From positions 62,001 to 126,000 of the forward strand of contig JAETQI010000004.1 of NCBI GenBank assembly GCA_021770755.1: a DNA stretch of 64,000 nucleotides, in the 5' to 3' direction. This document shows positions 1 to 64,000 of this stretch, one piece after another; positions within the stretch are counted from its first letter, which is position 1; every line of letters starts with the position of its first letter. Under the pieces are notes generated by a model. The model was not told where the DNA came from and made no database searches. It saw only the letters and a program-made list of their open reading frames with translations. A program made the translations under genes and the position numbers. This DNA is from Lachnospiraceae bacterium (GTDB lineage Bacteria; Bacillota; Clostridia; Lachnospirales; Lachnospiraceae).

Positions 1-517
1 CGGCATCCGGGAGGATGCGCTGTTTGCCGCGGAGTTTGCCCGCGTATGCGAGGATGCCGGCGCGGACATGATCACGGTTCATGGCAGGAGCCGGAGCATG
101 ATGTATGACGGTGAGCCGCATATGGAGGAGATCGCGCACGCGAAGGCGGCGGTGTCGATCCCGGTCATTGCAAACGGCGGGATCTTCTCTGCGGAGGATG
201 CGGGCAGGATGATGGAGTGCACGGGTGCGGACGGGATCATGGTTGCGCGCTACGGTCTGGAGAATCCTTTTATTTTCAGTGAACTGACTGGAAAAGTCTG
301 TGAAAAGACGGCATTTCAGATCCTGACGGAGCAGCTTGAACTGGCTGCGCGGCACTATGATGAGACTTTTGTATTAGGGTATATGAAGAAGATCTCCGCT
401 TATATGATGAAGAAGCGGAGAGGGACAAAGCAGTATAAGGAACGATTGTACAGGAGCGGAAGTCTGGCGGAGCTGCGGGAGGTGATCGCGCTGATCTTTG
501 CGGACAGTCCGGTGTGA
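1..517 (+). CDS. dus: tRNA-dihydrouridine synthase (C-terminal part, cut by window start)
   Basis: The reading frame is open from base 2, so the gene begins upstream of the window and only about 171 residues are visible. The visible part carries the C-terminal half of the TIM-barrel of Dus enzymes: an HGRSR segment followed by MMYDG, an IPVIANGGI strand, and TGADGIMVARYGLENPFIF, which match the FMN phosphate-binding part of the family (usual form HGRTR, IPVIGNGDI, GxDGVMxGRGxxxNPW). Members reduce specific uridines in tRNA with FMN and NADPH. The A-R-Y version of the usual G-R-G is a variant seen in some clostridial paralogues. The stop lies 4 bases before the ATG of the next gene, so the two are probably co-transcribed. 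Which Dus paralogue this is cannot be told from the fragment. Confidence 0.9.
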   Translation, partial: GIREDALFAAEFARVCEDAGADMITVHGRSRSMMYDGEPHMEEIAHAKAAVSIPVIANGGIFSAEDAGRMMECTGADGIMVARYGLENPFIFSELTGKVCEKTAFQILTEQLELAARHYDETFVLGYMKKISAYMMKKRRGTKQYKERLYRSGSLAELREVIALIFADSPV

Positions 518-521
518 GGTT

Positions 522-3500
522 ATGATGGCGGAGAAGTGTTTGGAAAAGTGTCAGGAGGATTATCAGATCAGGGACGGCGTGCTGCTGCGATATACGGGGC
601 GGGAGGAGGAGATCACAGTTCCGGCGGGGATCCACACGGTTGGTGACGGCGCGTTTAAGGGCTGTGTGTCGCTGAAAAAAGTCGTGCTGCCGTCCGGACT
701 TGCCCGCATCATGGGCGATGCGTTCAAGGGCTGCCGCAGGCTGGAGGAGGTTGTGTTCCCGGACGGGGTATCCTATATCGGGCGATATGCGTTTCACCGC
801 TGTCACGCGCTGCGGCGGGTGATCCTGCCGCGTTCTGTGGAGGAGCTGGGGGAGTGCGCTTTTTTGTACTGTGACAGTATGCGGGAGGCGTGGCTTCCGG
901 GTGTGAAGAGGATGGGCATGGCGGCGCTGGCAAACGGGATATCGCTGGAAAAGCTGGCGATATCGCGGGATCTGGATGAGCACTGTATCTGTGACGTCTT
1001 TACGGGCTGCGGGCGGGTGCGGGAGATCACCTGTGTGGAACCGGATGATGCGGGATCGGGTGTATACTGTGAAACGTATTGTATACCCAATGTAGTGGAA
1101 GTAGTTGCAGGTGCGTTCAGGGTTCCGCGTCTGGTTGAACTGGTTGTGCGGGATATCCTGGAGCGCATGATGGAGCTTGAGGGCAGGATGCTCGTGCGGT
1201 TCCGGGTGAACATCAAGCATATCGAGGTGCCGGAAGGGATAGAGGTTCTCGCAAAGAGCAGCTTTTATGACATGCGGGGTATTGTGGACATCAGGCTTCC
1301 ACGGACGCTGAAAAGGATCGAGAGCCGCGCGTTCCGCAACTGTATCGGTCTGGAGCAGGTGACATTTGACGGAGACAGGATCCGGATCGACGAGGACGCG
1401 TTCCGCAACTGCACTTCCTTGAAGCTGGTCCGGACATGCGATGGTGCAAAGTATACATTTCATGGACTAAAGGACATATACAGGACGGATCCTGACAGTG
1501 CGCAGCGGGAGCTGGCTGGATCCGTTCCGGAGCTGGTCCGCACGATACATGGACAGGTGCTGGGGAATTTCAGGGTCAGCGGTACGATATTGCTGCAATA
1601 TCTGGGCGCGGAGTCCAGAGTGGTCGTACCGGAAGGCATCACAAGGATCGCGGAGGAAGCGTTTGCGGGGATCGAGACGATCGACAGGGTGCTCCTGCCG
1701 GAAAGCCTGCAGGAGATCGGCGCGGAGGCTTTTAGGGGGTGCCTTGTGATGCAGACGGTCACACTGCCAAAGGGACTGCGCAGGATTGGCGCCGGAGCCT
1801 TCTCGGACTGTGTGAAGCTGTTGCGGGTCGAGATCCCGGAGCAGGTCGATGTGCTTGAAGACAGGGTATTTCGCAACTGCAGGGCGCTGCAAGAGGTGCA
1901 ACTGCCTAAGTGCCTGCGCAAGATCGGTGAAAGTGCCTTTTACGGTTGTGCAGGTCTGAAAAAGATACAACTGCCGGAGCGGTTAGCGCATATCAAAAGG
2001 ATGGCGTTTTACCGCGCCGGTATTCGGGAGATACGGATTCCGGCAGGCGCGCGGATCGTAGAAAGCCTGGCGTTTGCAAAGAGTGCCGTGCAGAGCGTGC
2101 GGATCATGGGCGGCTGTGAGACGGGAAGCCACTATGGAACGGATGTGTTTTGCGGCTGTGGGAAGCTAAAGACGCTGGTACTCGGGGAGGGCGTGTGTCA
2201 TATCCCCGACAAGTTTGCATATGGCTGCAGATCGCTGGTACGCGTCGTGCTGCCCGGATCACTGGAGTCCGTGGGGAGACATGCGCTGGAAGACACGGAG
2301 TATCTGGCGCGCTGGAAGCAGTGTATATCGGACGGACAGCTCACGGGCAGACCGGAGGCTGCGGCAGGGCAGCAGGGGTGTGCTGACGGGGAAGCGCAGC
2401 GGGATGCTGTACTGTGGGATGGACAACATCTTGCGGGGGAAGTGTATATCCCGGAAAATGTGCGGATCATAGCGGGCGGAGCCTTTTATGGAAATACAGA
2501 TATCGCGGAGGTGCATCTGCCGCGGGTGAAGGCGGTCGGTGCGGCGGCGTTCAAGGGCTGCAGGGCGCTTAGGCGGGTATACCTGCCGGCTGGGATCGAT
2601 CGAATGGAGGCAGAAGTATTTTCGGGCTGTGTGGCGCTGGAGGAAGTACTGCTGACAGAGGGGGCAAAAGAGTACATGGCGCAATGGCGCTTTATCGGTG
2701 AGCGCGCTTTTTACCGATGCGGAAAGCTGCGCGAAGTCTGTCTCGGGCAGGTGCAGGAGATTGGCAGGGAAGCGCTGGCAGGGTGTACCGCGCTAATCCC
2801 GGGCGCGGTACATCCTGCGCTGCGCGCGGGTGAGCGGGCTTTTGCAGATACGCCGCTAGGCGTACGGATGGAAAATGGGCTTCATGTGGTGGGAAATCTG
2901 GTGGTCTCCGGGATCATGTGTGCCGGCGAGGTGATCCTGCCTGGGAATATACAGGGGATCGCGCCGTATGCGTTTTCGGGTAACCGCGCTGTCAGCAGGG
3001 TGGTCTTTCATGAAAATATCCGCTGGATTGGCGAGGGGGCATTCTTCGGGTGCAGCGGTCTTGAACAGGCTGTTTTTTTGGATGGACAGCGTGTGTACGA
3101 AGAGTCTGGACTTATAGTGGATTCCGGTGCTTTTGAAAAGTGCATTTCTTTAAGAGAAGTCGTCTGTCCGGTACGGCAGGTGGGAGAATCCGCCTTTGCC
3201 GGTTGTGTCGGGCTTTTCAGGGCAGCGTTGCCGCGGGCGGAGATTCTTGAAAAACGCCTGTTTGCAGGGTGCGCTGTCCTGGAGACTTGTCGTTGTGAAA
3301 GTGCAGAGACAGTGAGCGCATATTGTTTTAGCGGCTGTAAGCGTCTGCGGCAGTTTGATCTCACCGGAATACATCAGATCGGGGAATACGCTTTTGAGGG
3401 ATGCGAAAGCCTGCGATCTGCAAAATTTCAGGATGAAGTATGCCTGGGGGCACATGCTTTTTCGGACTGCTGCGGTCTGGAGGAGATCTGTCTGTCCGGG

Positions 3501-4688
3501 CAGACGGGTGAGATCCGGCTGGCGGAATACGCGCTGTCGGGCTGCACATCGATCCGGCGGGTGGGATATCAGGGAAAAGAGTGGAGGTTCCGGGGTTATG
3601 GAGATATCGTTTCGCAGGAGTTTCCGGAGATGGTGCGCCTCCTGTTTCACAGTGCGTTTAGCTGCTTTGCCGTGGAGCGGGAAACGGATCTGGTCAGATA
3701 CTGCGGCGCTGCGGGCACGGTGCGGATTCCGGCAGGGATACGGCGGATCGCGGCGGAGGTGTTCCGGGACGCGATGATGCTGGAGCGGGTGGAGATTCCG
3801 GAGAGCGTGGTGTATATTGGGGCGAGGGCATTTCACGGGACGCCCTGGCTGGATGACAGACGCAGGGAGTCTCCGATGGTAGTGGTTCATGATATGCTGC
3901 TGGACGGTTCTGCCTGCGCGGGAGAGGTTGTGATCCCTCCGGATGTCCGTCTGGTGTGCGGCTGGGCATTTGCAAACGGTCTGGATATCACCGGCATCCG
4001 TTTTGTGCGGCATGTGCAGGTTGAGGAATACGCGTTCCGCAATTGCATCAACCTGCGCGGGATGACACTGCCGGACGGTACGGCGGTGCGCTTTACAGGT
4101 CTGGCAGACCGCGATCGGGCACTGCCGCCGTTGGCAAGGCAGGCGGTGACGGACAGTCTCAATTGTTTCAAGACGGACGGGGGCGGCGTGCTCAGGGAGT
4201 GTACGGGGAATATTTCCAGACTGCGGCTTGTCCATGGAATCACGGAGATCGGGGAGGGGACATTTCAGGACGGAAACCTGCTGACAGTGGTCACGTTCTC
4301 GGAGACGGTGACAAGGATCGGTGCGCGCGCATTTGCGGGCTGTAAATGGCTGTGTGAGATCCGGCAGGCAGAAAGTGTGACCACGATCGGCGCACATGCA
4401 TTTTCCGGCTGCGGCATGCTGCGCCGTGTGGAATTGTCCGAAAATCTGCGGCAGATCGGTGCGCGCGCGTTTGAGAACTGTACCGCGCTCGAAGAGATAC
4501 AGATCCCGGAGGGGGTGGAGGAGATCCCGGAGCGGGCATTTTACCGCTGTCACAGTCTGAAAAATATCAAACTGCCCTCCACGCTCAAGACGATCGGCAG
4601 GGAAGCGTTTGCGTTCTGCGGGGGTGTTTCCGGGATGCGGGTGCCGGCGGGGATAGAGGTTGGTGAGAGGGCTTTTTACGGTGTGTGA
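522..4688 (+). CDS. Giant BspA-type leucine-rich-repeat protein, no secretion signal
   Basis: This 1388-residue protein is built almost wholly of LRR_5 (BspA/Treponema pallidum type) repeats, with the recurring pattern I-x-x-x-AF-x-x-C-x-x-L-x-x-V-x-L-P repeated dozens of times. A larger unit recurs about seven times: a short lead-in (for example DGVLLRYTG near the N-terminus, FRVSGTILLQYLG, LHVVGNLVVSG), a beta strand ending IP-x-G-I, then a run of repeats. The start at 522 (ATG ATG) follows GTGAGG and the Dus stop; an upstream TTG in frame at 498 is less likely. No signal peptide, membrane segment or cell-wall anchor is visible, so a cytoplasmic location is likely, unlike most BspA adhesins. 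LRR_5 proteins usually bind proteins; no partner is evident. Long reverse-strand open frames inside it are composition artefacts. Confidence 0.85.
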   Translation: MMAEKCLEKCQEDYQIRDGVLLRYTGREEEITVPAGIHTVGDGAFKGCVSLKKVVLPSGLARIMGDAFKGCRRLEEVVFPDGVSYIGRYAFHRCHALRRVILPRSVEELGECAFLYCDSMREAWLPGVKRMGMAALANGISLEKLAISRDLDEHCICDVFTGCGRVREITCVEPDDAGSGVYCETYCIPNVVEVVAGAFRVPRLVELVVRDILERMMELEGRMLVRFRVNIKHIEVPEGIEVLAKSSFYDMRGIVDIRLPRTLKRIESRAFRNCIGLEQVTFDGDRIRIDEDAFRNCTSLKLVRTCDGAKYTFHGLKDIYRTDPDSAQRELAGSVPELVRTIHGQVLGNFRVSGTILLQYLGAESRVVVPEGITRIAEEAFAGIETIDRVLLPESLQEIGAEAFRGCLVMQTVTLPKGLRRIGAGAFSDCVKLLRVEIPEQVDVLEDRVFRNCRALQEVQLPKCLRKIGESAFYGCAGLKKIQLPERLAHIKRMAFYRAGIREIRIPAGARIVESLAFAKSAVQSVRIMGGCETGSHYGTDVFCGCGKLKTLVLGEGVCHIPDKFAYGCRSLVRVVLPGSLESVGRHALEDTEYLARWKQCISDGQLTGRPEAAAGQQGCADGEAQRDAVLWDGQHLAGEVYIPENVRIIAGGAFYGNTDIAEVHLPRVKAVGAAAFKGCRALRRVYLPAGIDRMEAEVFSGCVALEEVLLTEGAKEYMAQWRFIGERAFYRCGKLREVCLGQVQEIGREALAGCTALIPGAVHPALRAGERAFADTPLGVRMENGLHVVGNLVVSGIMCAGEVILPGNIQGIAPYAFSGNRAVSRVVFHENIRWIGEGAFFGCSGLEQAVFLDGQRVYEESGLIVDSGAFEKCISLREVVCPVRQVGESAFAGCVGLFRAALPRAEILEKRLFAGCAVLETCRCESAETVSAYCFSGCKRLRQFDLTGIHQIGEYAFEGCESLRSAKFQDEVCLGAHAFSDCCGLEEICLSGQTGEIRLAEYALSGCTSIRRVGYQGKEWRFRGYGDIVSQEFPEMVRLLFHSAFSCFAVERETDLVRYCGAAGTVRIPAGIRRIAAEVFRDAMMLERVEIPESVVYIGARAFHGTPWLDDRRRESPMVVVHDMLLDGSACAGEVVIPPDVRLVCGWAFANGLDITGIRFVRHVQVEEYAFRNCINLRGMTLPDGTAVRFTGLADRDRALPPLARQAVTDSLNCFKTDGGGVLRECTGNISRLRLVHGITEIGEGTFQDGNLLTVVTFSETVTRIGARAFAGCKWLCEIRQAESVTTIGAHAFSGCGMLRRVELSENLRQIGARAFENCTALEEIQIPEGVEEIPERAFYRCHSLKNIKLPSTLKTIGREAFAFCGGVSGMRVPAGIEVGERAFYGV

Positions 4689-4783
4689 AGATATCAGAAA
4701 GCCGGTTGTAGGAAAGCAGATAGGAGACGGGAAAATAATGGATTTTTTAGATAGGATTCCCATTGAAAATAGGAGATTGGATC

Positions 4784-5854
4784 ATGTACTACCGCAGATT
4801 AGGAAATACAGGGCTTTTGGTATCGGAGATCGGTTTTGGTACGATTCCGGTGCTGCAGGGTGATATCCCGGTGCTGCCGGCTTATTTTGATCTGGATGAG
4901 GCGCAGGCGCTCGCCGTGATGGAGCACGCCCTTCATCTGGGATGCAATCTGTATGACACTGCGATCGTGCCGGAATACGGGGACGCGGAGCTCAAGCTTG
5001 GAAAATTTGCGGCGCGCGCGGGGCGGGATAAGATCATTATTTCGGACAAGGCGCGTTTTTTCGGCGGCAGTGAGATGTATCAGGCTGTGGAGACTTCCCG
5101 TGAAAATCTGGGAACGACGCCGGACATATACTTTGTCCATCAGGTAGACGCCGCCCACGAGGACGAAGTGTTTGGCAGGGGCGGGGCGCTGGATGCGCTC
5201 GCAGATCTGAAAGCGGAGGGAAAGATCCGCTTTGCAGGGATCGCGGCACACTATTATGATATCCTGCTGCGGGGCGCGCTGGACGACCGGGTGGACGTGC
5301 TGCAGGGCAGCGGCAATCTGCTGGAGCGCGGGATGCTTGACCGCATTCGCGGGGAGGCATGCTTTCGTGGGAAAGGATTTCTGGTCAACAAGGTGTATGC
5401 GGCGGGGCTGCTGCCCGCCCGTTTCTCAGAGAAGACTTTGATCAAATTTGCGCTGTCCTATCCGGTCTCGGGTGTTCTGATCGGACTTGGCACCATGGCG
5501 CAGGTGGATGCTGCCCTTGGGTGGGACACCAGAGATCCGGAGCCGGCAGTTCCGGACTTTGACGAAGTGCTCTCTGTGCTGGAAAAGGAGTACATGCCGA
5601 TTCCGTGTGACCGGTGCCAGCGGTGTGCCTGCCCGCACGGCACGGAGATCCATACGCTGTTTCGTCAGTATCAGTATTTTCATCTGGGAAAGGACTACTG
5701 GGCACTGAAAAAACTGGGGCTTGGGATCGCCGAGAGTGCACGGCACTGCCGGGAGTGTGCGCAGATGCCCTGCATGGATGCGTGTCCGCACAAGATCCGT
5801 ATCGCACAGGAAATGCAGAGAGTGGAACGGCTTGTTGCGGAGTATGCTGTCTGA
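4784..5854 (+). CDS. Aldo/keto reductase with C-terminal iron-sulphur cysteine motifs
   Basis: A 356-residue protein. The N-terminal part is an aldo/keto reductase barrel opening with YRRLGNTGLLVSEIGFGT and carrying the family catalytic set at D58, Y65, K89 and H119 (NLYDTA, PEYGD, ISDKA, FVHQVD). The C-terminal 90 residues hold two cysteine groups, C275-x2-C-x2-C-x-CP and C322-x2-C-x4-C-x3-CP, of ferredoxin type, so the protein probably binds one or two [4Fe-4S] clusters. Such fusions are common in anaerobes and are annotated as ferredoxin-containing oxidoreductases; the substrate is unknown. The start at 4784 follows AGGAG by 8 bases; an in-frame TTG at 4763 is upstream of that ribosome-binding site and is rejected. 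The first cysteine group is tighter than the classic CxxCxxCxxxCP. The next gene is convergent. Confidence 0.88.
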   Translation: MYYRRLGNTGLLVSEIGFGTIPVLQGDIPVLPAYFDLDEAQALAVMEHALHLGCNLYDTAIVPEYGDAELKLGKFAARAGRDKIIISDKARFFGGSEMYQAVETSRENLGTTPDIYFVHQVDAAHEDEVFGRGGALDALADLKAEGKIRFAGIAAHYYDILLRGALDDRVDVLQGSGNLLERGMLDRIRGEACFRGKGFLVNKVYAAGLLPARFSEKTLIKFALSYPVSGVLIGLGTMAQVDAALGWDTRDPEPAVPDFDEVLSVLEKEYMPIPCDRCQRCACPHGTEIHTLFRQYQYFHLGKDYWALKKLGLGIAESARHCRECAQMPCMDACPHKIRIAQEMQRVERLVAEYAV

Positions 5855-5886
5855 CAAAATGCAGGCAGGCTGGGCACTACCGCATA

Positions 5887-6903
5887 TTATTCCCTGATAT
5901 GGGGTATGATAATGGAAGGCTTGACAAAGGTCAGCTCCTGCGGCGCCTCCGGGTGTTCAGAGCGGAACAGTAGCTGCAGGGCAAGCCGCTTGCCAAGCAG
6001 CCCTGTCGGGACATTGGCAGTGATGATGCGCCCTGCGACATTGATATATTCGCCGGTGTTGTCAAAACCGGTGAGAGTGACCGGGTGCGGCAGGCGGTGC
6101 GGGTTGTTGTCCATGTATGCCTGAACGAAGTTGGCGACATAGTCGCTGGCGCACACAAATGCGCTTGGCCAGTTTTTCAGCTCATCCAGGAACGTATACA
6201 GTTTTTTGTCATAGGAGAAGATATCAATGCGCCCGGTGAGGCAGTATTCCGACCGGACGATGAGCTCATGCTTGCTCATGCAGTCGCAGTAGCCAAGATA
6301 GCGCTCCTTGTTGGTCATCGCATAGTCGATATCTCCCAGAAAACCGATCTCGGTGTGGCCGTTCTGTATCAGCAGGTCCGTGATCCTGGCTTCTGTGCGG
6401 AAACCTTCGATCAGAGTCAGGTCGCCATTTAACTGGGTATCAGTCAGGGAAGGGATCGTGTCAAGGAATACTTTGGGCAGGGGAAGTTCATTCACCATGC
6501 TCAGGATCTCCGCATCATATACATTCAGGATGATAACGCCGTCGACACTGCCGTTTAGGAGGACAGACGGGAGACTGAAGTTTTTGGTGTAGACCGACGG
6601 CACATAAGTGTACAGCAGGTTTACATTGTAATTGGCAAGCTCCTGTGCCATGCGGTGAATGATATTGGTCCAAAAGAGTGCAGAGTCCGGCCTTGATACG
6701 ACCAGGGAGATGGTGCGCTGCTCCTCCTGCGGCTGTTCCAGTGCCTGATAGGGGAGTTTCGCATAGCCCAGTTCCTTGGCTTTTGCAAAGATCAGTTCCC
6801 GAAGGGAATCCGATACGCCAGACTGGTTGTTGAACGCTTTGCTGACTGTGACTCTGGATATATTGAGAGCATCTGCGATATCTTTCATCGTGATTTTTTC
6901 CAT
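5887..6903 (-). CDS. LacI-family transcriptional regulator of the glycan locus
   Basis: A 338-residue regulator. Residues 1-50 form the LacI-type helix-turn-helix and hinge (ITMKDIADALNISRVTVSKAF), and the remainder is a periplasmic-binding-protein-like sensor domain. The ribosome-binding site GAAAGGAAG precedes the ATG on the minus strand. It is divergent from the importer and glycosidase operon starting at 7487, separated by 583 bases that contain promoters for both directions and inverted sequence motifs. The context suggests that it senses an N-glycan-derived sugar, probably a mannose-containing one, and controls that operon; this is inferred from position alone. Its effector-binding residues cannot be assigned by eye. 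Confidence 0.88.
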   Translation of the reverse strand: MEKITMKDIADALNISRVTVSKAFNNQSGVSDSLRELIFAKAKELGYAKLPYQALEQPQEEQRTISLVVSRPDSALFWTNIIHRMAQELANYNVNLLYTYVPSVYTKNFSLPSVLLNGSVDGVIILNVYDAEILSMVNELPLPKVFLDTIPSLTDTQLNGDLTLIEGFRTEARITDLLIQNGHTEIGFLGDIDYAMTNKERYLGYCDCMSKHELIVRSEYCLTGRIDIFSYDKKLYTFLDELKNWPSAFVCASDYVANFVQAYMDNNPHRLPHPVTLTGFDNTGEYINVAGRIITANVPTGLLGKRLALQLLFRSEHPEAPQELTFVKPSIIIPHIRE

Positions 6904-6984
6904 AAAATAGAATCTTCCTTTCTGTCAGCGTTTCTATATCGGGCCATGCGGGACAGTCCGATAACGATCTGTATTCTTTCTATA

Positions 6985-6995
6985 CATTTGTAAAC
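6985..6995. promoter_or_regulatory. Possible operator half, CATTTGTAAAC
   Basis: The 11-base sequence CATTTGTAAAC at 6985-6995 recurs exactly, in inverted orientation, as GTTTACAAATG at 7084-7094, flanking the regulator promoter. Placement either side of a promoter in the regulator-operon divide suggests binding of the LacI protein or another regulator. Binding is inferred. Confidence 0.35.
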
Positions 6996-7047
6996 ATAAA
7001 ATACATATATTATAGAAGGAAGGATAAAAATAAGATTTCTGTTGTTT

Positions 7048-7076
7048 ATTATAGCATATCGATGATCAAAAAACAA
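7048..7076 (-). promoter_or_regulatory. Sigma-A-type promoter for the LacI regulator gene
   Basis: On the minus strand TTGTTT (7076-7071) and a perfect TATAAT (7053-7048) are 17 bases apart. It fires towards the regulator at 5887-6903 and leaves an untranslated leader of about 140 bases. A second copy of the CATTTGTAAAC motif lies in that leader. Confidence 0.6.
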
Positions 7077-7083
7077 TCAATTG

Positions 7084-7094
7084 GTTTACAAATG
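7084..7094. promoter_or_regulatory. Possible operator half, GTTTACAAATG
   Basis: This is the exact inverse copy of 6985-6995. It lies directly upstream of the regulator promoter on the minus strand. It could be a site for the LacI-type regulator; no binding evidence exists in the sequence beyond the repetition. Confidence 0.35.
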
Positions 7095-7422
7095 TTAAGA
7101 TAAATACATAATTCTATAAAATGCCGCAATTGTACGGTGTTTTTTCGTCATAATGTATGTTCTGCAACTTGCAGAACAATAGGAAGTATTATAAACGTGT
7201 ACAAAATGCCGAGGCACTTTGTGCTGCCAGGGAGGGCGGACAGCAGATTCCACAGGATATGTTGCAGGGAATACGGATCCTTTTACATTCGGTATTAGCT
7301 AATGTCAACAAATGTAATTGTCTGGTTTGCCTACCAAATGCAAAGAAATGAGCAAAACTAAGTAAGTATTGACAAAATCGCAGTTGAAAAGTTGGATAAA
7401 ATAATGAAAATGCTAAAATTTA

Positions 7423-7461
7423 TTGACATGATAATTTATAAATGTTAATATCATGTTAACA
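7423..7461 (+). promoter_or_regulatory. Operon promoter with overlapping palindromic operator
   Basis: TTGACA (7423-7428) and TAATAT (7446-7451) are exactly 17 bases apart, 36 bases before the first permease ATG. A palindrome TGTTAA-N7-TTAACA (7443-7461) covers the -10 box and the likely start of transcription, the expected position for a LacI-type repressor operator. The ribosome-binding site AAAGGAGGT follows at 7471-7479. The rest of the 583-base divide is AT-rich with no supported gene. Confidence 0.75.
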
Positions 7462-7486
7462 AAAATAAATAAAGGAGGTACAACGA

Positions 7487-8470
7487 ATGGGAAATCGCAA
7501 AACAACGGACGGAGGGAGGATAAAAACTGACAAGCCATGGTGGAAGCGATGGTCACGTGACGATACGGAACTGTTTCTCTTGTCGCTGCCGACACTGATC
7601 TGGTTTTTGGTATTTTCGTACCTGCCGATGTTTGGTATCATCATTGCATTCAAGAACTATAAGCTGCAGCCGGGCGGACACGGTTTTATCTACAATCTGC
7701 TGCACAGTGAATGGGCGGGGTTTGGCAACTTCAACTATTTCTTTACATCAAACTCATTTACGATGCTTCTTAGGAACACCATACTTTACAACATCGCGTT
7801 CATCATCATCAGCGCGAGCGTTGCGGTAGGCGGGGCGCTGATGTTAAGCAGCATGCGCAACAAGAGAGGCTCTAAGGTGTATCAGACGATGATGTTCCTG
7901 CCTTACTTCATGTCGTGGGTTGTTATCAGCTACTTCGTGTATGCGCTTCTGACTCCGGAGAGAGGTTACATCAACGGGATCATCACGGCGCTTGGCGGTG
8001 AGCGGATCATGTGGTATCAGGAGCCGAAGTACTGGCCGTTTATCCTGATCTTCTTAAACACATGGAAGGGTATGGGATATGGAATGGTACTCTATCTGGC
8101 GAGTATCACGGGTATCGATCCCTCGCTCTATGAGGCGGCGGTCATGGACGGCGCGACGAAGTCGCAGCAGGCAAAACATATCACGCTTCCTGCGATCAAA
8201 CCGGTGTTCATCATGATGCTGATCCTCGACTGCGGCAAGATCTTCAACTCAGATTTCGGTCTGTTCTACCAGGTGACAGGACGTGTACCGGCATCATTGT
8301 ATACCACGGTATCGACATTTGATACGTATATATATGCCGCGATCCAGTCGTCTTCGCCGATCGGGCAGACAGCGGCAGCATCTTTCTTCCAGGCGATCTG
8401 TAGCTGCGGAACGATCTTGTTTGCAAACTGGGTTGTGAGCAAGTTGGACAATGAAAACAGGATTATATAA
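7487..8470 (+). CDS. ABC sugar importer permease, LplB type
   Basis: A 327-residue inner-membrane protein with about six hydrophobic helices, the first in LFLLSLPTLIWFLVFSYLP. The binding-protein-dependent transport signature (EAA loop) is visible as DPSLYEAAVMDGATKSQQ. Its length and the FSYLPMFGIIIAFKNYKL segment place it with the LplB/YteP permeases that import oligosaccharides and usually lack a dedicated ATPase gene nearby, using a shared MsmX-like ATPase instead. Indeed, no ATPase is encoded in this operon. It is first in the operon, directly behind the promoter at 7423, and is followed after 15 bases by the partner permease. Confidence 0.93.
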   Translation: MGNRKTTDGGRIKTDKPWWKRWSRDDTELFLLSLPTLIWFLVFSYLPMFGIIIAFKNYKLQPGGHGFIYNLLHSEWAGFGNFNYFFTSNSFTMLLRNTILYNIAFIIISASVAVGGALMLSSMRNKRGSKVYQTMMFLPYFMSWVVISYFVYALLTPERGYINGIITALGGERIMWYQEPKYWPFILIFLNTWKGMGYGMVLYLASITGIDPSLYEAAVMDGATKSQQAKHITLPAIKPVFIMMLILDCGKIFNSDFGLFYQVTGRVPASLYTTVSTFDTYIYAAIQSSSPIGQTAAASFFQAICSCGTILFANWVVSKLDNENRII

Positions 8471-8485
8471 TGAGGGGGTGTTCGT

Positions 8486-9403
8486 GTGGCAAAGCAAGAA
8501 GAAAGTGGTCAGTCTTTGAACCAGATCAAGAAATCCACCAACATTGTGTTCAACATCATATTTCTGGTGCTGGCAGTGATGTGTGTGATTCCGTTACTGT
8601 TCGTATTTTCGATCTCCATCACAGATGAGGAAGCGCTTCGGACAAACGGATACCAGTTGATCCCTTCGGTGTTCTCGGGGTCAGCGTACAAGTTTTTGTG
8701 GAATGAGCGCGGTATGATCCTGCGCGCGGCATTTATGTCGATCCTTGTCACGATCGTCGGTACACTCATCGCGATCGCGCTGGATACATCGATGGGATAT
8801 GTCGTTTCCAGAAGGAATTTTAAATTAAAGAAGCTGTACACATGGCTGATCTTTATACCGATGGTATTTAACGGCGGTATGCTGGCAAGCTATGTGGTCG
8901 TAAACAATATCCTGGGTCTGAGCAATACGATATGGGCGCTGATCCTGCCGCTGGCATGTTCGTCTTTCAGCGTGACGATCTGCCGTACATTCTTCCGGAC
9001 GACCGTGCCGGATTCCATCATAGAGTCGGCAAAGATCGACGGCGCGGGACAGTTCCGCATCTGGTCCCAGATCGTGATGCCGATCTCCAAGCCGGTCATC
9101 GCGACGATCGGTATGTTCGCGGCATTTGGATACTGGAATGACTGGTTCCAGGCATCCTTGTACATTCAGGACAAGAATCTGCAGACACTGCAGTCCTTGC
9201 TCAACAATATTCAGAAGAATATCGAGTACATCGCAAACAATCCCTATGGCGGCCTGTCATTACAGCAGTACAAGTCATCGATGCCTACAGAGAGTGTGCG
9301 AATGGCGATCGCGATCGTGATCATCGTACCGATCGCAAGTACGTACCCGTTTTTCCAGAAGTATTTCATTTCCGGTCTGACGATCGGATCAGTGAAAGAA
9401 TAG
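8486..9403 (+). CDS. ABC sugar importer permease, YtcP/LplC type
   Basis: A 305-residue membrane protein, partner of the preceding permease. It has an N-terminal helix (NIIFLVLAVMCVIPLLFVF), the EAA loop PDSIIESAKIDGAGQFRIW, and the C-terminal end GLTIGSVKE typical of the YtcP/LplC group (usual form GLTxGAVKG). The start is GTG at 8486, behind GAGGGGG. It forms the translocation pore together with the LplB-like subunit. The gene ends in TAG at 9401-9403, and the double-hairpin element begins immediately after. Confidence 0.93.
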   Translation: MAKQEESGQSLNQIKKSTNIVFNIIFLVLAVMCVIPLLFVFSISITDEEALRTNGYQLIPSVFSGSAYKFLWNERGMILRAAFMSILVTIVGTLIAIALDTSMGYVVSRRNFKLKKLYTWLIFIPMVFNGGMLASYVVVNNILGLSNTIWALILPLACSSFSVTICRTFFRTTVPDSIIESAKIDGAGQFRIWSQIVMPISKPVIATIGMFAAFGYWNDWFQASLYIQDKNLQTLQSLLNNIQKNIEYIANNPYGGLSLQQYKSSMPTESVRMAIAIVIIVPIASTYPFFQKYFISGLTIGSVKE

Positions 9404-9404
9404 A

Positions 9405-9495
9405 GTACGAAGAGAATTTCTAAGCCTGCAAAGGACGCGGGCTAAGAAATTCTAAGACTTCGTACGGGAAGAACGCAAAGGGCAGCGTTCTTCCG
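9405..9495 (+). repeat. Double-hairpin intercistronic element, copy A
   Basis: Directly after the permease stop codon comes a long imperfect inverted repeat. The left arm, 9405-9426, starts GTACGAAG; the right arm, 9439-9465, ends CTTCGTAC; the loop contains GCAAAGG. A second hairpin follows, GGAAGAACGC (9467-9476) pairing with GCGTTCTTCC (9485-9494) around an 8-base loop. No strong run of T follows, so it is not a standard terminator. The same architecture with matching sequence occurs at 51025-51116. It may act in the RNA as a processing or stabilising structure that raises binding-protein expression over the permeases; that role is inferred. Confidence 0.75.
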
Positions 9496-9539
9496 GGTTG
9501 TTGAACTAACTAATAATATTAAAAAAGGAGGATTTTATT

Positions 9540-11063
9540 ATGACAAAGGCAAAACGATTATTGGCAACGGGTCTTGTGGCAGTGATGGCGTCGGGTATGC
9601 TGACAGGCTGCGGTGGCGGCGGTGGGGACACTGCGAACAACGCAAACACAAGCGGCGACAATTCGGCGGCATCCACGTCTGACAGCAAGGGCAGCAGCTC
9701 GAGCGCGGACAGCAGCGCAAACAGCGGCGAGATCGTGAATCTCAAGTGGGTGACGATCGGAAACGGTATGCCGACCAACTACGATTCGTGGATCTCATCT
9801 GTCAATGCATACATTGGCGAGAAGATCGGTGTCAATCTCGAGATGGAAGTGATTCCATGGGGCGACTGGGACAACCGCCGCAACATCGTTGTCAGCACAA
9901 ATGAGCCGTATGACATCATTTTCGGAAACGGCAACAACTATGTCGCAGATATCAATCTGGGTGCATATATGGACATCACGGATCTGCTGGAGGCAAACAT
10001 GCCGGGGCTGATGGAGCTGATGCCGGATAAGTACTGGGATGGTGTGCGCGTGAAAGACAGGATCTACGGCGTTCCCACGTACAAGGACAGTTCGATCACA
10101 AACTATTCGATCTGGGATAAGGAGCTGGTTGATGAGTACAATCTTGATATCAAGTCCCTGATCACACTCGATTCCATGACGGAGACTTTTGAGACACTCA
10201 AGGCTGACAAGAATGATTATCCTGTATATGTAAAGAATGACGGTCTGTATTTTATCTTTGACGTATATGATCAGATCGGCGGCGGCACACAGATCCTTGG
10301 CGTGCGGTTTGACGACAAAGAGGGAAAAGTATGCTTTACATTGGAAGAGCAGGATATCATGGATCAGTTAAAGATCATACATGAGTGGTATCAGAAAGGG
10401 ATCATCAATCCGGATGCCGCGACACTGACAGAAGGACGTGTCTACAACATGTGGCGTGTTGCCCAGGGCTGGGAGTCCGCAGGTGTGACTTCATGGGGAC
10501 CGCAGATGGGCAAGGACGTTGTCGTACAGCAGATCGAGAAGACGATCCTCTCCAACGAGACTGTGCGCGGTTCCTTAAATATGGTTTCCATCAACACAAA
10601 GTATCCGGAAAAGTGCTTACAGTTGCTTGACATGGTGAACTGTGACACAAAACTCCGCGACCTGTTCTACTACGGTGAGGAGGGCGTGAACTTCGAGTAT
10701 ACAGCAGACGGAAAGGTTCACAAGATCAACAATGACTGGGCGCTTGCAGGCTATACACAGGGTTCCTTCTTCACGGTTACGACACTTGACACAGATGAGT
10801 TTAACCAGTGGGATGAGGTCAAAGCGCTGAACGAGGCGGCAGAGTCCTCTGTAATGCTTGGATTTACATTTGACACCAACTCCGTGTCTGACCAGCTCGC
10901 AAACTGCCGTGAGATCTGGATGCGCTACCGCAGCGAGGTTATGACGGGCGTGCAGGATCCCGAGGTGGTTGTGCCCAAGATCAAGGAAGAGCTGATGAAG
11001 GCAGGATGGCAGGACGTAATGGACGAGGCGCAGAGACAGGTCAACGAGTTTTTGGGCAAATAA
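9540..11063 (+). CDS. Sugar-binding lipoprotein of the ABC importer
   Basis: A 507-residue extracellular solute-binding protein. A lipoprotein signal peptide ends in LTGC with the lipidated cysteine at residue 24, followed by a Gly/Ser/Asp-rich linker to about residue 60. The mature domain (VNLKWVTIGNGMPTNYDSWI onward in its early part) is typical of family-1 binding proteins paired with LplB/YtcP permeases. The ribosome-binding site AAAAAAGGAGG is very strong. It would be anchored on the outer face of the membrane and deliver an oligosaccharide, here probably a GH85-released N-glycan. The gene follows the double-hairpin element by about 45 bases. Confidence 0.93.
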   Translation: MTKAKRLLATGLVAVMASGMLTGCGGGGGDTANNANTSGDNSAASTSDSKGSSSSADSSANSGEIVNLKWVTIGNGMPTNYDSWISSVNAYIGEKIGVNLEMEVIPWGDWDNRRNIVVSTNEPYDIIFGNGNNYVADINLGAYMDITDLLEANMPGLMELMPDKYWDGVRVKDRIYGVPTYKDSSITNYSIWDKELVDEYNLDIKSLITLDSMTETFETLKADKNDYPVYVKNDGLYFIFDVYDQIGGGTQILGVRFDDKEGKVCFTLEEQDIMDQLKIIHEWYQKGIINPDAATLTEGRVYNMWRVAQGWESAGVTSWGPQMGKDVVVQQIEKTILSNETVRGSLNMVSINTKYPEKCLQLLDMVNCDTKLRDLFYYGEEGVNFEYTADGKVHKINNDWALAGYTQGSFFTVTTLDTDEFNQWDEVKALNEAAESSVMLGFTFDTNSVSDQLANCREIWMRYRSEVMTGVQDPEVVVPKIKEELMKAGWQDVMDEAQRQVNEFLGK

Positions 11064-11090
11064 ATATATGGAAGGCAGAGGTATCGGCGA

Positions 11091-12077
11091 ATGGCAAAAA
11101 TAATCGGAAAAGACCTGCCTGGCATGCCATGGCAGGAACCGGCAGATACGGAAAAGCTGCCAGTATGGCGCTATCATGCAAACCCGATCATAGAGCGGTT
11201 TGCGACAAAGAATTCCAACAGTATCTTTAACAGTGCTGTCGTTCCATATGGGGATGGTTATGCAGGCGTATTCCGCTGTGACAGCAAGTCGATCAGCATG
11301 GACATTTTTGCAGGATTCAGCAAAGATGGTATCCACTGGGATATTTCTGACGAACCGATCGCGTTTCAGGGTGCGCATCCGGAAGTTGCCAAAAGGGACT
11401 TCCGGTATGACCCCAGAGTATGTCTCATAGAGGACCGGTATTATATCACATGGTGCAACGGTTACCATGAGTACCCGACGATCGGGGTAGGATATACCTT
11501 TGATTTTAAGACCTTTTATCAGTTGGAAAACGCGTTTCTGCCGTTTAACCGCAACGGCGTGCTGTTTCCGCGCAAGATCAACAACAATTACTACATGCTG
11601 AGCCGTCCGAGCGACAACGGGCATACGCCTTTCGGGGATATCTTCCTGAGTGAGAGCCCTGACCTGAAATACTGGGGCTGCCACCGCTACGTGATGGGAA
11701 CCATCAAGGGCGATGCCTCGGCATGGCAGTCCACCAAGATCGGGGCGGGGAGCGTGCCGGTCGAGACGGACGAAGGATGGCTTTTGATCTACCACGGTGT
11801 CATCAATACATGCAATGGTTTTGTATATAGAATGGGCTGTGCACTACTGGATCTGGATGAGCCGTGGAAGGTGATCAGGAGAACAAAAAATTATATTTTA
11901 GGACCTCATGAAATCTATGAGTGTGTCGGAGATGTGCCCAATGTGGTATTCCCGTGTGCGGCGCTTGCAGATGCGGCGACGGGAAGGATCGCGATCTACT
12001 ATGGATGTGCAGATACCGTGACCGGGCTGGCATTTTCAACTGCAGACCGTCTGATAGCTTATATGGATCCGGTTTGA
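11091..12077 (+). CDS. GH130 beta-mannoside phosphorylase
   Basis: A 328-residue cytoplasmic protein with the five-bladed propeller of glycoside hydrolase family 130. Recognisable are YDPRV with the family general acid at D107, the STKIGAG segment, WLLIYHGV and GPHEIYE. GH130 enzymes phosphorolyse beta-1,4-mannosides; length and motif layout resemble the subgroup that cleaves Man-beta-1,4-GlcNAc from N-glycan cores, giving mannose-1-phosphate and GlcNAc. Companion GH38, GH20 and GH85 genes support that assignment over mannan or mannosylglucose use. There is no signal peptide, as expected for an intracellular phosphorylase. It starts 28 bases after the binding-protein gene and is followed by a terminator. 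Confidence 0.88.
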
Positions 12078-12098
12078 ATCCGATATAAGAAGTGACAG

Positions 12099-12154
12099 GC
12101 TGCCGCAAAAGAATAAAAGTGAAAGCTTTGATTGATTTTGCGGCAGCTTTTTTT
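12099..12154 (+). terminator. Rho-independent terminator after GH130
   Basis: GCTGCCGCAAAA (12099-12110) pairs perfectly with TTTTGCGGCAGC (12136-12147), followed by seven T. The 25-base loop contains a small AAAGCTTT hairpin. It should end or attenuate transcription before the GH20-GH38-GH85 genes, so those may be expressed at a lower level or from a promoter not identified here. Confidence 0.85.
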
Positions 12155-12196
12155 CAAGAAATTGCAAACATCTGCTAACAGTCAGGAGGAATCAAT

Positions 12197-14059
12197 ATGT
12201 ATCTGTTGCCAAAACCAAAAAAAATCGAAAACGGACAGGGGTCTTATGAGATCAGATGGAACACGGTGATCACGATCGACGAAGCGCTGTCGGAAAATGG
12301 CTGTGTCTATGCCGGGATCCTGCAGGAATGTATCAGGAACCGCGCCGGCATCGACTGTGCGGTTGTGCGGGGAGAAAAGAGGGAAGGGGATATTTTCCTG
12401 ACCCTGACGCCTTCGTGTGATGCGCAGGAATATCAGATGCACATCGCGCAGGACGGGCTTGTCATTGCGGGCGGGGACGGGGCTGCAGTCCTGTACGGTG
12501 TACAGACCCTGTGTCAGATCATCGCACAGTGCGGCGGCGTGCTCGGGTGTATGGAGATCACGGATGCGCCGGATATGCGGTGCAGGGGGTATTTTCTGGA
12601 TGAGACGAGGGGCAGGGTGCTGACGCTTCCCTATCTAAAGAAGGTGGTGGATCGCCTTGCCAGATATAAGATCAACCAGTTCCAGCTCTATGTCGAGCAC
12701 ACGTATCTGTTTCGCGACCTGACGGAGATGTGGCGCGATGACACGCCGCTGACAGCGGAGGATATCCTGGAGCTGGATGCGTACTGCAGGAGGCTGCACA
12801 TCGAGCTGGTCCCTGCGCTGGCAAGCTTCGGTCATCTGTACACGCTGCTTTCGACGCGCAGTTACGGAGAGCTCTGTGAGCGCAGTGATTCGTGGAAATC
12901 ATCTTTTTCCTTTTGGGACAGGATGGACCATCACACGATCAACACGACGGACGAGCGGGCGCTGCCGCTCATCAAAAGCATGCTCGCCGAGTACGGGGCA
13001 CTGTTCACCTCCGACCAGTTCAATATCTGTGCGGACGAGACGTTTGACCTTGGCTGCGAGAAGTCGCGCGGGACGGCGCAGCAGATCGGGACGGAACAGA
13101 TGTATATCGATTATCTGAAAGAGCTGTGCGGATTTCTGGACAGCCGTGGGAAGCGGGTGCAGTTTTTCGGGGATATCATCTGCCGGAAACCGGAGCTCAT
13201 CTCGCAGTTGCCGCAGGGAACCGTATGCCTCACGTGGGGCTATGCGCCGGAACAGTCCGTTGATTCCTGCCGCGCCATGGCACAGGCGGGGGCTGTGCAG
13301 TATCTCTGCCCCGGGGTAGGTGGTTGGAACCAGTGGATCAATCTGATCGAGAACTCGTACCGGAACATTGTCAGAATGTGCGGCTACGGGCGTGAGTATC
13401 ATGCGGAGGGGATCCTGAACACGGACTGGGGCGATTTCGGCCATATCAACCACCCGGAATTTTCCGTGCCGGGCATGATATACGGGGCGGCGTTTTCCTG
13501 GAACCAGGAGGAGATCGGCTTCGATGAGATCAACCGGCAGATCTCGCGCCTGGAATACGGCGATGTGACAGAGCAGGCTGTGGAGATCATGACAAAGATG
13601 CCGGCACATGTCCTGTTTGGCTGGCGCGATACGGTGGTATACTATGAACAGACTGCGCGCGGCCATGTACTGGACAATGAGGAGCTGATCCCGAAGCTTT
13701 TTCTGGAGGATGCCGACGCGGCGGATGCGAAGGTGCGGCAGGCGGATCAGGCGCTGTGCGGGCTTGTCACGCAGATGAAGCGGGCGGCAGTGTCGATGGA
13801 TATGCAGTCAAGAGAGATCGCAGGGCTGGCCGAGCTTGCGGCGGAGGCCGTCAGGATCTGGAATGAAGTCGGTGCGTCGATCGTCCATGAAAAACAGGAC
13901 AGGGCACTGGGCCAGGATGAGGCGTTCGCGCTCGCGGGACGGCTGGAGCGGTGGTTTATGGCATACAAGAAACAGTGGCGCAGCGTAGGGCGCGAGGGAG
14001 ACCTCCATCACATCGCCGGGATCGTATTCTGGTATGCGGATCGTCTGCGCCGGAGATGA
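12197..14059 (+). CDS. GH20-type beta-N-acetylhexosaminidase, cytoplasmic
   Basis: A 620-residue protein beginning YLLPKPKKIENGQGSYEI, with the small GH20b alpha/beta domain up to about residue 110 and a TIM barrel after it (RGYFLDETRGRVLTLPYL). The catalytic Asp-Glu pair of family 20 is at D280-E281 in FNICADETFDLG. No signal peptide is seen, so it acts on imported sugars, removing terminal beta-linked GlcNAc. A C-terminal helical extension (about residues 480-620) is longer than in minimal enzymes. AGGAGG precedes the ATG. The position between GH130 and GH38 fits removal of antennary GlcNAc from N-glycans. Confidence 0.85.
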   Translation: MYLLPKPKKIENGQGSYEIRWNTVITIDEALSENGCVYAGILQECIRNRAGIDCAVVRGEKREGDIFLTLTPSCDAQEYQMHIAQDGLVIAGGDGAAVLYGVQTLCQIIAQCGGVLGCMEITDAPDMRCRGYFLDETRGRVLTLPYLKKVVDRLARYKINQFQLYVEHTYLFRDLTEMWRDDTPLTAEDILELDAYCRRLHIELVPALASFGHLYTLLSTRSYGELCERSDSWKSSFSFWDRMDHHTINTTDERALPLIKSMLAEYGALFTSDQFNICADETFDLGCEKSRGTAQQIGTEQMYIDYLKELCGFLDSRGKRVQFFGDIICRKPELISQLPQGTVCLTWGYAPEQSVDSCRAMAQAGAVQYLCPGVGGWNQWINLIENSYRNIVRMCGYGREYHAEGILNTDWGDFGHINHPEFSVPGMIYGAAFSWNQEEIGFDEINRQISRLEYGDVTEQAVEIMTKMPAHVLFGWRDTVVYYEQTARGHVLDNEELIPKLFLEDADAADAKVRQADQALCGLVTQMKRAAVSMDMQSREIAGLAELAAEAVRIWNEVGASIVHEKQDRALGQDEAFALAGRLERWFMAYKKQWRSVGREGDLHHIAGIVFWYADRLRRR

Positions 14060-14128
14060 ATGTGTGATAAGACTATATTTTGATTAGGAAAGGGTTCTGC
14101 AGAAAAATGCAGACACGGAGGAAAAAAT

Positions 14129-17100
14129 ATGCATTTTTTGGATAAGAGAGTCAACGTTATCTGCGAGGAGCTCAAAAAGTTAAAAGTGAAGCAGAAGTTT
14201 ACGATCGATAACTGGAAGTATAAGGAGGGAAATTTTATCCGCCCGGAGGAAGCCGAGGCAGACAATGCGGCGTGGGAGGATTTTGACTGCCAGAACATGC
14301 ACTGGTATGGGAAGGACCGCCACTACTGGTTCAAGACGACGTATCAGGTGCCTCATGAGCTGGATGGAAAGCGGATGTGGCTCCATGTGCGCACACAGAT
14401 CGACGAGTGGGATGACGCGAAGAATCCGCAGTTTCTGCTGTTTGTGAACGGGGAAGTGGTGCAGGGCATCGACATGAACCACAGGGATGTCTTCCTGTCT
14501 CCGTCCGCAAAGGAGGGTGAGGTGCTCGAGATCGGTCTGCAGGCGTACACGGGAACCCTGCACACGGAGTTCAACCTGATCGTCGAGATGCAGGAGATCG
14601 ACGCGCTGATCGAGAAGGTCTACTATGATTTGTGGGTGCCGCTCGAGGCGTTTACCAGAATGGAGGAGGACGACAAGAACCGCAGGGATATCGAGGAGAT
14701 CCTGAACAGCACTGTGAATCTCATCGATCTCAGGACACCGTACTCCGAGGAGTTCTACCGCACACTGAACGAGGCGTCAGACTATATCGACAAGGCGCTG
14801 TACACTGACATGGCGGGATATCAGGATGTGATCGCGACCTGTATCGGGCACACGCACATCGATGTCGCATGGTGGTGGACGGTCGCGCAGACAAGGGAGA
14901 AGACCGGGCGCAGCTTCGCCACAGTCCTGAAGCTGATGGAGGAATATCCGAATTACAGGTTCATGTCAAGCCAGCCGCAGCTTTATGCTTTCCTGAAAGA
15001 GCGCTATCCCGAGCTGTACGAGAAGGCGAAGGAGCGGATCCGGGAGGGACGCTGGGAGCCGGAGGGCGGCATGTGGGTGGAGGCGGACTGCAATCTGACC
15101 TCGGGCGAGTCCCTCGTGCGCCAGTTTATGCACGGCAAGCGCTTCTTCAAAGAAGAGTTTGGCGTGGATAACCGGATCCTGTGGCTTCCGGACGTGTTTG
15201 GCTATTCCGGGGCACTCCCGCAGATCATGAAAAAGTGCGGGATCGACTACTTTATGACCACGAAGCTTGCGTGGAACCAGTTCAACAAGATCCCTTACGA
15301 TACCATGATGTGGAGAGGAATCGACGGTTCGGAGGTGCTGACACACCTGATCACGACACTGGGCGTTCATCAGCCGATCAAGGATTTCTTCACGACGTAC
15401 AACGGAATGCTTCACCCTGACGCGATCATGGGCGGCTGGACGCGCTACCAGAACAAGGATATCAACAATGACATTCTGATCTCCTACGGCTACGGTGATG
15501 GCGGCGGCGGCCCGACGAGAGAGATGCTCGAGACCTCGATCCGTATGGAGAAGGGCGTAAAAGGGATTCCCAAAGTCCGTCAGGCGTTCGCGCGCACTTA
15601 TTTTGACGAGCTGAAAGAGCGCGTCGAAGGAAACAGGCGGCTGCCGGTGTGGGAGGGCGAGCTCTACTTCGAATATCACAGGGGGACGCTGACTTCCATG
15701 GCGCGGAACAAGCGCTCGAACCGCAAGTCTGAGCTGGGTTTGATGGATCTGGAGCTGCTGTCCGTGCTGACAGCGCCGGATATGGCATATCCTCAGGAGG
15801 CGCTCGATGCGATGTGGAAGGTCGTGCTGCTGAACCAGTTCCACGATATTCTTCCGGGATCCTCTATCCACGAGGTGTATGAGGTGACGAAGGAGGAGTA
15901 TGACAGACTGGCAGAGCAGCTCTCGGAGATGACTGCGGAGCGCAGAAAGGCGGTCGCGGGAAGCGGCGCGGCGGTCACGGTGTTCAACACCACAGGCAAG
16001 GTCAGGGACGATATCGTGAACCTGGGCGACCTGGAGGGCAGTGTGCTGATGGATGCGGACGGCGTGGTCTATCCGATCCAGCAGACAAAGGATGGCAATA
16101 TTGCGTTTGTACACGGTCTGCCGTCAAAGGGCTACAAGTCATTTGCGGTCAGCGATGCGGCGTCAGCAGTGGAGAAAGCACCGTTTACACTGGTGGGAGA
16201 GCGCCGGCTGGAGACCCCGTTCTATACGGTCAGCCTCGACGAGCAGGGAATGTTCACGAGTATCTATGACAAGGAAAATGACCGCGAGATCGTGCAGCAG
16301 GGACAGCGTGCAAACCTTCTGCGCATGTACGAGGATAAGCCGATCTACTTTGATAACTGGGACATTGACATCTATTATACGGAAAAGTTCTGGGATGTGG
16401 ACAATGTGGAGCGCATGGAGTGGACGGAGATCGGCGCGGTGCGCGCGGTGCTTGACATCACGAGAAAAGCGTCGCAGTCCACGATCGATCAGAAGATCAT
16501 CTTCTACGCGGACAGCCGCAGGATCGATTTTGAGACGCATGTGGACTGGAAGGAGCACCAGACATTGCTGAAGGTGCATTTTCCGGTGGCAGTGCACACG
16601 GACGAGGCGACATTCGATGTGCAGTTCGGCAATCTGACCAGAAAGACACATCAGAACACGAGCTGGGACGTGGCGCGCTTCGAGAGCTGCGGACAGAAGT
16701 GGATGGATCTGTCAGAGGGACATTACGGCGTTTCGCTGTTAAATGACTGCAAGTACGGGCATTCCGTGAAGGATTCCAACATGGCGCTGACGCTGATCAA
16801 GTCGGGTATCGAGCCGAATCCGACGACGGACCAGGAGGAGCATGTGTTCACCTATGCGATCTATCCCCATGCGGAGGGCTGGCGCGCAGCAGGAACCGTC
16901 GCCGAGGCATACAAGCTGAACCAGCCGCTGCTCGTGCAGACGCAGTCGGAGGAGAAGGAGACCTATTCGTTCGCTTCCGTGGCGCACGACAACGTCATTA
17001 TCGAGACGGTCAAAAAGGCGGAGGACGGCAGTGGGACTGTCATTCGTATGTATGAGTCGGAGAATTCGTACACGAAGACAAAACTGACAGTGAACACTGA

Positions 17101-17224
17101 TTTTGGCAGGGCGTACATCTGCAATCTGCTCGAGGAGACCGAGGGTGAGGCGGCTGTGGCCGGAAATGAGATCGAAGTGGTGCTGAAGCCGTATGAGGTG
17201 GTGACGGTGAAAGTCTGCCCGTAG
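14129..17224 (+). CDS. GH38 alpha-mannosidase
   Basis: A 1031-residue enzyme of glycoside hydrolase family 38. The zinc-binding motif is GHTHIDVAWWW with H241, H243 and D245; the nucleophile Asp is D355 in WLPDVFGYSGALPQ; the C-terminal beta-sandwich region extends to the end. An N-terminal jelly-roll-like region (residues 1-220, KHYWF-like segment RHYWFKTTY) is usual for bacterial members. No signal peptide: it works in the cytoplasm on imported mannosides, removing alpha-linked mannose so that GH130 can attack the beta-mannoside core. The ribosome-binding site is ACGGAGG. Length matches the bacterial GH38 norm. Confidence 0.95.
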   Translation: MHFLDKRVNVICEELKKLKVKQKFTIDNWKYKEGNFIRPEEAEADNAAWEDFDCQNMHWYGKDRHYWFKTTYQVPHELDGKRMWLHVRTQIDEWDDAKNPQFLLFVNGEVVQGIDMNHRDVFLSPSAKEGEVLEIGLQAYTGTLHTEFNLIVEMQEIDALIEKVYYDLWVPLEAFTRMEEDDKNRRDIEEILNSTVNLIDLRTPYSEEFYRTLNEASDYIDKALYTDMAGYQDVIATCIGHTHIDVAWWWTVAQTREKTGRSFATVLKLMEEYPNYRFMSSQPQLYAFLKERYPELYEKAKERIREGRWEPEGGMWVEADCNLTSGESLVRQFMHGKRFFKEEFGVDNRILWLPDVFGYSGALPQIMKKCGIDYFMTTKLAWNQFNKIPYDTMMWRGIDGSEVLTHLITTLGVHQPIKDFFTTYNGMLHPDAIMGGWTRYQNKDINNDILISYGYGDGGGGPTREMLETSIRMEKGVKGIPKVRQAFARTYFDELKERVEGNRRLPVWEGELYFEYHRGTLTSMARNKRSNRKSELGLMDLELLSVLTAPDMAYPQEALDAMWKVVLLNQFHDILPGSSIHEVYEVTKEEYDRLAEQLSEMTAERRKAVAGSGAAVTVFNTTGKVRDDIVNLGDLEGSVLMDADGVVYPIQQTKDGNIAFVHGLPSKGYKSFAVSDAASAVEKAPFTLVGERRLETPFYTVSLDEQGMFTSIYDKENDREIVQQGQRANLLRMYEDKPIYFDNWDIDIYYTEKFWDVDNVERMEWTEIGAVRAVLDITRKASQSTIDQKIIFYADSRRIDFETHVDWKEHQTLLKVHFPVAVHTDEATFDVQFGNLTRKTHQNTSWDVARFESCGQKWMDLSEGHYGVSLLNDCKYGHSVKDSNMALTLIKSGIEPNPTTDQEEHVFTYAIYPHAEGWRAAGTVAEAYKLNQPLLVQTQSEEKETYSFASVAHDNVIIETVKKAEDGSGTVIRMYESENSYTKTKLTVNTDFGRAYICNLLEETEGEAAVAGNEIEVVLKPYEVVTVKVCP

Positions 17225-17265
17225 TGTTGCGGGCGAATGCCTGCAGGTAAATGCGGGATGCCCTG

Positions 17266-17296
17266 GTGTGCTGACGGGCTGTACTGGTCAGCGCAC
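17266..17296 (+). other. Intercistronic hairpin before the GH85 gene
   Basis: GTGTGCTGAC (17266-17275) pairs with GTCAGCGCAC (17287-17296) with one G-T wobble across an 11-base loop. It lies in the 132-base spacer between GH38 and GH85. No T-run follows. A second small stem, GCCCGAAAGGGC, sits nearer the ribosome-binding site. Function unknown; it may protect the upstream mRNA end. Confidence 0.45.
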
Positions 17297-17356
17297 GGGC
17301 GTCCTTATGAATGATGTTTTGCGCCCGAAAGGGCAATCAAAGGAGAAATATATATT

Positions 17357-20245
17357 ATGCGGAAAAAGGAATATGGAAAAAAAGTTATCAGTATTATCCT
17401 GGCAGCGTCCATGATGATCAGTCTGGCGGCCTGCGGAGGCGGCAAGGCGTCAGACACACAGGAGACAGCGGTATCGCAGGAGACAACAGCGGGTACAGAG
17501 ACGCCCGCAGAGCCGGAGACGGCTGCAGAGCAGACGCCGGAAGCGGCGGCAGCGAAGTATTCTGTGACAGAGGAGAACGGAAATAAGGAGATGACCATGG
17601 CACGCCAGCCGGAGGCGTCCTACTGGTTTCCGGCACAGCTCCTGGAGTGGAACGCTGCGGACGACGAGGACCTGATCTTCAATGTGAGCACGGTTCCGTT
17701 GGCAAAGCGCGCGGATATCGATTCGCTTGAGACCGTGAATGCGACACAGAATAAGGACACAAAGATCCTGTCGATCTCGATCATGAACGGCAGCACCAGC
17801 GGCAACTCCCCGCACGGTCTGAACAAGGCGGAGGCAAATGCGTTCTCCTACTGGCAGTACGTGGATACGCTGGTGTACTGGGGCGGTTCTTCGGGAGAGG
17901 GACTGATCGTCGCACCGAGCCCGGACGTGGTGGATGCAGGCCACAGGAACGGCGTGAAAGTGATCGGTACGGTGTTCATGCCGCAGGCAGCGCACGGCGG
18001 CAAGATCGAATGGCTGGATGACCTGCTGCAGAAAAATGAAGACGGCAGCTATCCGGTCGTGGACAAACTGATCGAGGTGGCTGAGACCTACGGATTTGAC
18101 GGCTGGTTCATCAACCAGGAGACAGAGGGGACAGACGAGGCGTCCCTGACAAAAGAGCACGCGGATCTGATGCAGGGATTCCTTTCTTATTACAAGGAGA
18201 AAGCGCCGGATCTGGAGCTCGTGTACTATGATTCCATGACAGTGGACGGCGAGATGGACTGGCAGAACGCCCTGACAGAGAAGAACGCTGCCTATCTGAA
18301 GAATGCGGACGGCGCGGATGTGGCGGACTCCATGTTCTTGAACTTCTGGTGGACGACGGATAAGCTTGCGCCCGACGAGCTGCTCAAGGCTTCCGCGGAG
18401 CTTGCGGCGGAGAAGGAGATCGACCCGTATGACCTTTACGCGGGCATCGACCTGCAGAGCAACGGTTATGACACGCCGATCAAGTGGAATCTGTTTGAGA
18501 ATCCGGACGGCGGTACATACACTTCATTAGGACTTTACTGCCCGAGCTGGTCGTATTTCTCATCGCAGATGATCCAGGATTTCTGGAAGAAGGAGAACAA
18601 GCTGTGGGTGAACGCGAAGGGGGATCCCTCCGCGGACGTGCAGGCTTCGGGGGACACGGACTGGAGAGGTGTTTCCACCTATGTCGTGGAGCGTACCGCG
18701 CTGACGGCGCTTCCGTTTGTGACGAATTTCTCCACAGGAAACGGTTATGGATTTTATAAGAACGGGGAACTGATCAGCATGCTTGACTGGAACAACCGGA
18801 GTCTGTCCGACATGCTGCCGACCTACCGCTACATCATCAAGGACGGAGAGGGCAACAAGCTGGCGGCGGATCTCGACGTGGGAGACGCATACTACGGCGG
18901 AACGAGCCTGATCCTGCGCGGCAATATGAAGCAGGGCGTGCCGTCTACGATCAAGCTGTACAGCGCCGACCTTCCCGTGTCCGACAAGATGACGTTCACG
19001 ACCACCGCGAGGGCAAAGGGCGCCGAGGTCGCACTTGACGCAGTGCTTACGCTGGATGATGGCTCAGAGCTGGTGCTCGAGGGGGATAAGAAAGTCGCGG
19101 ATGCGTGGACGACCGTCACATACCAGACCTCGGAGCTTGCCGGCAAGACCGTGAAGGCGATCTCCTACAGGCTGACTTCCGGTGCGGACAGCGGTTCCCT
19201 TCAGTTCCGTTTTGGCAATATCACGATGATTGAGGCGGAGAGCGAGGAGACGGCTGCGGTGAGCAATGTGAAGGTGCTCGACAGCGAGTTTGACGAGGAT
19301 GGAATGTACGCAGGCGTGCGCCTTGCGTGGGACAGCGATGTGCAGACGGATTACTATGAGGTCTACCGCATCAATCAGGATCAGACCAAGTCGCTCCTGG
19401 GCGTGTCCAACACGAACAGCTTCTATATCAACACACTGCCGCGCACAGACGAGACGAACAAGTCCACTTTTGAGGTGGTTCCTGTGAACGCACTGTTGGC
19501 GGAGGGTACCAGCGCGACCGTGACGATGGACTGGCCGGACAACAGTATCCCGAAGGCGGCATTCACAGCGGATATCACGCTGGCAGCGCCGGGTGAGACC
19601 ATCACGTTCCAGAGCCTGAGCTCACAGAACACGCAGAAGGTCACATGGACGCTCACAGGCTCAGACAAGGAGTCCGCGGAGGGCGACAGCGTGTCTGTCA
19701 CATATGCTGAGGAGGGCGTCTATGCCGTTTCCATGAAGGCGGAGAATGAGTCCGGCAGCAGCGAGGCGGCAAAGGAAGGCTATATCGTGATCACGGAGGC
19801 GGCGTCTGAGGGACTCTCACTGCTCTCGCAGGGAGCCGGCACAGAGGCAGATACCTATGTGAATGACAACGAGGCGCCGCAGTTTGCAGTCGACGGCGAT
19901 TACACAAAGAAATGGTGTGCGACGGGAAGCGCGCCTCATGAGATCACGCTGGATCTCGGCGCAGTCAGGACAGTCAGCGCAGTCGACGTCTACCACGCAG
20001 AGGCAGGCGGCGAGGGCAAGGACATGAACACCAAGTCCTACGCGATCATGGTCAGCGAGGACGGCGCGTCGTTTGAGGAAGTGCGCAGCGTGACCAGAAA
20101 CACGGCGGGCACGACACATGATGCATTCGCACCGGTGAAGGCACAGTATGTCAAGCTCGTGGTGAACAAGCCGACACAGGGAAGCGACAGTGCAGCGCGC
20201 ATCTACGAAGTCGAAGTCTTCGGTCTGGAGGACACTTTGGAATAA
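17357..20245 (+). CDS. Surface GH85 endo-beta-N-acetylglucosaminidase, lipoprotein
   Basis: A 962-residue lipoprotein (lipobox LAAC, C26) with a Thr/Glu-rich linker to about residue 70. Residues 80-450 form the GH85 catalytic barrel; the active site FDGWFINQETEG contains N253 and E255, the Asn/Glu pair of this family. A beta-rich region, a fibronectin-like stretch, a PKD-like domain (about 730-820) and a C-terminal F5/8-type carbohydrate-binding domain (about 830-960) follow. GH85 enzymes cut the GlcNAc-beta-1,4-GlcNAc core of N-glycans, releasing the glycan with one GlcNAc. Located outside the cell, it is the entry step for the importer and glycosidases upstream. The ribosome-binding site is AAAGGAG. 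Confidence 0.92.
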   Translation: MRKKEYGKKVISIILAASMMISLAACGGGKASDTQETAVSQETTAGTETPAEPETAAEQTPEAAAAKYSVTEENGNKEMTMARQPEASYWFPAQLLEWNAADDEDLIFNVSTVPLAKRADIDSLETVNATQNKDTKILSISIMNGSTSGNSPHGLNKAEANAFSYWQYVDTLVYWGGSSGEGLIVAPSPDVVDAGHRNGVKVIGTVFMPQAAHGGKIEWLDDLLQKNEDGSYPVVDKLIEVAETYGFDGWFINQETEGTDEASLTKEHADLMQGFLSYYKEKAPDLELVYYDSMTVDGEMDWQNALTEKNAAYLKNADGADVADSMFLNFWWTTDKLAPDELLKASAELAAEKEIDPYDLYAGIDLQSNGYDTPIKWNLFENPDGGTYTSLGLYCPSWSYFSSQMIQDFWKKENKLWVNAKGDPSADVQASGDTDWRGVSTYVVERTALTALPFVTNFSTGNGYGFYKNGELISMLDWNNRSLSDMLPTYRYIIKDGEGNKLAADLDVGDAYYGGTSLILRGNMKQGVPSTIKLYSADLPVSDKMTFTTTARAKGAEVALDAVLTLDDGSELVLEGDKKVADAWTTVTYQTSELAGKTVKAISYRLTSGADSGSLQFRFGNITMIEAESEETAAVSNVKVLDSEFDEDGMYAGVRLAWDSDVQTDYYEVYRINQDQTKSLLGVSNTNSFYINTLPRTDETNKSTFEVVPVNALLAEGTSATVTMDWPDNSIPKAAFTADITLAAPGETITFQSLSSQNTQKVTWTLTGSDKESAEGDSVSVTYAEEGVYAVSMKAENESGSSEAAKEGYIVITEAASEGLSLLSQGAGTEADTYVNDNEAPQFAVDGDYTKKWCATGSAPHEITLDLGAVRTVSAVDVYHAEAGGEGKDMNTKSYAIMVSEDGASFEEVRSVTRNTAGTTHDAFAPVKAQYVKLVVNKPTQGSDSAARIYEVEVFGLEDTLE

Positions 20246-20253
20246 TATTTTTT

Positions 20254-20284
20254 CAGCAGCCTGGATTTCCGGGCTGCTGTTTTA
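20254..20284 (+). terminator. Rho-independent terminator of the glycan operon
   Basis: CAGCAGCC (20254-20261) pairs with GGGCTGCTG (20271-20279), followed by a T-rich tail, directly after the GH85 stop codon. Confidence 0.85.
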
Positions 20285-20319
20285 ATAATTTCATTTCTCG
20301 TTTCATGTGTGTGCATTGA

Positions 20320-20348
20320 TTGTAATCGTGCAATAAATGTGGTATGCT
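20320..20348 (+). promoter_or_regulatory. Promoter of the nucleotidyltransferase/HEPN pair
   Basis: TTGTAA (20320-20325) and TATGCT (20343-20348) are 17 bases apart. The implied transcription start near 20355 rules out the far-upstream in-frame GTG at 20309 as the start of the next gene. Confidence 0.5.
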
Positions 20349-20413
20349 GTTATCATATTTCAGATCTGTCTGAAAGGGCAGAAGGAAATGGCAAGCGGAT
20401 GGGAAGGTGTGTT

Positions 20414-20806
20414 ATGTGTGAGATGGCAGTATTAAAAACAAATACTGGTACGCAGATTCATGTGGCAGACATTAAGAAAACGATCATAGAGAGAATCATA
20501 CTGATCGCAAGTGTATGTAAGGAGATCGATTACATTATTTTGTTTGGTTCATCGCTGGAGAACAAATGTACAGAACGATCGGATATTGACATTGCAATTA
20601 TCAGTAATACATCTCGCTCAAAGTTTCTTCGTTCTAAAAGTTATAGTAGATTTACGACAGCGCTTTATAATATTGATGAAGAGCAGTGCTATGATATTTT
20701 GCAGTTTAATTCTATGGAAGATCTGAAAAAGAAAAGCAGCCCAGTGTGCAGGGATATCGTGAACAAAGGGAAGATCATATATAGGAGGGTGTCTGTTCGT
20801 GTATGA
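20414..20806 (+). CDS. MNT-type nucleotidyltransferase of a HEPN/MNT pair
   Basis: About 130 residues. The minimal nucleotidyltransferase signature is clear: ILFGSSLENK, then ERSDIDIAII with the two metal-binding aspartates. Such proteins act as antitoxins of HEPN toxins, in known cases by adding nucleotides to the toxin. The start is taken at 20414 behind GGGAAGG; 20399 is an alternative. The 3' end overlaps the HEPN gene by 8 bases, which points to coupled translation. The pair is distinctly more AT-rich than its neighbours and lies alone between two terminators, consistent with acquisition by transfer. Confidence 0.82.
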   Translation: MCEMAVLKTNTGTQIHVADIKKTIIERIILIASVCKEIDYIILFGSSLENKCTERSDIDIAIISNTSRSKFLRSKSYSRFTTALYNIDEEQCYDILQFNSMEDLKKKSSPVCRDIVNKGKIIYRRVSVRV

Positions 20807-21242
20807 AGATTATTTATCCAAGGCTTTATCATGCATAATTACAGCGAAGCAGGCGCTTAATAATTATGAAACTATGAAAATCAGGGATATGAAAAATATT
20901 GCGGCTTATAATATGCAGCAGTCTATTGAATATCTGATCAAATATAAAATTTATAATTCTGGGAACTACACGAAAAAATCGCAGATTTATGATCACAATA
21001 TAGACCGGATGATTAAAAAGTACTGTGATCCTTTTGGGATTCAGGTGCCCGTGAAACTTCGTAAAAATGCAAATATATATACATTGTGGGAGGCTGAAAG
21101 CAGGTATGATTCTGACTTTTCAGTGAGGATTGATACATTATATGCTACAATATGTATTGTTGAAGAATGGTTGATAGAAACGAAACCATATTATAGAAGA
21201 AAACTGGATCAAGTCAATAAAAAATTGGGAGTGAATCCATAA
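20799..21242 (+). CDS. HEPN-domain protein of a HEPN/MNT pair
   Basis: A 147-residue, mostly helical protein. The segment AAYNMQQSIEYLIKYKIY is the helix typical of the HEPN family, which normally reads A-x-x-xxQQAxExxxKAxL. GTG start at 20799 behind AGGAGGG. HEPN partners are often ribonucleases with an R-x4-6-H motif; no such motif is visible here, so this copy may be inactive as an RNase or use another site. Together with the nucleotidyltransferase gene it resembles a type VII toxin-antitoxin pair. AT-rich composition unlike the flanking genes. Confidence 0.72.
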   Translation: MYEDYLSKALSCIITAKQALNNYETMKIRDMKNIAAYNMQQSIEYLIKYKIYNSGNYTKKSQIYDHNIDRMIKKYCDPFGIQVPVKLRKNANIYTLWEAESRYDSDFSVRIDTLYATICIVEEWLIETKPYYRRKLDQVNKKLGVNP

Positions 21243-21247
21243 CAAAG

Positions 21248-21275
21248 AACTGCCTAAAAAATAGGCAGTTTTTTT
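21248..21275 (+). terminator. Rho-independent terminator after the HEPN gene
   Basis: AACTGCCTA (21248-21256) pairs with TAGGCAGTT (21262-21270) around a 5-base loop, followed by T residues. Confidence 0.85.
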
Positions 21276-21285
21276 CATGATTTTT

Positions 21286-21313
21286 TGACTTTTTGAGGCG
21301 TTTATTCGTTTTA
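21286..21313 (+). promoter_or_regulatory. Candidate ECF-type promoter, probably autoregulated
   Basis: TGACTTTTT (21286-21294) and CGTTTTA (21307-21313) have the layout of ECF sigma promoters (TGAxxTTTT upstream, CGT at -10). It stands directly before the ECF sigma gene, whose product commonly activates its own operon. A housekeeping reading, TTGACT with TATGAT, has poorer spacing. Confidence 0.4.
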
Positions 21314-21364
21314 TATGATAGGACCGTGAAGATCGGTTTATCTGGCAGGAATGGGGGTGGTTTG

Positions 21365-21841
21365 GTGCTTGAGAAGATGATAAGAAAGTATTACGACGAG
21401 ATTTTCCTGTACTGCTTTCACCGCGTAGGAAACCGCGCGGCGGCAGAGGATCTGTGCCAGGATACTTTTGTAAGTTTTATTGAGCATTACGCGGAGTACC
21501 GCCATATCGGCAGGACGAAAAATTATCTCTACACGATCGCGGGAAACAAGTGCAAAGATTATTACAGGAAAAATAAACCGATCCCGGTGGAGGAATTTCC
21601 GGAGCAGGGAACCGGGGAATGCCTCGAGGAGCTGGTGGTCATGCGTCAGATGGTATCCGGCCTGCCGGATGAGTTGAGGGAGGCGGTCATACTGCGGTAT
21701 TTTCAGAACTTAAAATATCAGGATATCGCGATGATACTGGGAATCAGTTCCTCCGTGGCAAAATACAGGGTAAAGAAGGCGGTAGAACGGTTGTGTGAGA
21801 TGGAAGGAGGTACCGATGAGGTCAAAAGAGAGAGACGTTGA
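21365..21841 (+). CDS. ECF-type RNA polymerase sigma factor
   Basis: About 158 residues with the two core ECF regions: sigma region 2 (YYDEIFLYCFHRVGNRAAAE, DLCQDTF) and region 4 (LPDELREAVILRYFQNLKYQ, DIAMILGISSSVAKYRVKKA). The start is placed at GTG 21365, behind GGGGGTGG; ATG 21377 is possible. The 3' end overlaps the following membrane-protein gene by 26 bases, whose ribosome-binding site lies inside this gene, a usual arrangement for sigma/anti-sigma pairs. It probably controls the ABC transporter genes downstream in response to an envelope or antibiotic signal; the signal is not evident. Confidence 0.9.
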   Translation: MLEKMIRKYYDEIFLYCFHRVGNRAAAEDLCQDTFVSFIEHYAEYRHIGRTKNYLYTIAGNKCKDYYRKNKPIPVEEFPEQGTGECLEELVVMRQMVSGLPDELREAVILRYFQNLKYQDIAMILGISSSVAKYRVKKAVERLCEMEGGTDEVKRERR

Positions 21842-22640
21842 AACAAAAATGCGGCAGTATGCGGCGGTATGTATGCGGCTTTCGGAGGAAATGGAGGAAT
21901 CGGGCAAAAAGGAGAGGCAGATCAGGGCGCTTATGCAGATCGCCCTGCCGCCCCGCACGAGAGGAAACAGCTGGGATTTCGCGCTGGATCAGATCGGATA
22001 TCTGGGGAGGTACAACCTGGTCTGGCAGGTGTTGTGGGTGCTGCTCTTCTGGTATCTGATCCACCATGGCATACCATATCTGGGTGCTGGAGAGCGTGAA
22101 AATGAGATCCTGATCCTGGTCTCTCTGCTGCCGCCGCTTCTGACACTGCTCACGGTGGAGGAGGTCACCAAAGTATACCAGCGCAGTATGCTTGAGATCG
22201 AGTACACCACAAAATATTCCCTGCAGAGTGTTGTGCTGGTGCGCATGCTGGCGATGAGTGTGTTTCATGCCGGGATTGTGGCAATAGTGATCTTTGGTAT
22301 TCACGCGGAGGCGGACTCGGAGATCGGAACGCTGTTGGTTTATGGATTTACCCCGATGATCCTGGTGACGGGTATTCTGACAAAATGTATGCAGTGTTGT
22401 CACGGAGAGCAGTTGAGGAGTGCGGGCATCGGCGTGTATGCGTTGACAGTTGTGCTGGTCGTCGCAGGGAATACAAAATATTGCGGATGGTACCAGCCGG
22501 CTTACAGGAAAGCGTGGTGTGCTGTATGCGGTGCAGGTATCATATTTGCGGTGTGGCAGTTCGGATGTCTGCGCAGAAAATTGTCCAGTATACCGTTGCA
22601 CTGCCTGAATAACGGTGAAAAACATGTGCCTGATATTTGA
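21816..22640 (+). CDS. Membrane protein, probable anti-sigma partner
   Basis: A 274-residue protein with a charged N-terminal cytoplasmic region (about 70 residues) and five or six hydrophobic segments, including VLWVLLFWYLIHHGIPYL and LVSLLPPLLTLLTV. The start at 21816 follows AAGGAGG; an upstream in-frame ATG at 21795 has no such site. No named family is recognised. Translation overlap with the ECF sigma gene suggests an anti-sigma or accessory role, and the following ABC genes suggest a transporter-linked stress module. Function is inferred from position only. Confidence 0.7.
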   Translation: MRSKERDVETKMRQYAAVCMRLSEEMEESGKKERQIRALMQIALPPRTRGNSWDFALDQIGYLGRYNLVWQVLWVLLFWYLIHHGIPYLGAGERENEILILVSLLPPLLTLLTVEEVTKVYQRSMLEIEYTTKYSLQSVVLVRMLAMSVFHAGIVAIVIFGIHAEADSEIGTLLVYGFTPMILVTGILTKCMQCCHGEQLRSAGIGVYALTVVLVVAGNTKYCGWYQPAYRKAWCAVCGAGIIFAVWQFGCLRRKLSSIPLHCLNNGEKHVPDI

Positions 22641-22769
22641 GTCAGGACAAGACTTTGAACAGGCTGTCAGTTCGTAGCAGTGATCTGTTGGAGAGTGCGG
22701 CACATGGCGTTGGTATTTGTAAAACAGTTTTCCCGGATTGAAATCTGGAATCTGTGTAGGAGGAGTAAG

Positions 22770-23534
22770 ATGGAACTGGTATTGGACAGGGTGACAAAAC
22801 AATATAAAAACAAAATTGCGGTAGACCGGCTGAGCACGACGCTGACAGAGGGTGTCTATGGTTTGCTCGGGGAAAACGGTGCGGGGAAAACGACGCTGAT
22901 GCGTCTGATCTGCGGTATATTGGACATCAATAGCGGCGAGATCAAATGTGACGGGGAGGAGATCGGCTCGATGGGGGAGCGATACCGCGATCTGTTGGGA
23001 TACCTGCCGCAGGATTTTGGTTATTATCCCAACTTTACGGCGATGGAATTCATGTGCTACATCGCCTCCCTGAAAGGGTTAGATCGAAATTATGCAAAGA
23101 AACAGAGCAGACTGCTGTTACAGAAGGTAGGGCTTGGGGGCGAGATGCGTCACAAGACCAAGACCTTTTCCGGCGGTATGCGCCAGCGCCTTGGGATTGC
23201 GCAGGCATTGTTGAATGACCCGAAGATTCTCGTGCTGGACGAACCGACAGCAGGGCTCGACCCCAAGGAGCGCGTGCGGTTCCGCAATATGATCGCGGAG
23301 CTTGGCAAAGACCGGATTGTCATATTATCCACGCATATTGTATCGGACGTGGAGGAGATCGCGGACTGGATTTATCTGATGAAACAGGGGCAGTTTATCG
23401 CGCAGGGGACACTGGAGACTTTGAGGGAGCACTATTTGTCAGTGACGCGCGCTGATGGACAGGGGGGTTTGGATATGAATTTTAACCTGGAAAAATTGTA
23501 TTTATACTATTTTTCTGAGGGAGAAGAAGATTGA
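22770..23534 (+). CDS. ABC transporter ATP-binding protein
   Basis: A 254-residue ATPase. Walker A is GENGAGKTTLM, the signature is TFSGGMRQRLGIAQAL, Walker B is ILVLDEPTAGLD, and the switch His is in STHIVSDVEE. It belongs to the CcmA/NatA-type exporters (DUF-type ABC-2 transporters). The start at 22770 follows GTAGGAGGAG; upstream in-frame ATG codons are rejected. With the permease that follows it forms an ABC-2 exporter in the sigma-factor operon; the substrate could be an antimicrobial peptide or a membrane component, but nothing in the sequence decides this. Confidence 0.93.
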   Translation: MELVLDRVTKQYKNKIAVDRLSTTLTEGVYGLLGENGAGKTTLMRLICGILDINSGEIKCDGEEIGSMGERYRDLLGYLPQDFGYYPNFTAMEFMCYIASLKGLDRNYAKKQSRLLLQKVGLGGEMRHKTKTFSGGMRQRLGIAQALLNDPKILVLDEPTAGLDPKERVRFRNMIAELGKDRIVILSTHIVSDVEEIADWIYLMKQGQFIAQGTLETLREHYLSVTRADGQGGLDMNFNLEKLYLYYFSEGEED

Positions 23535-23586
23535 TGTTCGTAGCCGGATAAGAGATTCGTGTCTGGTTTATCGAGGAGGTTTTTAT

Positions 23587-24789
23587 ATGATGTGGTTTGA
23601 ATGGAAGAAACTATTTGAGCGCAGGCTGAACGTGACTGCCATGATTCTGGGTTATGTTTTGATTGGCGTATGTGTGGCGGTGTGGATTTCGGACACCAGT
23701 TTTTATGATGACAAGACGCAGGATTACATTGAGGGAGTCAATGCAGTTCGCAGGGATCAGCAGCGCGCAGGGGCGCAGACGGACAGTTTATCGGAGGAAT
23801 ATATCACACAGCTTGTGCGGGAGATCCAGAGTCATCATCTGGATCTGGAGAGTGACGAGGCATATGTGGAAGTGATTCGTCCGCTAGGGGATCTTTTCTG
23901 GGTGACGGCAAAAAATTATACGGACATGCGTGAAGGGATCATTGACCGAAATGCTCTGAATGAGATCGACCTGACGGACGGCGCACATTTCTATGAACAG
24001 CGCATGAAAAAGATCACCGATTTTCTCAATATGGATTTTTCTTTTGGCAATTACAAGGAGGTTGAGAAAGTGTACTGGATACAAAAGGCGGAAAGAACAA
24101 AAACGCCGTTTCGGTGGGGAAGCAGGGACATCATGGGCATGGTATGGGATCTGACTGCGCTGGGGTTTTATCTGGTCTTTGTGATCATCATCTGCGTCAG
24201 CTCTGTATTTTCGTCGGAGTATGAGTCGGGCGCGGCGTACCTGCTCTTTACGACGAAATATGGAAAAAGCAGGCTGATCTGGTCAAAAATCGCCACGTCG
24301 ATTCTTTTTACAGTGGGTTATATTGTGGTTGGAATCGTGTTGGCGCTTACCGCGATCGGATTGTTTTTGGGCTTTCAGGGCGCAGATCTGCCGGTTCAGC
24401 TCTGGGATTCCGTCATACCATACAACCTCACTGTGGGACAGGCGTGCGCGGCAAATTTTGCAGTGATGCTGTTGGTGAGTGTTGCCACTGCGCTCGTGCT
24501 GCTTGGCTGTTCGGCAGGAATCCGCTCCTCGTTCGCAACGCTTGTGATCGGCATGACGCTCATGATCGCCCCCGCTTTTTTCCCGATGAGCAAGGAGAGC
24601 GGGCTGTGGAACCACGTCAATTATCTGTTTCCGGTCAGGGTGTTGGACTTAAAGACGGTGCTCGGTTCCTTCGTGAGCTATACAGTTGGAAACCATGTGA
24701 TATCGTATGTGGAGATGATCGTGACTGTGTATATTGTGATCGGTGTGACTGCCTTGCTGTGGATCCGGAGAGGGTGGTGCAGGGTATGA
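23587..24789 (+). CDS. ABC-2 type permease
   Basis: A 400-residue membrane protein: one N-terminal helix (TAMILGYVLIGVCVAVWI), a large extracellular loop of about 130 residues, then five helices (LGFYLVFVIIICVSSVF, ILFTVGYIVVGIVLALTAI, and others). This one-plus-five plan is standard for ABC-2 exporters of the ABC2_membrane_3 group. GAGGAGG precedes the ATG pair at 23587. It is the partner of the preceding ATPase and the last gene of the ECF operon. Confidence 0.88.
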   Translation: MMWFEWKKLFERRLNVTAMILGYVLIGVCVAVWISDTSFYDDKTQDYIEGVNAVRRDQQRAGAQTDSLSEEYITQLVREIQSHHLDLESDEAYVEVIRPLGDLFWVTAKNYTDMREGIIDRNALNEIDLTDGAHFYEQRMKKITDFLNMDFSFGNYKEVEKVYWIQKAERTKTPFRWGSRDIMGMVWDLTALGFYLVFVIIICVSSVFSSEYESGAAYLLFTTKYGKSRLIWSKIATSILFTVGYIVVGIVLALTAIGLFLGFQGADLPVQLWDSVIPYNLTVGQACAANFAVMLLVSVATALVLLGCSAGIRSSFATLVIGMTLMIAPAFFPMSKESGLWNHVNYLFPVRVLDLKTVLGSFVSYTVGNHVISYVEMIVTVYIVIGVTALLWIRRGWCRV

Positions 24790-24806
24790 AATGCCGATTT
24801 TGGGTG

Positions 24807-24835
24807 TTGTTCAAAGCGTGCGAAGCGTGTATACT
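24807..24835 (+). promoter_or_regulatory. Promoter of the Uma2-type nuclease gene
   Basis: TTGTTC (24807-24812) and TATACT (24830-24835) are 17 bases apart, 55 bases before the ATG at 24891. It probably also serves the following accessory genes. Confidence 0.55.
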
Positions 24836-24890
24836 ATAAGTGATGAGAAATAAAAAACTATATTTTGGGGAGACAGGAAAGGAGTAGTAT

Positions 24891-25436
24891 ATGCTGGCGG
24901 ATAAACGGGACCGAATTCGGGACGAAAAAATTAACGGAGAGATCTTTGATATGTCACCGGCACCTAATTTTCGGCACAGTGTGGTAACGAATAATATCAA
25001 CTGTGCGATTAGAGCCGGACTGAAGGACAGCCTCTGCCTGGTATTTATGGAAAATATCGACTACAAATATTCAAAGGACAGCGACGATTATCTCGAGCCG
25101 GATATCATCATCTGCTGTGACAGGAATCAGATCAGGGGCAATTCCTATTACGGCACGCCCAAATTTGTGGCAGAGACACTGAGCCCGTCCACCGCAAAGC
25201 GGGACAGGGGGGTCAAGAAAGACATCTATGAGTCGAGCGGCGTGGAGGAGTACTGGATCGTGTCTCCCACGGAGAGAGCCGTTGAGATCTATTATCTGAA
25301 AAATGGCAGATATGAGATTGAGGAGTCCTATATACTGGATGATGACGAGACGAGCGAGCACTACAATCTCAAGCAGGAGATCACGCTTAGGGCATTTCCG
25401 GTTACCATGACACTTGAGGATATTTTTGCATATTAA
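24891..25436 (+). CDS. Uma2-family (DUF820) restriction-endonuclease-like protein
   Basis: A 181-residue protein with the PD-(D/E)XK-like fold of Uma2 proteins. Visible family features are NGEIFDMSPAPNFRH, the acidic LEPDIIICCD strand, the FVAETLSPSTAKRDRGVKKD block (usual form EVLSPSTxxxDxxxKxxxY) and VEEYWIVSP. These proteins are common in cyanobacteria and clostridia and their role is unclear; a DNA-cleaving or mobile-element-linked function is often suggested. It opens an accessory run of four genes that includes two more proteins with PD-(D/E)XK domains. Confidence 0.88.
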   Translation: MLADKRDRIRDEKINGEIFDMSPAPNFRHSVVTNNINCAIRAGLKDSLCLVFMENIDYKYSKDSDDYLEPDIIICCDRNQIRGNSYYGTPKFVAETLSPSTAKRDRGVKKDIYESSGVEEYWIVSPTERAVEIYYLKNGRYEIEESYILDDDETSEHYNLKQEITLRAFPVTMTLEDIFAY

Positions 25437-25481
25437 AGATCTTATTGTAAAGAAAGTGCATTTCATACGGGGAGGGGCTTT

Positions 25482-25817
25482 ATGACGCGTGAACATTTTA
25501 TCTGTTTCGATCTGGGATTCAGGGTAGATGACAGAACGGAATTTTATAACAGGCTGGTCAGCCTGTTTGGCGTGGGCGGGACAGTGTCCAGAAACAGGAG
25601 GGGCGAGGTGCTGGATTTCAGCATATTGACCGACCAGGGGGTATTGCGCATGGGAAGCAGCAACAACACGCTGGAGTTAAAGCTCGACAGCTCTGATTCC
25701 GGGGTGATCGTCACGGCTTCACAACTGAACGCACTGCATGACCAGCTCAAAGCGCATCTGGGGATCGTCAAGGATTATCCGTGGTACATCAGGGTGGTAA
25801 ATGTGTATCGGATGTGA
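25482..25817 (+). CDS. Small protein of unknown function
   Basis: A 111-residue soluble protein starting TREHFICFDLGFRVDDRTEF; no family recognised. The sequence alternates short strands and helices (VLDFSILTDQGVLRMGSS, ASQLNALHDQLKAHLGIV), suggesting a compact alpha/beta domain, without membrane or signal segments. A good ribosome-binding site (GGGGAGG) precedes ATG 25482. It lies 45 bases after the Uma2 gene and 26 bases before an ATPase-nuclease gene, so it is probably in their operon. Confidence 0.7.
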   Translation: MTREHFICFDLGFRVDDRTEFYNRLVSLFGVGGTVSRNRRGEVLDFSILTDQGVLRMGSSNNTLELKLDSSDSGVIVTASQLNALHDQLKAHLGIVKDYPWYIRVVNVYRM

Positions 25818-25843
25818 TGTATTGACAGGGGAGGTTGCCGGGA

Positions 25844-27451
25844 ATGAGACGATATTTTAATACAGAGGGAGCCTGCAGGCCGCAAGAGCACTATATGGTA
25901 GCGCTGGATCAAAGGCTGGAACAGATCAAAACGATGCTGGTTGACAGGAAAAAGTATTTTGTGATTAACAAGGGGCGCCAATATGGCAAGACAACGACGC
26001 TCAGGGCGCTGGCAAAATATCTGCAAACGGATTATTTTGTGTTCTTGCTGGATTTTCAGAGGATCGGAACAGAGGACTTTGTGGCGGCGCCGGCATTTGT
26101 CCGCGCTTTTGCGGAGATCATGATCGAGAGGGCAGGGATCATGGGTTCGGACAGCGAGGAGCAGCTTGCCGAACCGCTGTCTCAACTGATAAAAGGTTCG
26201 GACGATGTCAGCCTGAAAGAACTTTTTACACAGTTGAGCAGGATGTGTGCGAGAGCACCCAAACCGATCGTGCTGATGATCGATGAGGTAGACAGCGCGT
26301 CCAACAATCAGGTGTTTATCGACTTTCTGGCGCAATTGAGGGCATATTACCTCGACCGCGATGAGACGCCGACATTCCACTCGGTGATCCTTGCAGGAGT
26401 GTATGACATCAAGAACCTGAAATTAAAACTGCGCAGGGAATCGGAGCATCAGTACAACAGTCCGTGGAATATCGCGGCAAGCTTTAAGGTCGATATGAGT
26501 TTTTCTGCAAGTCAGATCGCAGAGATGCTGGCAGAATACGAATCGGATCGTCACACAGGAATGGATATACAGGAGATGGCAGGAGAAATCTATCAGTATA
26601 CATCTGGCTATCCGATACTTGTCTCGTCAATCTGTAAATATATTGATGAGGAACTTGCGGATGGAGACTTTTTCGAAGATCTGGGTAAGGCATGGACGAA
26701 GGCAGGGATCGAGGAAGCTGTCAGGCGTATCCTGACAGACAGGATGCCTTTGTTTGAGAGTATGATCCGCCATCTTGATGAATATCCTGAGATGAAGCGG
26801 ATGTTCCAGTCCATGCTCTTTCAGGGAAAAGAATTTGCGTATAACCAGGACGTGAAGGAGATCAGCCTTGCCGGAATGTTCGGCTATGCAGTCAGCCAGT
26901 CGGGGAAAGTGTGTGTGGCAAACCGCATCTTTGAGACACGCCTGTACAATTACTTCCTGTCGGAGACAGAACTAGCAGGTCCTGAATCGTCCAAGGAGAT
27001 CGGCGACATGGCAAGGCGGGACAGGAGCCGTTTTATCCGTGACGGGAGACTCGACATGGATACTGTGATGCGGCGGTTTGTCGAGGCCTTTACAGACATT
27101 TATGGGGAGGAAGATGCGAAGTTTGTCGAGGCGTACGGTCGCAAGTTCTTCCTGCTCTACCTGCGGCCGATCATCAACGGAACAGGCAACTATTATATCG
27201 AAGCGCAGACAAGGGATGAGCGGCGCACGGACGTCATTGTGGATTATCTCGGGGAGCAGTTTGTCATCGAGCTCAAGATCTGGCGCGGGAGTGAGTACAA
27301 TGAGCGCGGTGAGCGGCAGCTAACGGATTACCTGGATTACTTTCACAAAAAGAAAGGATATCTGCTCAGCTTTAACTTTAACCAGAAGAAAGAGATCGGG
27401 GTGAAGGAGCTGCAGATCGGGGATAAGACGATCGTTGAAGTGGTCGTGTAG
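25844..27451 (+). CDS. AAA-type ATPase fused to a PD-(D/E)XK nuclease domain (first)
   Basis: A 535-residue protein. The N-terminal AAA domain has Walker A NKGRQYGKTTTL (about residue 45) and Walker B IVLMIDEVDSAS; a helical region follows (YTSGYPILVSSICKYID), as in STAND/AAA_14-like ATPases. The C-terminal 100 residues carry a nuclease-like core TDVIVDYLGEQFVIELKIW with the D-x9-E-x-K pattern. The start is ATG 25844, 9 bases after GGGGAGG. The role is unknown: such proteins spread as paralogous families in Clostridia and Bacteroidetes and are thought to be nucleic-acid-acting or selfish. A fragment closely matching its last 25 codons is found at 34212-34286. Confidence 0.82.
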   Translation: MRRYFNTEGACRPQEHYMVALDQRLEQIKTMLVDRKKYFVINKGRQYGKTTTLRALAKYLQTDYFVFLLDFQRIGTEDFVAAPAFVRAFAEIMIERAGIMGSDSEEQLAEPLSQLIKGSDDVSLKELFTQLSRMCARAPKPIVLMIDEVDSASNNQVFIDFLAQLRAYYLDRDETPTFHSVILAGVYDIKNLKLKLRRESEHQYNSPWNIAASFKVDMSFSASQIAEMLAEYESDRHTGMDIQEMAGEIYQYTSGYPILVSSICKYIDEELADGDFFEDLGKAWTKAGIEEAVRRILTDRMPLFESMIRHLDEYPEMKRMFQSMLFQGKEFAYNQDVKEISLAGMFGYAVSQSGKVCVANRIFETRLYNYFLSETELAGPESSKEIGDMARRDRSRFIRDGRLDMDTVMRRFVEAFTDIYGEEDAKFVEAYGRKFFLLYLRPIINGTGNYYIEAQTRDERRTDVIVDYLGEQFVIELKIWRGSEYNERGERQLTDYLDYFHKKKGYLLSFNFNQKKEIGVKELQIGDKTIVEVVV

Positions 27452-27560
27452 GAGGTCTGGTTTTCCGTTGCGCCCATATAAAAACATGATATCATAATAA
27501 AAGAACACCAGTCAGGAGGCAGCGGATATGTCTCCTGTATCTGTAGAGGAGGGCACTTGT

Positions 27561-29264
27561 ATGAAATACAGACCGCTTCCGATCGGCATCAGCGATTTTG
27601 CTGAGATGATCCAGAAAGAATTTTACTATGTGGACAAAACCCCGATGATCAAAGAGCTTTTGGACAATCAGGCCAAGGTGACGCTCTTCACGCGTCCGCG
27701 CCGTTTCGGAAAGACGCTCAATATGAGTATGTTAAAGTACTATTTTGAGGACGACAGGGACTGGCAGGGAAACAGGCGCGACTGGTCGGATCTGTTTGAC
27801 GGACTTAAGATCATGGAGGCAGGGGAATCGTATCTTGCCCACAGAGGGCAGTATCCGGTGATCTATCTGACGTTTAAGGATTCTAAGCGGGAGAGCTTTG
27901 AGCGGTCATACACAGAGATGGTCAGAGTCATTGCGGAGGAATTTGGGCGTCACAGATTTGTGATTGAATTTCCGGAGATGGAAGAATGTAGGGAAAAGTT
28001 CTTGAAGATCATGCGCCGGGAGGGCAGTCAGAATGATTATGAGACAGCGATCCTGTTTCTTTCGAAATGTCTTGAAATATATTATGGCAGAAAAGCGGTC
28101 GTGCTGGTCGACGAGTATGATGTTCCGCTGGAGAATGCGTTTACGTGTGGTTTTTACAATGAGATGGTCAATTTTATCAGAGCATTATTTGAGAGCGGCT
28201 TAAAGGACAATACGAGTCTCGCATTTTCAGCGATCACGGGCTGTCTGCGGGTGTCAAAGGAGAGTATTTTTACAGGTCTGAATAATTTAAATATTGTTTC
28301 CGTCAGAAGTACCGGTTTTGATGAGTACTTTGGATTTAAGGTGGATGAGGTGGAGAAACTGTGTCATTATTATGACCTGGATGACAAATATGACACAGTT
28401 AAAGAGTGGTATAATGGCTATACATTTGGTCAGACGGATATTTATAATCCATGGAGCGTGATCAAATATATATATGACGCACGGCCAAACCATGACTGGC
28501 TGCCAATGTCTTACTGGGCGAATACTTCCTCGAACAGCATCGTAAAAACGCTGATCGACCGGGCTGGCGACGAGGAGCGGGAGAAGATCGAAACGCTGCT
28601 GGCGGGCGGTACGATCGTGATACAGATTCATGAGGATATCACATACAACGAGATTTACGATGAGGGTGACAACCTGTGGAATTTTATGTTTTTCACGGGA
28701 TATTTCCGCAAGGTCAGGGAATGGATGGAAGGGACAAAGATCTTTGCAGAGCTTACGATTCCAAATAAAGAGGTACTGTATATTTTTGAGCAGAAGATTC
28801 AGAAATGGTTCCACGAAAAGCTAAGAGGCAGGGACATGCACCCGCTTCACGATGCCGTGATCACGAAGGACTGTGCCGTGATGGAGGAGGAGATCAACGA
28901 TATCTTTGAGGAGACCATCAGTTATATGGATCAGAATGAATACTATTATCATGGGATGATGGCTGGTCTTTTGACGGGGATCAAGGGTTATACGGTGCGT
29001 TCGAACAGGGAGGGCGGAAAAGGGCGCAGCGATCTTCTGGTGAAACCGGTCCGCCGGAGCAGGGAGGCGTTTGTCATCGAGTTCAAGGTCACGAAGGATT
29101 TTGAGGAACTGGATCAGAAGGCGGACGAGGCGATCCGGCAGATCGAGGATCGGAAGTATGAGATGGCGCTCAGGAATGACGGATACAAATATATCAGCTA
29201 TTACGGCATCGCATTCTGCGGCAAGGAGTGCGTGGTGCACTGCAGGCCGTATGAAGCCGGATAG
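27561..29264 (+). CDS. AAA-ATPase-like protein with DUF1703 PD-(D/E)XK domain (second)
   Basis: A 567-residue member of the AAA-ATPase_like/DUF1703 family, opening KYRPLPIGISDFAEMI then YYVDKT, Walker A TRPRRFGKTLNMSML, Walker B VVLVDEYDVPLENA, and a C-terminal nuclease-like core with SDLLVKP and FVIEFKVTKDFEEL. ATG 27561 follows GAGGAGGG; the in-frame ATG at 27528, behind CAGGAGG, is also possible and would add 11 residues. These large families expand within gut Firmicutes and Bacteroidetes genomes; their biological role is unknown. Related in plan, but not closely in sequence, to the gene just upstream. Confidence 0.88.
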   Translation: MKYRPLPIGISDFAEMIQKEFYYVDKTPMIKELLDNQAKVTLFTRPRRFGKTLNMSMLKYYFEDDRDWQGNRRDWSDLFDGLKIMEAGESYLAHRGQYPVIYLTFKDSKRESFERSYTEMVRVIAEEFGRHRFVIEFPEMEECREKFLKIMRREGSQNDYETAILFLSKCLEIYYGRKAVVLVDEYDVPLENAFTCGFYNEMVNFIRALFESGLKDNTSLAFSAITGCLRVSKESIFTGLNNLNIVSVRSTGFDEYFGFKVDEVEKLCHYYDLDDKYDTVKEWYNGYTFGQTDIYNPWSVIKYIYDARPNHDWLPMSYWANTSSNSIVKTLIDRAGDEEREKIETLLAGGTIVIQIHEDITYNEIYDEGDNLWNFMFFTGYFRKVREWMEGTKIFAELTIPNKEVLYIFEQKIQKWFHEKLRGRDMHPLHDAVITKDCAVMEEEINDIFEETISYMDQNEYYYHGMMAGLLTGIKGYTVRSNREGGKGRSDLLVKPVRRSREAFVIEFKVTKDFEELDQKADEAIRQIEDRKYEMALRNDGYKYISYYGIAFCGKECVVHCRPYEAG

Positions 29265-29274
29265 AGAAATGAAT

Positions 29275-29306
29275 GGCGGAACAGTCAGGGCTGTTCCGCC
29301 AGTTTT
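29275..29306 (+). terminator. Bidirectional terminator between convergent genes
   Basis: GGCGGAACAG (29275-29284) pairs perfectly with CTGTTCCGCC (29291-29300), with a T-run after it on the plus strand. The right arm doubles as the last codons of the helicase gene on the minus strand. Confidence 0.82.
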
Positions 29307-30826
29307 TTCATGCATGTCCAGTAATTTCTTTCCCGGGTGGATCCCGCATGAGAGATATGCTGTTCGATCACATTTATTTCAGCCGTCCAGTCTGCGCGGA
29401 CGGAGCCAAGATCCAGACAGTGTATCGCCTCCTGGATCTTATTTTCCGCCAGACCGGCATGCTGCATCCGCTCCAGCATCTTCGATGCTTTTTGTACATA
29501 GCGGGAATTGTAGAACATGCCTGTGTCCGGCCGGTATTCCAGGTCAAAGATACGGTTTCCTTTTGTGTCCGGAAGAAAACAGGAATCTTCCGACGATTCT
29601 GTGATGTGCAGGTAATACAGGGATGCTGTTTCTTTCCCTTCCTTTTTGCGGATGATCCTGCCGAGGCGCTGGATCCGCTGGCGCTGGGTCGCGGTGCCGG
29701 ACAGAATGATGCCGACGGCGGCATCTGGTACGTCGACGCCCTCATCGATCGCTTTGCAGGCGATCAGGATCCGGATATCACCCAGCCGGAAGCGCTCCAG
29801 GGCATTTTTGCTGGCCTGCGGTCCGAGTTTGGAATGGCAGCGTGCCACTTTGCCAGGGTACAGGTCGTGCAGGCGTTTATACAATGCCTCGGCCTGACGG
29901 ATGCGCTCGCCGAATATCAGTATCTTGTCCTTTATGCCCAGATACTGGATCAGGTCACAGGTGCAGTCAAGCCGCCCGGCCGCCATGCAGACCAGACTTT
30001 TTCTGATGTAGGACAGGCGCATATACTGGCGGGCAGTGTCTGCGATCTGCCTGTCCTTGTCCCCGGTGAGGCTGCGCAGCAGCTCAAAGCGCTCCTTCTG
30101 GTCGAGGCTGTCGAGGATCGGATAGGATGAGCGCAGGGTGAAATACAGGATGGACATGCGGTCAGAGAGCGTATCATATTCGATGCGCTCATTGCGCTCG
30201 AAGGAGAGCCCGATGTGAAAGATATCAAATGGACATACAGTGCGCCGTGCTGCGGCCGTATCCATTCCATAGCTGTAGACCCTGCGTCCAAGTGCTGCGG
30301 CAAGCTCATGCCCTGCCTGACCGGAGGGCAGGGTAGCAGACAGTCCCAGTGAGAAGAAGCGGTCTTTGTAGGGCGTGATGTGCGGCAGGAACTCGAAGAT
30401 AAGTTGATTCTGTCCGCTTACATAGTGGTGGCATTCATCTGCGATGAGCAGTACGGATTTTCCGTCGCGGAGTTCTGCCAGGATCTGACGCGCGAGTGTA
30501 TAGCGCGCCGAGTTGATCACATAGATCATGTATCTGCAGTCCGATGGGGAGCGGTATCCTCCTCCGCGCAGACCGATACTTGCCGGGGAGCTGTCATCGC
30601 CGTGAAAAGATTTTAGGGCGCGCTTCCACTGATGCATGAGTGTGCTGGTCGGAACGACGATCCTGACGTACAGGTCCAGGTCTGTCCGCAGTGACAGACG
30701 CGCTGCTGCGGTGAGTGCCAGCAGCGTCTTGCCGGATCCGGTCACGGCCTGTACCATGCCCCTGCCGCTGTTGGAAAACCACCGCTCGAGGCATTCCTCC
30801 TGCCATTGGTATAGTTTTTGTTCCAT
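29285..30826 (-). CDS. DEAD/DEAH-type superfamily 2 helicase of the divergent cassette
   Basis: A 513-residue SF2 helicase of the SSL2/RadD-like group: Q-motif-like YQWQEECLERW, Walker A QAVTGSGKTLLAL (residues 26-38), motif II IADECHHY (DECH at 130-133), motif III LGLSATLPSG, and motif VI RIQRLGRIIRKKEG. The start is placed at minus-strand base 30826 behind AAAGGA, because a promoter at 30906-30879 excludes the longer 541-residue form. It is divergent from a coiled-coil protein and two BrxD-like ATPases, with promoters back to back. A helicase next to BrxD-type ATPases recalls BrxHI-BrxD of type 2 BREX, but the methylase and PglZ are absent. Confidence 0.9.
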   Translation of the reverse strand: MEQKLYQWQEECLERWFSNSGRGMVQAVTGSGKTLLALTAAARLSLRTDLDLYVRIVVPTSTLMHQWKRALKSFHGDDSSPASIGLRGGGYRSPSDCRYMIYVINSARYTLARQILAELRDGKSVLLIADECHHYVSGQNQLIFEFLPHITPYKDRFFSLGLSATLPSGQAGHELAAALGRRVYSYGMDTAAARRTVCPFDIFHIGLSFERNERIEYDTLSDRMSILYFTLRSSYPILDSLDQKERFELLRSLTGDKDRQIADTARQYMRLSYIRKSLVCMAAGRLDCTCDLIQYLGIKDKILIFGERIRQAEALYKRLHDLYPGKVARCHSKLGPQASKNALERFRLGDIRILIACKAIDEGVDVPDAAVGIILSGTATQRQRIQRLGRIIRKKEGKETASLYYLHITESSEDSCFLPDTKGNRIFDLEYRPDTGMFYNSRYVQKASKMLERMQHAGLAENKIQEAIHCLDLGSVRADWTAEINVIEQHISHAGSTRERNYWTCMKKLAEQP

Positions 30827-30878
30827 GGTTCTGTCCTTTGCTGTGATCGTTTGATTTCTTGACACATGTATTACGGTC

Positions 30879-30943
30879 ATTATATCAAATTTTGTATTTA
30901 TTTCAAACAATATGTTGAAAAAATGTTCTGTTTCTTATATACT
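30879..30943. promoter_or_regulatory. Back-to-back divergent promoters
   Basis: Leftward: TTGAAA (30906-30901), 16 bases, TATAAT (30884-30879), for the helicase. Rightward: TTGAAA (30915-30920), 17 bases, TATACT (30938-30943), for the coiled-coil/ATPase genes. The two -35 boxes lie 8 bases apart as TTTCAA-N8-TTGAAA, so one bound protein would affect both directions. Confidence 0.72.
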
Positions 30944-30946
30944 TTT

Positions 30947-30963
30947 ATGGAAGGATTTTCCAT
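30947..30963. promoter_or_regulatory. Palindrome at the rightward start of transcription
   Basis: ATGGAA-N5-TTCCAT at 30947-30963 overlaps the expected +1 of the rightward promoter. It could be an operator or a small 5' hairpin. No regulator gene is seen in the cassette. Confidence 0.4.
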
Positions 30964-31087
30964 GTTCTGGAAGAATCTGAGTCTGCGGAATAACTGGATC
31001 AGAATGTTCCGGCAGTGTTGAGAGACAGGCGTCAGGGCATATGGATGGGAAAAAGACTGGTATGCGTGCAAGCGAGGAGGTATACGA

Positions 31088-31861
31088 ATGAATTATGAAG
31101 ATTTTTATCAGGAACTACAGCCGCAGCAGAAAAGTGTGAAGGACGGGCTAGCTTCCCTGCAGAAACTGTTTAAGGCAGTCAGCCGCGAGCTCGAGGGCGG
31201 TGATGTCAAGAACCTTGCAAAGGATCTGGAGGCGATGGCGCAGTCGGCTGCGGCGGTCTCTGAGTCCGTCGATGCCATGAGGACAGCGGCGGACGGATTT
31301 GATGCGAAGGGATATTTTGAGAGCGGGGAATTTGCGGAGCAGATGCTTGCAGCCTGCGCGGAAAAGGGTGTGGATGTCCGCGGGGAATTTCCGGTCTATG
31401 AGATGTTTCCCTACCGCGTGAGGCTGGATGCAGAAAATCAGGACGTCTATATGGACCGCAGGAAAGTGCAGTGCATGCGCCCGGGAAGCTTTGTGGAGAT
31501 CGTCAGGAGCGGACAGGAGAAGCTCAACAAGGCATCGTTTAACGCCGTGGCATTTGCCAGTGAGCTGGCGGACGCCTATGATCTGGCTGTCCTCAAACTC
31601 GACAGGCAGAAGCAGTCGGATATTTATCTGACGAGTCTGTACAAGATACTGGCGCCGATGAGCCGTTTCAGGAAGGATTATGACCAGCAGAGCTTTGCGT
31701 TTGACCTTGCAAGGCTGTATATTTCCGGCATAGAGGAGACGAAAAACGGAAGAAAGTTCCAGTTTGGTCCCAGCCGGGTTGGCGGGAAAGGGATCCGTAT
31801 ATTGGACATGGCAGGAAAGGAACAGTTTCTTGCGACGATCCGGTTTTTTGAAGCTGAGTAG
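31088..31861 (+). CDS. Coiled-coil protein of unknown function, first gene of the ATPase cassette
   Basis: A 257-residue soluble protein without recognised family. Residues 10-80 are strongly helical with heptad-like spacing (SLQKLFKAVSRELEGGDVKN, LAKDLEAMAQSAAAVSESV), predicting a coiled coil. The central part FPVYEMFPYRVRLDAEN then VYMDRRKVQCMRPGSFVEIV looks like a beta-rich DNA- or protein-binding module. GAGGAGG precedes the ATG. It is 20 bases ahead of the first BrxD-like ATPase, behind the rightward divergent promoter, and so is presumably a core component or adaptor of the same system. Confidence 0.75.
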   Translation: MNYEDFYQELQPQQKSVKDGLASLQKLFKAVSRELEGGDVKNLAKDLEAMAQSAAAVSESVDAMRTAADGFDAKGYFESGEFAEQMLAACAEKGVDVRGEFPVYEMFPYRVRLDAENQDVYMDRRKVQCMRPGSFVEIVRSGQEKLNKASFNAVAFASELADAYDLAVLKLDRQKQSDIYLTSLYKILAPMSRFRKDYDQQSFAFDLARLYISGIEETKNGRKFQFGPSRVGGKGIRILDMAGKEQFLATIRFFEAE

Positions 31862-31881
31862 GCAGATGAGGGGGACAGGTT

Positions 31882-33036
31882 ATGGCGGAAGAGGTTGAAA
31901 AATGCGGGATTTCTTTTCTCGCTGATTTCTGGCAGGAAAAATATCTTCGGGAATATATCAGGAACGGCGGCAGCAAGATCAAGTTTGTGACAGGGCGGCA
32001 GGGAAGTGGAAAAACGCATTTTCTGAAACTGATGACAGCAGTTGCCAGGGAAGAGGCGTATAAGACGGCACAGTTTTCGGCAAGGGATATCTGGCTTCAT
32101 GATTTTAAGGATATCTATGTGGAGATCCTCCAGCAGTGTGACATTATGGGGTGTCTGGAGGCGGTCAGCCATCAGTTGATTGAACAGATGGGGTTCCGCC
32201 ATCAGGACATTCCGGAGGGGATGCGGTTTATCGATTATCTCTCCCAGAACGATTCGAGCGATGCGATCACCAAACGTGAGATCCGTTCCCTGCTGCGGAA
32301 GATCTTTTTGGACGATCCACTGATGGACAACAATTTTGCGCTGGCGTGCAGTATGCTCACAGGAAGCATCCTGGGGTATCCCGTATTGGAAGAACAGAAC
32401 AGGGAACTGCTCCTCGCGTGGCTGGAGGGCGATCGTTCCATAAAGCTGTCCCAGCTACGTGCGCTGGATTTTTATCCCAGCCGGATCACGAAATACAATG
32501 CGAGACACATGCTCCGTTCTCTGGCGGAGCTGGTACATATGGGCGGATATTCCGGCCTGTTTGTCACGATCGACGATGTGGAGATCCTGACCAGCCGTTC
32601 CAGCCTGGAACCAGTGCACTACACAAAGGTAAAGCGGGAAGACACCTATGAGAGTATCCGCCAGTTGATCGATGATATCGACAGCATGAAAAATATCATG
32701 TTTGTGTATGCTTTTGACCGCGAACTGCTCGACAACGAAAATGCCGGGATCAAATCGTATCAGGCGCTGTGGATGCGGATCCAGAATGAGATCGTGGGGG
32801 AGCGGTTTAACCGTTTTGCCGACATGGTCGACATGGACCGTCTGGCAGCGCAGGAATACACGCCGGATGTGATCGTTGCGATATCTGAGTGCATGGCAAA
32901 GTCGCAGGAGGACGCAGCCTATGCCCCGCTGGACCGGGAGACTGCAGGGCAGCTCATAGAACGCGCGCGCATGGGGGCAGTGGGGATTCCGCTGCTGATC
33001 CGGAAGACGATGCAGGGGGTGGATACGGATGTATGA
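31882..33036 (+). CDS. BrxD-like (DUF2791) P-loop ATPase, first copy
   Basis: A 384-residue ATP-binding protein. Walker A is TGRQGSGKTHFLKLM (GxxGxGKT at residues 38-45) and Walker B is LFVTIDDVEIL with D231-D232. The start KCGISFLADFWQEKYLREYI and the region around the P-loop match the DUF2791 family, named BREX ATP-binding protein BrxD. A central EIRSLLRKIF to VHMGGYSGLF stretch also fits this family. It overlaps the next gene, a second member, by 8 bases, so the two are coupled and may form a heteromeric ATPase. GAGGGGG is the ribosome-binding site. Confidence 0.78.
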   Translation: MAEEVEKCGISFLADFWQEKYLREYIRNGGSKIKFVTGRQGSGKTHFLKLMTAVAREEAYKTAQFSARDIWLHDFKDIYVEILQQCDIMGCLEAVSHQLIEQMGFRHQDIPEGMRFIDYLSQNDSSDAITKREIRSLLRKIFLDDPLMDNNFALACSMLTGSILGYPVLEEQNRELLLAWLEGDRSIKLSQLRALDFYPSRITKYNARHMLRSLAELVHMGGYSGLFVTIDDVEILTSRSSLEPVHYTKVKREDTYESIRQLIDDIDSMKNIMFVYAFDRELLDNENAGIKSYQALWMRIQNEIVGERFNRFADMVDMDRLAAQEYTPDVIVAISECMAKSQEDAAYAPLDRETAGQLIERARMGAVGIPLLIRKTMQGVDTDV

Positions 33037-34219
33037 TATAGAAGCGAGACATATGATCGAAGCGCTGCGCTCGGGAGTGCCCTCCCGCGCCGTGGGGCAG
33101 TATTTTTCGGAGGCGCGTCCGAAGATCATGAAGGAAATATCAGAACGGCTCGATCAGGTATCTGAGCAGGGAAGATCGAGCGGTATGGTGATCTGCGGGA
33201 AGTACGGGGAAGGAAAGACGCATCTGCTCAATACCGTGTTCAGCCTTGCCCATTCCAATGAGATGGTCGTCTCATACCTGTCACTGAGCAAGGAGACACC
33301 GATGGACAAGCTCTATCTGGTGTACCAGAAACTGATACAGAATACGTATCTTCCCAGACGTGAACAGCCGGGATTTATGCATGAGGTGGACAAGATATCG
33401 GCGAAAAGCCCGATCGCAAACGAGATGTACCTGTACGCTGCGAAACAGTTGGAGACAGATAAGCTGTACTATCTGTTCCGCTCGTATCTCAACACGGAGG
33501 ATCCGAATGAGAAATTTCTCCTGCAGGCCGATCTTGAGGGAGATTTTGTGGCAAATGCGCCTTTGAAGAAGATCTACCGGCGCATATTTAACGAGCCTGT
33601 GAAATACAATGTCAATTTTACCAAGACAAAGCACTGCGGGGACTATATTTCCTTTATGAGCCATCTGTTTACACAGATGGGGTATCATGGCTGGGTGATC
33701 CTGGTCGATGAGACGGAGCTCATGGGGCGCCTTGGCAAGAAAGCGCGCCTGAACGCATACAGGAATATGGCGAAATTTCTGATGCCGAACCAGTGCCCGG
33801 AATCGACATTCAGCATTTTCGCGCTCAGTGCTTCCTACGTGGAGGATGTGATCGAAGGAAAGCACGAGTACGAAAATCTCGAGGAGGTCTATCCGGAGGA
33901 ACAGGAGCCTGCCAGAGCTGTTCTGGATATGCTGACAAAGGCGCCGCAGTTGCTGCCTCTGACAAAGGATGAGATCAACGAGATCTTGTGTAAGATACAG
34001 GATTTCCATGGCAGGGCGTACGAGTGGACACCCAGTCTGTCCGCCGCTTCGCTGGCGGCATCTACCCAGTCGGGCGGCTATTTGCTGCGCACCAAGATCC
34101 GCGCGGCGATCGAGTTCTTAGACCAGCTCTATCAGTATGGCAGGGCGGGGGATACCACCATCAACGAACTCGGGGAGGAGACCTTTGAGGAAGATATACC
34201 GGTGATCGATGATTTTTAA
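33029..34219 (+). CDS. BrxD-like (DUF2791) P-loop ATPase, second copy
   Basis: A 396-residue ATPase beginning ARHMIEALRSGVPSRAVGQY, the usual N-terminus of BrxD/DUF2791 proteins (IxxLRxGVPPxxxV). Walker A is CGKYGEGKTHLLNTV (GKYGEGKT at 57-64), Walker B is WVILVDETELM with D227-E228, and FSIFALSASYVEDVI is a sensor-like strand. It is the better match to classical BrxD of the two. It starts within the end of the first copy. Its stop codon overlaps a remnant of an ATPase-nuclease gene (34212-34286), marking a recombination joint at the right edge of the cassette. Confidence 0.85.
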   Translation: MYDIEARHMIEALRSGVPSRAVGQYFSEARPKIMKEISERLDQVSEQGRSSGMVICGKYGEGKTHLLNTVFSLAHSNEMVVSYLSLSKETPMDKLYLVYQKLIQNTYLPRREQPGFMHEVDKISAKSPIANEMYLYAAKQLETDKLYYLFRSYLNTEDPNEKFLLQADLEGDFVANAPLKKIYRRIFNEPVKYNVNFTKTKHCGDYISFMSHLFTQMGYHGWVILVDETELMGRLGKKARLNAYRNMAKFLMPNQCPESTFSIFALSASYVEDVIEGKHEYENLEEVYPEEQEPARAVLDMLTKAPQLLPLTKDEINEILCKIQDFHGRAYEWTPSLSAASLAASTQSGGYLLRTKIRAAIEFLDQLYQYGRAGDTTINELGEETFEEDIPVIDDF

Positions 34220-34286
34220 TAAAAAGAAAGAGATCGGTGTGAGGACGATTACACTTGGGGATAAGACGATCGAGGCGGTCGTCTGA
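34212..34286 (+). pseudogene. C-terminal remnant of an AAA/PD-(D/E)XK gene
   Basis: Reading from 34212, the frame gives IFNKKKEIGVRTITLGDKTI then EAVV and a stop. It matches the last residues of the ATPase-nuclease at 25844-27451 (FNQKKEIGVKELQIGDKTIV, EVVV) in protein, and in DNA (GGGGATAAGACGATCG is shared exactly). It has no start and abuts the stop of the BrxD-like gene, so it is a leftover of a related gene lost by deletion. Downstream, a short open stretch (LAELRIKLDVDDTMKEKIEQ and on to 34446) lacks a usual start codon. Confidence 0.72.
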
Positions 34287-34395
34287 AAAGCAAAATACAG
34301 AAGAGGGAATGAACACGCCCTGGCAGAATTAAGAATAAAACTGGATGTTGATGACACGATGAAGGAAAAAATAGAACAGTATTTGAGACGAATTG

Positions 34396-34436
34396 ACAGG
34401 TGTATGGATAAGATTGTCTTTTATCCATACACCTGT
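34396..34436. terminator. Perfect 16-bp hairpin between convergent genes
   Basis: ACAGGTGTATGGATAA (34396-34411) pairs perfectly with TTATCCATACACCTGT (34421-34436) over a 9-base loop. It lies between the rightward ATPase cassette and the leftward pepF gene. The T-tail is weak, so it may be a bidirectional terminator or the end of a decayed element. Confidence 0.55.
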
Positions 34437-34457
34437 TTCAATACATAAAGTCGAGTC

Positions 34458-36257
34458 TTACCGCATCAGCTCCGCCAGCTCGTCGATCAGGCTGTCAAAC
34501 AGTTTCAGCGCATCCTCGACTGGCGTCTTTGTCGACATGTCAACGCCAGCGTCTTTTAAGATGGACACGGGATCTTTGGAGCATCCGGCGCTCAGGAAGT
34601 TTTCCTTGTATGCCTTCACAGCAGGCGCTCCTTCGCGCAGGATCTTCTGTGAGAGTGCGATCGCGGCAGAGAAGCCGGTAGCGTACTGGTACACGTAGAA
34701 ATTGTAGAAAAAGTGCGGGATCCGAGCCCACTCCAAGTCGATCTTGGCGTCGTGCACGATATCTTTGCCAAAGTACAGGTCGATCAGGTCGTGGTAGATC
34801 CTGCAGGCAGATTCGGAGTTGATGCTCTCGCCGTTCTGGATCAGCCTGCTCATCCTTAACTCAAATTCCGCAAACATCGTCTGGCGGTAGAGTGTTGTCC
34901 GGAACTGCTCTAAGAAGTAGTTGATGAGGTACGCCCGCTCTTTTTTGTCGGTTGTCTTTTTTAACAGATACTGCATCAGGAGCGCTTCGTTGCAGGTAGA
35001 TGCAACTTCTGCCACAAAGATCGAATAGTCCGCATCCACGACGGGCTGGTTCTTGTTTGAGAGGTAGGAGTGCAGTGCATGTCCCATCTCGTGAGCCGTT
35101 GTAAATTCGCTGTCGAGATTGTTCTTGTAATTTAAGAGCACGTAAGGGTGGATGCGGCATCCGCTCGAGTACGCGCCGCTTCGCTTTCCCTCGTTTTCGT
35201 AGATATCGATCCAGCGGCTGCCAAATCCCTCGTCGAGAAGTGCCACATAGTCGTCGCCGAGAACAGAGAGTGCTTCGCGGATATTTTCCTGTGCCTCTGC
35301 AAATGGGATGTCGCGCTCCGCGTTTGGCACGATCGGTACATACAGGTCATACATGTGGAGTTCATCTGTTTTCAGGAGTTTTTTCCTGAGGCGCACATAC
35401 TTGTACATGGATTCCATATTTTCATGGACGGCATCGATCAGGTTATTGTACACCTGCGGATCGACGTTGTTGGCGTCAAGGGCTGCCTCCAGGGGACTGT
35501 TGTACTTGCGCATCTTGGAAAAGAAGTTGAGTTGTTTCATCTGTGCAGACAGGATCGCGGCAGATGTGTTCTTGTGTTCGGCGTAGGTCTTGTACAGGGA
35601 TTCGAAAGCGTCTTTTCTGACATTCCTGTCATAGTTCTGCATCAGCGGGATGAAGCTTGCATGCGTTACAGGGAGACGGTTGCCCTCGATATCTGTCACC
35701 GAATCATAGGTCATGTCCGCATCGTTCAGAAGGCTGAAGATGTCGTCGGGGGACTGCGCAAGATCACCTGCCGCGGCGAGGATCCGCTCCTCCGCATCAC
35801 TCAGAATGTGTGCCTTTTTGCGCAGAATATCGTTTAAACATCTCCTGTACTGGTTCAGTCCGGGCTGTTTTTCATAAAATGCGTTCAGCACATCGTCCGG
35901 AATCTCGAGGATCTCCGGCTCCGCAAAAGAAAGGGCGGACGAGATCGCCACACAGATACCTGTCGTCTGGTCGCGGAATCCCTGGTAGGTCGTGTTCTTG
36001 GTATTTTCATCGGCTTTTCGGAAGGAATAGTTTGCAAAGCGGTCGAGCGCAACGGTGATCTCATCCTGCAGCTTAAGGAAGCCTAACAGGTTGTCCGCAC
36101 ACTCGCCGAGCTTTCCCTGAAAAGCTTCGGCACGGGGGATCATGCCCTTTATGTGCTCCAGATCCTTTTTCCATTCCTCATCGCTGGCATAGAGATCCTC
36201 GACAGCCCAGGTATATTCCTTTGGGACATCGCTGCGTTTTTCGTAATTTTCATTCAT
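34458..36257 (-). CDS. pepF: Oligoendopeptidase F, M3 zinc metallopeptidase
   Basis: A 599-residue cytoplasmic peptidase. The zinc motif HEMGHALHSYL (H389, E390, H393) and the upstream YSSGCRIHPYVLLNYKNNLD segment are typical of the PepF branch of family M3; the length matches the usual 600. It degrades oligopeptides taken up or produced by protein turnover. The N-terminal part (ENYEKRSDVPKEYTWAVEDL) is the standard M3B opening. AAAAAGGAGAAAG precedes the ATG on the minus strand. It is divergent from addB across a 95-base gap and convergent with the accessory island. Confidence 0.95.
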   Translation of the reverse strand: MNENYEKRSDVPKEYTWAVEDLYASDEEWKKDLEHIKGMIPRAEAFQGKLGECADNLLGFLKLQDEITVALDRFANYSFRKADENTKNTTYQGFRDQTTGICVAISSALSFAEPEILEIPDDVLNAFYEKQPGLNQYRRCLNDILRKKAHILSDAEERILAAAGDLAQSPDDIFSLLNDADMTYDSVTDIEGNRLPVTHASFIPLMQNYDRNVRKDAFESLYKTYAEHKNTSAAILSAQMKQLNFFSKMRKYNSPLEAALDANNVDPQVYNNLIDAVHENMESMYKYVRLRKKLLKTDELHMYDLYVPIVPNAERDIPFAEAQENIREALSVLGDDYVALLDEGFGSRWIDIYENEGKRSGAYSSGCRIHPYVLLNYKNNLDSEFTTAHEMGHALHSYLSNKNQPVVDADYSIFVAEVASTCNEALLMQYLLKKTTDKKERAYLINYFLEQFRTTLYRQTMFAEFELRMSRLIQNGESINSESACRIYHDLIDLYFGKDIVHDAKIDLEWARIPHFFYNFYVYQYATGFSAAIALSQKILREGAPAVKAYKENFLSAGCSKDPVSILKDAGVDMSTKTPVEDALKLFDSLIDELAELMR

Positions 36258-36352
36258 GGTTTCTTTCTCCTTTTTATATTTATCACTTTATTCTATCATT
36301 TTATCTGACATTATGCTAGACTAAAATGTAAAGAGAAATAAGGAGGCAGTCA

Positions 36353-39300
36353 ATGAGTTTAAGGTTTTACGTCGGCGCGTCGGGCTCCGGCAAGAGCTAT
36401 CAGCTATATGATCACATCATCAACGAATCGAAAGAAAATCCCCATGTCAATTATCTGATCGTCGTGCCGGATCAGTTTACGATGCAGACACAGCTTGAGA
36501 TGGTCCGCAGGCATCCAAATAAAGGGATCATGAACATCGATGTTCTCAGCTTTGGCAGACTGTCACACCGTATCTTTGAGGAGGTGGGCGGCAACGACAA
36601 GCCGGTGCTCGACGATACCGGAAAAAGCCTGGTGCTGCGGCGCGTTGCGGCAAGTGTCGAGGATTCGCTTGGCGTCATGAGGCGCAATATCAGAAAGCCC
36701 GGCTATATCAGCGAGGTAAAGTCGGCGCTGTCCGAGTTTATGCAGTATGGCCTTGGCACGAAGGATGTGGAAAAGCTGTGCGCATATGCATCCGGGAGGA
36801 ATGCGCTTGCCTATAAATTAAAGGATCTGCATTTGCTGTATCAGGGTTTTCTGGACTATATCAGCGAGCGCTACATCACGACGGAGGAGACGCTCGATCT
36901 GCTCGGGAAAGTGCTGTCCCGGTCGCGCATCGTGCGGGACAGTGTGATCGCATTTGACGGGTTTACGGGCTTTACGCCGATCCAGTACAATGTTATACAG
37001 GAGCTTATGCTGCAGGCGCGGGAGGTGATCGTGACTGTGACGATGGACGTGCGGGAGGACATCTATGTGCAGGACGGGGAGCAGAAGCTGTTTCACTTAA
37101 GCAAGAAGACGATCCATGATCTGGAAAGACGCTGCAGGGAGGCGGGGGTAAAACGGGAACAGGATGTGATCATAGCGGACGAAGTGGTCTGCCGTTATCA
37201 AAATAATGCCGGCCTGTCGCATCTTGAGCGGGAACTTTTCCGCTATCCGTATCAGGTGTACCAGGGGAAGCAGGAGAGCATCCGCATCTTTGAGGCGTCC
37301 AATCCGAAGGAGGAGCTGCGGCAGGTCTGTCTTGCGATCCGGAGGCTCGTGCGCGAGAAAGGTTACTGTTACCGGGACATTGCGGTGGTGACGGGCGATC
37401 TGGAGCGGTATGGTTTTCTGGCGCGCGAAATGTTCTGTCGATTTGAGATCCCTTTTTATGTAGATCAGACAAACAAGCTGGTCTTAAACCCGTTTATCGA
37501 GTTTATCAGGAGTGCGCTGCTGGTGGTGATACAGGAGTACTCGTATGAGGCGGTGTTCCATTTCCTGCGCTGCGGCATGGCGGGTGTGACGCCGGACGAG
37601 ACGGACAGATTGGAAAATTATTGTCTGGCGACAGGGATCCGCGGCAGGAAGGCGTGGAACAGCAAATTTACCAGACGCCTGAAAAGGCAGGAGGAGGAGG
37701 CAGCGGAGCTTGCCGAGCTGAATGCGGTCCGCGAGAAGGTCACCGCGATGCTCGAACCCCTCATGAGGCGAAAGGAGGAGAAAAAATCGACCGGCAGGGA
37801 GCTGGTGTGCGCGCTGTATGAATTTATTGTCAATGCAGCCATCGAGGAAAAGCTGGCGGCGTATGAGCAGTATTTTACGGAGCAGGGCGATCTGGTGCGG
37901 GCGAAGGAGTATGCGCAGATCTACAGGCTTGTCATGGATCTGCTTGATCAGATCTGCGGCTTGCTGGGTGAGGAGGAACTGGAGATCAGGGAGTTTGCGG
38001 ATATTCTCGATGCGGGCTTTGCCGAGATCAAAGTCGGAACGATCCCTCAGAATGTGGATAAAGTGGTGATCGGTGACATTGAGAGGACGCGTCTGTGCGA
38101 GATCAGGGCACTGTTTTTCATCGGAGTGAATGACGGCATCATACCCAGAAGCGGCGGCACAGGCGGCATCATCTCCGATATTGACAGGGAATTTCTGCAG
38201 GAGTCGGAGTATGAGCTTGCACCGACGCCGCGGCAGCAGATGTATATCCAGCGGCTCTATCTGTATCTGATGATGACGAAGCCGACAGAGCGGTTGTATT
38301 TATCCTATGCAAAAGTGGACAATGAGGGGAAGAGTATCCGGCCGGCGTATCTGGTCAACACTGTCACCAGACTGTTTCCGGACATTGAGATCAGCCAGCC
38401 GCAGCTACGGCCCATGGAGGAGCAGATCGAGTCGCCGGAAGATACACTTGCCTATCTAGTCACACTGCTGCGGCGGTATGCAGCCGACGAGATCGGGGAT
38501 GACAGACGGCTCTTTATCACACTTTATGACACTTATGTCAGAAATGAGCGCTACGCCCCAATCGTGGAGCAGATGAAAAAGGCGGCCTTTTCATACCTCT
38601 CCAATGCGGACCGGAACAGGCTGCCAAGGGAGCTTGCGCGTCTGTTATACGGACAGATCCTTAAAAACAGCATCAGCCGGCTGGAAAAGTTTGCCTCCTG
38701 CGCTTACGCGCATTTTCTGAAATACGGGCTGAGCCTGGAGGAGCGCGGCAAGTACAGCTTTGAGAGTGTGGACATGGGAAATGTGTTCCACGCTGTGCTG
38801 GAGAGCTTTTCTGACAAGATCGCAGGGGAAGGCTATACGTGGTTTGATTTTCCAGCGGAAGTGGGTGAGCGGATCGTCGGGGAATGTCTGGAGGATTATG
38901 CAGTGACTTATGGCGAGACGATCCTGTACAGCAGCAAGCGCAATGAATACATGATCACGCGGATGCGCCGGATCTTAAACCGGACGGTGCAGACGCTGCA
39001 GTACCAGCTCCAGAAAGGCGCGTTCACACCGGAGAGTTTTGAGCTGTCGTTTCAGATGACTTCGGACTTGGATGCGGTGAATATCGCGCTCTCCAGGGAG
39101 GAGCGCATGCAGTTGACCGGGCGCATCGACCGCGTGGACACCTGCCGGAAGGATGACAAACTGTATGTCAAGATTATCGACTACAAGTCCGGGAACCGGA
39201 AATTTGACCTGGCAGCTTTATATTACGGTCTTCAGTTGCAGCTTGTCGTCTATATGAACGCGGCGGTGGAAGTGCTGGAAAAGAAGGATCAGAAAAAGAA

Positions 39301-39847
39301 GGGTGACACGCGTGTCATTCCCGCGGCGATGCTCTACTATCATGTCAGCGACCCGATGACAGAGACAGATAAAGGACAGCCGGACATATCCGAGATCAAC
39401 GAAGCGATCCTGGATGAGCTAAAGATGACAGGGATGGTCAGCGACGACGAGGAAGTGATCAGACTGCTCGACAAAGATTTTGAGACGAAGTCTTGCGTGA
39501 TCCCTGTGGCGAAAAAAAAGGACGGGAGCTTTACGCAGGCATCGTCCGTGCTGTCGGACAAAGATTTCAGGACCATCTCCGACTATGTCAATCATAAGAT
39601 CAGGGAGCTTGGCGTATCGATCCTGGACGGTGATATCGGTTTGAACCCATATGAACAGAAGGGCGGGGAGGCGTGTACATACTGCGATTACAAGAGCGTA
39701 TGCGGCTTTGACAAGAAGCTGGGCGCCGGTCTGGTGCGCCATCTCGAAGAGCTGGATCAGGAGGCTGCGATGGCATGTATCCGCAGAAGTCTTGGCATGG
39801 AAGCATGTACGGATGAGAATGAAGAGCAGGAAGGGGGCAGTTTGTGA
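36353..39847 (+). CDS. addB: ATP-dependent helicase/nuclease subunit B
   Basis: A 1164-residue AddB subunit. Walker A GASGSGKSYQLYDHI lies at the N-terminus. The C-terminal nuclease domain has the PD-(D/E)XK strand VKIIDYKSGNRKFDL and the four iron-sulphur cysteines, one in KFASCAYAHFLKYGL and three in ACTYCDYKSVCGF. AddAB resects double-strand breaks for recombination and degrades unprotected foreign DNA until it meets Chi. AAGGAGG precedes the ATG. The gene overlaps addA by 1 base (TGATG), indicating equal-ratio synthesis. Confidence 0.96.
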   Translation: MSLRFYVGASGSGKSYQLYDHIINESKENPHVNYLIVVPDQFTMQTQLEMVRRHPNKGIMNIDVLSFGRLSHRIFEEVGGNDKPVLDDTGKSLVLRRVAASVEDSLGVMRRNIRKPGYISEVKSALSEFMQYGLGTKDVEKLCAYASGRNALAYKLKDLHLLYQGFLDYISERYITTEETLDLLGKVLSRSRIVRDSVIAFDGFTGFTPIQYNVIQELMLQAREVIVTVTMDVREDIYVQDGEQKLFHLSKKTIHDLERRCREAGVKREQDVIIADEVVCRYQNNAGLSHLERELFRYPYQVYQGKQESIRIFEASNPKEELRQVCLAIRRLVREKGYCYRDIAVVTGDLERYGFLAREMFCRFEIPFYVDQTNKLVLNPFIEFIRSALLVVIQEYSYEAVFHFLRCGMAGVTPDETDRLENYCLATGIRGRKAWNSKFTRRLKRQEEEAAELAELNAVREKVTAMLEPLMRRKEEKKSTGRELVCALYEFIVNAAIEEKLAAYEQYFTEQGDLVRAKEYAQIYRLVMDLLDQICGLLGEEELEIREFADILDAGFAEIKVGTIPQNVDKVVIGDIERTRLCEIRALFFIGVNDGIIPRSGGTGGIISDIDREFLQESEYELAPTPRQQMYIQRLYLYLMMTKPTERLYLSYAKVDNEGKSIRPAYLVNTVTRLFPDIEISQPQLRPMEEQIESPEDTLAYLVTLLRRYAADEIGDDRRLFITLYDTYVRNERYAPIVEQMKKAAFSYLSNADRNRLPRELARLLYGQILKNSISRLEKFASCAYAHFLKYGLSLEERGKYSFESVDMGNVFHAVLESFSDKIAGEGYTWFDFPAEVGERIVGECLEDYAVTYGETILYSSKRNEYMITRMRRILNRTVQTLQYQLQKGAFTPESFELSFQMTSDLDAVNIALSREERMQLTGRIDRVDTCRKDDKLYVKIIDYKSGNRKFDLAALYYGLQLQLVVYMNAAVEVLEKKDQKKKGDTRVIPAAMLYYHVSDPMTETDKGQPDISEINEAILDELKMTGMVSDDEEVIRLLDKDFETKSCVIPVAKKKDGSFTQASSVLSDKDFRTISDYVNHKIRELGVSILDGDIGLNPYEQKGGEACTYCDYKSVCGFDKKLGAGLVRHLEELDQEAAMACIRRSLGMEACTDENEEQEGGSL

Positions 39848-42800
39848 TGGCGATGCATTTTACACCGGACCAGCAGCGTGTCATTGACACCAGAAATTCA
39901 AATATCCTCGTATCGGCGGCGGCTGGGAGCGGCAAGACGGCCGTCCTGGTGGAGCGCATCATTCAGATGATCACGGATGAAGAGCGCGGGATCAAGCCTG
40001 TCGATATCGACCGGCTCCTGATCGTGACATTTACCTCCGCGGCGGCAGCGCAGATGCGGGAGCGTATCAGCAGGGCGGTATCCCAGAAACTGGAGGAAAA
40101 TCCGGAGAGCGAGCATTTGCAGAGACAGGCGTCCCTGATCCACAATGCGCAGATCACCACGATCGATTCTTTCTGCCTGTTTGTGATCCGCAATAATTTT
40201 AATGAGATCGGTCTTGACCCGGCGTTTCGCGTGGCGGATGAGAGCGAGGTCAAGATGCTGGAGGCAGATGTGATGGGCAGGCTTTTGGAGCAGGCACACA
40301 CAGAGCCGACAGAGCGCTTTCTGCATTTCATCGAGAGTTACAGTACAGGGACGAATGAGAAAAAGATCGAGGAGGCGATCCTGCGGCTGTATCATTTTTC
40401 CATGAGCTATCCGTTTCCGGAGGAGTGGCTTGCGGAGAGGCTGGAGGATTACAGGATCAGTGATGTCAGCGAGCTTCCTGATAAAAAGTGGTTCCAGTGC
40501 GCGCTCGCCTATATCCGCACGATCCTGCAGGAGTGCAGGGACAGACTGGATCAGGCGCTGGCGATCGCACACGGTGCGGGCGGGCCGGCACAGTACGCGG
40601 AAAATCTCACAGCGGATATCGGGTTGATCGAGAGACTGCTGTGCGTGTCGGGCTATGACGAATTATATGATCTCTTTACATACTCCTCCTTTGGCAGACT
40701 CCCGGCAAAGAAGATGGAAGGAGTCGACCCGGTTCTAAAGGATATGGTGAAGGCGATACGCGACGATGTAAAGAAAAATGTCGCCGATCTCAAAAAATTC
40801 CTGTTTCAGATATCGGTGGAGGATACCCTGAACGATATGGCAGCCTGTCAGGAGGCTGTCGAGGAGCTTGTGTCGCTCACACTCACGTTCAAGCAGATGC
40901 TCGACCAGTCCAAACGGGATAAAAACGTGATCGATTTCTCGGACATGGAGCACTTAGCGCTGCAGATCCTGTTAAAAAAAGATGCGGACGGACAGGTGGT
41001 GCCGTCAAGCACAGCACTGGAGCTGCAGGACTATTTCGAGGAGATCATGATCGACGAGTATCAGGATTCCAATGAGGTGCAGGAGCTGCTGTTAAAGTGC
41101 ATATCCGGTGAGGGCAAGGGGCGGTTCAACCGTTTTATGGTGGGCGATGTCAAGCAGAGTATCTACAAATTCCGCCTGGCGAGGCCGGAGATCTTTATGG
41201 AAAAATATGACACATATGTCATCAATGATGATGCAGCCAGGAATGTCAGGATCGATCTGAGCATGAATTTCAGGAGCCGCCGGGAAGTGACGGACTCGAC
41301 AAATTTCCTGTGCAGTCAGTTGATGACGGCAAAGGTCGGCAATGTCGAGTACGACGACAGGGCGGCGCTGTACGTGGGGGCTTCTTACCCGGAGCCGGAG
41401 CAGAACGGTGAAAACGATATCTACCGCACGGAGCTGATGATCGCGACGCCGGATTCCCTTCTGATGCAGGAGGACGATGAGACAGACAATGGCGGGACAC
41501 AAAAGTACTCCGAGAAGGAGATCGAGGCGGTGATGGCAGCGGAGCGCATCCGTCAGCTTGTCGGGCATTTTCCGGTCACGGATGCGGCGACAGGAGAGAC
41601 GAGAGCGGCAAAATATTCGGACATCGTCCTCCTTTTCAGGGCGACGGCAGGCTGGGATGAGGATTTCAGACGGATCCTGTCCGAGCGGGGGATCCCGGTG
41701 CATGTCACCAGCAGGGCAGGGTATTTTGAGACGCTCGAGATCCAGGGGATCGTCAATTTTCTGCGCGTGCTCGACAATCCGCTGCAGGACGTTGCGCTCT
41801 TTGGCGTGCTAAAGCTGCCGTATTTTGACTTTTCGGAGGCAGAGATCACCTATATCCGGTGCTTTGTGCGGGATCTGCTCGAGAGACAGGCACAAGAGGA
41901 AGATAGAAAGTCTGCAAAGAGACTATTTTTATATGAACAGATCGGACTGTATTATAAGGTGCTGTACTGTCCGGAAGCGTATGAGAAATCTGACGGCGCT
42001 TGTACACTGAATCCGGCTGACAGAGAACTGGCAGAGGAAAATGCCGTAAGCCGTGCTAAGCTGGAACGATTTCTCTCGATGATCACCAAATACCGTCAGA
42101 AGGTCGCGTACACTCCGATCAAGGAGCTTCTGCAGCAGTTGATCACGGACACTGCCTACGATGCCTATGTGGGTTCCATGCCGGGAGGCGACCAGCGGAT
42201 CGCCAATATCGGGCTGCTGCTCGAGAAGGCAGGCGCCTTTCAGAATACCAGTTTTTACGGGTTGTTTCATTTTATACGCTATCTCGAGACCATACAGGAG
42301 CAGGAGGTCGACTTTGGGGAGGCGAACATCCTGGACGAGAGTGCGGACGTTGTGCGCATCATGACGATCCACAAGAGCAAGGGACTGGAATTTCCGATCT
42401 GTTTCGTCTGCGGCCTGTCCAAGCAGTTCAACCAGATGGATATGAGACAGAGTATCCTGATGGACGTGGAGCTTGGCATCGGTGTGGATTACATCGATCC
42501 GGAGCTTCGGCTGAAACGCAGGACCATGCGCAAAAATGTGGTGGCGCAGCGCATGAAGGAGGATACGCGCGGCGAGGATCTGCGCGTGCTCTATGTGGCG
42601 CTCACGCGGGCGAAGGAAAAGCTGATCCTGACCGGTTTTGTCAGCGATCTGGACCGGAAGATCGCAGACGATCTGTACCTGACGATGGAGTCCGCAGAGA
42701 AGCTGCCGTATTCCGTGCTGATGGGTGCCGCTTCCTATATGGATATGATCCTGGCGGCGCTGATCCGGCATGACTGTATGCAGGCGCTGCTGGAGGAGAG

Positions 42801-43770
42801 GGGATATGAGTATATCAGGCATCCATTGCCTTACAGGGATGTCCCGTTCGAAATACGATTGTATCGGGAGGCAGAGCATCGGGCGGAGAAGCTCAAATGG
42901 CAGGTGAAGGGGCAGGGCAGGGCGATCGCGCTGGAGCGAGAGCTTGCGGAAATGGCAGGCGCAGAGGAGAGCGCTTTCAGGCAGGCGCTTCATTTTGTCT
43001 ATCCACACAAGGATCTGGAAGGGCTTACCGTCAAGACGACTGTGTCCGAGCTGAAAAAGGCATCCTACGAGGAGGCATTTGCAGAGTCCGTGGAACTGGT
43101 TGCGATGCCGCGGGAGCACTATATTCCCGGCTTTGCTACCGGGATGATCCCGGAAATGACAGAAGTGTCAGAGGATGCAGGGCATCCAGCGGGGGCGCAG
43201 TCAGGGATCCAGTACGGTACAGCCGTTCACAAGATCATGGAGATGCTCTCTTTTTCCGAGAAGCTCCGCGTCGAAAATGCGGGCGCTGCAGCGGGTGCAG
43301 ATGAAGGCAATACCAGAAAGCGCCTTTATGCGGTACTAAAAAGCGAGCAGGAACAATGGATCGGCGAGGGAAGAGCCACAAAAGAGGAGCTTGCCTGTGT
43401 CAGCATGAACAGACTGACCTGCTTTTTCCAGTCACGCCTGTCACAGCGAATGATCGCCGCAAACCTGAGAAATGAACTCTTTAAGGAGCAGCCTTTTGTG
43501 CTTGGGATCAGTGCTGACAAGTTAAAACCATGTTTTCCACCGACGGAGACCGTGTTGATCCAGGGCGTCATCGATGTGTTTTTTTATGAAAATGATGAGA
43601 TTGTGCTTGCAGACTACAAGACAGATAAGGTAAGCTGTAAGGAGGAACTGATCACGCGATACCAGACACAGCTTGACTACTACCAGATGGCACTCGAACA
43701 GATCACGGGAAAAAAGGTAAAGGAGCGGTATCTGTATTCGTTTTATCTGCAGGAGGAGATTGATGTTTGA
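39847..43770 (+). CDS. addA: ATP-dependent helicase/nuclease subunit A
   Basis: A 1307-residue UvrD-type helicase with nuclease domain. Motif I is VSAAAGSGKTAVLVERI, motif II MIDEYQDSNEVQ, then GDVKQSIYKFRLARPEIF and IMTIHKSKGLEFPICFVCGL. The C-terminal nuclease strand is IVLADYKTDKV. The start ATG 39847 overlaps the addB stop; the in-frame GTG at 39844 is less likely. The length is close to the AddA norm of about 1230-1300. Works with AddB in break repair. The 3' end overlaps the HAD phosphatase gene by 8 bases. Confidence 0.96.
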   Translation: MAMHFTPDQQRVIDTRNSNILVSAAAGSGKTAVLVERIIQMITDEERGIKPVDIDRLLIVTFTSAAAAQMRERISRAVSQKLEENPESEHLQRQASLIHNAQITTIDSFCLFVIRNNFNEIGLDPAFRVADESEVKMLEADVMGRLLEQAHTEPTERFLHFIESYSTGTNEKKIEEAILRLYHFSMSYPFPEEWLAERLEDYRISDVSELPDKKWFQCALAYIRTILQECRDRLDQALAIAHGAGGPAQYAENLTADIGLIERLLCVSGYDELYDLFTYSSFGRLPAKKMEGVDPVLKDMVKAIRDDVKKNVADLKKFLFQISVEDTLNDMAACQEAVEELVSLTLTFKQMLDQSKRDKNVIDFSDMEHLALQILLKKDADGQVVPSSTALELQDYFEEIMIDEYQDSNEVQELLLKCISGEGKGRFNRFMVGDVKQSIYKFRLARPEIFMEKYDTYVINDDAARNVRIDLSMNFRSRREVTDSTNFLCSQLMTAKVGNVEYDDRAALYVGASYPEPEQNGENDIYRTELMIATPDSLLMQEDDETDNGGTQKYSEKEIEAVMAAERIRQLVGHFPVTDAATGETRAAKYSDIVLLFRATAGWDEDFRRILSERGIPVHVTSRAGYFETLEIQGIVNFLRVLDNPLQDVALFGVLKLPYFDFSEAEITYIRCFVRDLLERQAQEEDRKSAKRLFLYEQIGLYYKVLYCPEAYEKSDGACTLNPADRELAEENAVSRAKLERFLSMITKYRQKVAYTPIKELLQQLITDTAYDAYVGSMPGGDQRIANIGLLLEKAGAFQNTSFYGLFHFIRYLETIQEQEVDFGEANILDESADVVRIMTIHKSKGLEFPICFVCGLSKQFNQMDMRQSILMDVELGIGVDYIDPELRLKRRTMRKNVVAQRMKEDTRGEDLRVLYVALTRAKEKLILTGFVSDLDRKIADDLYLTMESAEKLPYSVLMGAASYMDMILAALIRHDCMQALLEERGYEYIRHPLPYRDVPFEIRLYREAEHRAEKLKWQVKGQGRAIALERELAEMAGAEESAFRQALHFVYPHKDLEGLTVKTTVSELKKASYEEAFAESVELVAMPREHYIPGFATGMIPEMTEVSEDAGHPAGAQSGIQYGTAVHKIMEMLSFSEKLRVENAGAAAGADEGNTRKRLYAVLKSEQEQWIGEGRATKEELACVSMNRLTCFFQSRLSQRMIAANLRNELFKEQPFVLGISADKLKPCFPPTETVLIQGVIDVFFYENDEIVLADYKTDKVSCKEELITRYQTQLDYYQMALEQITGKKVKERYLYSFYLQEEIDV

Positions 43771-44428
43771 TTATATTTTATTTGACCTGGACGGCACGCT
43801 GACAGACCCAAAGCTTGGGATCACAAGCTCGGTGCAGTATGCCCTGCGGGCGCTTGGCATAGAGGAGCCCTCGCTCGATAAACTGGAGCCTTTTATCGGA
43901 CCGCCGCTGGCGGACAGCTTTCAGGAATTCTATGGTCTGAATGAGGAACAGACCGCGGCGGCGATCGCCAAGTACCGCGAGCGGTTTAACGATCAGGGAA
44001 TCTATGAGAATGAGATCTATCCGGGGATCGCACCCATGCTTGCGGCGCTCAGGGCGGCCGGGAAAAAGCTCTCGATCGCGTCGAGCAAGCCCACACCGTT
44101 TGTCGAGAGGATCCTTGATCATTTTGCCATCAGAATGTATTTTGACTATATCGTCGGCAGCAACATGGACGAAACGCGCGGCAAAAAGGAGGAAGTCGTC
44201 GAGGAGGCGCTGCGGCAGATGCTGCCCGCCGGAATGACGCCCGCGGAGAAAAGGGCGGCTGTGGCGATGGTGGGCGACCGCAGGTTTGATATCGAAGGGG
44301 CAAAGGAACACGGGATCACATCGGTCGGAGTGTCCTTTGGATATGCGCCGGAGGGAGAGCTCGAGCAGGCGGGAGCGGATCATATCGTTGGTACGGTGGA
44401 GGCGCTGGCGGAATTGCTGATGAAGTAA
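43763..44428 (+). CDS. HAD-superfamily hydrolase, phosphoglycolate phosphatase type
   Basis: A 221-residue HAD hydrolase of subfamily IA. Motif I is FDLDGTLTDPKLGI, motif II sits in LSIASSKPTPFVERIL, motif III lysine in RGKKEEVV, and motif IV in VAMVGDRRFDIEGAKEHGI. The small helical cap follows motif I. The best match is to the Gph/PgpB-like phosphatases often called 5'-nucleotidase or phosphoglycolate phosphatase; the substrate is not certain. AGGAGGAG precedes ATG 43763, and the start lies inside the end of addA. Confidence 0.9.
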   Translation: MFDYILFDLDGTLTDPKLGITSSVQYALRALGIEEPSLDKLEPFIGPPLADSFQEFYGLNEEQTAAAIAKYRERFNDQGIYENEIYPGIAPMLAALRAAGKKLSIASSKPTPFVERILDHFAIRMYFDYIVGSNMDETRGKKEEVVEEALRQMLPAGMTPAEKRAAVAMVGDRRFDIEGAKEHGITSVGVSFGYAPEGELEQAGADHIVGTVEALAELLMK

Positions 44429-44471
44429 TCCTGACAGGGTGTCGATAATGGAAGAGGGAGTGTGGATAAGT

Positions 44472-45395
44472 ATGGAGGAGAAGGGGAGGCGGAAGCCAAA
44501 GATCACGCCAAAACGGACGACGACGCTGCAAAAGCTGGCATACATTGTCAGACCGTTTGTGCTCTATATGCTGGTGAAGACGGCGGCGATGCTCGTGCTG
44601 GCGATCGCACTTCCGGCGCTTCCGATCGCGGGAATGACAGCGTGGGTGGAGAACAATGCGCATCAGCTCAGCGCGGTTGTAAACGGTGCGGCAAGCCTGA
44701 TCGCGGTGTGTTTCCTGCTCAATGATTTTCTGATCGAGGCGAGTACGGACGGGGAGGTTGACATCGATCAAAGCGCCCTGGGACAGCTTATGCGTTTTGT
44801 AAGGACGGGATTTTATGGTAGCAGGACGACGCGCAGGGCGGCAGGGCTGGCGCTTTGCGTGCTGCTTGGCATCACCGCGTCGCTGGCGCTGAATATAGGG
44901 ATCGGGGTATTGTCAGAAGTGATGTCCGGAGCCGGAAATCCGGTGCTTGACTCCGAAAAATATAAGACGGTGGAGGCGATCCAGTACTCTGTGCCGGTCT
45001 GGCTTGGGATCGTGTTATACGGGATCGTTTCTCCGGTCGTGGAGGAGATGGTGTTTCGCGGCGTGATCTACAGCCGGATCAAGAAATTTTACAGCGTTCC
45101 CAGAGCCGTTGTGGCTTCCGCGCTTTTGTTTGGCGTATTTCACGCAAATCTGCCGCAGTTTCTGTACGGTACGGCGATGGGCGTACTCATGGCGCTCTGT
45201 TATGAGTATGCAGGCTGTTTTGCGGCGCCAGTGATGATGCATATGGCTGCCAACATCTTTATATTTCTGATGTCAGGACTGACAGCATGGACAAAGGTTC
45301 TGGCGATGCCGGCCTGCGGATTGTTATCGGCGCTGATGGCGGCGGGGATCTTGTGGTGCATGGTCAGAAACAGCAGGGAAAGGTTTCCACGATAG
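44472..45395 (+). CDS. CPBP-family intramembrane metalloprotease
   Basis: About 307 residues with seven or eight hydrophobic helices. The three CPBP (Abi/CAAX) motifs are present: EE-x3-R in SPVVEEMVFRGVIYSRI, F-x3-H in LLFGVFHANLPQF, and H-x3-N in PVMMHMAANIFIFL. Such proteases are Rce1-like and in bacteria are linked to bacteriocin self-immunity or peptide maturation; no peptide precursor is seen nearby. ATG 44472 follows GAGGGAG by 11 bases; 44448 is an alternative. It follows the HAD gene by 43 bases, probably in the addBA operon. Confidence 0.9.
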   Translation: MEEKGRRKPKITPKRTTTLQKLAYIVRPFVLYMLVKTAAMLVLAIALPALPIAGMTAWVENNAHQLSAVVNGAASLIAVCFLLNDFLIEASTDGEVDIDQSALGQLMRFVRTGFYGSRTTRRAAGLALCVLLGITASLALNIGIGVLSEVMSGAGNPVLDSEKYKTVEAIQYSVPVWLGIVLYGIVSPVVEEMVFRGVIYSRIKKFYSVPRAVVASALLFGVFHANLPQFLYGTAMGVLMALCYEYAGCFAAPVMMHMAANIFIFLMSGLTAWTKVLAMPACGLLSALMAAGILWCMVRNSRERFPR

Positions 45396-45435
45396 CGTTT
45401 TCAAATACATATTAGGACATATTAGGACATGAAAA

Positions 45436-45467
45436 GACCGGGCAGGGGAAGATTCCCCTGTCCGGTC
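45436..45467. terminator. Bidirectional terminator, CPBP gene / flavin reductase
   Basis: GACCGGGCAGGGGAA (45436-45450) pairs with TTCCCCTGTCCGGTC (45453-45467) with a single G-T wobble. It lies between the two convergent genes and overlaps the flavin reductase stop. Just upstream ACATATTAGG occurs twice in tandem. Confidence 0.75.
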
Positions 45468-45969
45468 ATCTTGCCATCAGTTCCAGGATCTCTCCGACAT
45501 ACATCGTGTGCATGTCGCCGTCGGCATACCACTTGGCGATCTCCGGCGACAGGAAGGAGTCCGCTGTCAGTTTCGTGGCGGAGAGCTTGTGACACAGAAG
45601 CACGAAGCTGCCCTCGTCAATGAAGGGAATGGAGAGCTTGTAGTTCCATGTCAGTCCTGCCTCCGCGACCTTGTCCGAGTCCCGTCCGGAGTGGGAGCCG
45701 CAGTAGCTGAGCGCTTCCCTGTACTCTTTGCCCATGAATGAGATCGAGAAGAAATCTCCTGCATCGATAAATTCTTTGGTGTACCTGGAATCGCGCACAA
45801 AGATAAAGACAACGTTCTTTCCCCAGAGAACGCCGATGCCGCCCCAACTGACGGTCATGGTGTTTGCCTTCTGCCTGGAGCCGGCTGACACAAGCGCCCA
45901 GTCTTTTCCGAATGATTCAAATGGATTGAACTCCAGCGTGTCAACTGGAATAGGTTGAAATACATGCAT
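45466..45969 (-). CDS. Flavin reductase-like FMN-binding protein
   Basis: A 167-residue protein of the flavin reductase/flavoredoxin family: NPFESFGKDWALVSAGS, the TMTVSWGGIGVLWGKNVVFI strand region, and FSISFMGKEYREALSYCGS. Members bind FMN and pass electrons from NAD(P)H or ferredoxin-type donors; in anaerobes they often accompany oxygen or nitric oxide detoxification. AAGGAG precedes the ATG on the minus strand. The promoter is at 46053-46025, with a Crp/Fnr-like palindrome just upstream, so redox control is plausible but unproven. Confidence 0.88.
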   Translation of the reverse strand: MHVFQPIPVDTLEFNPFESFGKDWALVSAGSRQKANTMTVSWGGIGVLWGKNVVFIFVRDSRYTKEFIDAGDFFSISFMGKEYREALSYCGSHSGRDSDKVAEAGLTWNYKLSIPFIDEGSFVLLCHKLSATKLTADSFLSPEIAKWYADGDMHTMYVGEILELMAR

Positions 45970-46024
45970 ATCAATCGCTCCTTACAAAAATGATTCTGAG
46001 ATCGTCTGATGATCGGATATTATT

Positions 46025-46053
46025 AGTATACTATCCAACGCGCAAAATGACAA
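46025..46053 (-). promoter_or_regulatory. Promoter of the flavin reductase gene
   Basis: On the minus strand TTGTCA (46053-46048) and TATACT (46030-46025) are 17 bases apart, about 50 bases before the start of transcription-to-ATG distance expected for the gene at 45969. Confidence 0.7.
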
Positions 46054-46059
46054 CAAATC

Positions 46060-46077
46060 TTGTGAAAGATTTCACAA
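46060..46077. promoter_or_regulatory. Perfect Crp/Fnr-like palindrome
   Basis: TTGTGAAA-GA-TTTCACAA is an 18-base perfect palindrome containing TGTGA-N6-TCACA, the Crp consensus. It is centred about 50 bases upstream of the expected flavin reductase start of transcription, close to an activator position. A second weaker inverted pair, TATAGTG (46116-46122) and CACTATA (46154-46160), lies between it and the gltB promoter. The rest of this 496-base divide holds no supported gene. Confidence 0.5.
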
Positions 46078-46193
46078 AAAATGCGCGAGACGGTTACAGT
46101 TCACTTGTCCATCAATATAGTGAAAAGCGTGCACCAAAACGCACAGGTTAGTCCACTATAACAAAACTTTTTGGAAAAAATCGCAAGAAGGAC

Positions 46194-46222
46194 TTTACAA
46201 AACGGAAAAAATTTCATATAAT
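46194..46222 (+). promoter_or_regulatory. Strong promoter of gltBD
   Basis: TTTACA (46194-46199) and a perfect TATAAT (46217-46222) are 17 bases apart. The implied start near 46229 leaves a 237-base untranslated leader before gltB. Confidence 0.8.
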
Positions 46223-46253
46223 GTGAAAAGCACAGGAGAATATTGAATTTTAG

Positions 46254-46297
46254 AGCAACCAAAGGCGGTTAACAACTGTTTTTTTGGTTGCTTTTTT
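46254..46297 (+). terminator. Intrinsic terminator inside the gltB leader (attenuator)
   Basis: AGCAACCAAA (46254-46263) pairs with TTTGGTTGCT (46283-46292) followed by six T. It lies only about 25 bases after the transcription start and before gltB, with no gene in between and the previous gene on the other strand. It must therefore be read through for gltB expression from this promoter, the arrangement of an attenuator. Confidence 0.78.
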
Positions 46298-46304
46298 ATG
46301 CGTA

Positions 46305-46383
46305 GACCCGTGCAGGGAAAATATGCCGCTGGTGCGGCGCACGGGTCGCGCGCGAGTAGAGGAGAAGGGCATTCCCCTACTCG
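46305..46383 (+). promoter_or_regulatory. Structured part of the gltB leader
   Basis: Three stems follow the leader terminator: GACCCGTGC (46305-46313) with GCACGGGTC (46339-46347), enclosing GCCGC-TGGT-GCGGC (46325-46338); then CGAGTAG (46353-46359) with CTACTCG (46377-46383). The leader does not match a T-box or a glnA-type glutamine RNA that I can recognise. It may be a ligand- or protein-responsive element for nitrogen control. Confidence 0.5.
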
Positions 46384-46465
46384 ATTGTCAGACACACGGG
46401 CACCCGGAGGAAGATTGTCAACGGGCGCTCCCAGACAAGATCATTGATGAGAAGGAGAAGAGAAG

Positions 46466-49400
46466 ATGTTTGATGCAAAGATGAATGTCCCCGAAGCGCC
46501 GCTTCACAGGGCGGAATTTGAACATGACAACTGCGGGATCGGCGCGGTTGTCAATATCAAGGGCACGAAGACGCGCGAGACGGTCGAGAATGCCTTAAAG
46601 ATCGTGGAGAACCTGGAACACAGGGCCGGGAAGGACGCGGAGGGAAAGACGGGCGACGGCGTCGGTATCCTGGTCCAGATCTGTCATGACTTTTTTGTCA
46701 GGGCGGTAAAGCCGCTCGGGATCGAGCTTGGCGGTGAGCGGGAGTACGGTGTCGGCATGTTCTTCTTCCCGCAGGATGAGCTCAAGAGAAACCAGGCGAA
46801 GAAGATGTTTGAGATCATCGTCGAGAAGGAGGGCCTTGAGTTCTTAGGCTGGCGCGAGGTGCCGTGCGTGCCGGCAGTGCTCGGACACAAGGCGGTGGAG
46901 TGCATGCCCAATATCATGCAGGCGTTTGTGAAGAAACCGGCAAATGTGGAGCGGGGGCTTCCCTTTGACAGAAAGCTGTACATCGCAAGGCGCGTGTTTG
47001 AGCAGAGCTCTGATAACACGTATGTCGTATCGCTCAGCAGCAGGACAATCGTTTATAAGGGGATGTTCCTCGTCGCACAGCTACGGACATTTTTCAGGGA
47101 TCTGCAGAGCAGCAACTATGTGTCGGCGATCGCGATCGTGCACTCCCGCTTCTCGACCAACACAAACCCGAGCTGGGAGCGGGCGCACCCGAACCGCTTT
47201 ATCGTACATAATGGAGAGATCAACACGATCCGCGGCAATGTCGACAAGATGCTTGCGCGCGAGGAAAATATGGAGTCCGAATTTTTGAGCCACGAGTTTC
47301 ACAAGGTACTGCCGGTGGTCAACGCGCAGGGCTCCGACTCGGCGATGCTCGACAACACGCTGGAATTTCTGGTGATGAGCGGCATGGAGCTCCCGCTTGC
47401 GGTCATGATCACGATACCGGAGCCGTGGGCGAACAATAAGACGATGTCGCAGTCCAAGAAAGATTTTTATCAGTATTACGCGACGATGATGGAGCCGTGG
47501 GACGGTCCGGCGTCAATTCTCTTCTCAGACGGGGATATCATGGGAGCGGTGCTCGATAGGAACGGGCTTCGGCCGTCGCGCTATTACATCACGTCCGATG
47601 ACCAGTTGATCCTGTCGTCGGAGGTCGGCGTGCTGCCGGTCGACGCGTCGAAGATCGTGAAGAAAGACAGACTCCGCCCCGGAAAAATGCTTCTGGTGGA
47701 TACGGTGAAGGGGGAGGTCATCGACGATGACACGCTGAAGGAGAAGTTTGCAAAGAGCCACCCTTACGGGGCGTGGCTTGACTCCAACCTTGTCACGCTG
47801 AGGGAGTTAAAGATACCGAATGTGCGGGTGCCGGCATTTTCTGACGAGGAGCGCCAGCGAATGCAGAAGGCGTTTGGCTACACCTACGACGAGCTCCAGA
47901 CCAGTATCCTGCCGATGGCAAAAAACGGCGGGGAGAGCATCGGCGCGATGGGGGTCGACACGCCGATCCCGGTGTTGTCCAGGACGCACCACCAGTTGTC
48001 GCACTATTTCAAACAGCAGTTTGCCCAGGTGACGAATCCGCCGATCGACGCGATCCGCGAGGAGGTTGTCACATCGACGACCGTGTATATCGGAAAGGAC
48101 GGCAACCTTCTGCACGACACGGAGAAGAACTGCAATGTGCTCAAGGTCAACAACCCGATCCTCACGATAACAGACCTGTTAAAGATCAGGAATATGAAAC
48201 GCGAGGGCTTCAAGGTCGAGGTCATTCCGATCATTTATTATAAGAATACCAGCCTCGAGCGCGCGATCGACCGCCTGTATGTGGAGGCGGACCGCGCCTA
48301 CCGCGAGGGCGTGAACATCATGATCCTCTCGGACCGCGGCGTGGATGAGAACCATGTGGCGATCCCCTCGCTGCTGGCGGTATCGGCGATGCAGAAACAT
48401 CTGATCCGCACGAAGAAGAGAACGAGCGTGGCGCTGATCATCGAGTCTGCAGAGCCGAGGGAGGTGCACGACTTTGCGGCGCTGATCGGCTATGGCGCCT
48501 GCGCAGTGAACCCCTATCTGGCACAGGAATCCATCAAGGAGCTGATCGACAACGGCATGCTCGACAAGGATTACCATGCGGCGGTGGACGATTACAATGA
48601 CGCGATCCTCCATGGTATCGTTAAGATCGCGTCAAAGATGGGGATTTCCACGATCCAGTCGTACCAGGGTTCCCAGATCTTTGAGGCGATCGGGATCGAC
48701 GCTGACGTGGTCGATAAATATTTTACCAATACGGTCTGCAGGGTGGGCGGCATCACGCTGCAGGATATCGCAAAGGAAGTGGATGCGTTGCATTCCCTGG
48801 CGTTCGATCCGCTGGGACTTGCGACGGACTTGACGCTCGACAGCCCGGGACAGCACAAGTCGAGAGGCGGGGCGGAGGAGCATCTCTACAATCCTGCCAC
48901 GATCCACATGCTGCAGCAGTCCACCCAGAAGGGCAGTTATGAGATGTTCAAACAGTACTCGGACATGATCAATGACGAGAACAGTGTCCGCAATATCAGG
49001 GGACTGATGGATTTTAACTATCCAAAGAAAAGTATCCCGCTCGACGAGGTCGAGAGCGTGGACAGCATCGTCACCCGTTTCAAGACAGGCGCGATGTCCT
49101 ACGGCTCGATCTCAAAGGAAGCGCATGAGACGCTTGCGATCGCGATGAACCGGCTTCACGGAAAGTCCAACTCCGGCGAGGGCGGCGAGGATCTGGACCG
49201 CATGGTGATCGGACCAGACGGGATCAACCGCTGCTCGGCGATCAAGCAGGTGGCGAGTGGGCGTTTTGGCGTCACCAGCAGATATCTGGTGAGCGCGCAG
49301 GAGATCCAGATCAAGATGGCGCAGGGTGCAAAGCCCGGCGAGGGCGGACATCTGCCTGCCGGAAAGGTTTACCCGTGGGTGGCAAAGACAAGGCATTCCA

Positions 49401-51025
49401 CGCCCGGTGTCGGGCTGATCTCGCCTCCGCCCCACCATGATATCTATTCGATCGAGGATCTGGCGCAGTTGATCTATGACTTGAAAAATTCGAATAAAGA
49501 TGCCAGGATCAGTGTCAAGCTTGTCTCGGAGGCAGGCGTCGGCACGGTCGCGGCCGGCGTTGCGAAAGCCGGTGCGCAGGTGGTATTGATCTCCGGCTAT
49601 GACGGCGGTACAGGAGCGGCGCCGAAGAGTTCGATCCATAATGCGGGGCTTCCGTGGGAGCTTGGGCTTGCGGAGACACACCAGACATTGATCCAGAACG
49701 GCCTCAGAAATAAAGTCCGCATCGAGACGGACGGCAAGCTGATGACAGGGCGTGACGTCGCCATCGCGGCGATCCTCGGCGCGGAGGAATTTGGCTTTGC
49801 GACAGCGCCGCTCGTGACGATGGGATGTGTGATGATGCGCGTATGCAATCTTGACACATGCCCGGTAGGCGTTGCGACGCAGAATCCGGAGCTCAGAAAG
49901 CGCTTTAAGGGCAAGCCGGAGTACGTCATGAACTTTATGCGGTTTATCGCGCAGGAGCTGCGCGAGTACATGGCGAAGCTCGGCGTCCGCACAGTCGACG
50001 ATCTGGTCGGGCGCACGGATCTGTTGAAGATGCGCGACGAACTGCCGAAAGGAACAGTGAAGCTCGACCTGAGCCTGATATTAAACAATCCATACCGGAA
50101 AGAGAAGGCTGTATTTGATCCGAAGCAGGTGTATGATTTTGAACTGGAGAAGACACTGGATGAAAAAGTGCTGTTGAAGCAGCTCGGCGGTGCGCTGGAA
50201 GCAGGCAAGGAGCATAAGGCTCCCAGGAAGAAGAGCATCGAGCTGGAGGTCACCAACACAGACCGCTCGTTTGGTACGATCTTTGGCTCGGAGATCACGA
50301 AACGGTACGATGATACGCTGGAGGAAGATACCTTCCGCGTGCGCTGCAACGGCGCCGGGGGGCAGAGCTTTGGCGCTTTTATACCAAACGGTCTCACGCT
50401 GGAGCTGGCAGGCGACTCCAACGACTATTTTGGCAAGGGCTTATCCGGGGGCAAGCTGATCGTGTACCCGCCAAAGGGCAGTACGTTCAGGCAGGACGAG
50501 AACATCATCGTGGGAAATGTGGCGCTGTACGGCGCGACAAGCGGCAAGGCGTTCATTAACGGCGTTGCCGGGGAGCGGTTCTGCGTCAGGAATTCGGGTG
50601 CAGTGGCGGTTGTCGAGGGCGTGGGCGATCACGGCTGTGAGTATATGACAGGCGGCCGCGTCGTCGTGCTCGGCGGCACGGGCAAGAACTTTGCGGCAGG
50701 CATGAGCGGCGGCATTGCATATGTGCTCGACGAGGAGAACGACCTGTATATGAGAGTGAACAAGGAGATGATCTCCATGAGTGAGATCACCAATAAATAT
50801 GACGTGATCGAGTTGAAGGGAATGATCCAGGAGCACGTGGCGTGCACCAACTCCGAGAAGGGCAGAAAGATACTGGAGAACTTTGGCGAGTACCTGCCGA
50901 AGTTCAAGAAGATCATTCCGTTTGATTACGAGCGCATGTTAAAGACCATCGTCCAGATGGAAGAAAAAGGGCTCAGCGCGGAGCAGGCACAGATCGAGGC
51001 GTTTTATGCCAATACTCATAAATAG
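46466..51025 (+). CDS. gltB: Glutamate synthase, large (glutaminase/FMN) subunit
   Basis: A 1519-residue GOGAT large subunit that makes two glutamates from glutamine and 2-oxoglutarate. A short propeptide precedes the catalytic cysteine, C23 in HDNCGIGA, which starts the class-II amidotransferase domain (to about residue 440). The central domain and the FMN barrel follow ([20 protein letters not shown]-like region; here [18 protein letters not shown]), with the [3Fe-4S] motif C-x5-C-x4-C in [15 protein letters not shown], and the C-terminal beta-helix with repeated G-x-x-G-x-x-x-G. Length matches the 1500-residue norm. AGAAGGAGAAGAG precedes the ATG. The gene is preceded by an attenuator-like leader and followed by gltD. 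Confidence 0.97.
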   Translation: [1519 protein letters not shown]

Positions 51026-51116
51026 TACGAGAAGAACTTCTAGCCGCTCACAGCAAAGGCTGTTTCGCGGAGAAGTTCTAAATCTCGTACAGAAGAACGC
51101 AAGTGCAGCGTTCTTC
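51025..51116 (+). repeat. Double-hairpin intercistronic element, copy B
   Basis: The element starts on the last base of the gltB TAG. The left arm is GTACGAGAAGAACTTCTAG (51025-51043), the right arm AGAAGTTCTAAATCTCGTAC (51071-51090), with GCAAAGG and CGCGG in the loop. The second hairpin is GAAGAACGC (51092-51100) with GCGTTCTTC (51108-51116). The order, spacing and much of the sequence equal copy A at 9405-9495, although the neighbouring genes are unrelated. There is no T-run, and gltD follows within 45 bases. Confidence 0.75.
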
Positions 51117-51161
51117 GCGATATGGACTTCAGAGTATGGAAAGGAATAAGGGTTATAGAAG

Positions 51162-52655
51162 ATGGGAAAACCAACAGGATTTTTGGATTATGAGAGAAAA
51201 ACCTCCGCGGCGGAAGCGCCGGAGGAGCGGATCAGACATTTCAATGAATTTCATGAGCATCTTCCTATAGAGGAACAGCAGAAACAGGGCGCCCGCTGTA
51301 TGGAGTGCGGCGTGCCGTTCTGCCAGTCGGGTATGACGATCGCGGGCATGACCTCCGGCTGTCCGCTGCACAATCTGGTGCCGGAGTGGAATGATCTGGT
51401 GTATATGGGCAACTGGGAGCGCGCCTATAACCGGCTGAAAAAGACGAACAACTTTCCGGAGTTCACGTCCAGGGTGTGCCCTGCGCTCTGTGAGAACGCC
51501 TGCACCTGTGGTCTGAACGGCGACGCGGTGGCGACGAAGGAAAACGAGTATGCCATTATCGAGAATGCGTATAAGACAGGGCTTGCGGGCGCAAAACCGC
51601 CCAAGGTGCGCACCAGCAAGACCGTCGCGGTGGTCGGGAGCGGACCTGCCGGGCTTGCCGTGGCTGATCAGCTAAATAAGAGAGGGCACAATGTCACCGT
51701 GTTTGAGCGCAGTGACCGCCTCGGCGGGCTTCTGATGTACGGGATCCCGAACATGAAGCTCGAGAAGCACATCATCGACCGCAAGATCAGGATCATGGAG
51801 GAAGAAGGTGTAAAGTTTTTCACAAACACCGATATCGGCAGGGACGTCAAGTCCAAAAAGCTCGTGGAGGGTTTTGACCGGATCGTGTTTGCGTGCGGCG
51901 CCTCCAATCCGAGGGACATCAATGCGCCTGGAAGGGATGCAAAGGGAATTTATTTTGCAGTGGATTTTTTAAAAGGCGTGACAAAGAGCCTGCTCGATTC
52001 CGATCTTGCGGACAACGCCCATGTGTCCGCAAAGGGAAAGGATGTGGTGATCATCGGCGGCGGCGACACGGGAAACGACTGCGTGGGAACTTCGATCCGG
52101 CTCGGCGCGAAGTCCGTGACGCAGATCGAGATGATGCCCAAAGCGCCGGACACCAGGGCGGAGAACAATCCATGGCCGGAGTGGCCGAAGATCTGCAAGA
52201 CCGATTACGGCCAGGAGGAGGCGATCGCGCTGTTTGGGCACGATCCGCGCATCTATGAGTCCACGGTCAAGGAGTTCATCAAAGACAAGAATGGCAGTCT
52301 CTGCGGCGTGAAGATCGTGAAGCTCACATGGGAAAAAGATCCAGAGAGCGGCAGGATGAACATGAAGGAGATCGCAGGGAGCGAGCAGGTGCTGGAGGCA
52401 CAGCTTGTGCTGATCGCGGCGGGCTTCCTCGGCAGCCAGAAGTATGTCACGGACGCGTTTGGGCTGGAGCTGGACGCGCGCACCAACGTAAAGACCGAGC
52501 CCGGCAGATTCAGGACCAGCGCGGACAATATCTTTGTCGCGGGCGACATGCATACCGGGCAGTCGCTCGTTGTCAAGGCGATCCGCCAGGGGCGCGAGTG
52601 CGCGCGCGAAGTCGATGAGAGCCTGATGGGGTACTCGAATATGTTTGTACAGTAA
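51162..52655 (+). CDS. gltD: Glutamate synthase, small (NADPH) subunit
   Basis: A 497-residue FAD and iron-sulphur subunit supplying electrons to GltB. N-terminal cysteines in ARCMECGVPFC, SGCPLHNLVPEW and CPALCENACTCGLN bind [4Fe-4S] clusters; the FAD site is VAVVGSGPAGLAVADQL; the NAD(P)H site is DVVIIGGGDTGNDCVGTSI. The C-terminal FVAGDMHTGQSLVVKAI closes the flavin fold. Length is the family norm. It follows gltB by 136 bases that contain the double-hairpin element, and it ends at a terminator. Confidence 0.96.
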   Translation: MGKPTGFLDYERKTSAAEAPEERIRHFNEFHEHLPIEEQQKQGARCMECGVPFCQSGMTIAGMTSGCPLHNLVPEWNDLVYMGNWERAYNRLKKTNNFPEFTSRVCPALCENACTCGLNGDAVATKENEYAIIENAYKTGLAGAKPPKVRTSKTVAVVGSGPAGLAVADQLNKRGHNVTVFERSDRLGGLLMYGIPNMKLEKHIIDRKIRIMEEEGVKFFTNTDIGRDVKSKKLVEGFDRIVFACGASNPRDINAPGRDAKGIYFAVDFLKGVTKSLLDSDLADNAHVSAKGKDVVIIGGGDTGNDCVGTSIRLGAKSVTQIEMMPKAPDTRAENNPWPEWPKICKTDYGQEEAIALFGHDPRIYESTVKEFIKDKNGSLCGVKIVKLTWEKDPESGRMNMKEIAGSEQVLEAQLVLIAAGFLGSQKYVTDAFGLELDARTNVKTEPGRFRTSADNIFVAGDMHTGQSLVVKAIRQGRECAREVDESLMGYSNMFVQ

Positions 52656-52682
52656 CTTCGATAGTATAGTATTTTACGGTAA

Positions 52683-52714
52683 AAAAAGCTCTTGCGTGCA
52701 GGCAGGAGCTTTTT
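52683..52714 (+). terminator. Rho-independent terminator of gltBD
   Basis: AAAAAGCTC (52683-52691) pairs with GAGCTTTTT (52706-52714), extended inwards by TTGC/GCAG pairing, with the T-run in the right arm. Confidence 0.8.
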
Positions 52715-52871
52715 GGCTGGGAAATTTTTAACAGCAATTTATATAAAGGATTTCGCGATTTATATGATGGATGCAATTACCGGATATGGTATTTTTGACA
52801 TTAGGATATTGTTAAAACACGCTCTAGACAATGTAGCATACGGGCTTTTGTTACTTATGCTGTGGTTGCTC

Positions 52872-52900
52872 TTGTATTTTTCCGTTGGATAAAATATAAT
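52872..52900 (+). promoter_or_regulatory. Promoter of the Septu pair
   Basis: TTGTAT (52872-52877) and a perfect TATAAT (52895-52900) are 17 bases apart, 31 bases before the ATG at 52931. Confidence 0.75.
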
Positions 52901-52930
52901 ACAAGTAAAGTCAGCAGAGAGGAGAAATCA

Positions 52931-54043
52931 ATGGAGCATTTTATCACAGGAATACAGATTTGCGAATTAAGAAATCTGTCTGATATTACAATAGTGTTAA
53001 ATCAGGAAGACAGGCAGCACCTGATGATTACTGGAAAAAATGGCTCAGGTAAAACCTCATTACTTATTGCCCTTGAGGGATACTTAGCGGAAATGGTATA
53101 CGAAGAGCGTCTGAACGAATTTAATCCTCAAATACGTGCGGTCTTTAATGATGAAAATTCTTTGCATGACCTATATGGAAGTGGAAAGTTTATTATCGCG
53201 TGTTTTCCGGCAGACAGAAAAATACAGATTCTTCGAGCCAACGGAGTGGAAGACATCAAATTAAGTACGGCATATGATATTGAAGAGAATCCAAGCGCAC
53301 TTCTGCATAAATATATGGTTCATTTGAAAACACAGCAGGCATATGCCAGAAATGAGGGAAGCGAGGAGGACGTTGACAGGATTCAGAAATGGTTTGACCG
53401 TTTTGTGGGGGCATTGCGTATTTTGCTGGAAGACGATTCTTTGACACTGGAATATGACTATAAGACATATGATTTCAAGATTCATGAAGCTGGAAGAAAA
53501 CCTTTTGGACTGGATGTGCTTTCGGATGGCTATTCTTCTGTTATTCACATTGTGTCAGATTTAATGTTAAGGATGGATCAGGATTGGCTTTTTAAGGACG
53601 GGATCAGCGAATACAATGTAGAGGGTGTCGTGCTGATTGACGAACTGGAAACACATCTTCACATTGAACTGCAGAAAAAAATCATGCCATTTTTGACGGC
53701 TTTTTTTCCAAGAATTCAGTTTATTGTGACCACACATTCGCCGTATATACTAAATTCCATATCCAATGCCAAGGCATATGATTTAGAAAACTGTATTGAA
53801 CTGGAAAACCTGTCACTGTATTCTGCAGATGGACTAGCAGAAGGGTATTTTGGCGCGGATGAGTATTCGGATGAACTCAAGGAGAAATTAAACCAATACA
53901 AGGAACTGTCAGGCAAAATAAATCTGACAGAGGATGAACGCGCCCAACGGGCAAGGCTTCGAATGGAATTAAAAAATATTCCAAAAGGATTATCCATAGA
54001 GGCGAGAGATCAATTTGAGGAAATCGAAGGGATGCGTTTATGA
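52931..54043 (+). CDS. ptuA: Septu-type defence ATPase (PtuA-like)
   Basis: A 370-residue SMC/OLD-like ATPase. Walker A is ITGKNGSGKTSLLIAL (GKNGSGKT at 35-42), the ABC-like signature region is VLSDGYSSVIHIV, Walker B is VVLIDELETHLHIELQ (D237, E238), and the H-loop is IVTTHSPYIL. Paired with a small HNH nuclease gene overlapping by 4 bases, this matches the two-gene Septu system, where the ATPase complex activates the nuclease against phage. The start ATG 52931 follows GAGAGGAG; an in-frame GTG upstream lies before the promoter. AT-richer than gltD, consistent with recent acquisition. It is shorter than many PtuA proteins. A retron ATPase is the main alternative, but no reverse transcriptase is present. 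Confidence 0.83.
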   Translation: MEHFITGIQICELRNLSDITIVLNQEDRQHLMITGKNGSGKTSLLIALEGYLAEMVYEERLNEFNPQIRAVFNDENSLHDLYGSGKFIIACFPADRKIQILRANGVEDIKLSTAYDIEENPSALLHKYMVHLKTQQAYARNEGSEEDVDRIQKWFDRFVGALRILLEDDSLTLEYDYKTYDFKIHEAGRKPFGLDVLSDGYSSVIHIVSDLMLRMDQDWLFKDGISEYNVEGVVLIDELETHLHIELQKKIMPFLTAFFPRIQFIVTTHSPYILNSISNAKAYDLENCIELENLSLYSADGLAEGYFGADEYSDELKEKLNQYKELSGKINLTEDERAQRARLRMELKNIPKGLSIEARDQFEEIEGMRL

Positions 54044-54720
54044 TAAAAATAGAGCGGAAGATGACAGAGAAGGCGCAGAAAGCGGTAGAGTCCTTACAGA
54101 AGGCAAAAGCAAAAGGCGGTTCGTATAATATGGAGGCAGTCAATGCGGCACTAAGGGAAATGTTTCATGGAAAGTGCTATATCTGTGAAAATAAAAAGAT
54201 TACATCGTATCAGATAGAACATCTCAGCGCGCATCGTGGAAATGATGATTTAAAGTATGACTGGAATAATCTTTTTTTGTCCTGTGCGCATTGTAACAAT
54301 ACAAAACTTGGCCGCTATGAGCCAATTATTGACTGTACAAAAGTGAACGTCGAGGAACTGATTGCATTTCGGAAAAAGGGGTATTTTGGAACAGATGAAG
54401 AACTGGTATTTGACATGCTTGATTCTGATGAGAAAACTGTAAATACAATCAAATTACTTCGGGAAGTTTATTATGGATCAACACCGCAGAAGAAAATGGA
54501 GGCAAAAATATTGAGAAAGATATTGAGGCAGGAGCTTTCAGAGTTTAAAGAATATGTACGCGAGTATCGGGAGGCAGAGGACGAAGAGAAGGAGGATCTT
54601 AGGTGTTGTATTAAACAGCAGTTAAGTGATAGCGCTCCGTTTGCCGCTTTTAAGAGGTGGCTGATCAGGGATCATAGTGACGCTTATCCTGAGTTATTAT
54701 TGCTTCTGCGGCAGCATTAA
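54040..54720 (+). CDS. ptuB: Septu-type HNH endonuclease (PtuB-like)
   Basis: A 226-residue nuclease. The zinc-finger HNH core is CYICENKK, then IEHLSAHRGND with the catalytic His region, and FLSCAHCNNTKLG with the second cysteine pair and the Asn. The C-terminal 120 residues are helical and highly charged (EYREAEDEEKEDLRCC). The ATG overlaps the ptuA stop (ATGA), so the two are translated together. In Septu the HNH protein is the effector that cuts DNA when the ATPase complex is triggered. The C-terminal helical domain is longer than the minimal HNH unit. Confidence 0.85.
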   Translation: MIKIERKMTEKAQKAVESLQKAKAKGGSYNMEAVNAALREMFHGKCYICENKKITSYQIEHLSAHRGNDDLKYDWNNLFLSCAHCNNTKLGRYEPIIDCTKVNVEELIAFRKKGYFGTDEELVFDMLDSDEKTVNTIKLLREVYYGSTPQKKMEAKILRKILRQELSEFKEYVREYREAEDEEKEDLRCCIKQQLSDSAPFAAFKRWLIRDHSDAYPELLLLLRQH

Positions 54721-54856
54721 CCGAAGAATTATTTAGCAGATTAAGGAATTATTTATGACAAGTACGCCGTATAAATGTTCATCTGCAAAGAAGAAAATCG
54801 CAGGCATAGTGGGCTATGTCAAGATTTTCCAGGCAATGGAAAGAGAGGGGATTTAT

Positions 54857-55078
54857 ATGAATAGTGACAACCATATGATCGATGAGGTGCTAAAGCATCT
54901 CGACAGCGAGCTGGCGCAGGGTGCTATGCGAATGAGCGTTGTTTTCGACGAGGAAGCCAGGGAAGAAAAATCCGTGTCGCACAAATGCTGCCACAGCTAC
55001 GGCAGACCAGCCACAGAGACTGTCGGACTGCTCGACATGTACACCGATATCAGCGCGGGCGCTTCTGACCGGGGATAA
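54857..55078 (+). CDS. Small protein of unknown function
   Basis: A 73-residue protein starting at ATG 54857 behind GAGAGGGG, with helical N-terminus (HMIDEVLKHLDSELAQGAMR) and a C-terminal part HKCCHSYGRPATETVGLLDM containing a Cys-Cys pair. No family recognised. It precedes the decayed Nudix gene, and may be the remnant of a longer product or a genuine small gene; the good ribosome-binding site favours the latter. Confidence 0.5.
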   Translation: MNSDNHMIDEVLKHLDSELAQGAMRMSVVFDEEAREEKSVSHKCCHSYGRPATETVGLLDMYTDISAGASDRG

Positions 55079-55157
55079 TAAGGAGATCAAGGTATCCGCT
55101 GTCGGCGGACTGTATGATTTACGAAGATGGAGATGAAGCTTTGCCATCATTGTTGCG

Positions 55158-55559
55158 ATGACTGAGGATGACCGCTATGTCTGTGTCAGGCAGTTCAGAC
55201 AGGGGATCCGGCAGGTAACTACTGAATTCTGTGCCGGATGCATCGAGTGTATCGACGGTGTTTTGGAAGACACCCTGTCCGCTGCCAAACGGGAACTTCT
55301 GGAGGAGACCGGCTATGGCAATGACGATTGGAGACACCTGTTAACGGTTCCTTCCTATGCTACGCTGTCAGATAACTACATGAGTATCTTTGTGGCAAAA
55401 AACTGTCATAAGATCAACAGCCAGCAGGATTTGGATGAGGATGAATTTCTGAATGTATATCTGTATTCCAGAGATGAATTTGAAGAAAAGGTCAAAAACG
55501 GTGAGTTCGCACAGGCTGCACATATATTGGCGTTATTGATGGCTGATCAGGGCGGTTGA
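55158..55559 (+). pseudogene. Nudix hydrolase (ADP-ribose pyrophosphatase-like), 5' end broken
   Basis: The open frame of 133 residues carries an ADP-ribose pyrophosphatase-type Nudix core: YVCVRQFRQGIRQVTTEF, then AAKRELLEETGYG. Just upstream the same frame gives SFAIIVAM, the expected preceding strand, but a TGA at about 55134 interrupts it, while the adjoining MIYEDGDEA matches the missing segment in another frame. A frameshift near 55135-55140 has thus split the gene. The Nudix box is also unusual: the leading Gly of GX5E is displaced (AGCIECIDGVLE). It may still be translated from ATG 55158 as a truncated, probably inactive protein. Confidence 0.6.
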
Positions 55560-55635
55560 TCTACTGTTTTTTGGAATTATGTATCCACTGAAAATAAGGA
55601 CGCCTATATCAGCAATGATTGCTTTCGATAAAACA

Positions 55636-55666
55636 CAGGGAACTGCATCAGTAGCGCAGTTCCCTG
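55636..55666. terminator. Bidirectional terminator, Nudix remnant / cellobiose phosphorylase
   Basis: CAGGGAACTGC (55636-55646) pairs perfectly with GCAGTTCCCTG (55656-55666). On the minus strand the stem is followed by TGTTTTAT, so it serves mainly the phosphorylase gene. Confidence 0.8.
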
Positions 55667-55693
55667 TTTGATTTATCTGACGCTATACGCGGT

Positions 55694-58129
55694 CTATCCC
55701 ATAACGATCTCCACATTCACATCAGACTTCCCGGCCTCAAACGGGATCACGCAGCCGTCTGTCTTCATGCCGTCGACAGTCATGGAAGCGACGCCCTTCT
55801 GGACGTTTTCCGGATTCCGGACAGTGATGTGGTACACCACATCGCGGAAACGCCGGGTGAGCTTGAAATCCCCGAATCCTGTCGGTACGCATGGATCGAC
55901 GCGGAGTCCCTTGTGTGTCGGGTATACGCCGAGGATATACTGCGAGATGTTCGTGAATGTCCAGGCGGCAGTGCCGGTGAGCCAGCTATTCTTCGCCTCG
56001 CCGTGATACTTCGCATCGCGACCTGCGACCATCTGCGAGTATACATAAGGTTCTGTCCGGTGGATCTCGCTGATCTCCTCCACATACGCCGGACACGTCT
56101 TCTGATAGATCTCAAATGCCCTGTCGCCGCGTCCGATGACGGTCTCCGCGATGGAAACCCACGGGTTGTTGTGGCAGAAGATACCGGCATTTTCCTTGTA
56201 TCCGGGCGGATAGGAGGAGATCTCACCGAGCTCGACATGGTACTTGGTGTAGGCGGGCTGTAATATCATCACGCCGTACTTGGTGTCAAGCTTTTCTTTT
56301 ACGGAGTTCAGCGCTTTCTCCGCCAGTCCTTCCTTCACGCCGATGCCGGCAAGCACGCAGAAGCCCTGCGGTTCGATGTAGATCTGTCCCTCCTCGCACT
56401 CTTTGGAGCCGACCTTGTGGCTGTATGCGTCGTAAGCCCGCACGAACCATTCCCCGTCCCAGCCGTCCTTAAGGACGGCGTCGTACATGACTGCGACCTC
56501 GTCCCGCGCGCGTTTTGCCTCGGCATCGTCGCCGAGCAGCTCCGCAAGCTGTGCGTACTCCTCGCCGTACTTGACAAACATTCCGGCGATAAATACGGAT
56601 TCTGCGACAGGTCCCTCACTCGGACCAAAGGTCTGGAAGGATTCGCCCGGGTGCTCGGAGAAGCAGTTGAGGTTCAGGCAGTCATTCCAGTCGGCGCGCC
56701 CGATGAGCGGCAGCTTGTGCGGTCCCTTGTGGTTCACGATATAGTCAAACGAGCGCTTTAAGTGTTCCATCAGGGTGGTGGCAGCACTCATGTCATTGTC
56801 GTAGGGCACCATTTCCTGTAAGATCGACAGGTCGCCCGTCTCGCGGACATAGGCGCTCGTGCCTGCGATCAGCCACAGTGGATCGTCGTTGAAGCCGCTT
56901 CCGATGTCGGAGTTGCCCTTCTTGGTGAGCGGCTGGTACTGATGGTAAGCGCTTCCGTCCGAGAACTGTGTCGAGGCGATGTCGATGATGCGCTCGCGTG
57001 CGCGGTCGGGGATCAGATGCACGAAACCGAGCAGATCCTGGCAGGAATCCCGAAAACCCATACCGCGCCCGATGCCGGATTCATAGTAGGAGGCAGAACG
57101 GCTCATGTTGAACGTCACCATGCACTGATACTGGTTCCAGATGTTGACCATGCGGTTGACCTTCTCGTTGGAGGACTCAACGACATAGCGGCCAAGCAGG
57201 TCTCTCCAGTAGTCGTTCAGCTCCGCAAACGCCCTGTCGACAGCGGCGTCGGTGCTGTACTTTGCGATCATCGCATTGGCGGGCTTCTTGTTCACGACGT
57301 TTGGCGCCTCAAATTTCTCCCCGACAGGATTTTCCAGATAACCCAGCAGGAATACATAAGACGTTTCTTCCCCGGGAGCGAGCGTGATGTCGATCTGGTG
57401 TGCGGCGATCGGTGACCAGCCGCTTGCCACCGAATTGGTACATCTGCCAGCCAGCACCGCCTCGGGCTTATCGGCGCCGTTGTAAGTGCCGATAAAGCTG
57501 TCGCGGATCGTGTCAAAACCGTCGACATCCGTGTTCACGGTATAGACTGCGTAGTGGTTTCTGCGCTCGCGGTACTCTGTCTTGTGGTAGATCGTGGAGC
57601 CGATCACCTCGACTTCGCCGGTGCTTAAGTTTCTCTGGAAGTTTCTGGAGTCGTCGTCGGCATTCCACAGGCACCACTCCACATAGGAGAAAAGGGAGAG
57701 GGTCTTTTGGACATCGGCGTTATTTTTTATTTTAATCTGTGAGATCTCGCAGTTGTCGTCCATCGGCACAAACGTGAGAACAGATGCCTGCACATCGTTC
57801 TTAGAGGCGGTGAAGCGGCTGTAGCCGATGCCGTGGCGGCACTCGTAGGCGTCTAGCTTTGTCTTGGTCGGCTGCCAGCCCGGATTCCAGACGGTATCGC
57901 CGTCCTTTATGTAGAAATATTTGCCGTTGGTATCGTAGGGGACATCGTTGTAGCGGTAGCGTGTGAGTCTTAAGAGCTTTGCGTCCTTGTAGAACGTGTA
58001 GCCGCCGCAGGTGTTTGAGATCAGTGTGAAGAAATCCCTGCAGCCCAGATAGTTGATCCATGGGAGCGGTGTCTTAGGGGTGGTGATGACATATTCGCGG
58101 TTGGCGTCGTCAAAGTATCCGAATTTCAT
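55694..58129 (-). CDS. cbp: Cellobiose phosphorylase, GH94
   Basis: An 811-residue GH94 phosphorylase, the exact length usual for clostridial cellobiose phosphorylase, which splits cellobiose with phosphate into glucose-1-phosphate and glucose in the cytoplasm. It begins [20 protein letters not shown]; the catalytic acid is D483 in [32 protein letters not shown] and [12 protein letters not shown] are family blocks. No signal peptide. AGAAGGAGAAG precedes the ATG. The operator AAACGTTT at 58238-58245 lies at the likely transcription start. The divergent LacI regulator is its probable repressor. Confidence 0.95.
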
Positions 58130-58235
58130 GGTTTGTCTTCTCCTTCTTAAAATGAAATTTGAGTGTGCAGCCCACGACGCTGATCTTGTCCGGGTGAAGT
58201 ACCAGAGTGCGCCGCACAGCAGTTGATACAGTTAC

Positions 58236-58259
58236 GAAAACGTTTAAGTAAATCTTATA
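58236..58259 (-). promoter_or_regulatory. -10 box and LacI operator of the cellobiose phosphorylase gene
   Basis: On the minus strand TATAAG (58259-58254) is followed by AAACGTTT (58245-58238) at about +1. The same core sits at 58378-58385 on the regulator side. The -35 box is not clear. Confidence 0.6.
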
Positions 58260-58337
58260 TGATAAATCTATCACAGGAATCTCATAAAAGCAAGGTAAAA
58301 ATTTTAATTGTTGGAAAAGTCAATTCCGGAAAAGGGC

Positions 58338-58386
58338 TTGCGCGGACGGTCAGGCTGATGTATGCTGTATATTGCGTAAACGTTTA
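58338..58386 (+). promoter_or_regulatory. Promoter and LacI operator of the regulator gene
   Basis: TTGCGC (58338-58343) and TATGCT (58361-58366) are 17 bases apart. The perfect palindrome TAAACGTTTA (58377-58386) lies directly at the start of transcription, indicating autorepression. Confidence 0.65.
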
Positions 58387-58409
58387 AGATGAGAAAGATG
58401 AGGGATGAT

Positions 58410-59426
58410 ATGGTTTCCATGAAAGACATCGCAGCGGCATGCGGCGTATCCGTCGCAACGGTCAGCAAGGCGATCAACGACCACAATGACATCGGCACAG
58501 AGACGAAAGAGAAGATCAGGCGCACGGCAAAGGCGCTTGGCTATTATCCAAATTCTTCTGCGAGGGCACTAAAGACAAACAGAACCTACAATCTCGGCGT
58601 TTTGTATAAAGAGGAATCCGGGAGCGGGCTGACGCACGGGTATTTTTCCGGCGTGCTCGAGTCTTTCCGCAATGCGGCGGAAAATGCGGGGTATGACATC
58701 ACATTCCTGAGCAACTCGAAAAAGCGCAAGGACCGGATGTCCTATCTCGAGCATACGTTATACCGGGGAATGGACGGCGTGCTGATCGCGGTCGCTGATT
58801 ACGGCGACGCCGAGGTTGTGGAACTGCTGTCGAGTGCGCTTCCGGTGGTCACGGTTGACTATGTGTATCAGGGCAGGATATCTGTCCTGTCAGACAATAT
58901 CGCAGGCATGGAAGCCCTTCTTTCTTATATATATGGGCAGGGGCACAGGGAGATCGCGTATATCTATGGGGAGGATTCCATGGTCACGACCAACAGGCTT
59001 TCCGCGTATTACCGTTTTTACGGGAAAAAGAACCTGGCAGTCAGGGAGGTGTTTCTGCAGAGGGGACGGTACAGGGATTCCTACACGGCAGGACGCATCA
59101 CCGGCTGGCTGCTGGAGCAGCCGCAGCCGCCGACCTGTATCCTGTACGCGGATGACTTTTCGGCGATCGGTGGCATGAACGTGATCAGGAGCAGAGGTCT
59201 GCGGATACCGCAGGACATCTCGATCGCGGGATATGACGGAATAGCGATGGCATCACAGCTAACGCCGCAGCTTGCGACGTACCGTCAGGATACAACGGGG
59301 ATCGGCAGTCTGGCGGCAAAACAGTTGATCAGCCTGATCGAGAATCCAAAGGCGACGCCCATCTGTCAGCATGTGATGAGCGGGGAACTGGTCGTGGGCG
59401 GATCGGTGGCAAAAATAGTTTTATAA
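58410..59426 (+). CDS. LacI-family regulator of cellobiose use
   Basis: A 338-residue regulator. The helix-turn-helix and hinge are MKDIAAACGVSVATVSKAIN, followed by a two-lobed sensor domain (LGVLYKEESGSGLTHGYFSG, and the closing GSLAAKQLISLIENP). ATG 58410 follows GAGGG; the in-frame ATG at 58389 would sit in the operator with no ribosome-binding site. It is divergent from cellobiose phosphorylase, and both promoters carry the AAACGTTT core typical of LacI/GalR operators, so it most likely represses both until a cello-oligosaccharide-derived signal appears. The inducer is inferred. Confidence 0.9.
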   Translation: MVSMKDIAAACGVSVATVSKAINDHNDIGTETKEKIRRTAKALGYYPNSSARALKTNRTYNLGVLYKEESGSGLTHGYFSGVLESFRNAAENAGYDITFLSNSKKRKDRMSYLEHTLYRGMDGVLIAVADYGDAEVVELLSSALPVVTVDYVYQGRISVLSDNIAGMEALLSYIYGQGHREIAYIYGEDSMVTTNRLSAYYRFYGKKNLAVREVFLQRGRYRDSYTAGRITGWLLEQPQPPTCILYADDFSAIGGMNVIRSRGLRIPQDISIAGYDGIAMASQLTPQLATYRQDTTGIGSLAAKQLISLIENPKATPICQHVMSGELVVGGSVAKIVL

Positions 59427-59480
59427 AATTTTATAATTCGTTAATTTACCTTATATGCATCGTATGATAGGATAAGGTAT

Positions 59481-59894
59481 ATGACAAATGAAAAGCGGGG
59501 CAGGGATATGGCAGGGATATTGTACGATGCCAGACGCATCAAGGCGTACGAGGGGCTTCTGGCGCTTGGGGAGATCGCAGATGAGACAAAGCAGTGGTGT
59601 GATGAACTCTGGGAGGAGCTTGTGTTTGACACAGAGCTTCTGGAAGAGCTTGTTTTTTTCATGGAGCATCATTGTCTGAGGGACAAGGTGCACTGTGAGG
59701 GATACGGGCTCACGGATCTGTATATCTGGCAGATGAACAGATACAATGTCATCGGTGATTCTGGCAAGAACACAGACGCCTGCAACAAGGACAGGATGGT
59801 GCTTCACGCATTTCGGGACATGATCGATATGAAAAAGGAACCCGCGGTATATGTAAAGAGAATGACGATGGGCAGAGGGATGGACCAGGCGTAG
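59481..59894 (+). CDS. Conserved-looking small protein, function unknown
   Basis: A soluble, acidic, helical protein of up to 137 residues. The core ILYDARRIKAYEGLLALGEI and EELVFFMEHHCLRDKVHCEG, then YGLTDLYIWQMNRYN suggest a small helical bundle. The start may be 59481 (AAGG just upstream) or 59508 (MAGILYDARR, behind GGGGCAGGG); the latter has the better ribosome-binding site. No family is recognised. The next gene, an HAAS-domain membrane protein, follows after 20 bases and is probably co-transcribed. Confidence 0.7.
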   Translation: MTNEKRGRDMAGILYDARRIKAYEGLLALGEIADETKQWCDELWEELVFDTELLEELVFFMEHHCLRDKVHCEGYGLTDLYIWQMNRYNVIGDSGKNTDACNKDRMVLHAFRDMIDMKKEPAVYVKRMTMGRGMDQA

Positions 59895-59914
59895 GCGATG
59901 AGGTGGGGGTTATT

Positions 59915-60400
59915 ATGAACTGTGAGGATTTTTTGAGACAATTTCGGGATGCGCTGGATGGAAAAGTGTCGGAGAATGTGATACAGGACAATGTGAATTA
60001 TTACAGGACATATATCAACAGTCAGACAGCGGGCGGCAGGAGCGAGTCGGATGTGCTCAGGATGCTGGGAGATCCGAGACTTTTGGCAAAGACGATCGAG
60101 GAGAGCAGCAAGTTTGCATCCGGCAATGAGAGCCGGAGCGCGGGCGGCTATTCCAATCCGAATTACGCAAATTATAGTTATGGCCCGGCGGGAAGTACAG
60201 ACCGTGACTATACGGATGCGTCGGATGGGAAGCGCGGCAGGCTGCCGGGCTGGCTGATCACCTGCATCGTGATGGTCGTGGTCTTCCTGGTGCTGTCTGT
60301 CGTGTTCCGTGTATTTGTGTTTCTGGTGCCGTATATCGTTGTGCTTATGCTGGCGGGCTTTCTGGTCAGGACGTTTCGTAGCTGGTGGCAGCGAAAATGA
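59915..60400 (+). CDS. HAAS-domain (DUF1700-like) small membrane protein
   Basis: A 161-residue protein. The N-terminal 65 residues are an HAAS-type helical domain (FLRQFRDALDGKVSENVIQD, then YYRTYI and MLGDPRLLAKTI), a linker of about 45 residues rich in Ser, Asn and Tyr follows, and the C-terminus has two adjacent hydrophobic segments (WLITCIVMVVVFLVLSVVF and VFLVPYIVVLMLAGFLV). HAAS domains typically pair with PadR-type regulators to sense envelope state; none is encoded next to it. ATG 59915 follows GGTGGGGG. Confidence 0.78.
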   Translation: MNCEDFLRQFRDALDGKVSENVIQDNVNYYRTYINSQTAGGRSESDVLRMLGDPRLLAKTIEESSKFASGNESRSAGGYSNPNYANYSYGPAGSTDRDYTDASDGKRGRLPGWLITCIVMVVVFLVLSVVFRVFVFLVPYIVVLMLAGFLVRTFRSWWQRK

Positions 60401-60426
60401 AAAACGACCATCGCGTGGTCGTTTTT
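60401..60426 (+). terminator. Rho-independent terminator
   Basis: AAAACGACC (60401-60409) pairs with GGTCGTTTT (60417-60425), T-rich tail, directly after the HAAS-gene stop. Confidence 0.85.
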
Positions 60427-60674
60427 CTTTAAGGGGAGTATAAATAATTAATATATAAGGGTTGTAAAGAGGATTGAAGGAGTATCTCTTTACTGATTTC
60501 AGTATATCAAGAGTAGTCGCAAAGGTCAACTGATTTCTGAAAATAAAACCTACCAAACAATGATCACCGGATTTGGGCAGTGTTTCCAAAGTTAACAAGA
60601 TATGTAAATTAAAAACAATGTATAAAAATGTGCGTTTAGGCAAATCATATCTGTGTAGCATATAAAGTGCTGAT

Positions 60675-60729
60675 GACATACAAAAAATGCAGTTGCAGAT
60701 GTATGTCAGAAAAAAGGGAACACGTTCCC
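60675..60729. promoter_or_regulatory. Two palindromes ahead of the Asn-rich peptide gene
   Basis: GACATACA (60675-60682) is inverted at 60700-60707 as TGTATGTC, enclosing TGCA-GT-TGCA; then GGGAAC-AC-GTTCCC (60716-60729) stands 15 bases before the ribosome-binding site. They may be operators or leader hairpins. The rest of the 350-base AT-rich gap from 60401 shows no supported gene. Confidence 0.4.
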
Positions 60730-60750
60730 GAAAAATTTGGAGGTATCATT

Positions 60751-60909
60751 ATGGCTGGAACAAACAACAACTACGATCAGAACAAGTCCAATAACAACTC
60801 ACAGAATTCTCAGAACTCACAGAATTCTCAGAACAGCACGAACAACAGCAATTCTGAGAACAACCAGAAGAATTGCAAGAACAGCACAAACAACAATAAC
60901 AACAAGTAA
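60751..60909 (+). CDS. Asparagine-rich 52-residue peptide
   Basis: A 52-residue peptide behind TTGGAGG at ideal spacing. By count, 23 residues are Asn, 9 Ser and 6 Gln; the centre is a QNS tandem run, and one Cys is at residue 42. There are almost no hydrophobic residues, so it should be unfolded and hydrophilic. An 18-base DNA repeat (CAGAATTCTCAGAACTCA) occurs twice in the coding sequence, showing growth by duplication. It has its own leader and terminator. Function unknown; a spore or surface role, or a phase-like length variation, are guesses. Confidence 0.65.
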   Translation: MAGTNNNYDQNKSNNNSQNSQNSQNSQNSTNNSNSENNQKNCKNSTNNNNNK

Positions 60910-60927
60910 TCGGTGCTGGATCAGGAG

Positions 60928-60960
60928 AAGGCAGGGCTTGCGAGCAGGTCCTGTCTTTTT
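60928..60960 (+). terminator. Rho-independent terminator of the Asn-rich peptide gene
   Basis: AAGGCAGG (60928-60935) pairs with CCTGTCTT (60950-60957) through one G-T wobble and a 14-base loop, followed by T residues. Confidence 0.7.
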
Positions 60961-61057
60961 CATTTTCACGATTTTTTTGTTTGACAGATGGAACTAATGA
61001 ATATAAGATAATATAGAAAACAATATCATCAGCAAAGAATTTTTATCGGAGAATATC

Positions 61058-62212
61058 ATGAAGAGATACGAATTGATCGCGCCCTGTCATTTTGGTCTGG
61101 AGTCGGTCTTAAAGCAGGAGATCACAGACCTTGGATACGACGTGTCGCAGGTGGAGGACGGCAGGGTGACTTTTATCGGGGATGATGAGGCAGTCTGCCG
61201 CGCCAACATAGGGCTTAGGACAGCGGAGCGGATACTGATCAAAGTGGGAAGCTTTCACGCGGAGACATTTGACGAACTGTTTGAGAACACGAGATCGCTT
61301 CCGTGGGAGGAGTACATACCCGCAGATGGAAAATTCTGGGTTGCAAAGGCAGCGAGCGTGAAGAGCAGGCTGTTCTCCCCGTCCGATATACAGTCCATCA
61401 TGAAAAAGGCGATGGTGGAGCGGCTGAAACAGGTGTATCATGTCAGTTGGTTTGCCGAGGATGGGCAGAGCTTTCCGGTGCGTGTTTTTCTGATGAAAGA
61501 TACGGTGACCGTAGGGCTGGATACGACAGGCGAGTCCCTGCATAAGAGGGGATACCGCAGACTTACGGCGAAGGCACCGATCGCGGAGAATCTCGCGGCG
61601 GCGCTGATCATGCTGACGCCATGGAAGAGCGACAGGATCCTTGTGGACCCGTTCTGCGGAAGCGGGACAATATTAATAGAAGCGGCGCTGATGGCGGCAA
61701 ATATTGCGCCGGGAATGAAGCGGGGATTTACGGCGGTGAGATGGGATCACCTCATTGACAAAAAAGTGTGGGATGGCTGCTATGAGGAGGCGCGGGAAAT
61801 GGTTGACCTGTCTGTTGCAGCCGATCTCGAGGGCAGCGACCTCGACCCGGAGATGATCCGGATCGCACAGCAGAATGCCCGGATCGCGGGGGTGGCGGAT
61901 CTGATCAGATTTGGACAAAAAGATGTGGGCGCGTTTTCGCATGACGGAGCATATGGCTTTATCATAACCAATCCGCCCTACGGCGAGCGCCTTGAGGAGA
62001 AAGCGGATCTGCCGCCGCTCTACAGAAAGCTGGGTGAGCGGTTCAGGCGTCTCGATACATGGTCGCTGTATGTGATCACCTCCTACGAGGAGGCACAGCG
62101 GGATATTGGCAGGAAGGCTGACCGGAACAGAAAGATCTATAACGGTATGATGAAAACGTACTATTATCAGTTCATGGGACCGCGTCCGCCGAGAAAACAG
62201 GCAGACAGTTGA
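61058..62212 (+). CDS. THUMP-domain 23S rRNA guanine-N2 methyltransferase, RlmL/YpsC type
   Basis: A 384-residue protein. The N-terminal ferredoxin-like and THUMP domains (ELIAPCHFGLESVLKQEITD; up to about residue 160) bind RNA; the C-terminal Rossmann methyltransferase has the SAM motif DPFCGSGTILIEAAL and the catalytic NPPYGERLEE. Length equals that of the Firmicutes YpsC/RlmL-like proteins, which lack the second methyltransferase half of E. coli RlmL. The product is predicted to make m2G in 23S rRNA. It is followed after 13 bases by the amidase-fold gene. Confidence 0.93.
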   Translation: MKRYELIAPCHFGLESVLKQEITDLGYDVSQVEDGRVTFIGDDEAVCRANIGLRTAERILIKVGSFHAETFDELFENTRSLPWEEYIPADGKFWVAKAASVKSRLFSPSDIQSIMKKAMVERLKQVYHVSWFAEDGQSFPVRVFLMKDTVTVGLDTTGESLHKRGYRRLTAKAPIAENLAAALIMLTPWKSDRILVDPFCGSGTILIEAALMAANIAPGMKRGFTAVRWDHLIDKKVWDGCYEEAREMVDLSVAADLEGSDLDPEMIRIAQQNARIAGVADLIRFGQKDVGAFSHDGAYGFIITNPPYGERLEEKADLPPLYRKLGERFRRLDTWSLYVITSYEEAQRDIGRKADRNRKIYNGMMKTYYYQFMGPRPPRKQADS

Positions 62213-62225
62213 GGATGGGAAGACA

Positions 62226-63374
62226 ATGCAGACCAGGGATATCGTAGGGAAGAAACAGATCAAGGATACGGAGACTGCGCAGGTGAAGACCGCGGCGGAA
62301 GGCTGTGCGCTCACGCGGGCGGAGATCGGACAGATCATCGCCGGGGAGAGAGACCGGCTGTACCGCTCGACGCAGATCGTCTCGGTGGTCTTTGCATTCA
62401 TCTCGGCTGTGCTGATGGCAGGCTTCAAGATGAATGAGGGCTTCTTCGATGCAAGCAGCCGGATCGGCATTCTGATGGAGAGCGTGAACGCACAGGAGAT
62501 CGGTCTTTCGGCTCCGAAGGTGAATGTGCGCACGACTTTTCGGGATGAGGACCAGTCGAGACTGGTGATACCGCTGCAGGTGCCGATCGCCGGCGAGGAT
62601 GTCAGCATCCGGGAAGAGTTTATCCAGAATAAATACGTCATCACACTGTCGGACTACTCAGAAAATGTTCCGAACGGAGTGGAGCTGGTGAGTGATTCGA
62701 CGATCATGGATGCGGTGGGCGTTTACAGGCAGAACGATGATGTCGTAGTGGAGGTCTACTGCAGGGATCTGTATGACTATGAACTGGTGACAGAGACTAG
62801 CGCGCTGACAGTGCGCTTTAAGGATATGGGGGACAGCTATGCCGCATCCGCGGTCGTATGGTTTCCCTATGACGACAAGAACCGTCTGGCGCTTCCGGAG
62901 TGGCGGCAGAGGATCGGCCAGTATGCCGCGGACAACCGCATCAAGCTCTATATGGCACCGGATATGCAGGAGGAATACTCGCAGGAGGATGTGATCGCAT
63001 TTGCGAACAGGATCCGCGCGGACATGGTGCTTGGCGTGCAGGTGGAGGGAAACAGCGGGCAGCAGTCCTACATGACAGGGATCTGCAATTCGACGTATTT
63101 TATCCCGGATTATAACAGTACACATCTGTCAGTGGTCATGGCGGAGGCGTTTCTGGAGGCGACGCAGATCGGAATGCGGGGCTTTGAGGAGGGAGACAGC
63201 ACCCATGTACTGGTATCGGAGGCGACAGTTCCGTCTGCAGTCATCAGCATTTCATTGACGCAAAAGGACATGGAAAGCGTGGAAAATGAATATAGATTAA
63301 ATGAGAAGATCGTGACAGCCCTTGAGAAGACAATGGGTGACATTATGCACAATTATATTCTAAAATCAGAATAG
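62226..63374 (+). CDS. Membrane-anchored protein with amidase-3-like fold, active site apparently lost
   Basis: A 382-residue protein: cytoplasmic N-terminus, one helix at about 47-66 (TQIVSVVFAFISAVLMAGF), then an extracytoplasmic part. Residues 195-375 follow the order of N-acetylmuramoyl-L-alanine amidase (Amidase_3) domains, with RIRADMVLGVQVEGNSGQ where catalytic forms read ADxxxSIHxN, and VPSAVISISLTQKDMESVEN where they read PAVLxExGFxSNxxE. The zinc-binding His and Glu seem replaced. The family assignment is by eye and moderate. If right, this may be a regulatory or structural pseudo-amidase. It sits between a methyltransferase and rdgB genes. Confidence 0.55.
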   Translation: MQTRDIVGKKQIKDTETAQVKTAAEGCALTRAEIGQIIAGERDRLYRSTQIVSVVFAFISAVLMAGFKMNEGFFDASSRIGILMESVNAQEIGLSAPKVNVRTTFRDEDQSRLVIPLQVPIAGEDVSIREEFIQNKYVITLSDYSENVPNGVELVSDSTIMDAVGVYRQNDDVVVEVYCRDLYDYELVTETSALTVRFKDMGDSYAASAVVWFPYDDKNRLALPEWRQRIGQYAADNRIKLYMAPDMQEEYSQEDVIAFANRIRADMVLGVQVEGNSGQQSYMTGICNSTYFIPDYNSTHLSVVMAEAFLEATQIGMRGFEEGDSTHVLVSEATVPSAVISISLTQKDMESVENEYRLNEKIVTALEKTMGDIMHNYILKSE

Positions 63375-63407
63375 GGAATACGTTGGGAGAACAGGAGGAA
63401 CAGACAG

Positions 63408-64000
63408 ATGAAAGTGGATAAGATCGTATTTGCCACAGGGAACGCCGGAAAAATGAAAGAGATACGGATGATCATGGCCGATCTCGGGCTGGAGATCGAG
63501 TCGATGAAGGAGGCCGGTGCTGACGTGGATATCGTGGAGGACGGGAAGACTTTTGAGGAAAATGCCATGATCAAGGCGTCCGCCATTGCGGACGCCTTGC
63601 AAAAGGACGGCGTGCAGGCGGTCGTGCTTGCGGATGATTCCGGACTGGAAGTCGATTATCTGAATAAAGAGCCGGGGATCTATTCCGCTAGATACATGGG
63701 GGAGGATACGTCCTATACGATCAAGAATGCCAGCCTGATCCAGCGGCTTGAGGGCGTGCCGGACGAGAAGCGCACAGCGCGGTTCGTGTGTGTCATTGCC
63801 GCGGTGTTTCCCGATGGGAGGAGCTTTACGGCAAGGGCTGCGATCGAGGGCAGGATCGGCTATGAGGAGCGGGGGCAGAATGGTTTTGGCTACGATCCGA
63901 TCTTTTATCTGCCGGAGTACGGCATGTATTCGGCGGAGCTTGCACCGGAGGAAAAGAACCGCATCAGCCACCGGGGGAAGGCGCTGGAGGAAATGAAAAA
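63408..64000 (+). CDS. rdgB: XTP/dITP diphosphatase (RdgB/HAM1), cut by window end
   Basis: The visible 197 residues run from ATG 63408, behind AGGAGG, to the window end without a stop. The family start IVFATGNAGKMKEIRMI, the DDSGLEVDYLNKEPGIYSAR block and FGYDPIFYLPEYG are diagnostic. Catalysed reaction: non-canonical XTP, ITP and dITP to the monophosphates plus pyrophosphate, keeping such bases out of DNA and RNA. Usual length is about 200, so only a few residues are missing. Confidence 0.95.
   Translation, partial: MKVDKIVFATGNAGKMKEIRMIMADLGLEIESMKEAGADVDIVEDGKTFEENAMIKASAIADALQKDGVQAVVLADDSGLEVDYLNKEPGIYSARYMGEDTSYTIKNASLIQRLEGVPDEKRTARFVCVIAAVFPDGRSFTARAAIEGRIGYEERGQNGFGYDPIFYLPEYGMYSAELAPEEKNRISHRGKALEEMK

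Follow-up and report, generated by a model that had tools for sequence, protein, structure and literature searches.

A conserved coiled-coil and paired BrxC/BrxD-family ATPase triad beside an exchangeable DNA motor in a Lachnospiraceae genome

A divergent block of four genes at positions 29285-34219 of a 64,000-nucleotide stretch of DNA from a gut Lachnospiraceae bacterium (the whole stretch is here called the window) raises the question of whether a helicase, a coiled-coil protein and two ATPases form a functional unit, and whether that unit serves defence, as a preliminary description had proposed. To our knowledge, the way in which immune helicases locate foreign DNA and begin to act on it is poorly understood.

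The open reading frames (ORFs) lie where they had been described, with one helicase gene on the minus strand and three genes on the plus strand. The helicase gene (HEL, 29285..30826, 513 amino acids) encodes an XPB/RAD25-like SF2 helicase/translocase, as judged from Pfam, a profile search and motifs. Its longest ORF (29285..30910) begins with TTG, but the ATG at 30826 is the more likely start, because the longest ORFs of L009, L011, L012 and L013 start at the equivalent position and because a minus-strand promoter-like site is situated upstream of 30826, inside the TTG-initiated ORF. Rightwards, a gene for a protein with a coiled-coil hairpin and an alpha/beta part (CC, 31088..31861, 257 amino acids) is followed by genes for two P-loop ATPases of the BrxC/BrxD family, A1 (31882..33036) and A2 (33029..34219), whose ORFs overlap by 8 nucleotides. 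Between HEL and CC are two promoter-like sites (mean of 0.8 in shuffled sequences): TTGAAA-16-TATAAT on the minus strand (30879..30906) for HEL, and TTGAAA-17-TATACT on the plus strand (30915..30943) for the CC-A1-A2 operon. Across 36 aligned intergenic regions, that of the window among them, the -35 and -10 elements of the plus-strand site are conserved and the -10 element of the minus-strand site is conserved in part, in agreement with the back-to-back promoters previously suggested. The recombination scar reported at the right end is real but small: a plus-strand fragment just after A2 (34215..34287), which reads NKKKEIGV, resembles the 3' end of the gene at 25835-27451 (44 of 58 nucleotides identical), and lies outside the unit, marking the right boundary of the block in this genome.

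HEL matches Pfam ResIII (1.7e-20) and Helicase_C (1.3e-16), a profile of 35 homologues finds XPB/RAD25 structures at 1.9e-40, and the GxGKT and DECH residues are invariant. A1 and A2 both match PF10923 BrxC_BrxD (8.4e-32 and 3.8e-27, respectively), as expected of the overlapping BrxD-type ATPases first described; in PADLOC, A1 fits BrxD (2.8e-21) better than SngB (PDLC03959, 1.6e-16), and A2 matches SngB (PDLC03959) at 6e-16 and BrxD at 6.1e-14. Both fall below the 350-bit cut-off of the BrxD equivalog NF033438 (72.9 and 50.7 bits), and their similarity to DnaI and DnaA is weak and within the chance range. The ATPase and helicase motifs are intact in the window copy, including Walker A (GRQGSGKTH) and Walker B (IDD) of A1 and the corresponding motifs of A2 (GKYGEGKTH and VDE). 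A2 is the most conserved of the four proteins, with a mean identity of 82% over 630 pairs from 36 loci. No nuclease domain was recognised in HEL or the rest of the four-gene unit. No Pfam, PADLOC or NCBIfam family matches CC at a score exceeding its cut-off; the AlphaFold2 model of CC (pLDDT 88.9) has a helical hairpin at residues 3-70, to which the earlier term coiled-coil protein applies, but the remainder is a globular alpha/beta part. Residues from about 152 to 257 bear a weak resemblance to a winged helix, the matches falling within the chance range, and Foldseek gave no PDB match to CC at E<=0.001. TerB was not found in CC by the sequence models of Pfam, PADLOC and NCBIfam, although a TerB fold could lie beyond their reach.

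The association of the four genes is more than chance, because 40 of the 55 related loci collected by a scan seeded with A2 alone carry all four; the divergent layout of the window is present in 39 of the 55. Strains with a four-gene locus include Hominisplanchenecus murintestinalis NM72_1-8 (L016), Parablautia muri D42-62 (L036) and Eubacterium plexicaudatum ASF492 (L037). Flanking genes vary between loci that keep the block, and no fifth gene was common to most of the loci compared. The predicted synteny exists elsewhere, as does the predicted variable presence among relatives: the distribution is patchy, with 8 of 60 related genomes and 18 of 398 Bacillota positive (the window's own genome included in both counts), and the site in one congener is shorter and lacks the block. 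Broken copies (L017, L047 and L049) and remnants (L055 and L063) were noted in draft assemblies, in which some breaks may be errors. Terminal and direct repeats at the cassette ends of 36 loci were limited to matches of 8 to 11 nucleotides, except for a 17-nucleotide direct repeat in L034. The nuclease-domain neighbours that had been placed in the same island are not part of the unit: the genes at 25835-27451 and 27528-29264 were dropped as components, since their clusters recur in only 4 and 8 of 64 clustered sequences, window included. Apparent c17 genes in L006, L041 and L058, considered as insertions, are antisense ORFs instead (without a Pfam match in L041 and L058), and a six-frame search of L041 and L058, the two of these loci that it covered, found CC and A1 whole.

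The deeper conserved unit is the triad CC-A1-A2, and the helicase is exchangeable. All 57 complete copies among the fetched neighbourhoods, which are a subset of the search matches, have CC, A1 and A2 in identical order and strand, and the window copy, with the three genes adjacent in order on one strand, belongs to this family. By labels assigned manually on blastp, PADLOC and Pfam results, the neighbours of the triad are SF1-type helicases (16), BrxL (10), XPB-like SF2 helicases of the window type (7), SNF2 or BrxHI-type helicases (6) and type I CRISPR-Cas genes (6 loci). The other 12 of the 57 stand outside this motor-linked count: three adjoin HTH genes and one Hsp70, six have no assigned partner (three of them on contigs of about 3 kb), one (L197) has no settled label, and one (L138) adjoins a gene that was considered ZorD-like, which Pfam shows to be SNF2 with DUF3670; being convergent, it was not counted as a partner. 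SF1B, Rad50/Mre11 and Lhr are labels that we presume to fit neighbour genes. L146, a I-B locus in which a truncated CC is all that is present of the triad, is outside the counts, and L226 (G099, a partial match) is not among the 63 loci and contains no triad gene.

Six of the triad relatives lie inside type I-A, I-B and I-D operons, where A1 has no Walker A motif. The window copy differs in having no CRISPR repeats: direct repeats of at least 24 nucleotides within 120 nucleotides were absent from all 64 kb. In the 2025 CRISPR classification (PMC12669027), a term search of the main text gave no match for BREX, BrxL or ORC, and our searches of an open-access library gave no description of the triad or of its CRISPR link.

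The genomic surroundings bear unevenly on defence. Flanks in Lachnospiraceae belong mostly to metabolic, transport or regulatory families, and of 127 genes in these flanks few have a match among defence models (an uncontrolled count), both among the matches listed; contrary to what had been anticipated, the surroundings of these copies do not resemble a defence island. Relatives of the window A2 were not found in phage records, nor relatives of A2 in viral contigs. Plasmid records gave one match to the window A2 (22% identity) and four to the CRISPR-type A2 (26-28.5%), with a triad seen only on pDESTI.01.

Known systems resemble the block in part. Type 2 BREX also links a BrxD-family ATPase tightly to an SF2 helicase, in a BrxD-BrxHI dyad for which a loading role has been suggested in one article, which also calls the role of BrxD in BREX uncharacterised (PMC12839542); a BrxHI/SngC-type helicase adjoins the triad on pDESTI.01. 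The block differs in its two ATPases, CC and XPB-like helicase, and PglW and PglX are outside its four shared genes. Shango, with a TerB protein, an ATPase and a helicase, has shown anti-phage activity (PMC10250203) and likewise combines a small non-ATPase protein, a BrxD-like ATPase and a helicase in a compact locus, but the block has two ATPases and its CC has no TerB match by sequence models, on which ground Shango was rejected. The top PADLOC match of HEL is PbeA (1.3e-55), and neither BrxHI nor SngC is among the 25 of its 44 PADLOC matches listed. HEL also matches the phosphorothioation-restriction helicase model TIGR04095 (dnd_restrict_1) of NCBIfam at 9.7e-40, but at 136.9 bits is below the cut-off of 600; its alignment starts at PbeA position 239, therefore the N-terminal part of PbeA is unmatched, and the other three proteins, CC, A1 and A2, have no match among the Pbe models.

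That the block is a divergent BREX or Shango locus with its other genes lost is very improbable. The PF10923 ATPases, their best PADLOC matches (BrxD and SngB), the helicase on pDESTI.01 and a PglZ gene elsewhere in this genome point that way, but the constancy of gene content contradicts it: 40 of 55 loci have all four genes, and no additional gene is common to most loci. A PF08665 (PglZ) search of the whole draft genome, with a control that matched in 2 of 14 known genomes, gave one match, on contig C99, and none at the locus or elsewhere on the window's contig (C120), so that a BREX remnant, for which the NF033438 cut-off is also missed, was rejected. In a quick A2 tree that had long branches flagged and contained no BREX or Shango rows, the XPB-type copies fall together in one group (99). 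The preliminary description is upheld in its distinction from type 2 BREX, in the doubling of BrxD-like ATPases and in the presence of a coiled-coil protein. A chance neighbourhood of unrelated genes, favoured by the ordinary flanks and nothing else, deserves practically no credence, being refuted by the 57 ordered triads and the 39 divergent blocks.

The triad is most likely an ORC/BrxD-like factor that loads or gates a DNA motor. The block is one member of a wider family of CC-A1-A2 plus DNA motor; that the triad acts in it as such an ATP-driven device is a reading to which we give about an even chance. A1 and A2 are BrxD-type (ORC-like) ATPases, and CC is a coiled-coil subunit whose end may be a winged helix; we infer that the three assemble physically and have loading activity, perhaps recognising some feature of intruder DNA and putting the motor onto that DNA or switching it on. 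The ordinary Lachnospiraceae flanks, the lack of A2 relatives in phage records and viral contigs, the few plasmid matches, the 12 triads outside the motor-linked count and the chance-range DnaI, DnaA and winged-helix matches count against this reading. In the window the motor would be the XPB-like SF2 translocase, made from its own divergent promoter. Because the unit has no recognised nuclease, it would act by translocation (stripping proteins or stalling replication) or by passing DNA to host nucleases. The role is probably defensive, and we infer action against phages or plasmids. Of the defence system first proposed, an accessory, patchy and conserved unit is upheld.

A more tentative extension, less probable than the loader or gate itself, makes the triad a general immune licensing module, an ORC-like ATPase pair on a winged-helix scaffold, for XPB-type, SF1-type, SNF2, BrxHI-type, BrxL and Cas3 motors; it would also be an unrecognised component of types I-A, I-B and I-D, with one ATPase non-hydrolysing there. 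Somewhat less likely again is genome maintenance, in which CC-A1-A2 and a helicase rescue stalled forks or repair DNA as an accessory fitness set. The ordinary Lachnospiraceae flanks, the XPB-like, SF1-type and SNF2 partners, a copy (L186) with a gene for an SNF2 helicase on one side and for a Rad50/SMC-type ATPase on the other, and three triads (L183, L185 and L189) without a recognised motor nearby are consistent with such a role, but the patchy distribution in Bacillota, with broken copies and remnants, and the immune partners BrxL and cas operons argue against it. It is improbable that the CRISPR triad serves spacer acquisition instead of the motor, travelling with cas1 and cas4 and readying DNA for integration, with the stand-alone cassettes as derived or parallel forms. 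In favour, the cas gene found first after A2 in the downstream direction is cas1 in L085, L086, L130 and L131, and the cas1 genes of L085 (I-D) and L131 (I-B) are 78% identical. Against this, the stretches fetched for L087 and L088 showed no cas1 (cas6 is next in L088), and for 51 of the 57 triads the stretch read includes no assigned cas locus.

If the loader or gate reading is true, a fixed triad with a changing motor would open a shared loading step to direct test, and the presence of the triad in CRISPR operons of three subtypes would give type I CRISPR a component that is so far unstudied. The family is a natural comparison set for BrxD. Were the role repair, bacteria would nonetheless have in the triad an ORC-like partner of helicases, of which our searches of an open-access library gave no description. 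Given its varied partners, CC-A1-A2 may be an auxiliary component that bacterial immune motors have in common.

The four-gene block proposed at 29285-34219 of the window was borne out: the gene of an XPB-like SF2 helicase (HEL; ResIII and Helicase_C domains) lies on the minus strand, probably with its start codon at 30826, and the genes of a coiled-coil protein (CC) and two ATPases (A1 and A2, reading frames overlapping by 8 nt) lie on the plus strand. Pfam assigns A1 and A2 to family PF10923 (BrxC_BrxD), and no Pfam, PADLOC or NCBIfam family matched CC above cut-off. Promoters placed back to back had also been described, and two sigma-70-like sites were found by sequence match (30879-30906 on the minus strand and 30915-30943 on the plus strand; 0.8 expected). 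When 36 intergenic regions, including that of the window, were aligned, the promoter elements of the plus strand proved conserved, as did, in part, the -10 element of the minus strand.

The four genes form a conserved unit, mainly of Lachnospiraceae. A single scan with A2 as the sole query yielded a first set of 55 loci, of which 51 are titled as Lachnospiraceae, as other Clostridia or with genera taken to belong there; three others are titled just 'bacterium' and one is a Spirochaetales MAG. Scored by six-frame profile search (coverage of at least 0.75), all four genes co-occur in 40 loci; 39 of them show the divergent layout, and L053 has a co-directional HEL downstream. The 15 incomplete loci are cut by contig ends (L015, L021, L028, L038, L045, L052, L057, L061, L062 and probably L060), hold broken copies (L017, L047, L049) or are remnants (L055, L063). 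No further gene family was shared by more than nine of the 64 clustered sequences. Mean pairwise identity over 630 locus pairs is 57% for HEL, 68% for CC, 74% for A1 and 82% for A2, HEL being the least similar of the four in 620 pairs.

Presence of the block varies between relatives: of 60 related genomes, counting its own, 8 have CC, and all of these belong to the genus. The block adjoins pepF, a match to which exists in 36 of the 38 genomes of the genus, again counting its own; for a few of the 36, the distant paralogue is the only match. In genome G002, approximately 93 bp separate pepF from the homologue of window 25482-25817, and the window counterpart of this gap is 8.6 kb, comprising the block and, to its left, two AAA/PD-(D/E)XK genes (25835-29264); G002 carries a CC copy on a different contig. 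G012 has the block at the same site as the window, and ORF comparison found no cassette genes in the other 19 pepF stretches read. The scar reported at the right end is present: sequence resembling the 3' end of gene 25835-27451 directly follows A2 (44/58 nt), and thus the site has recombined. No terminal repeats were found at cassette ends in 36 loci.

Block copies seem scattered among ordinary genes and not gathered in defence islands, judging from raw flank counts. Forty loci gave 131 genes lying at most two genes away from the block, of which 127 were analysed and four dropped for size. Among the best 25 of 122 Pfam families, ABC transporters (5) and AraC-type regulators (5) are the most frequent, followed by UvrD-like (4) and MatE, PLD-like and AAA-ATPase_like (3 each); among the best 25 of 43 PADLOC families at 1e-15, mad3 has five members, DrmC two and the other 23 one each. 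A UvrD-like helicase of approximately 690 aa adjoins HEL in the same direction in L014, L017, L019 and L022 (one gene cluster; Pfam run singly on the L017 copy). Elsewhere in the genome of the window, a further defence-like cluster (L223, contig C99 of G000, approximately 9600-17150) encodes a PglZ-domain protein (PADLOC PglZ, 1.3e-65), an SNF2-type helicase, an AAA protein and a nucleotidyltransferase, the latter two of which we take to be OLD-like in appearance and CD-NTase-like, respectively (from the sequence start).

The triad CC-A1-A2 is a deeper conserved unit. In genome sets that overlap one another, the first-set CC profile matched in 15 of 398 Bacillota genomes and a broader profile in 18 of 398 (own included in both), and the latter in 29/113, 4/20, 5/63 and 18/101 genomes of chosen classes. 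The triad is complete in 57 of 63 neighbourhoods counted, and CC, A1 and A2 always follow one another in that order on a single strand; contig edges cut five of the remaining six, and L146 has a truncated CC alone. An extra, weakly A2-like ATPase is encoded upstream of the complete triads of L193 (11997-13448) and L197 (10009-11385).

Diverse partners neighbour the 57 triads: SF1-type helicases in 16 (labelled by Pfam AAA_11/AAA_12 in L132, which has a zinc-ribbon match slightly below family cut-off, and by blastp in the others), BrxL in 10, XPB-like SF2 helicases in seven, type I cas genes in six, SNF2 with an extra small gene in three, convergent SNF2 in one, HTH proteins in three, Hsp70 in one, BrxHI-type SF2 helicases in two, and a SWIM-SNF2 helicase with a Rad50/SMC-type ATPase in one; six have no assigned partner class and one is unresolved. 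In L186 (2940-14563), the SWIM-SNF2 helicase and Rad50/SMC-type ATPase flank the triad, and the gene that follows is presumably Mre11-like from its appearance. The two BrxHI-type helicases resemble that of pDESTI.01, a Desulfomonile tiedjei plasmid (outside Bacillota) with the row HTH, CC, A1, A2, BrxHI-type helicase (match 4.1e-87); searched against nine proteins, the broad profile gave its CC 46 bits (E 1.5e-15), but the first-set profile gave it an hhalign probability of just 41% (E 0.00028). Deinococcus psychrotolerans plasmid unnamed3 (L228, 1984-9398) encodes another variant of the BrxD-BrxHI dyad, in which a BrxD-like ATPase and a BrxHI-type helicase are accompanied by two unknown proteins.

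The CRISPR-linked loci, in which cas genes and triad share one direction, are of subtypes I-D (L085, L130), I-B (L086, L131) and I-A (L087); in L088, cas6 is the only cas gene within the stretch read. From ORF ends, the A2 stop precedes the cas1 start by 2 nt in L130 and 8 nt in L131. Arrays of 38 and 40 repeats are present in L085 and L131, respectively, and none was found within the L086, L087 and L130 stretches. A small DUF4282 protein (identified by Pfam for one, by blastp for the others) adjoins CC or A2 in I-D and I-A loci (L085:6393-6749, L130:10273-10674, L087:9783-10148). The truncated CC of the I-B locus L146 (9440-12646), without A1 and A2, is flanked by cas3 on one side and cas2/cas4-like genes on the other, the cas2 and cas4 labels being our assumption from sequence.

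The Walker A motif (GK[ST]) is intact in 102 of 104 A2 copies, both exceptions belonging to the first set. A1 retains the motif in the first set (46/46), SF1-type (15/15), BrxL (8/8), HTH (3/3) and single (3/3) cases, in 7/8 unassigned copies and in 4/7 other XPB-type copies (Arg replaces Lys in three), and in none of the six CRISPR-linked or two SNF2 (L138, L148) copies. In a quick A2 tree (62 rows, SH-aLRT support only, long branches flagged), one group (99) unites the XPB-type copies, and a second (98) joins the six CRISPR copies to L138 and to L154, a short contig. Within this second group, L130 (I-D) and L087 (I-A) are sisters (100), suggesting exchange across CRISPR subtypes. Ten partner labels require 14 changes on the tree, versus a shuffled mean of 39; partners are therefore clustered but not fixed, since BrxL requires three changes and SF1-type two.

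Published work describes BrxD as an ATPase of the ORC-Cdc6 type that possibly loads BrxHI (PMC12839542), and Shango as an ATPase, a helicase and a TerB-like protein that inhibit phage (PMC10250203). The triad fits the same ATPase-helicase logic, to which it adds a second ATPase, a scaffold and many motors. No description of the triad or of its CRISPR link was found in open-access titles, abstracts and passages. Taking co-location as the starting point, we infer that the triad may load motors and serve defence.
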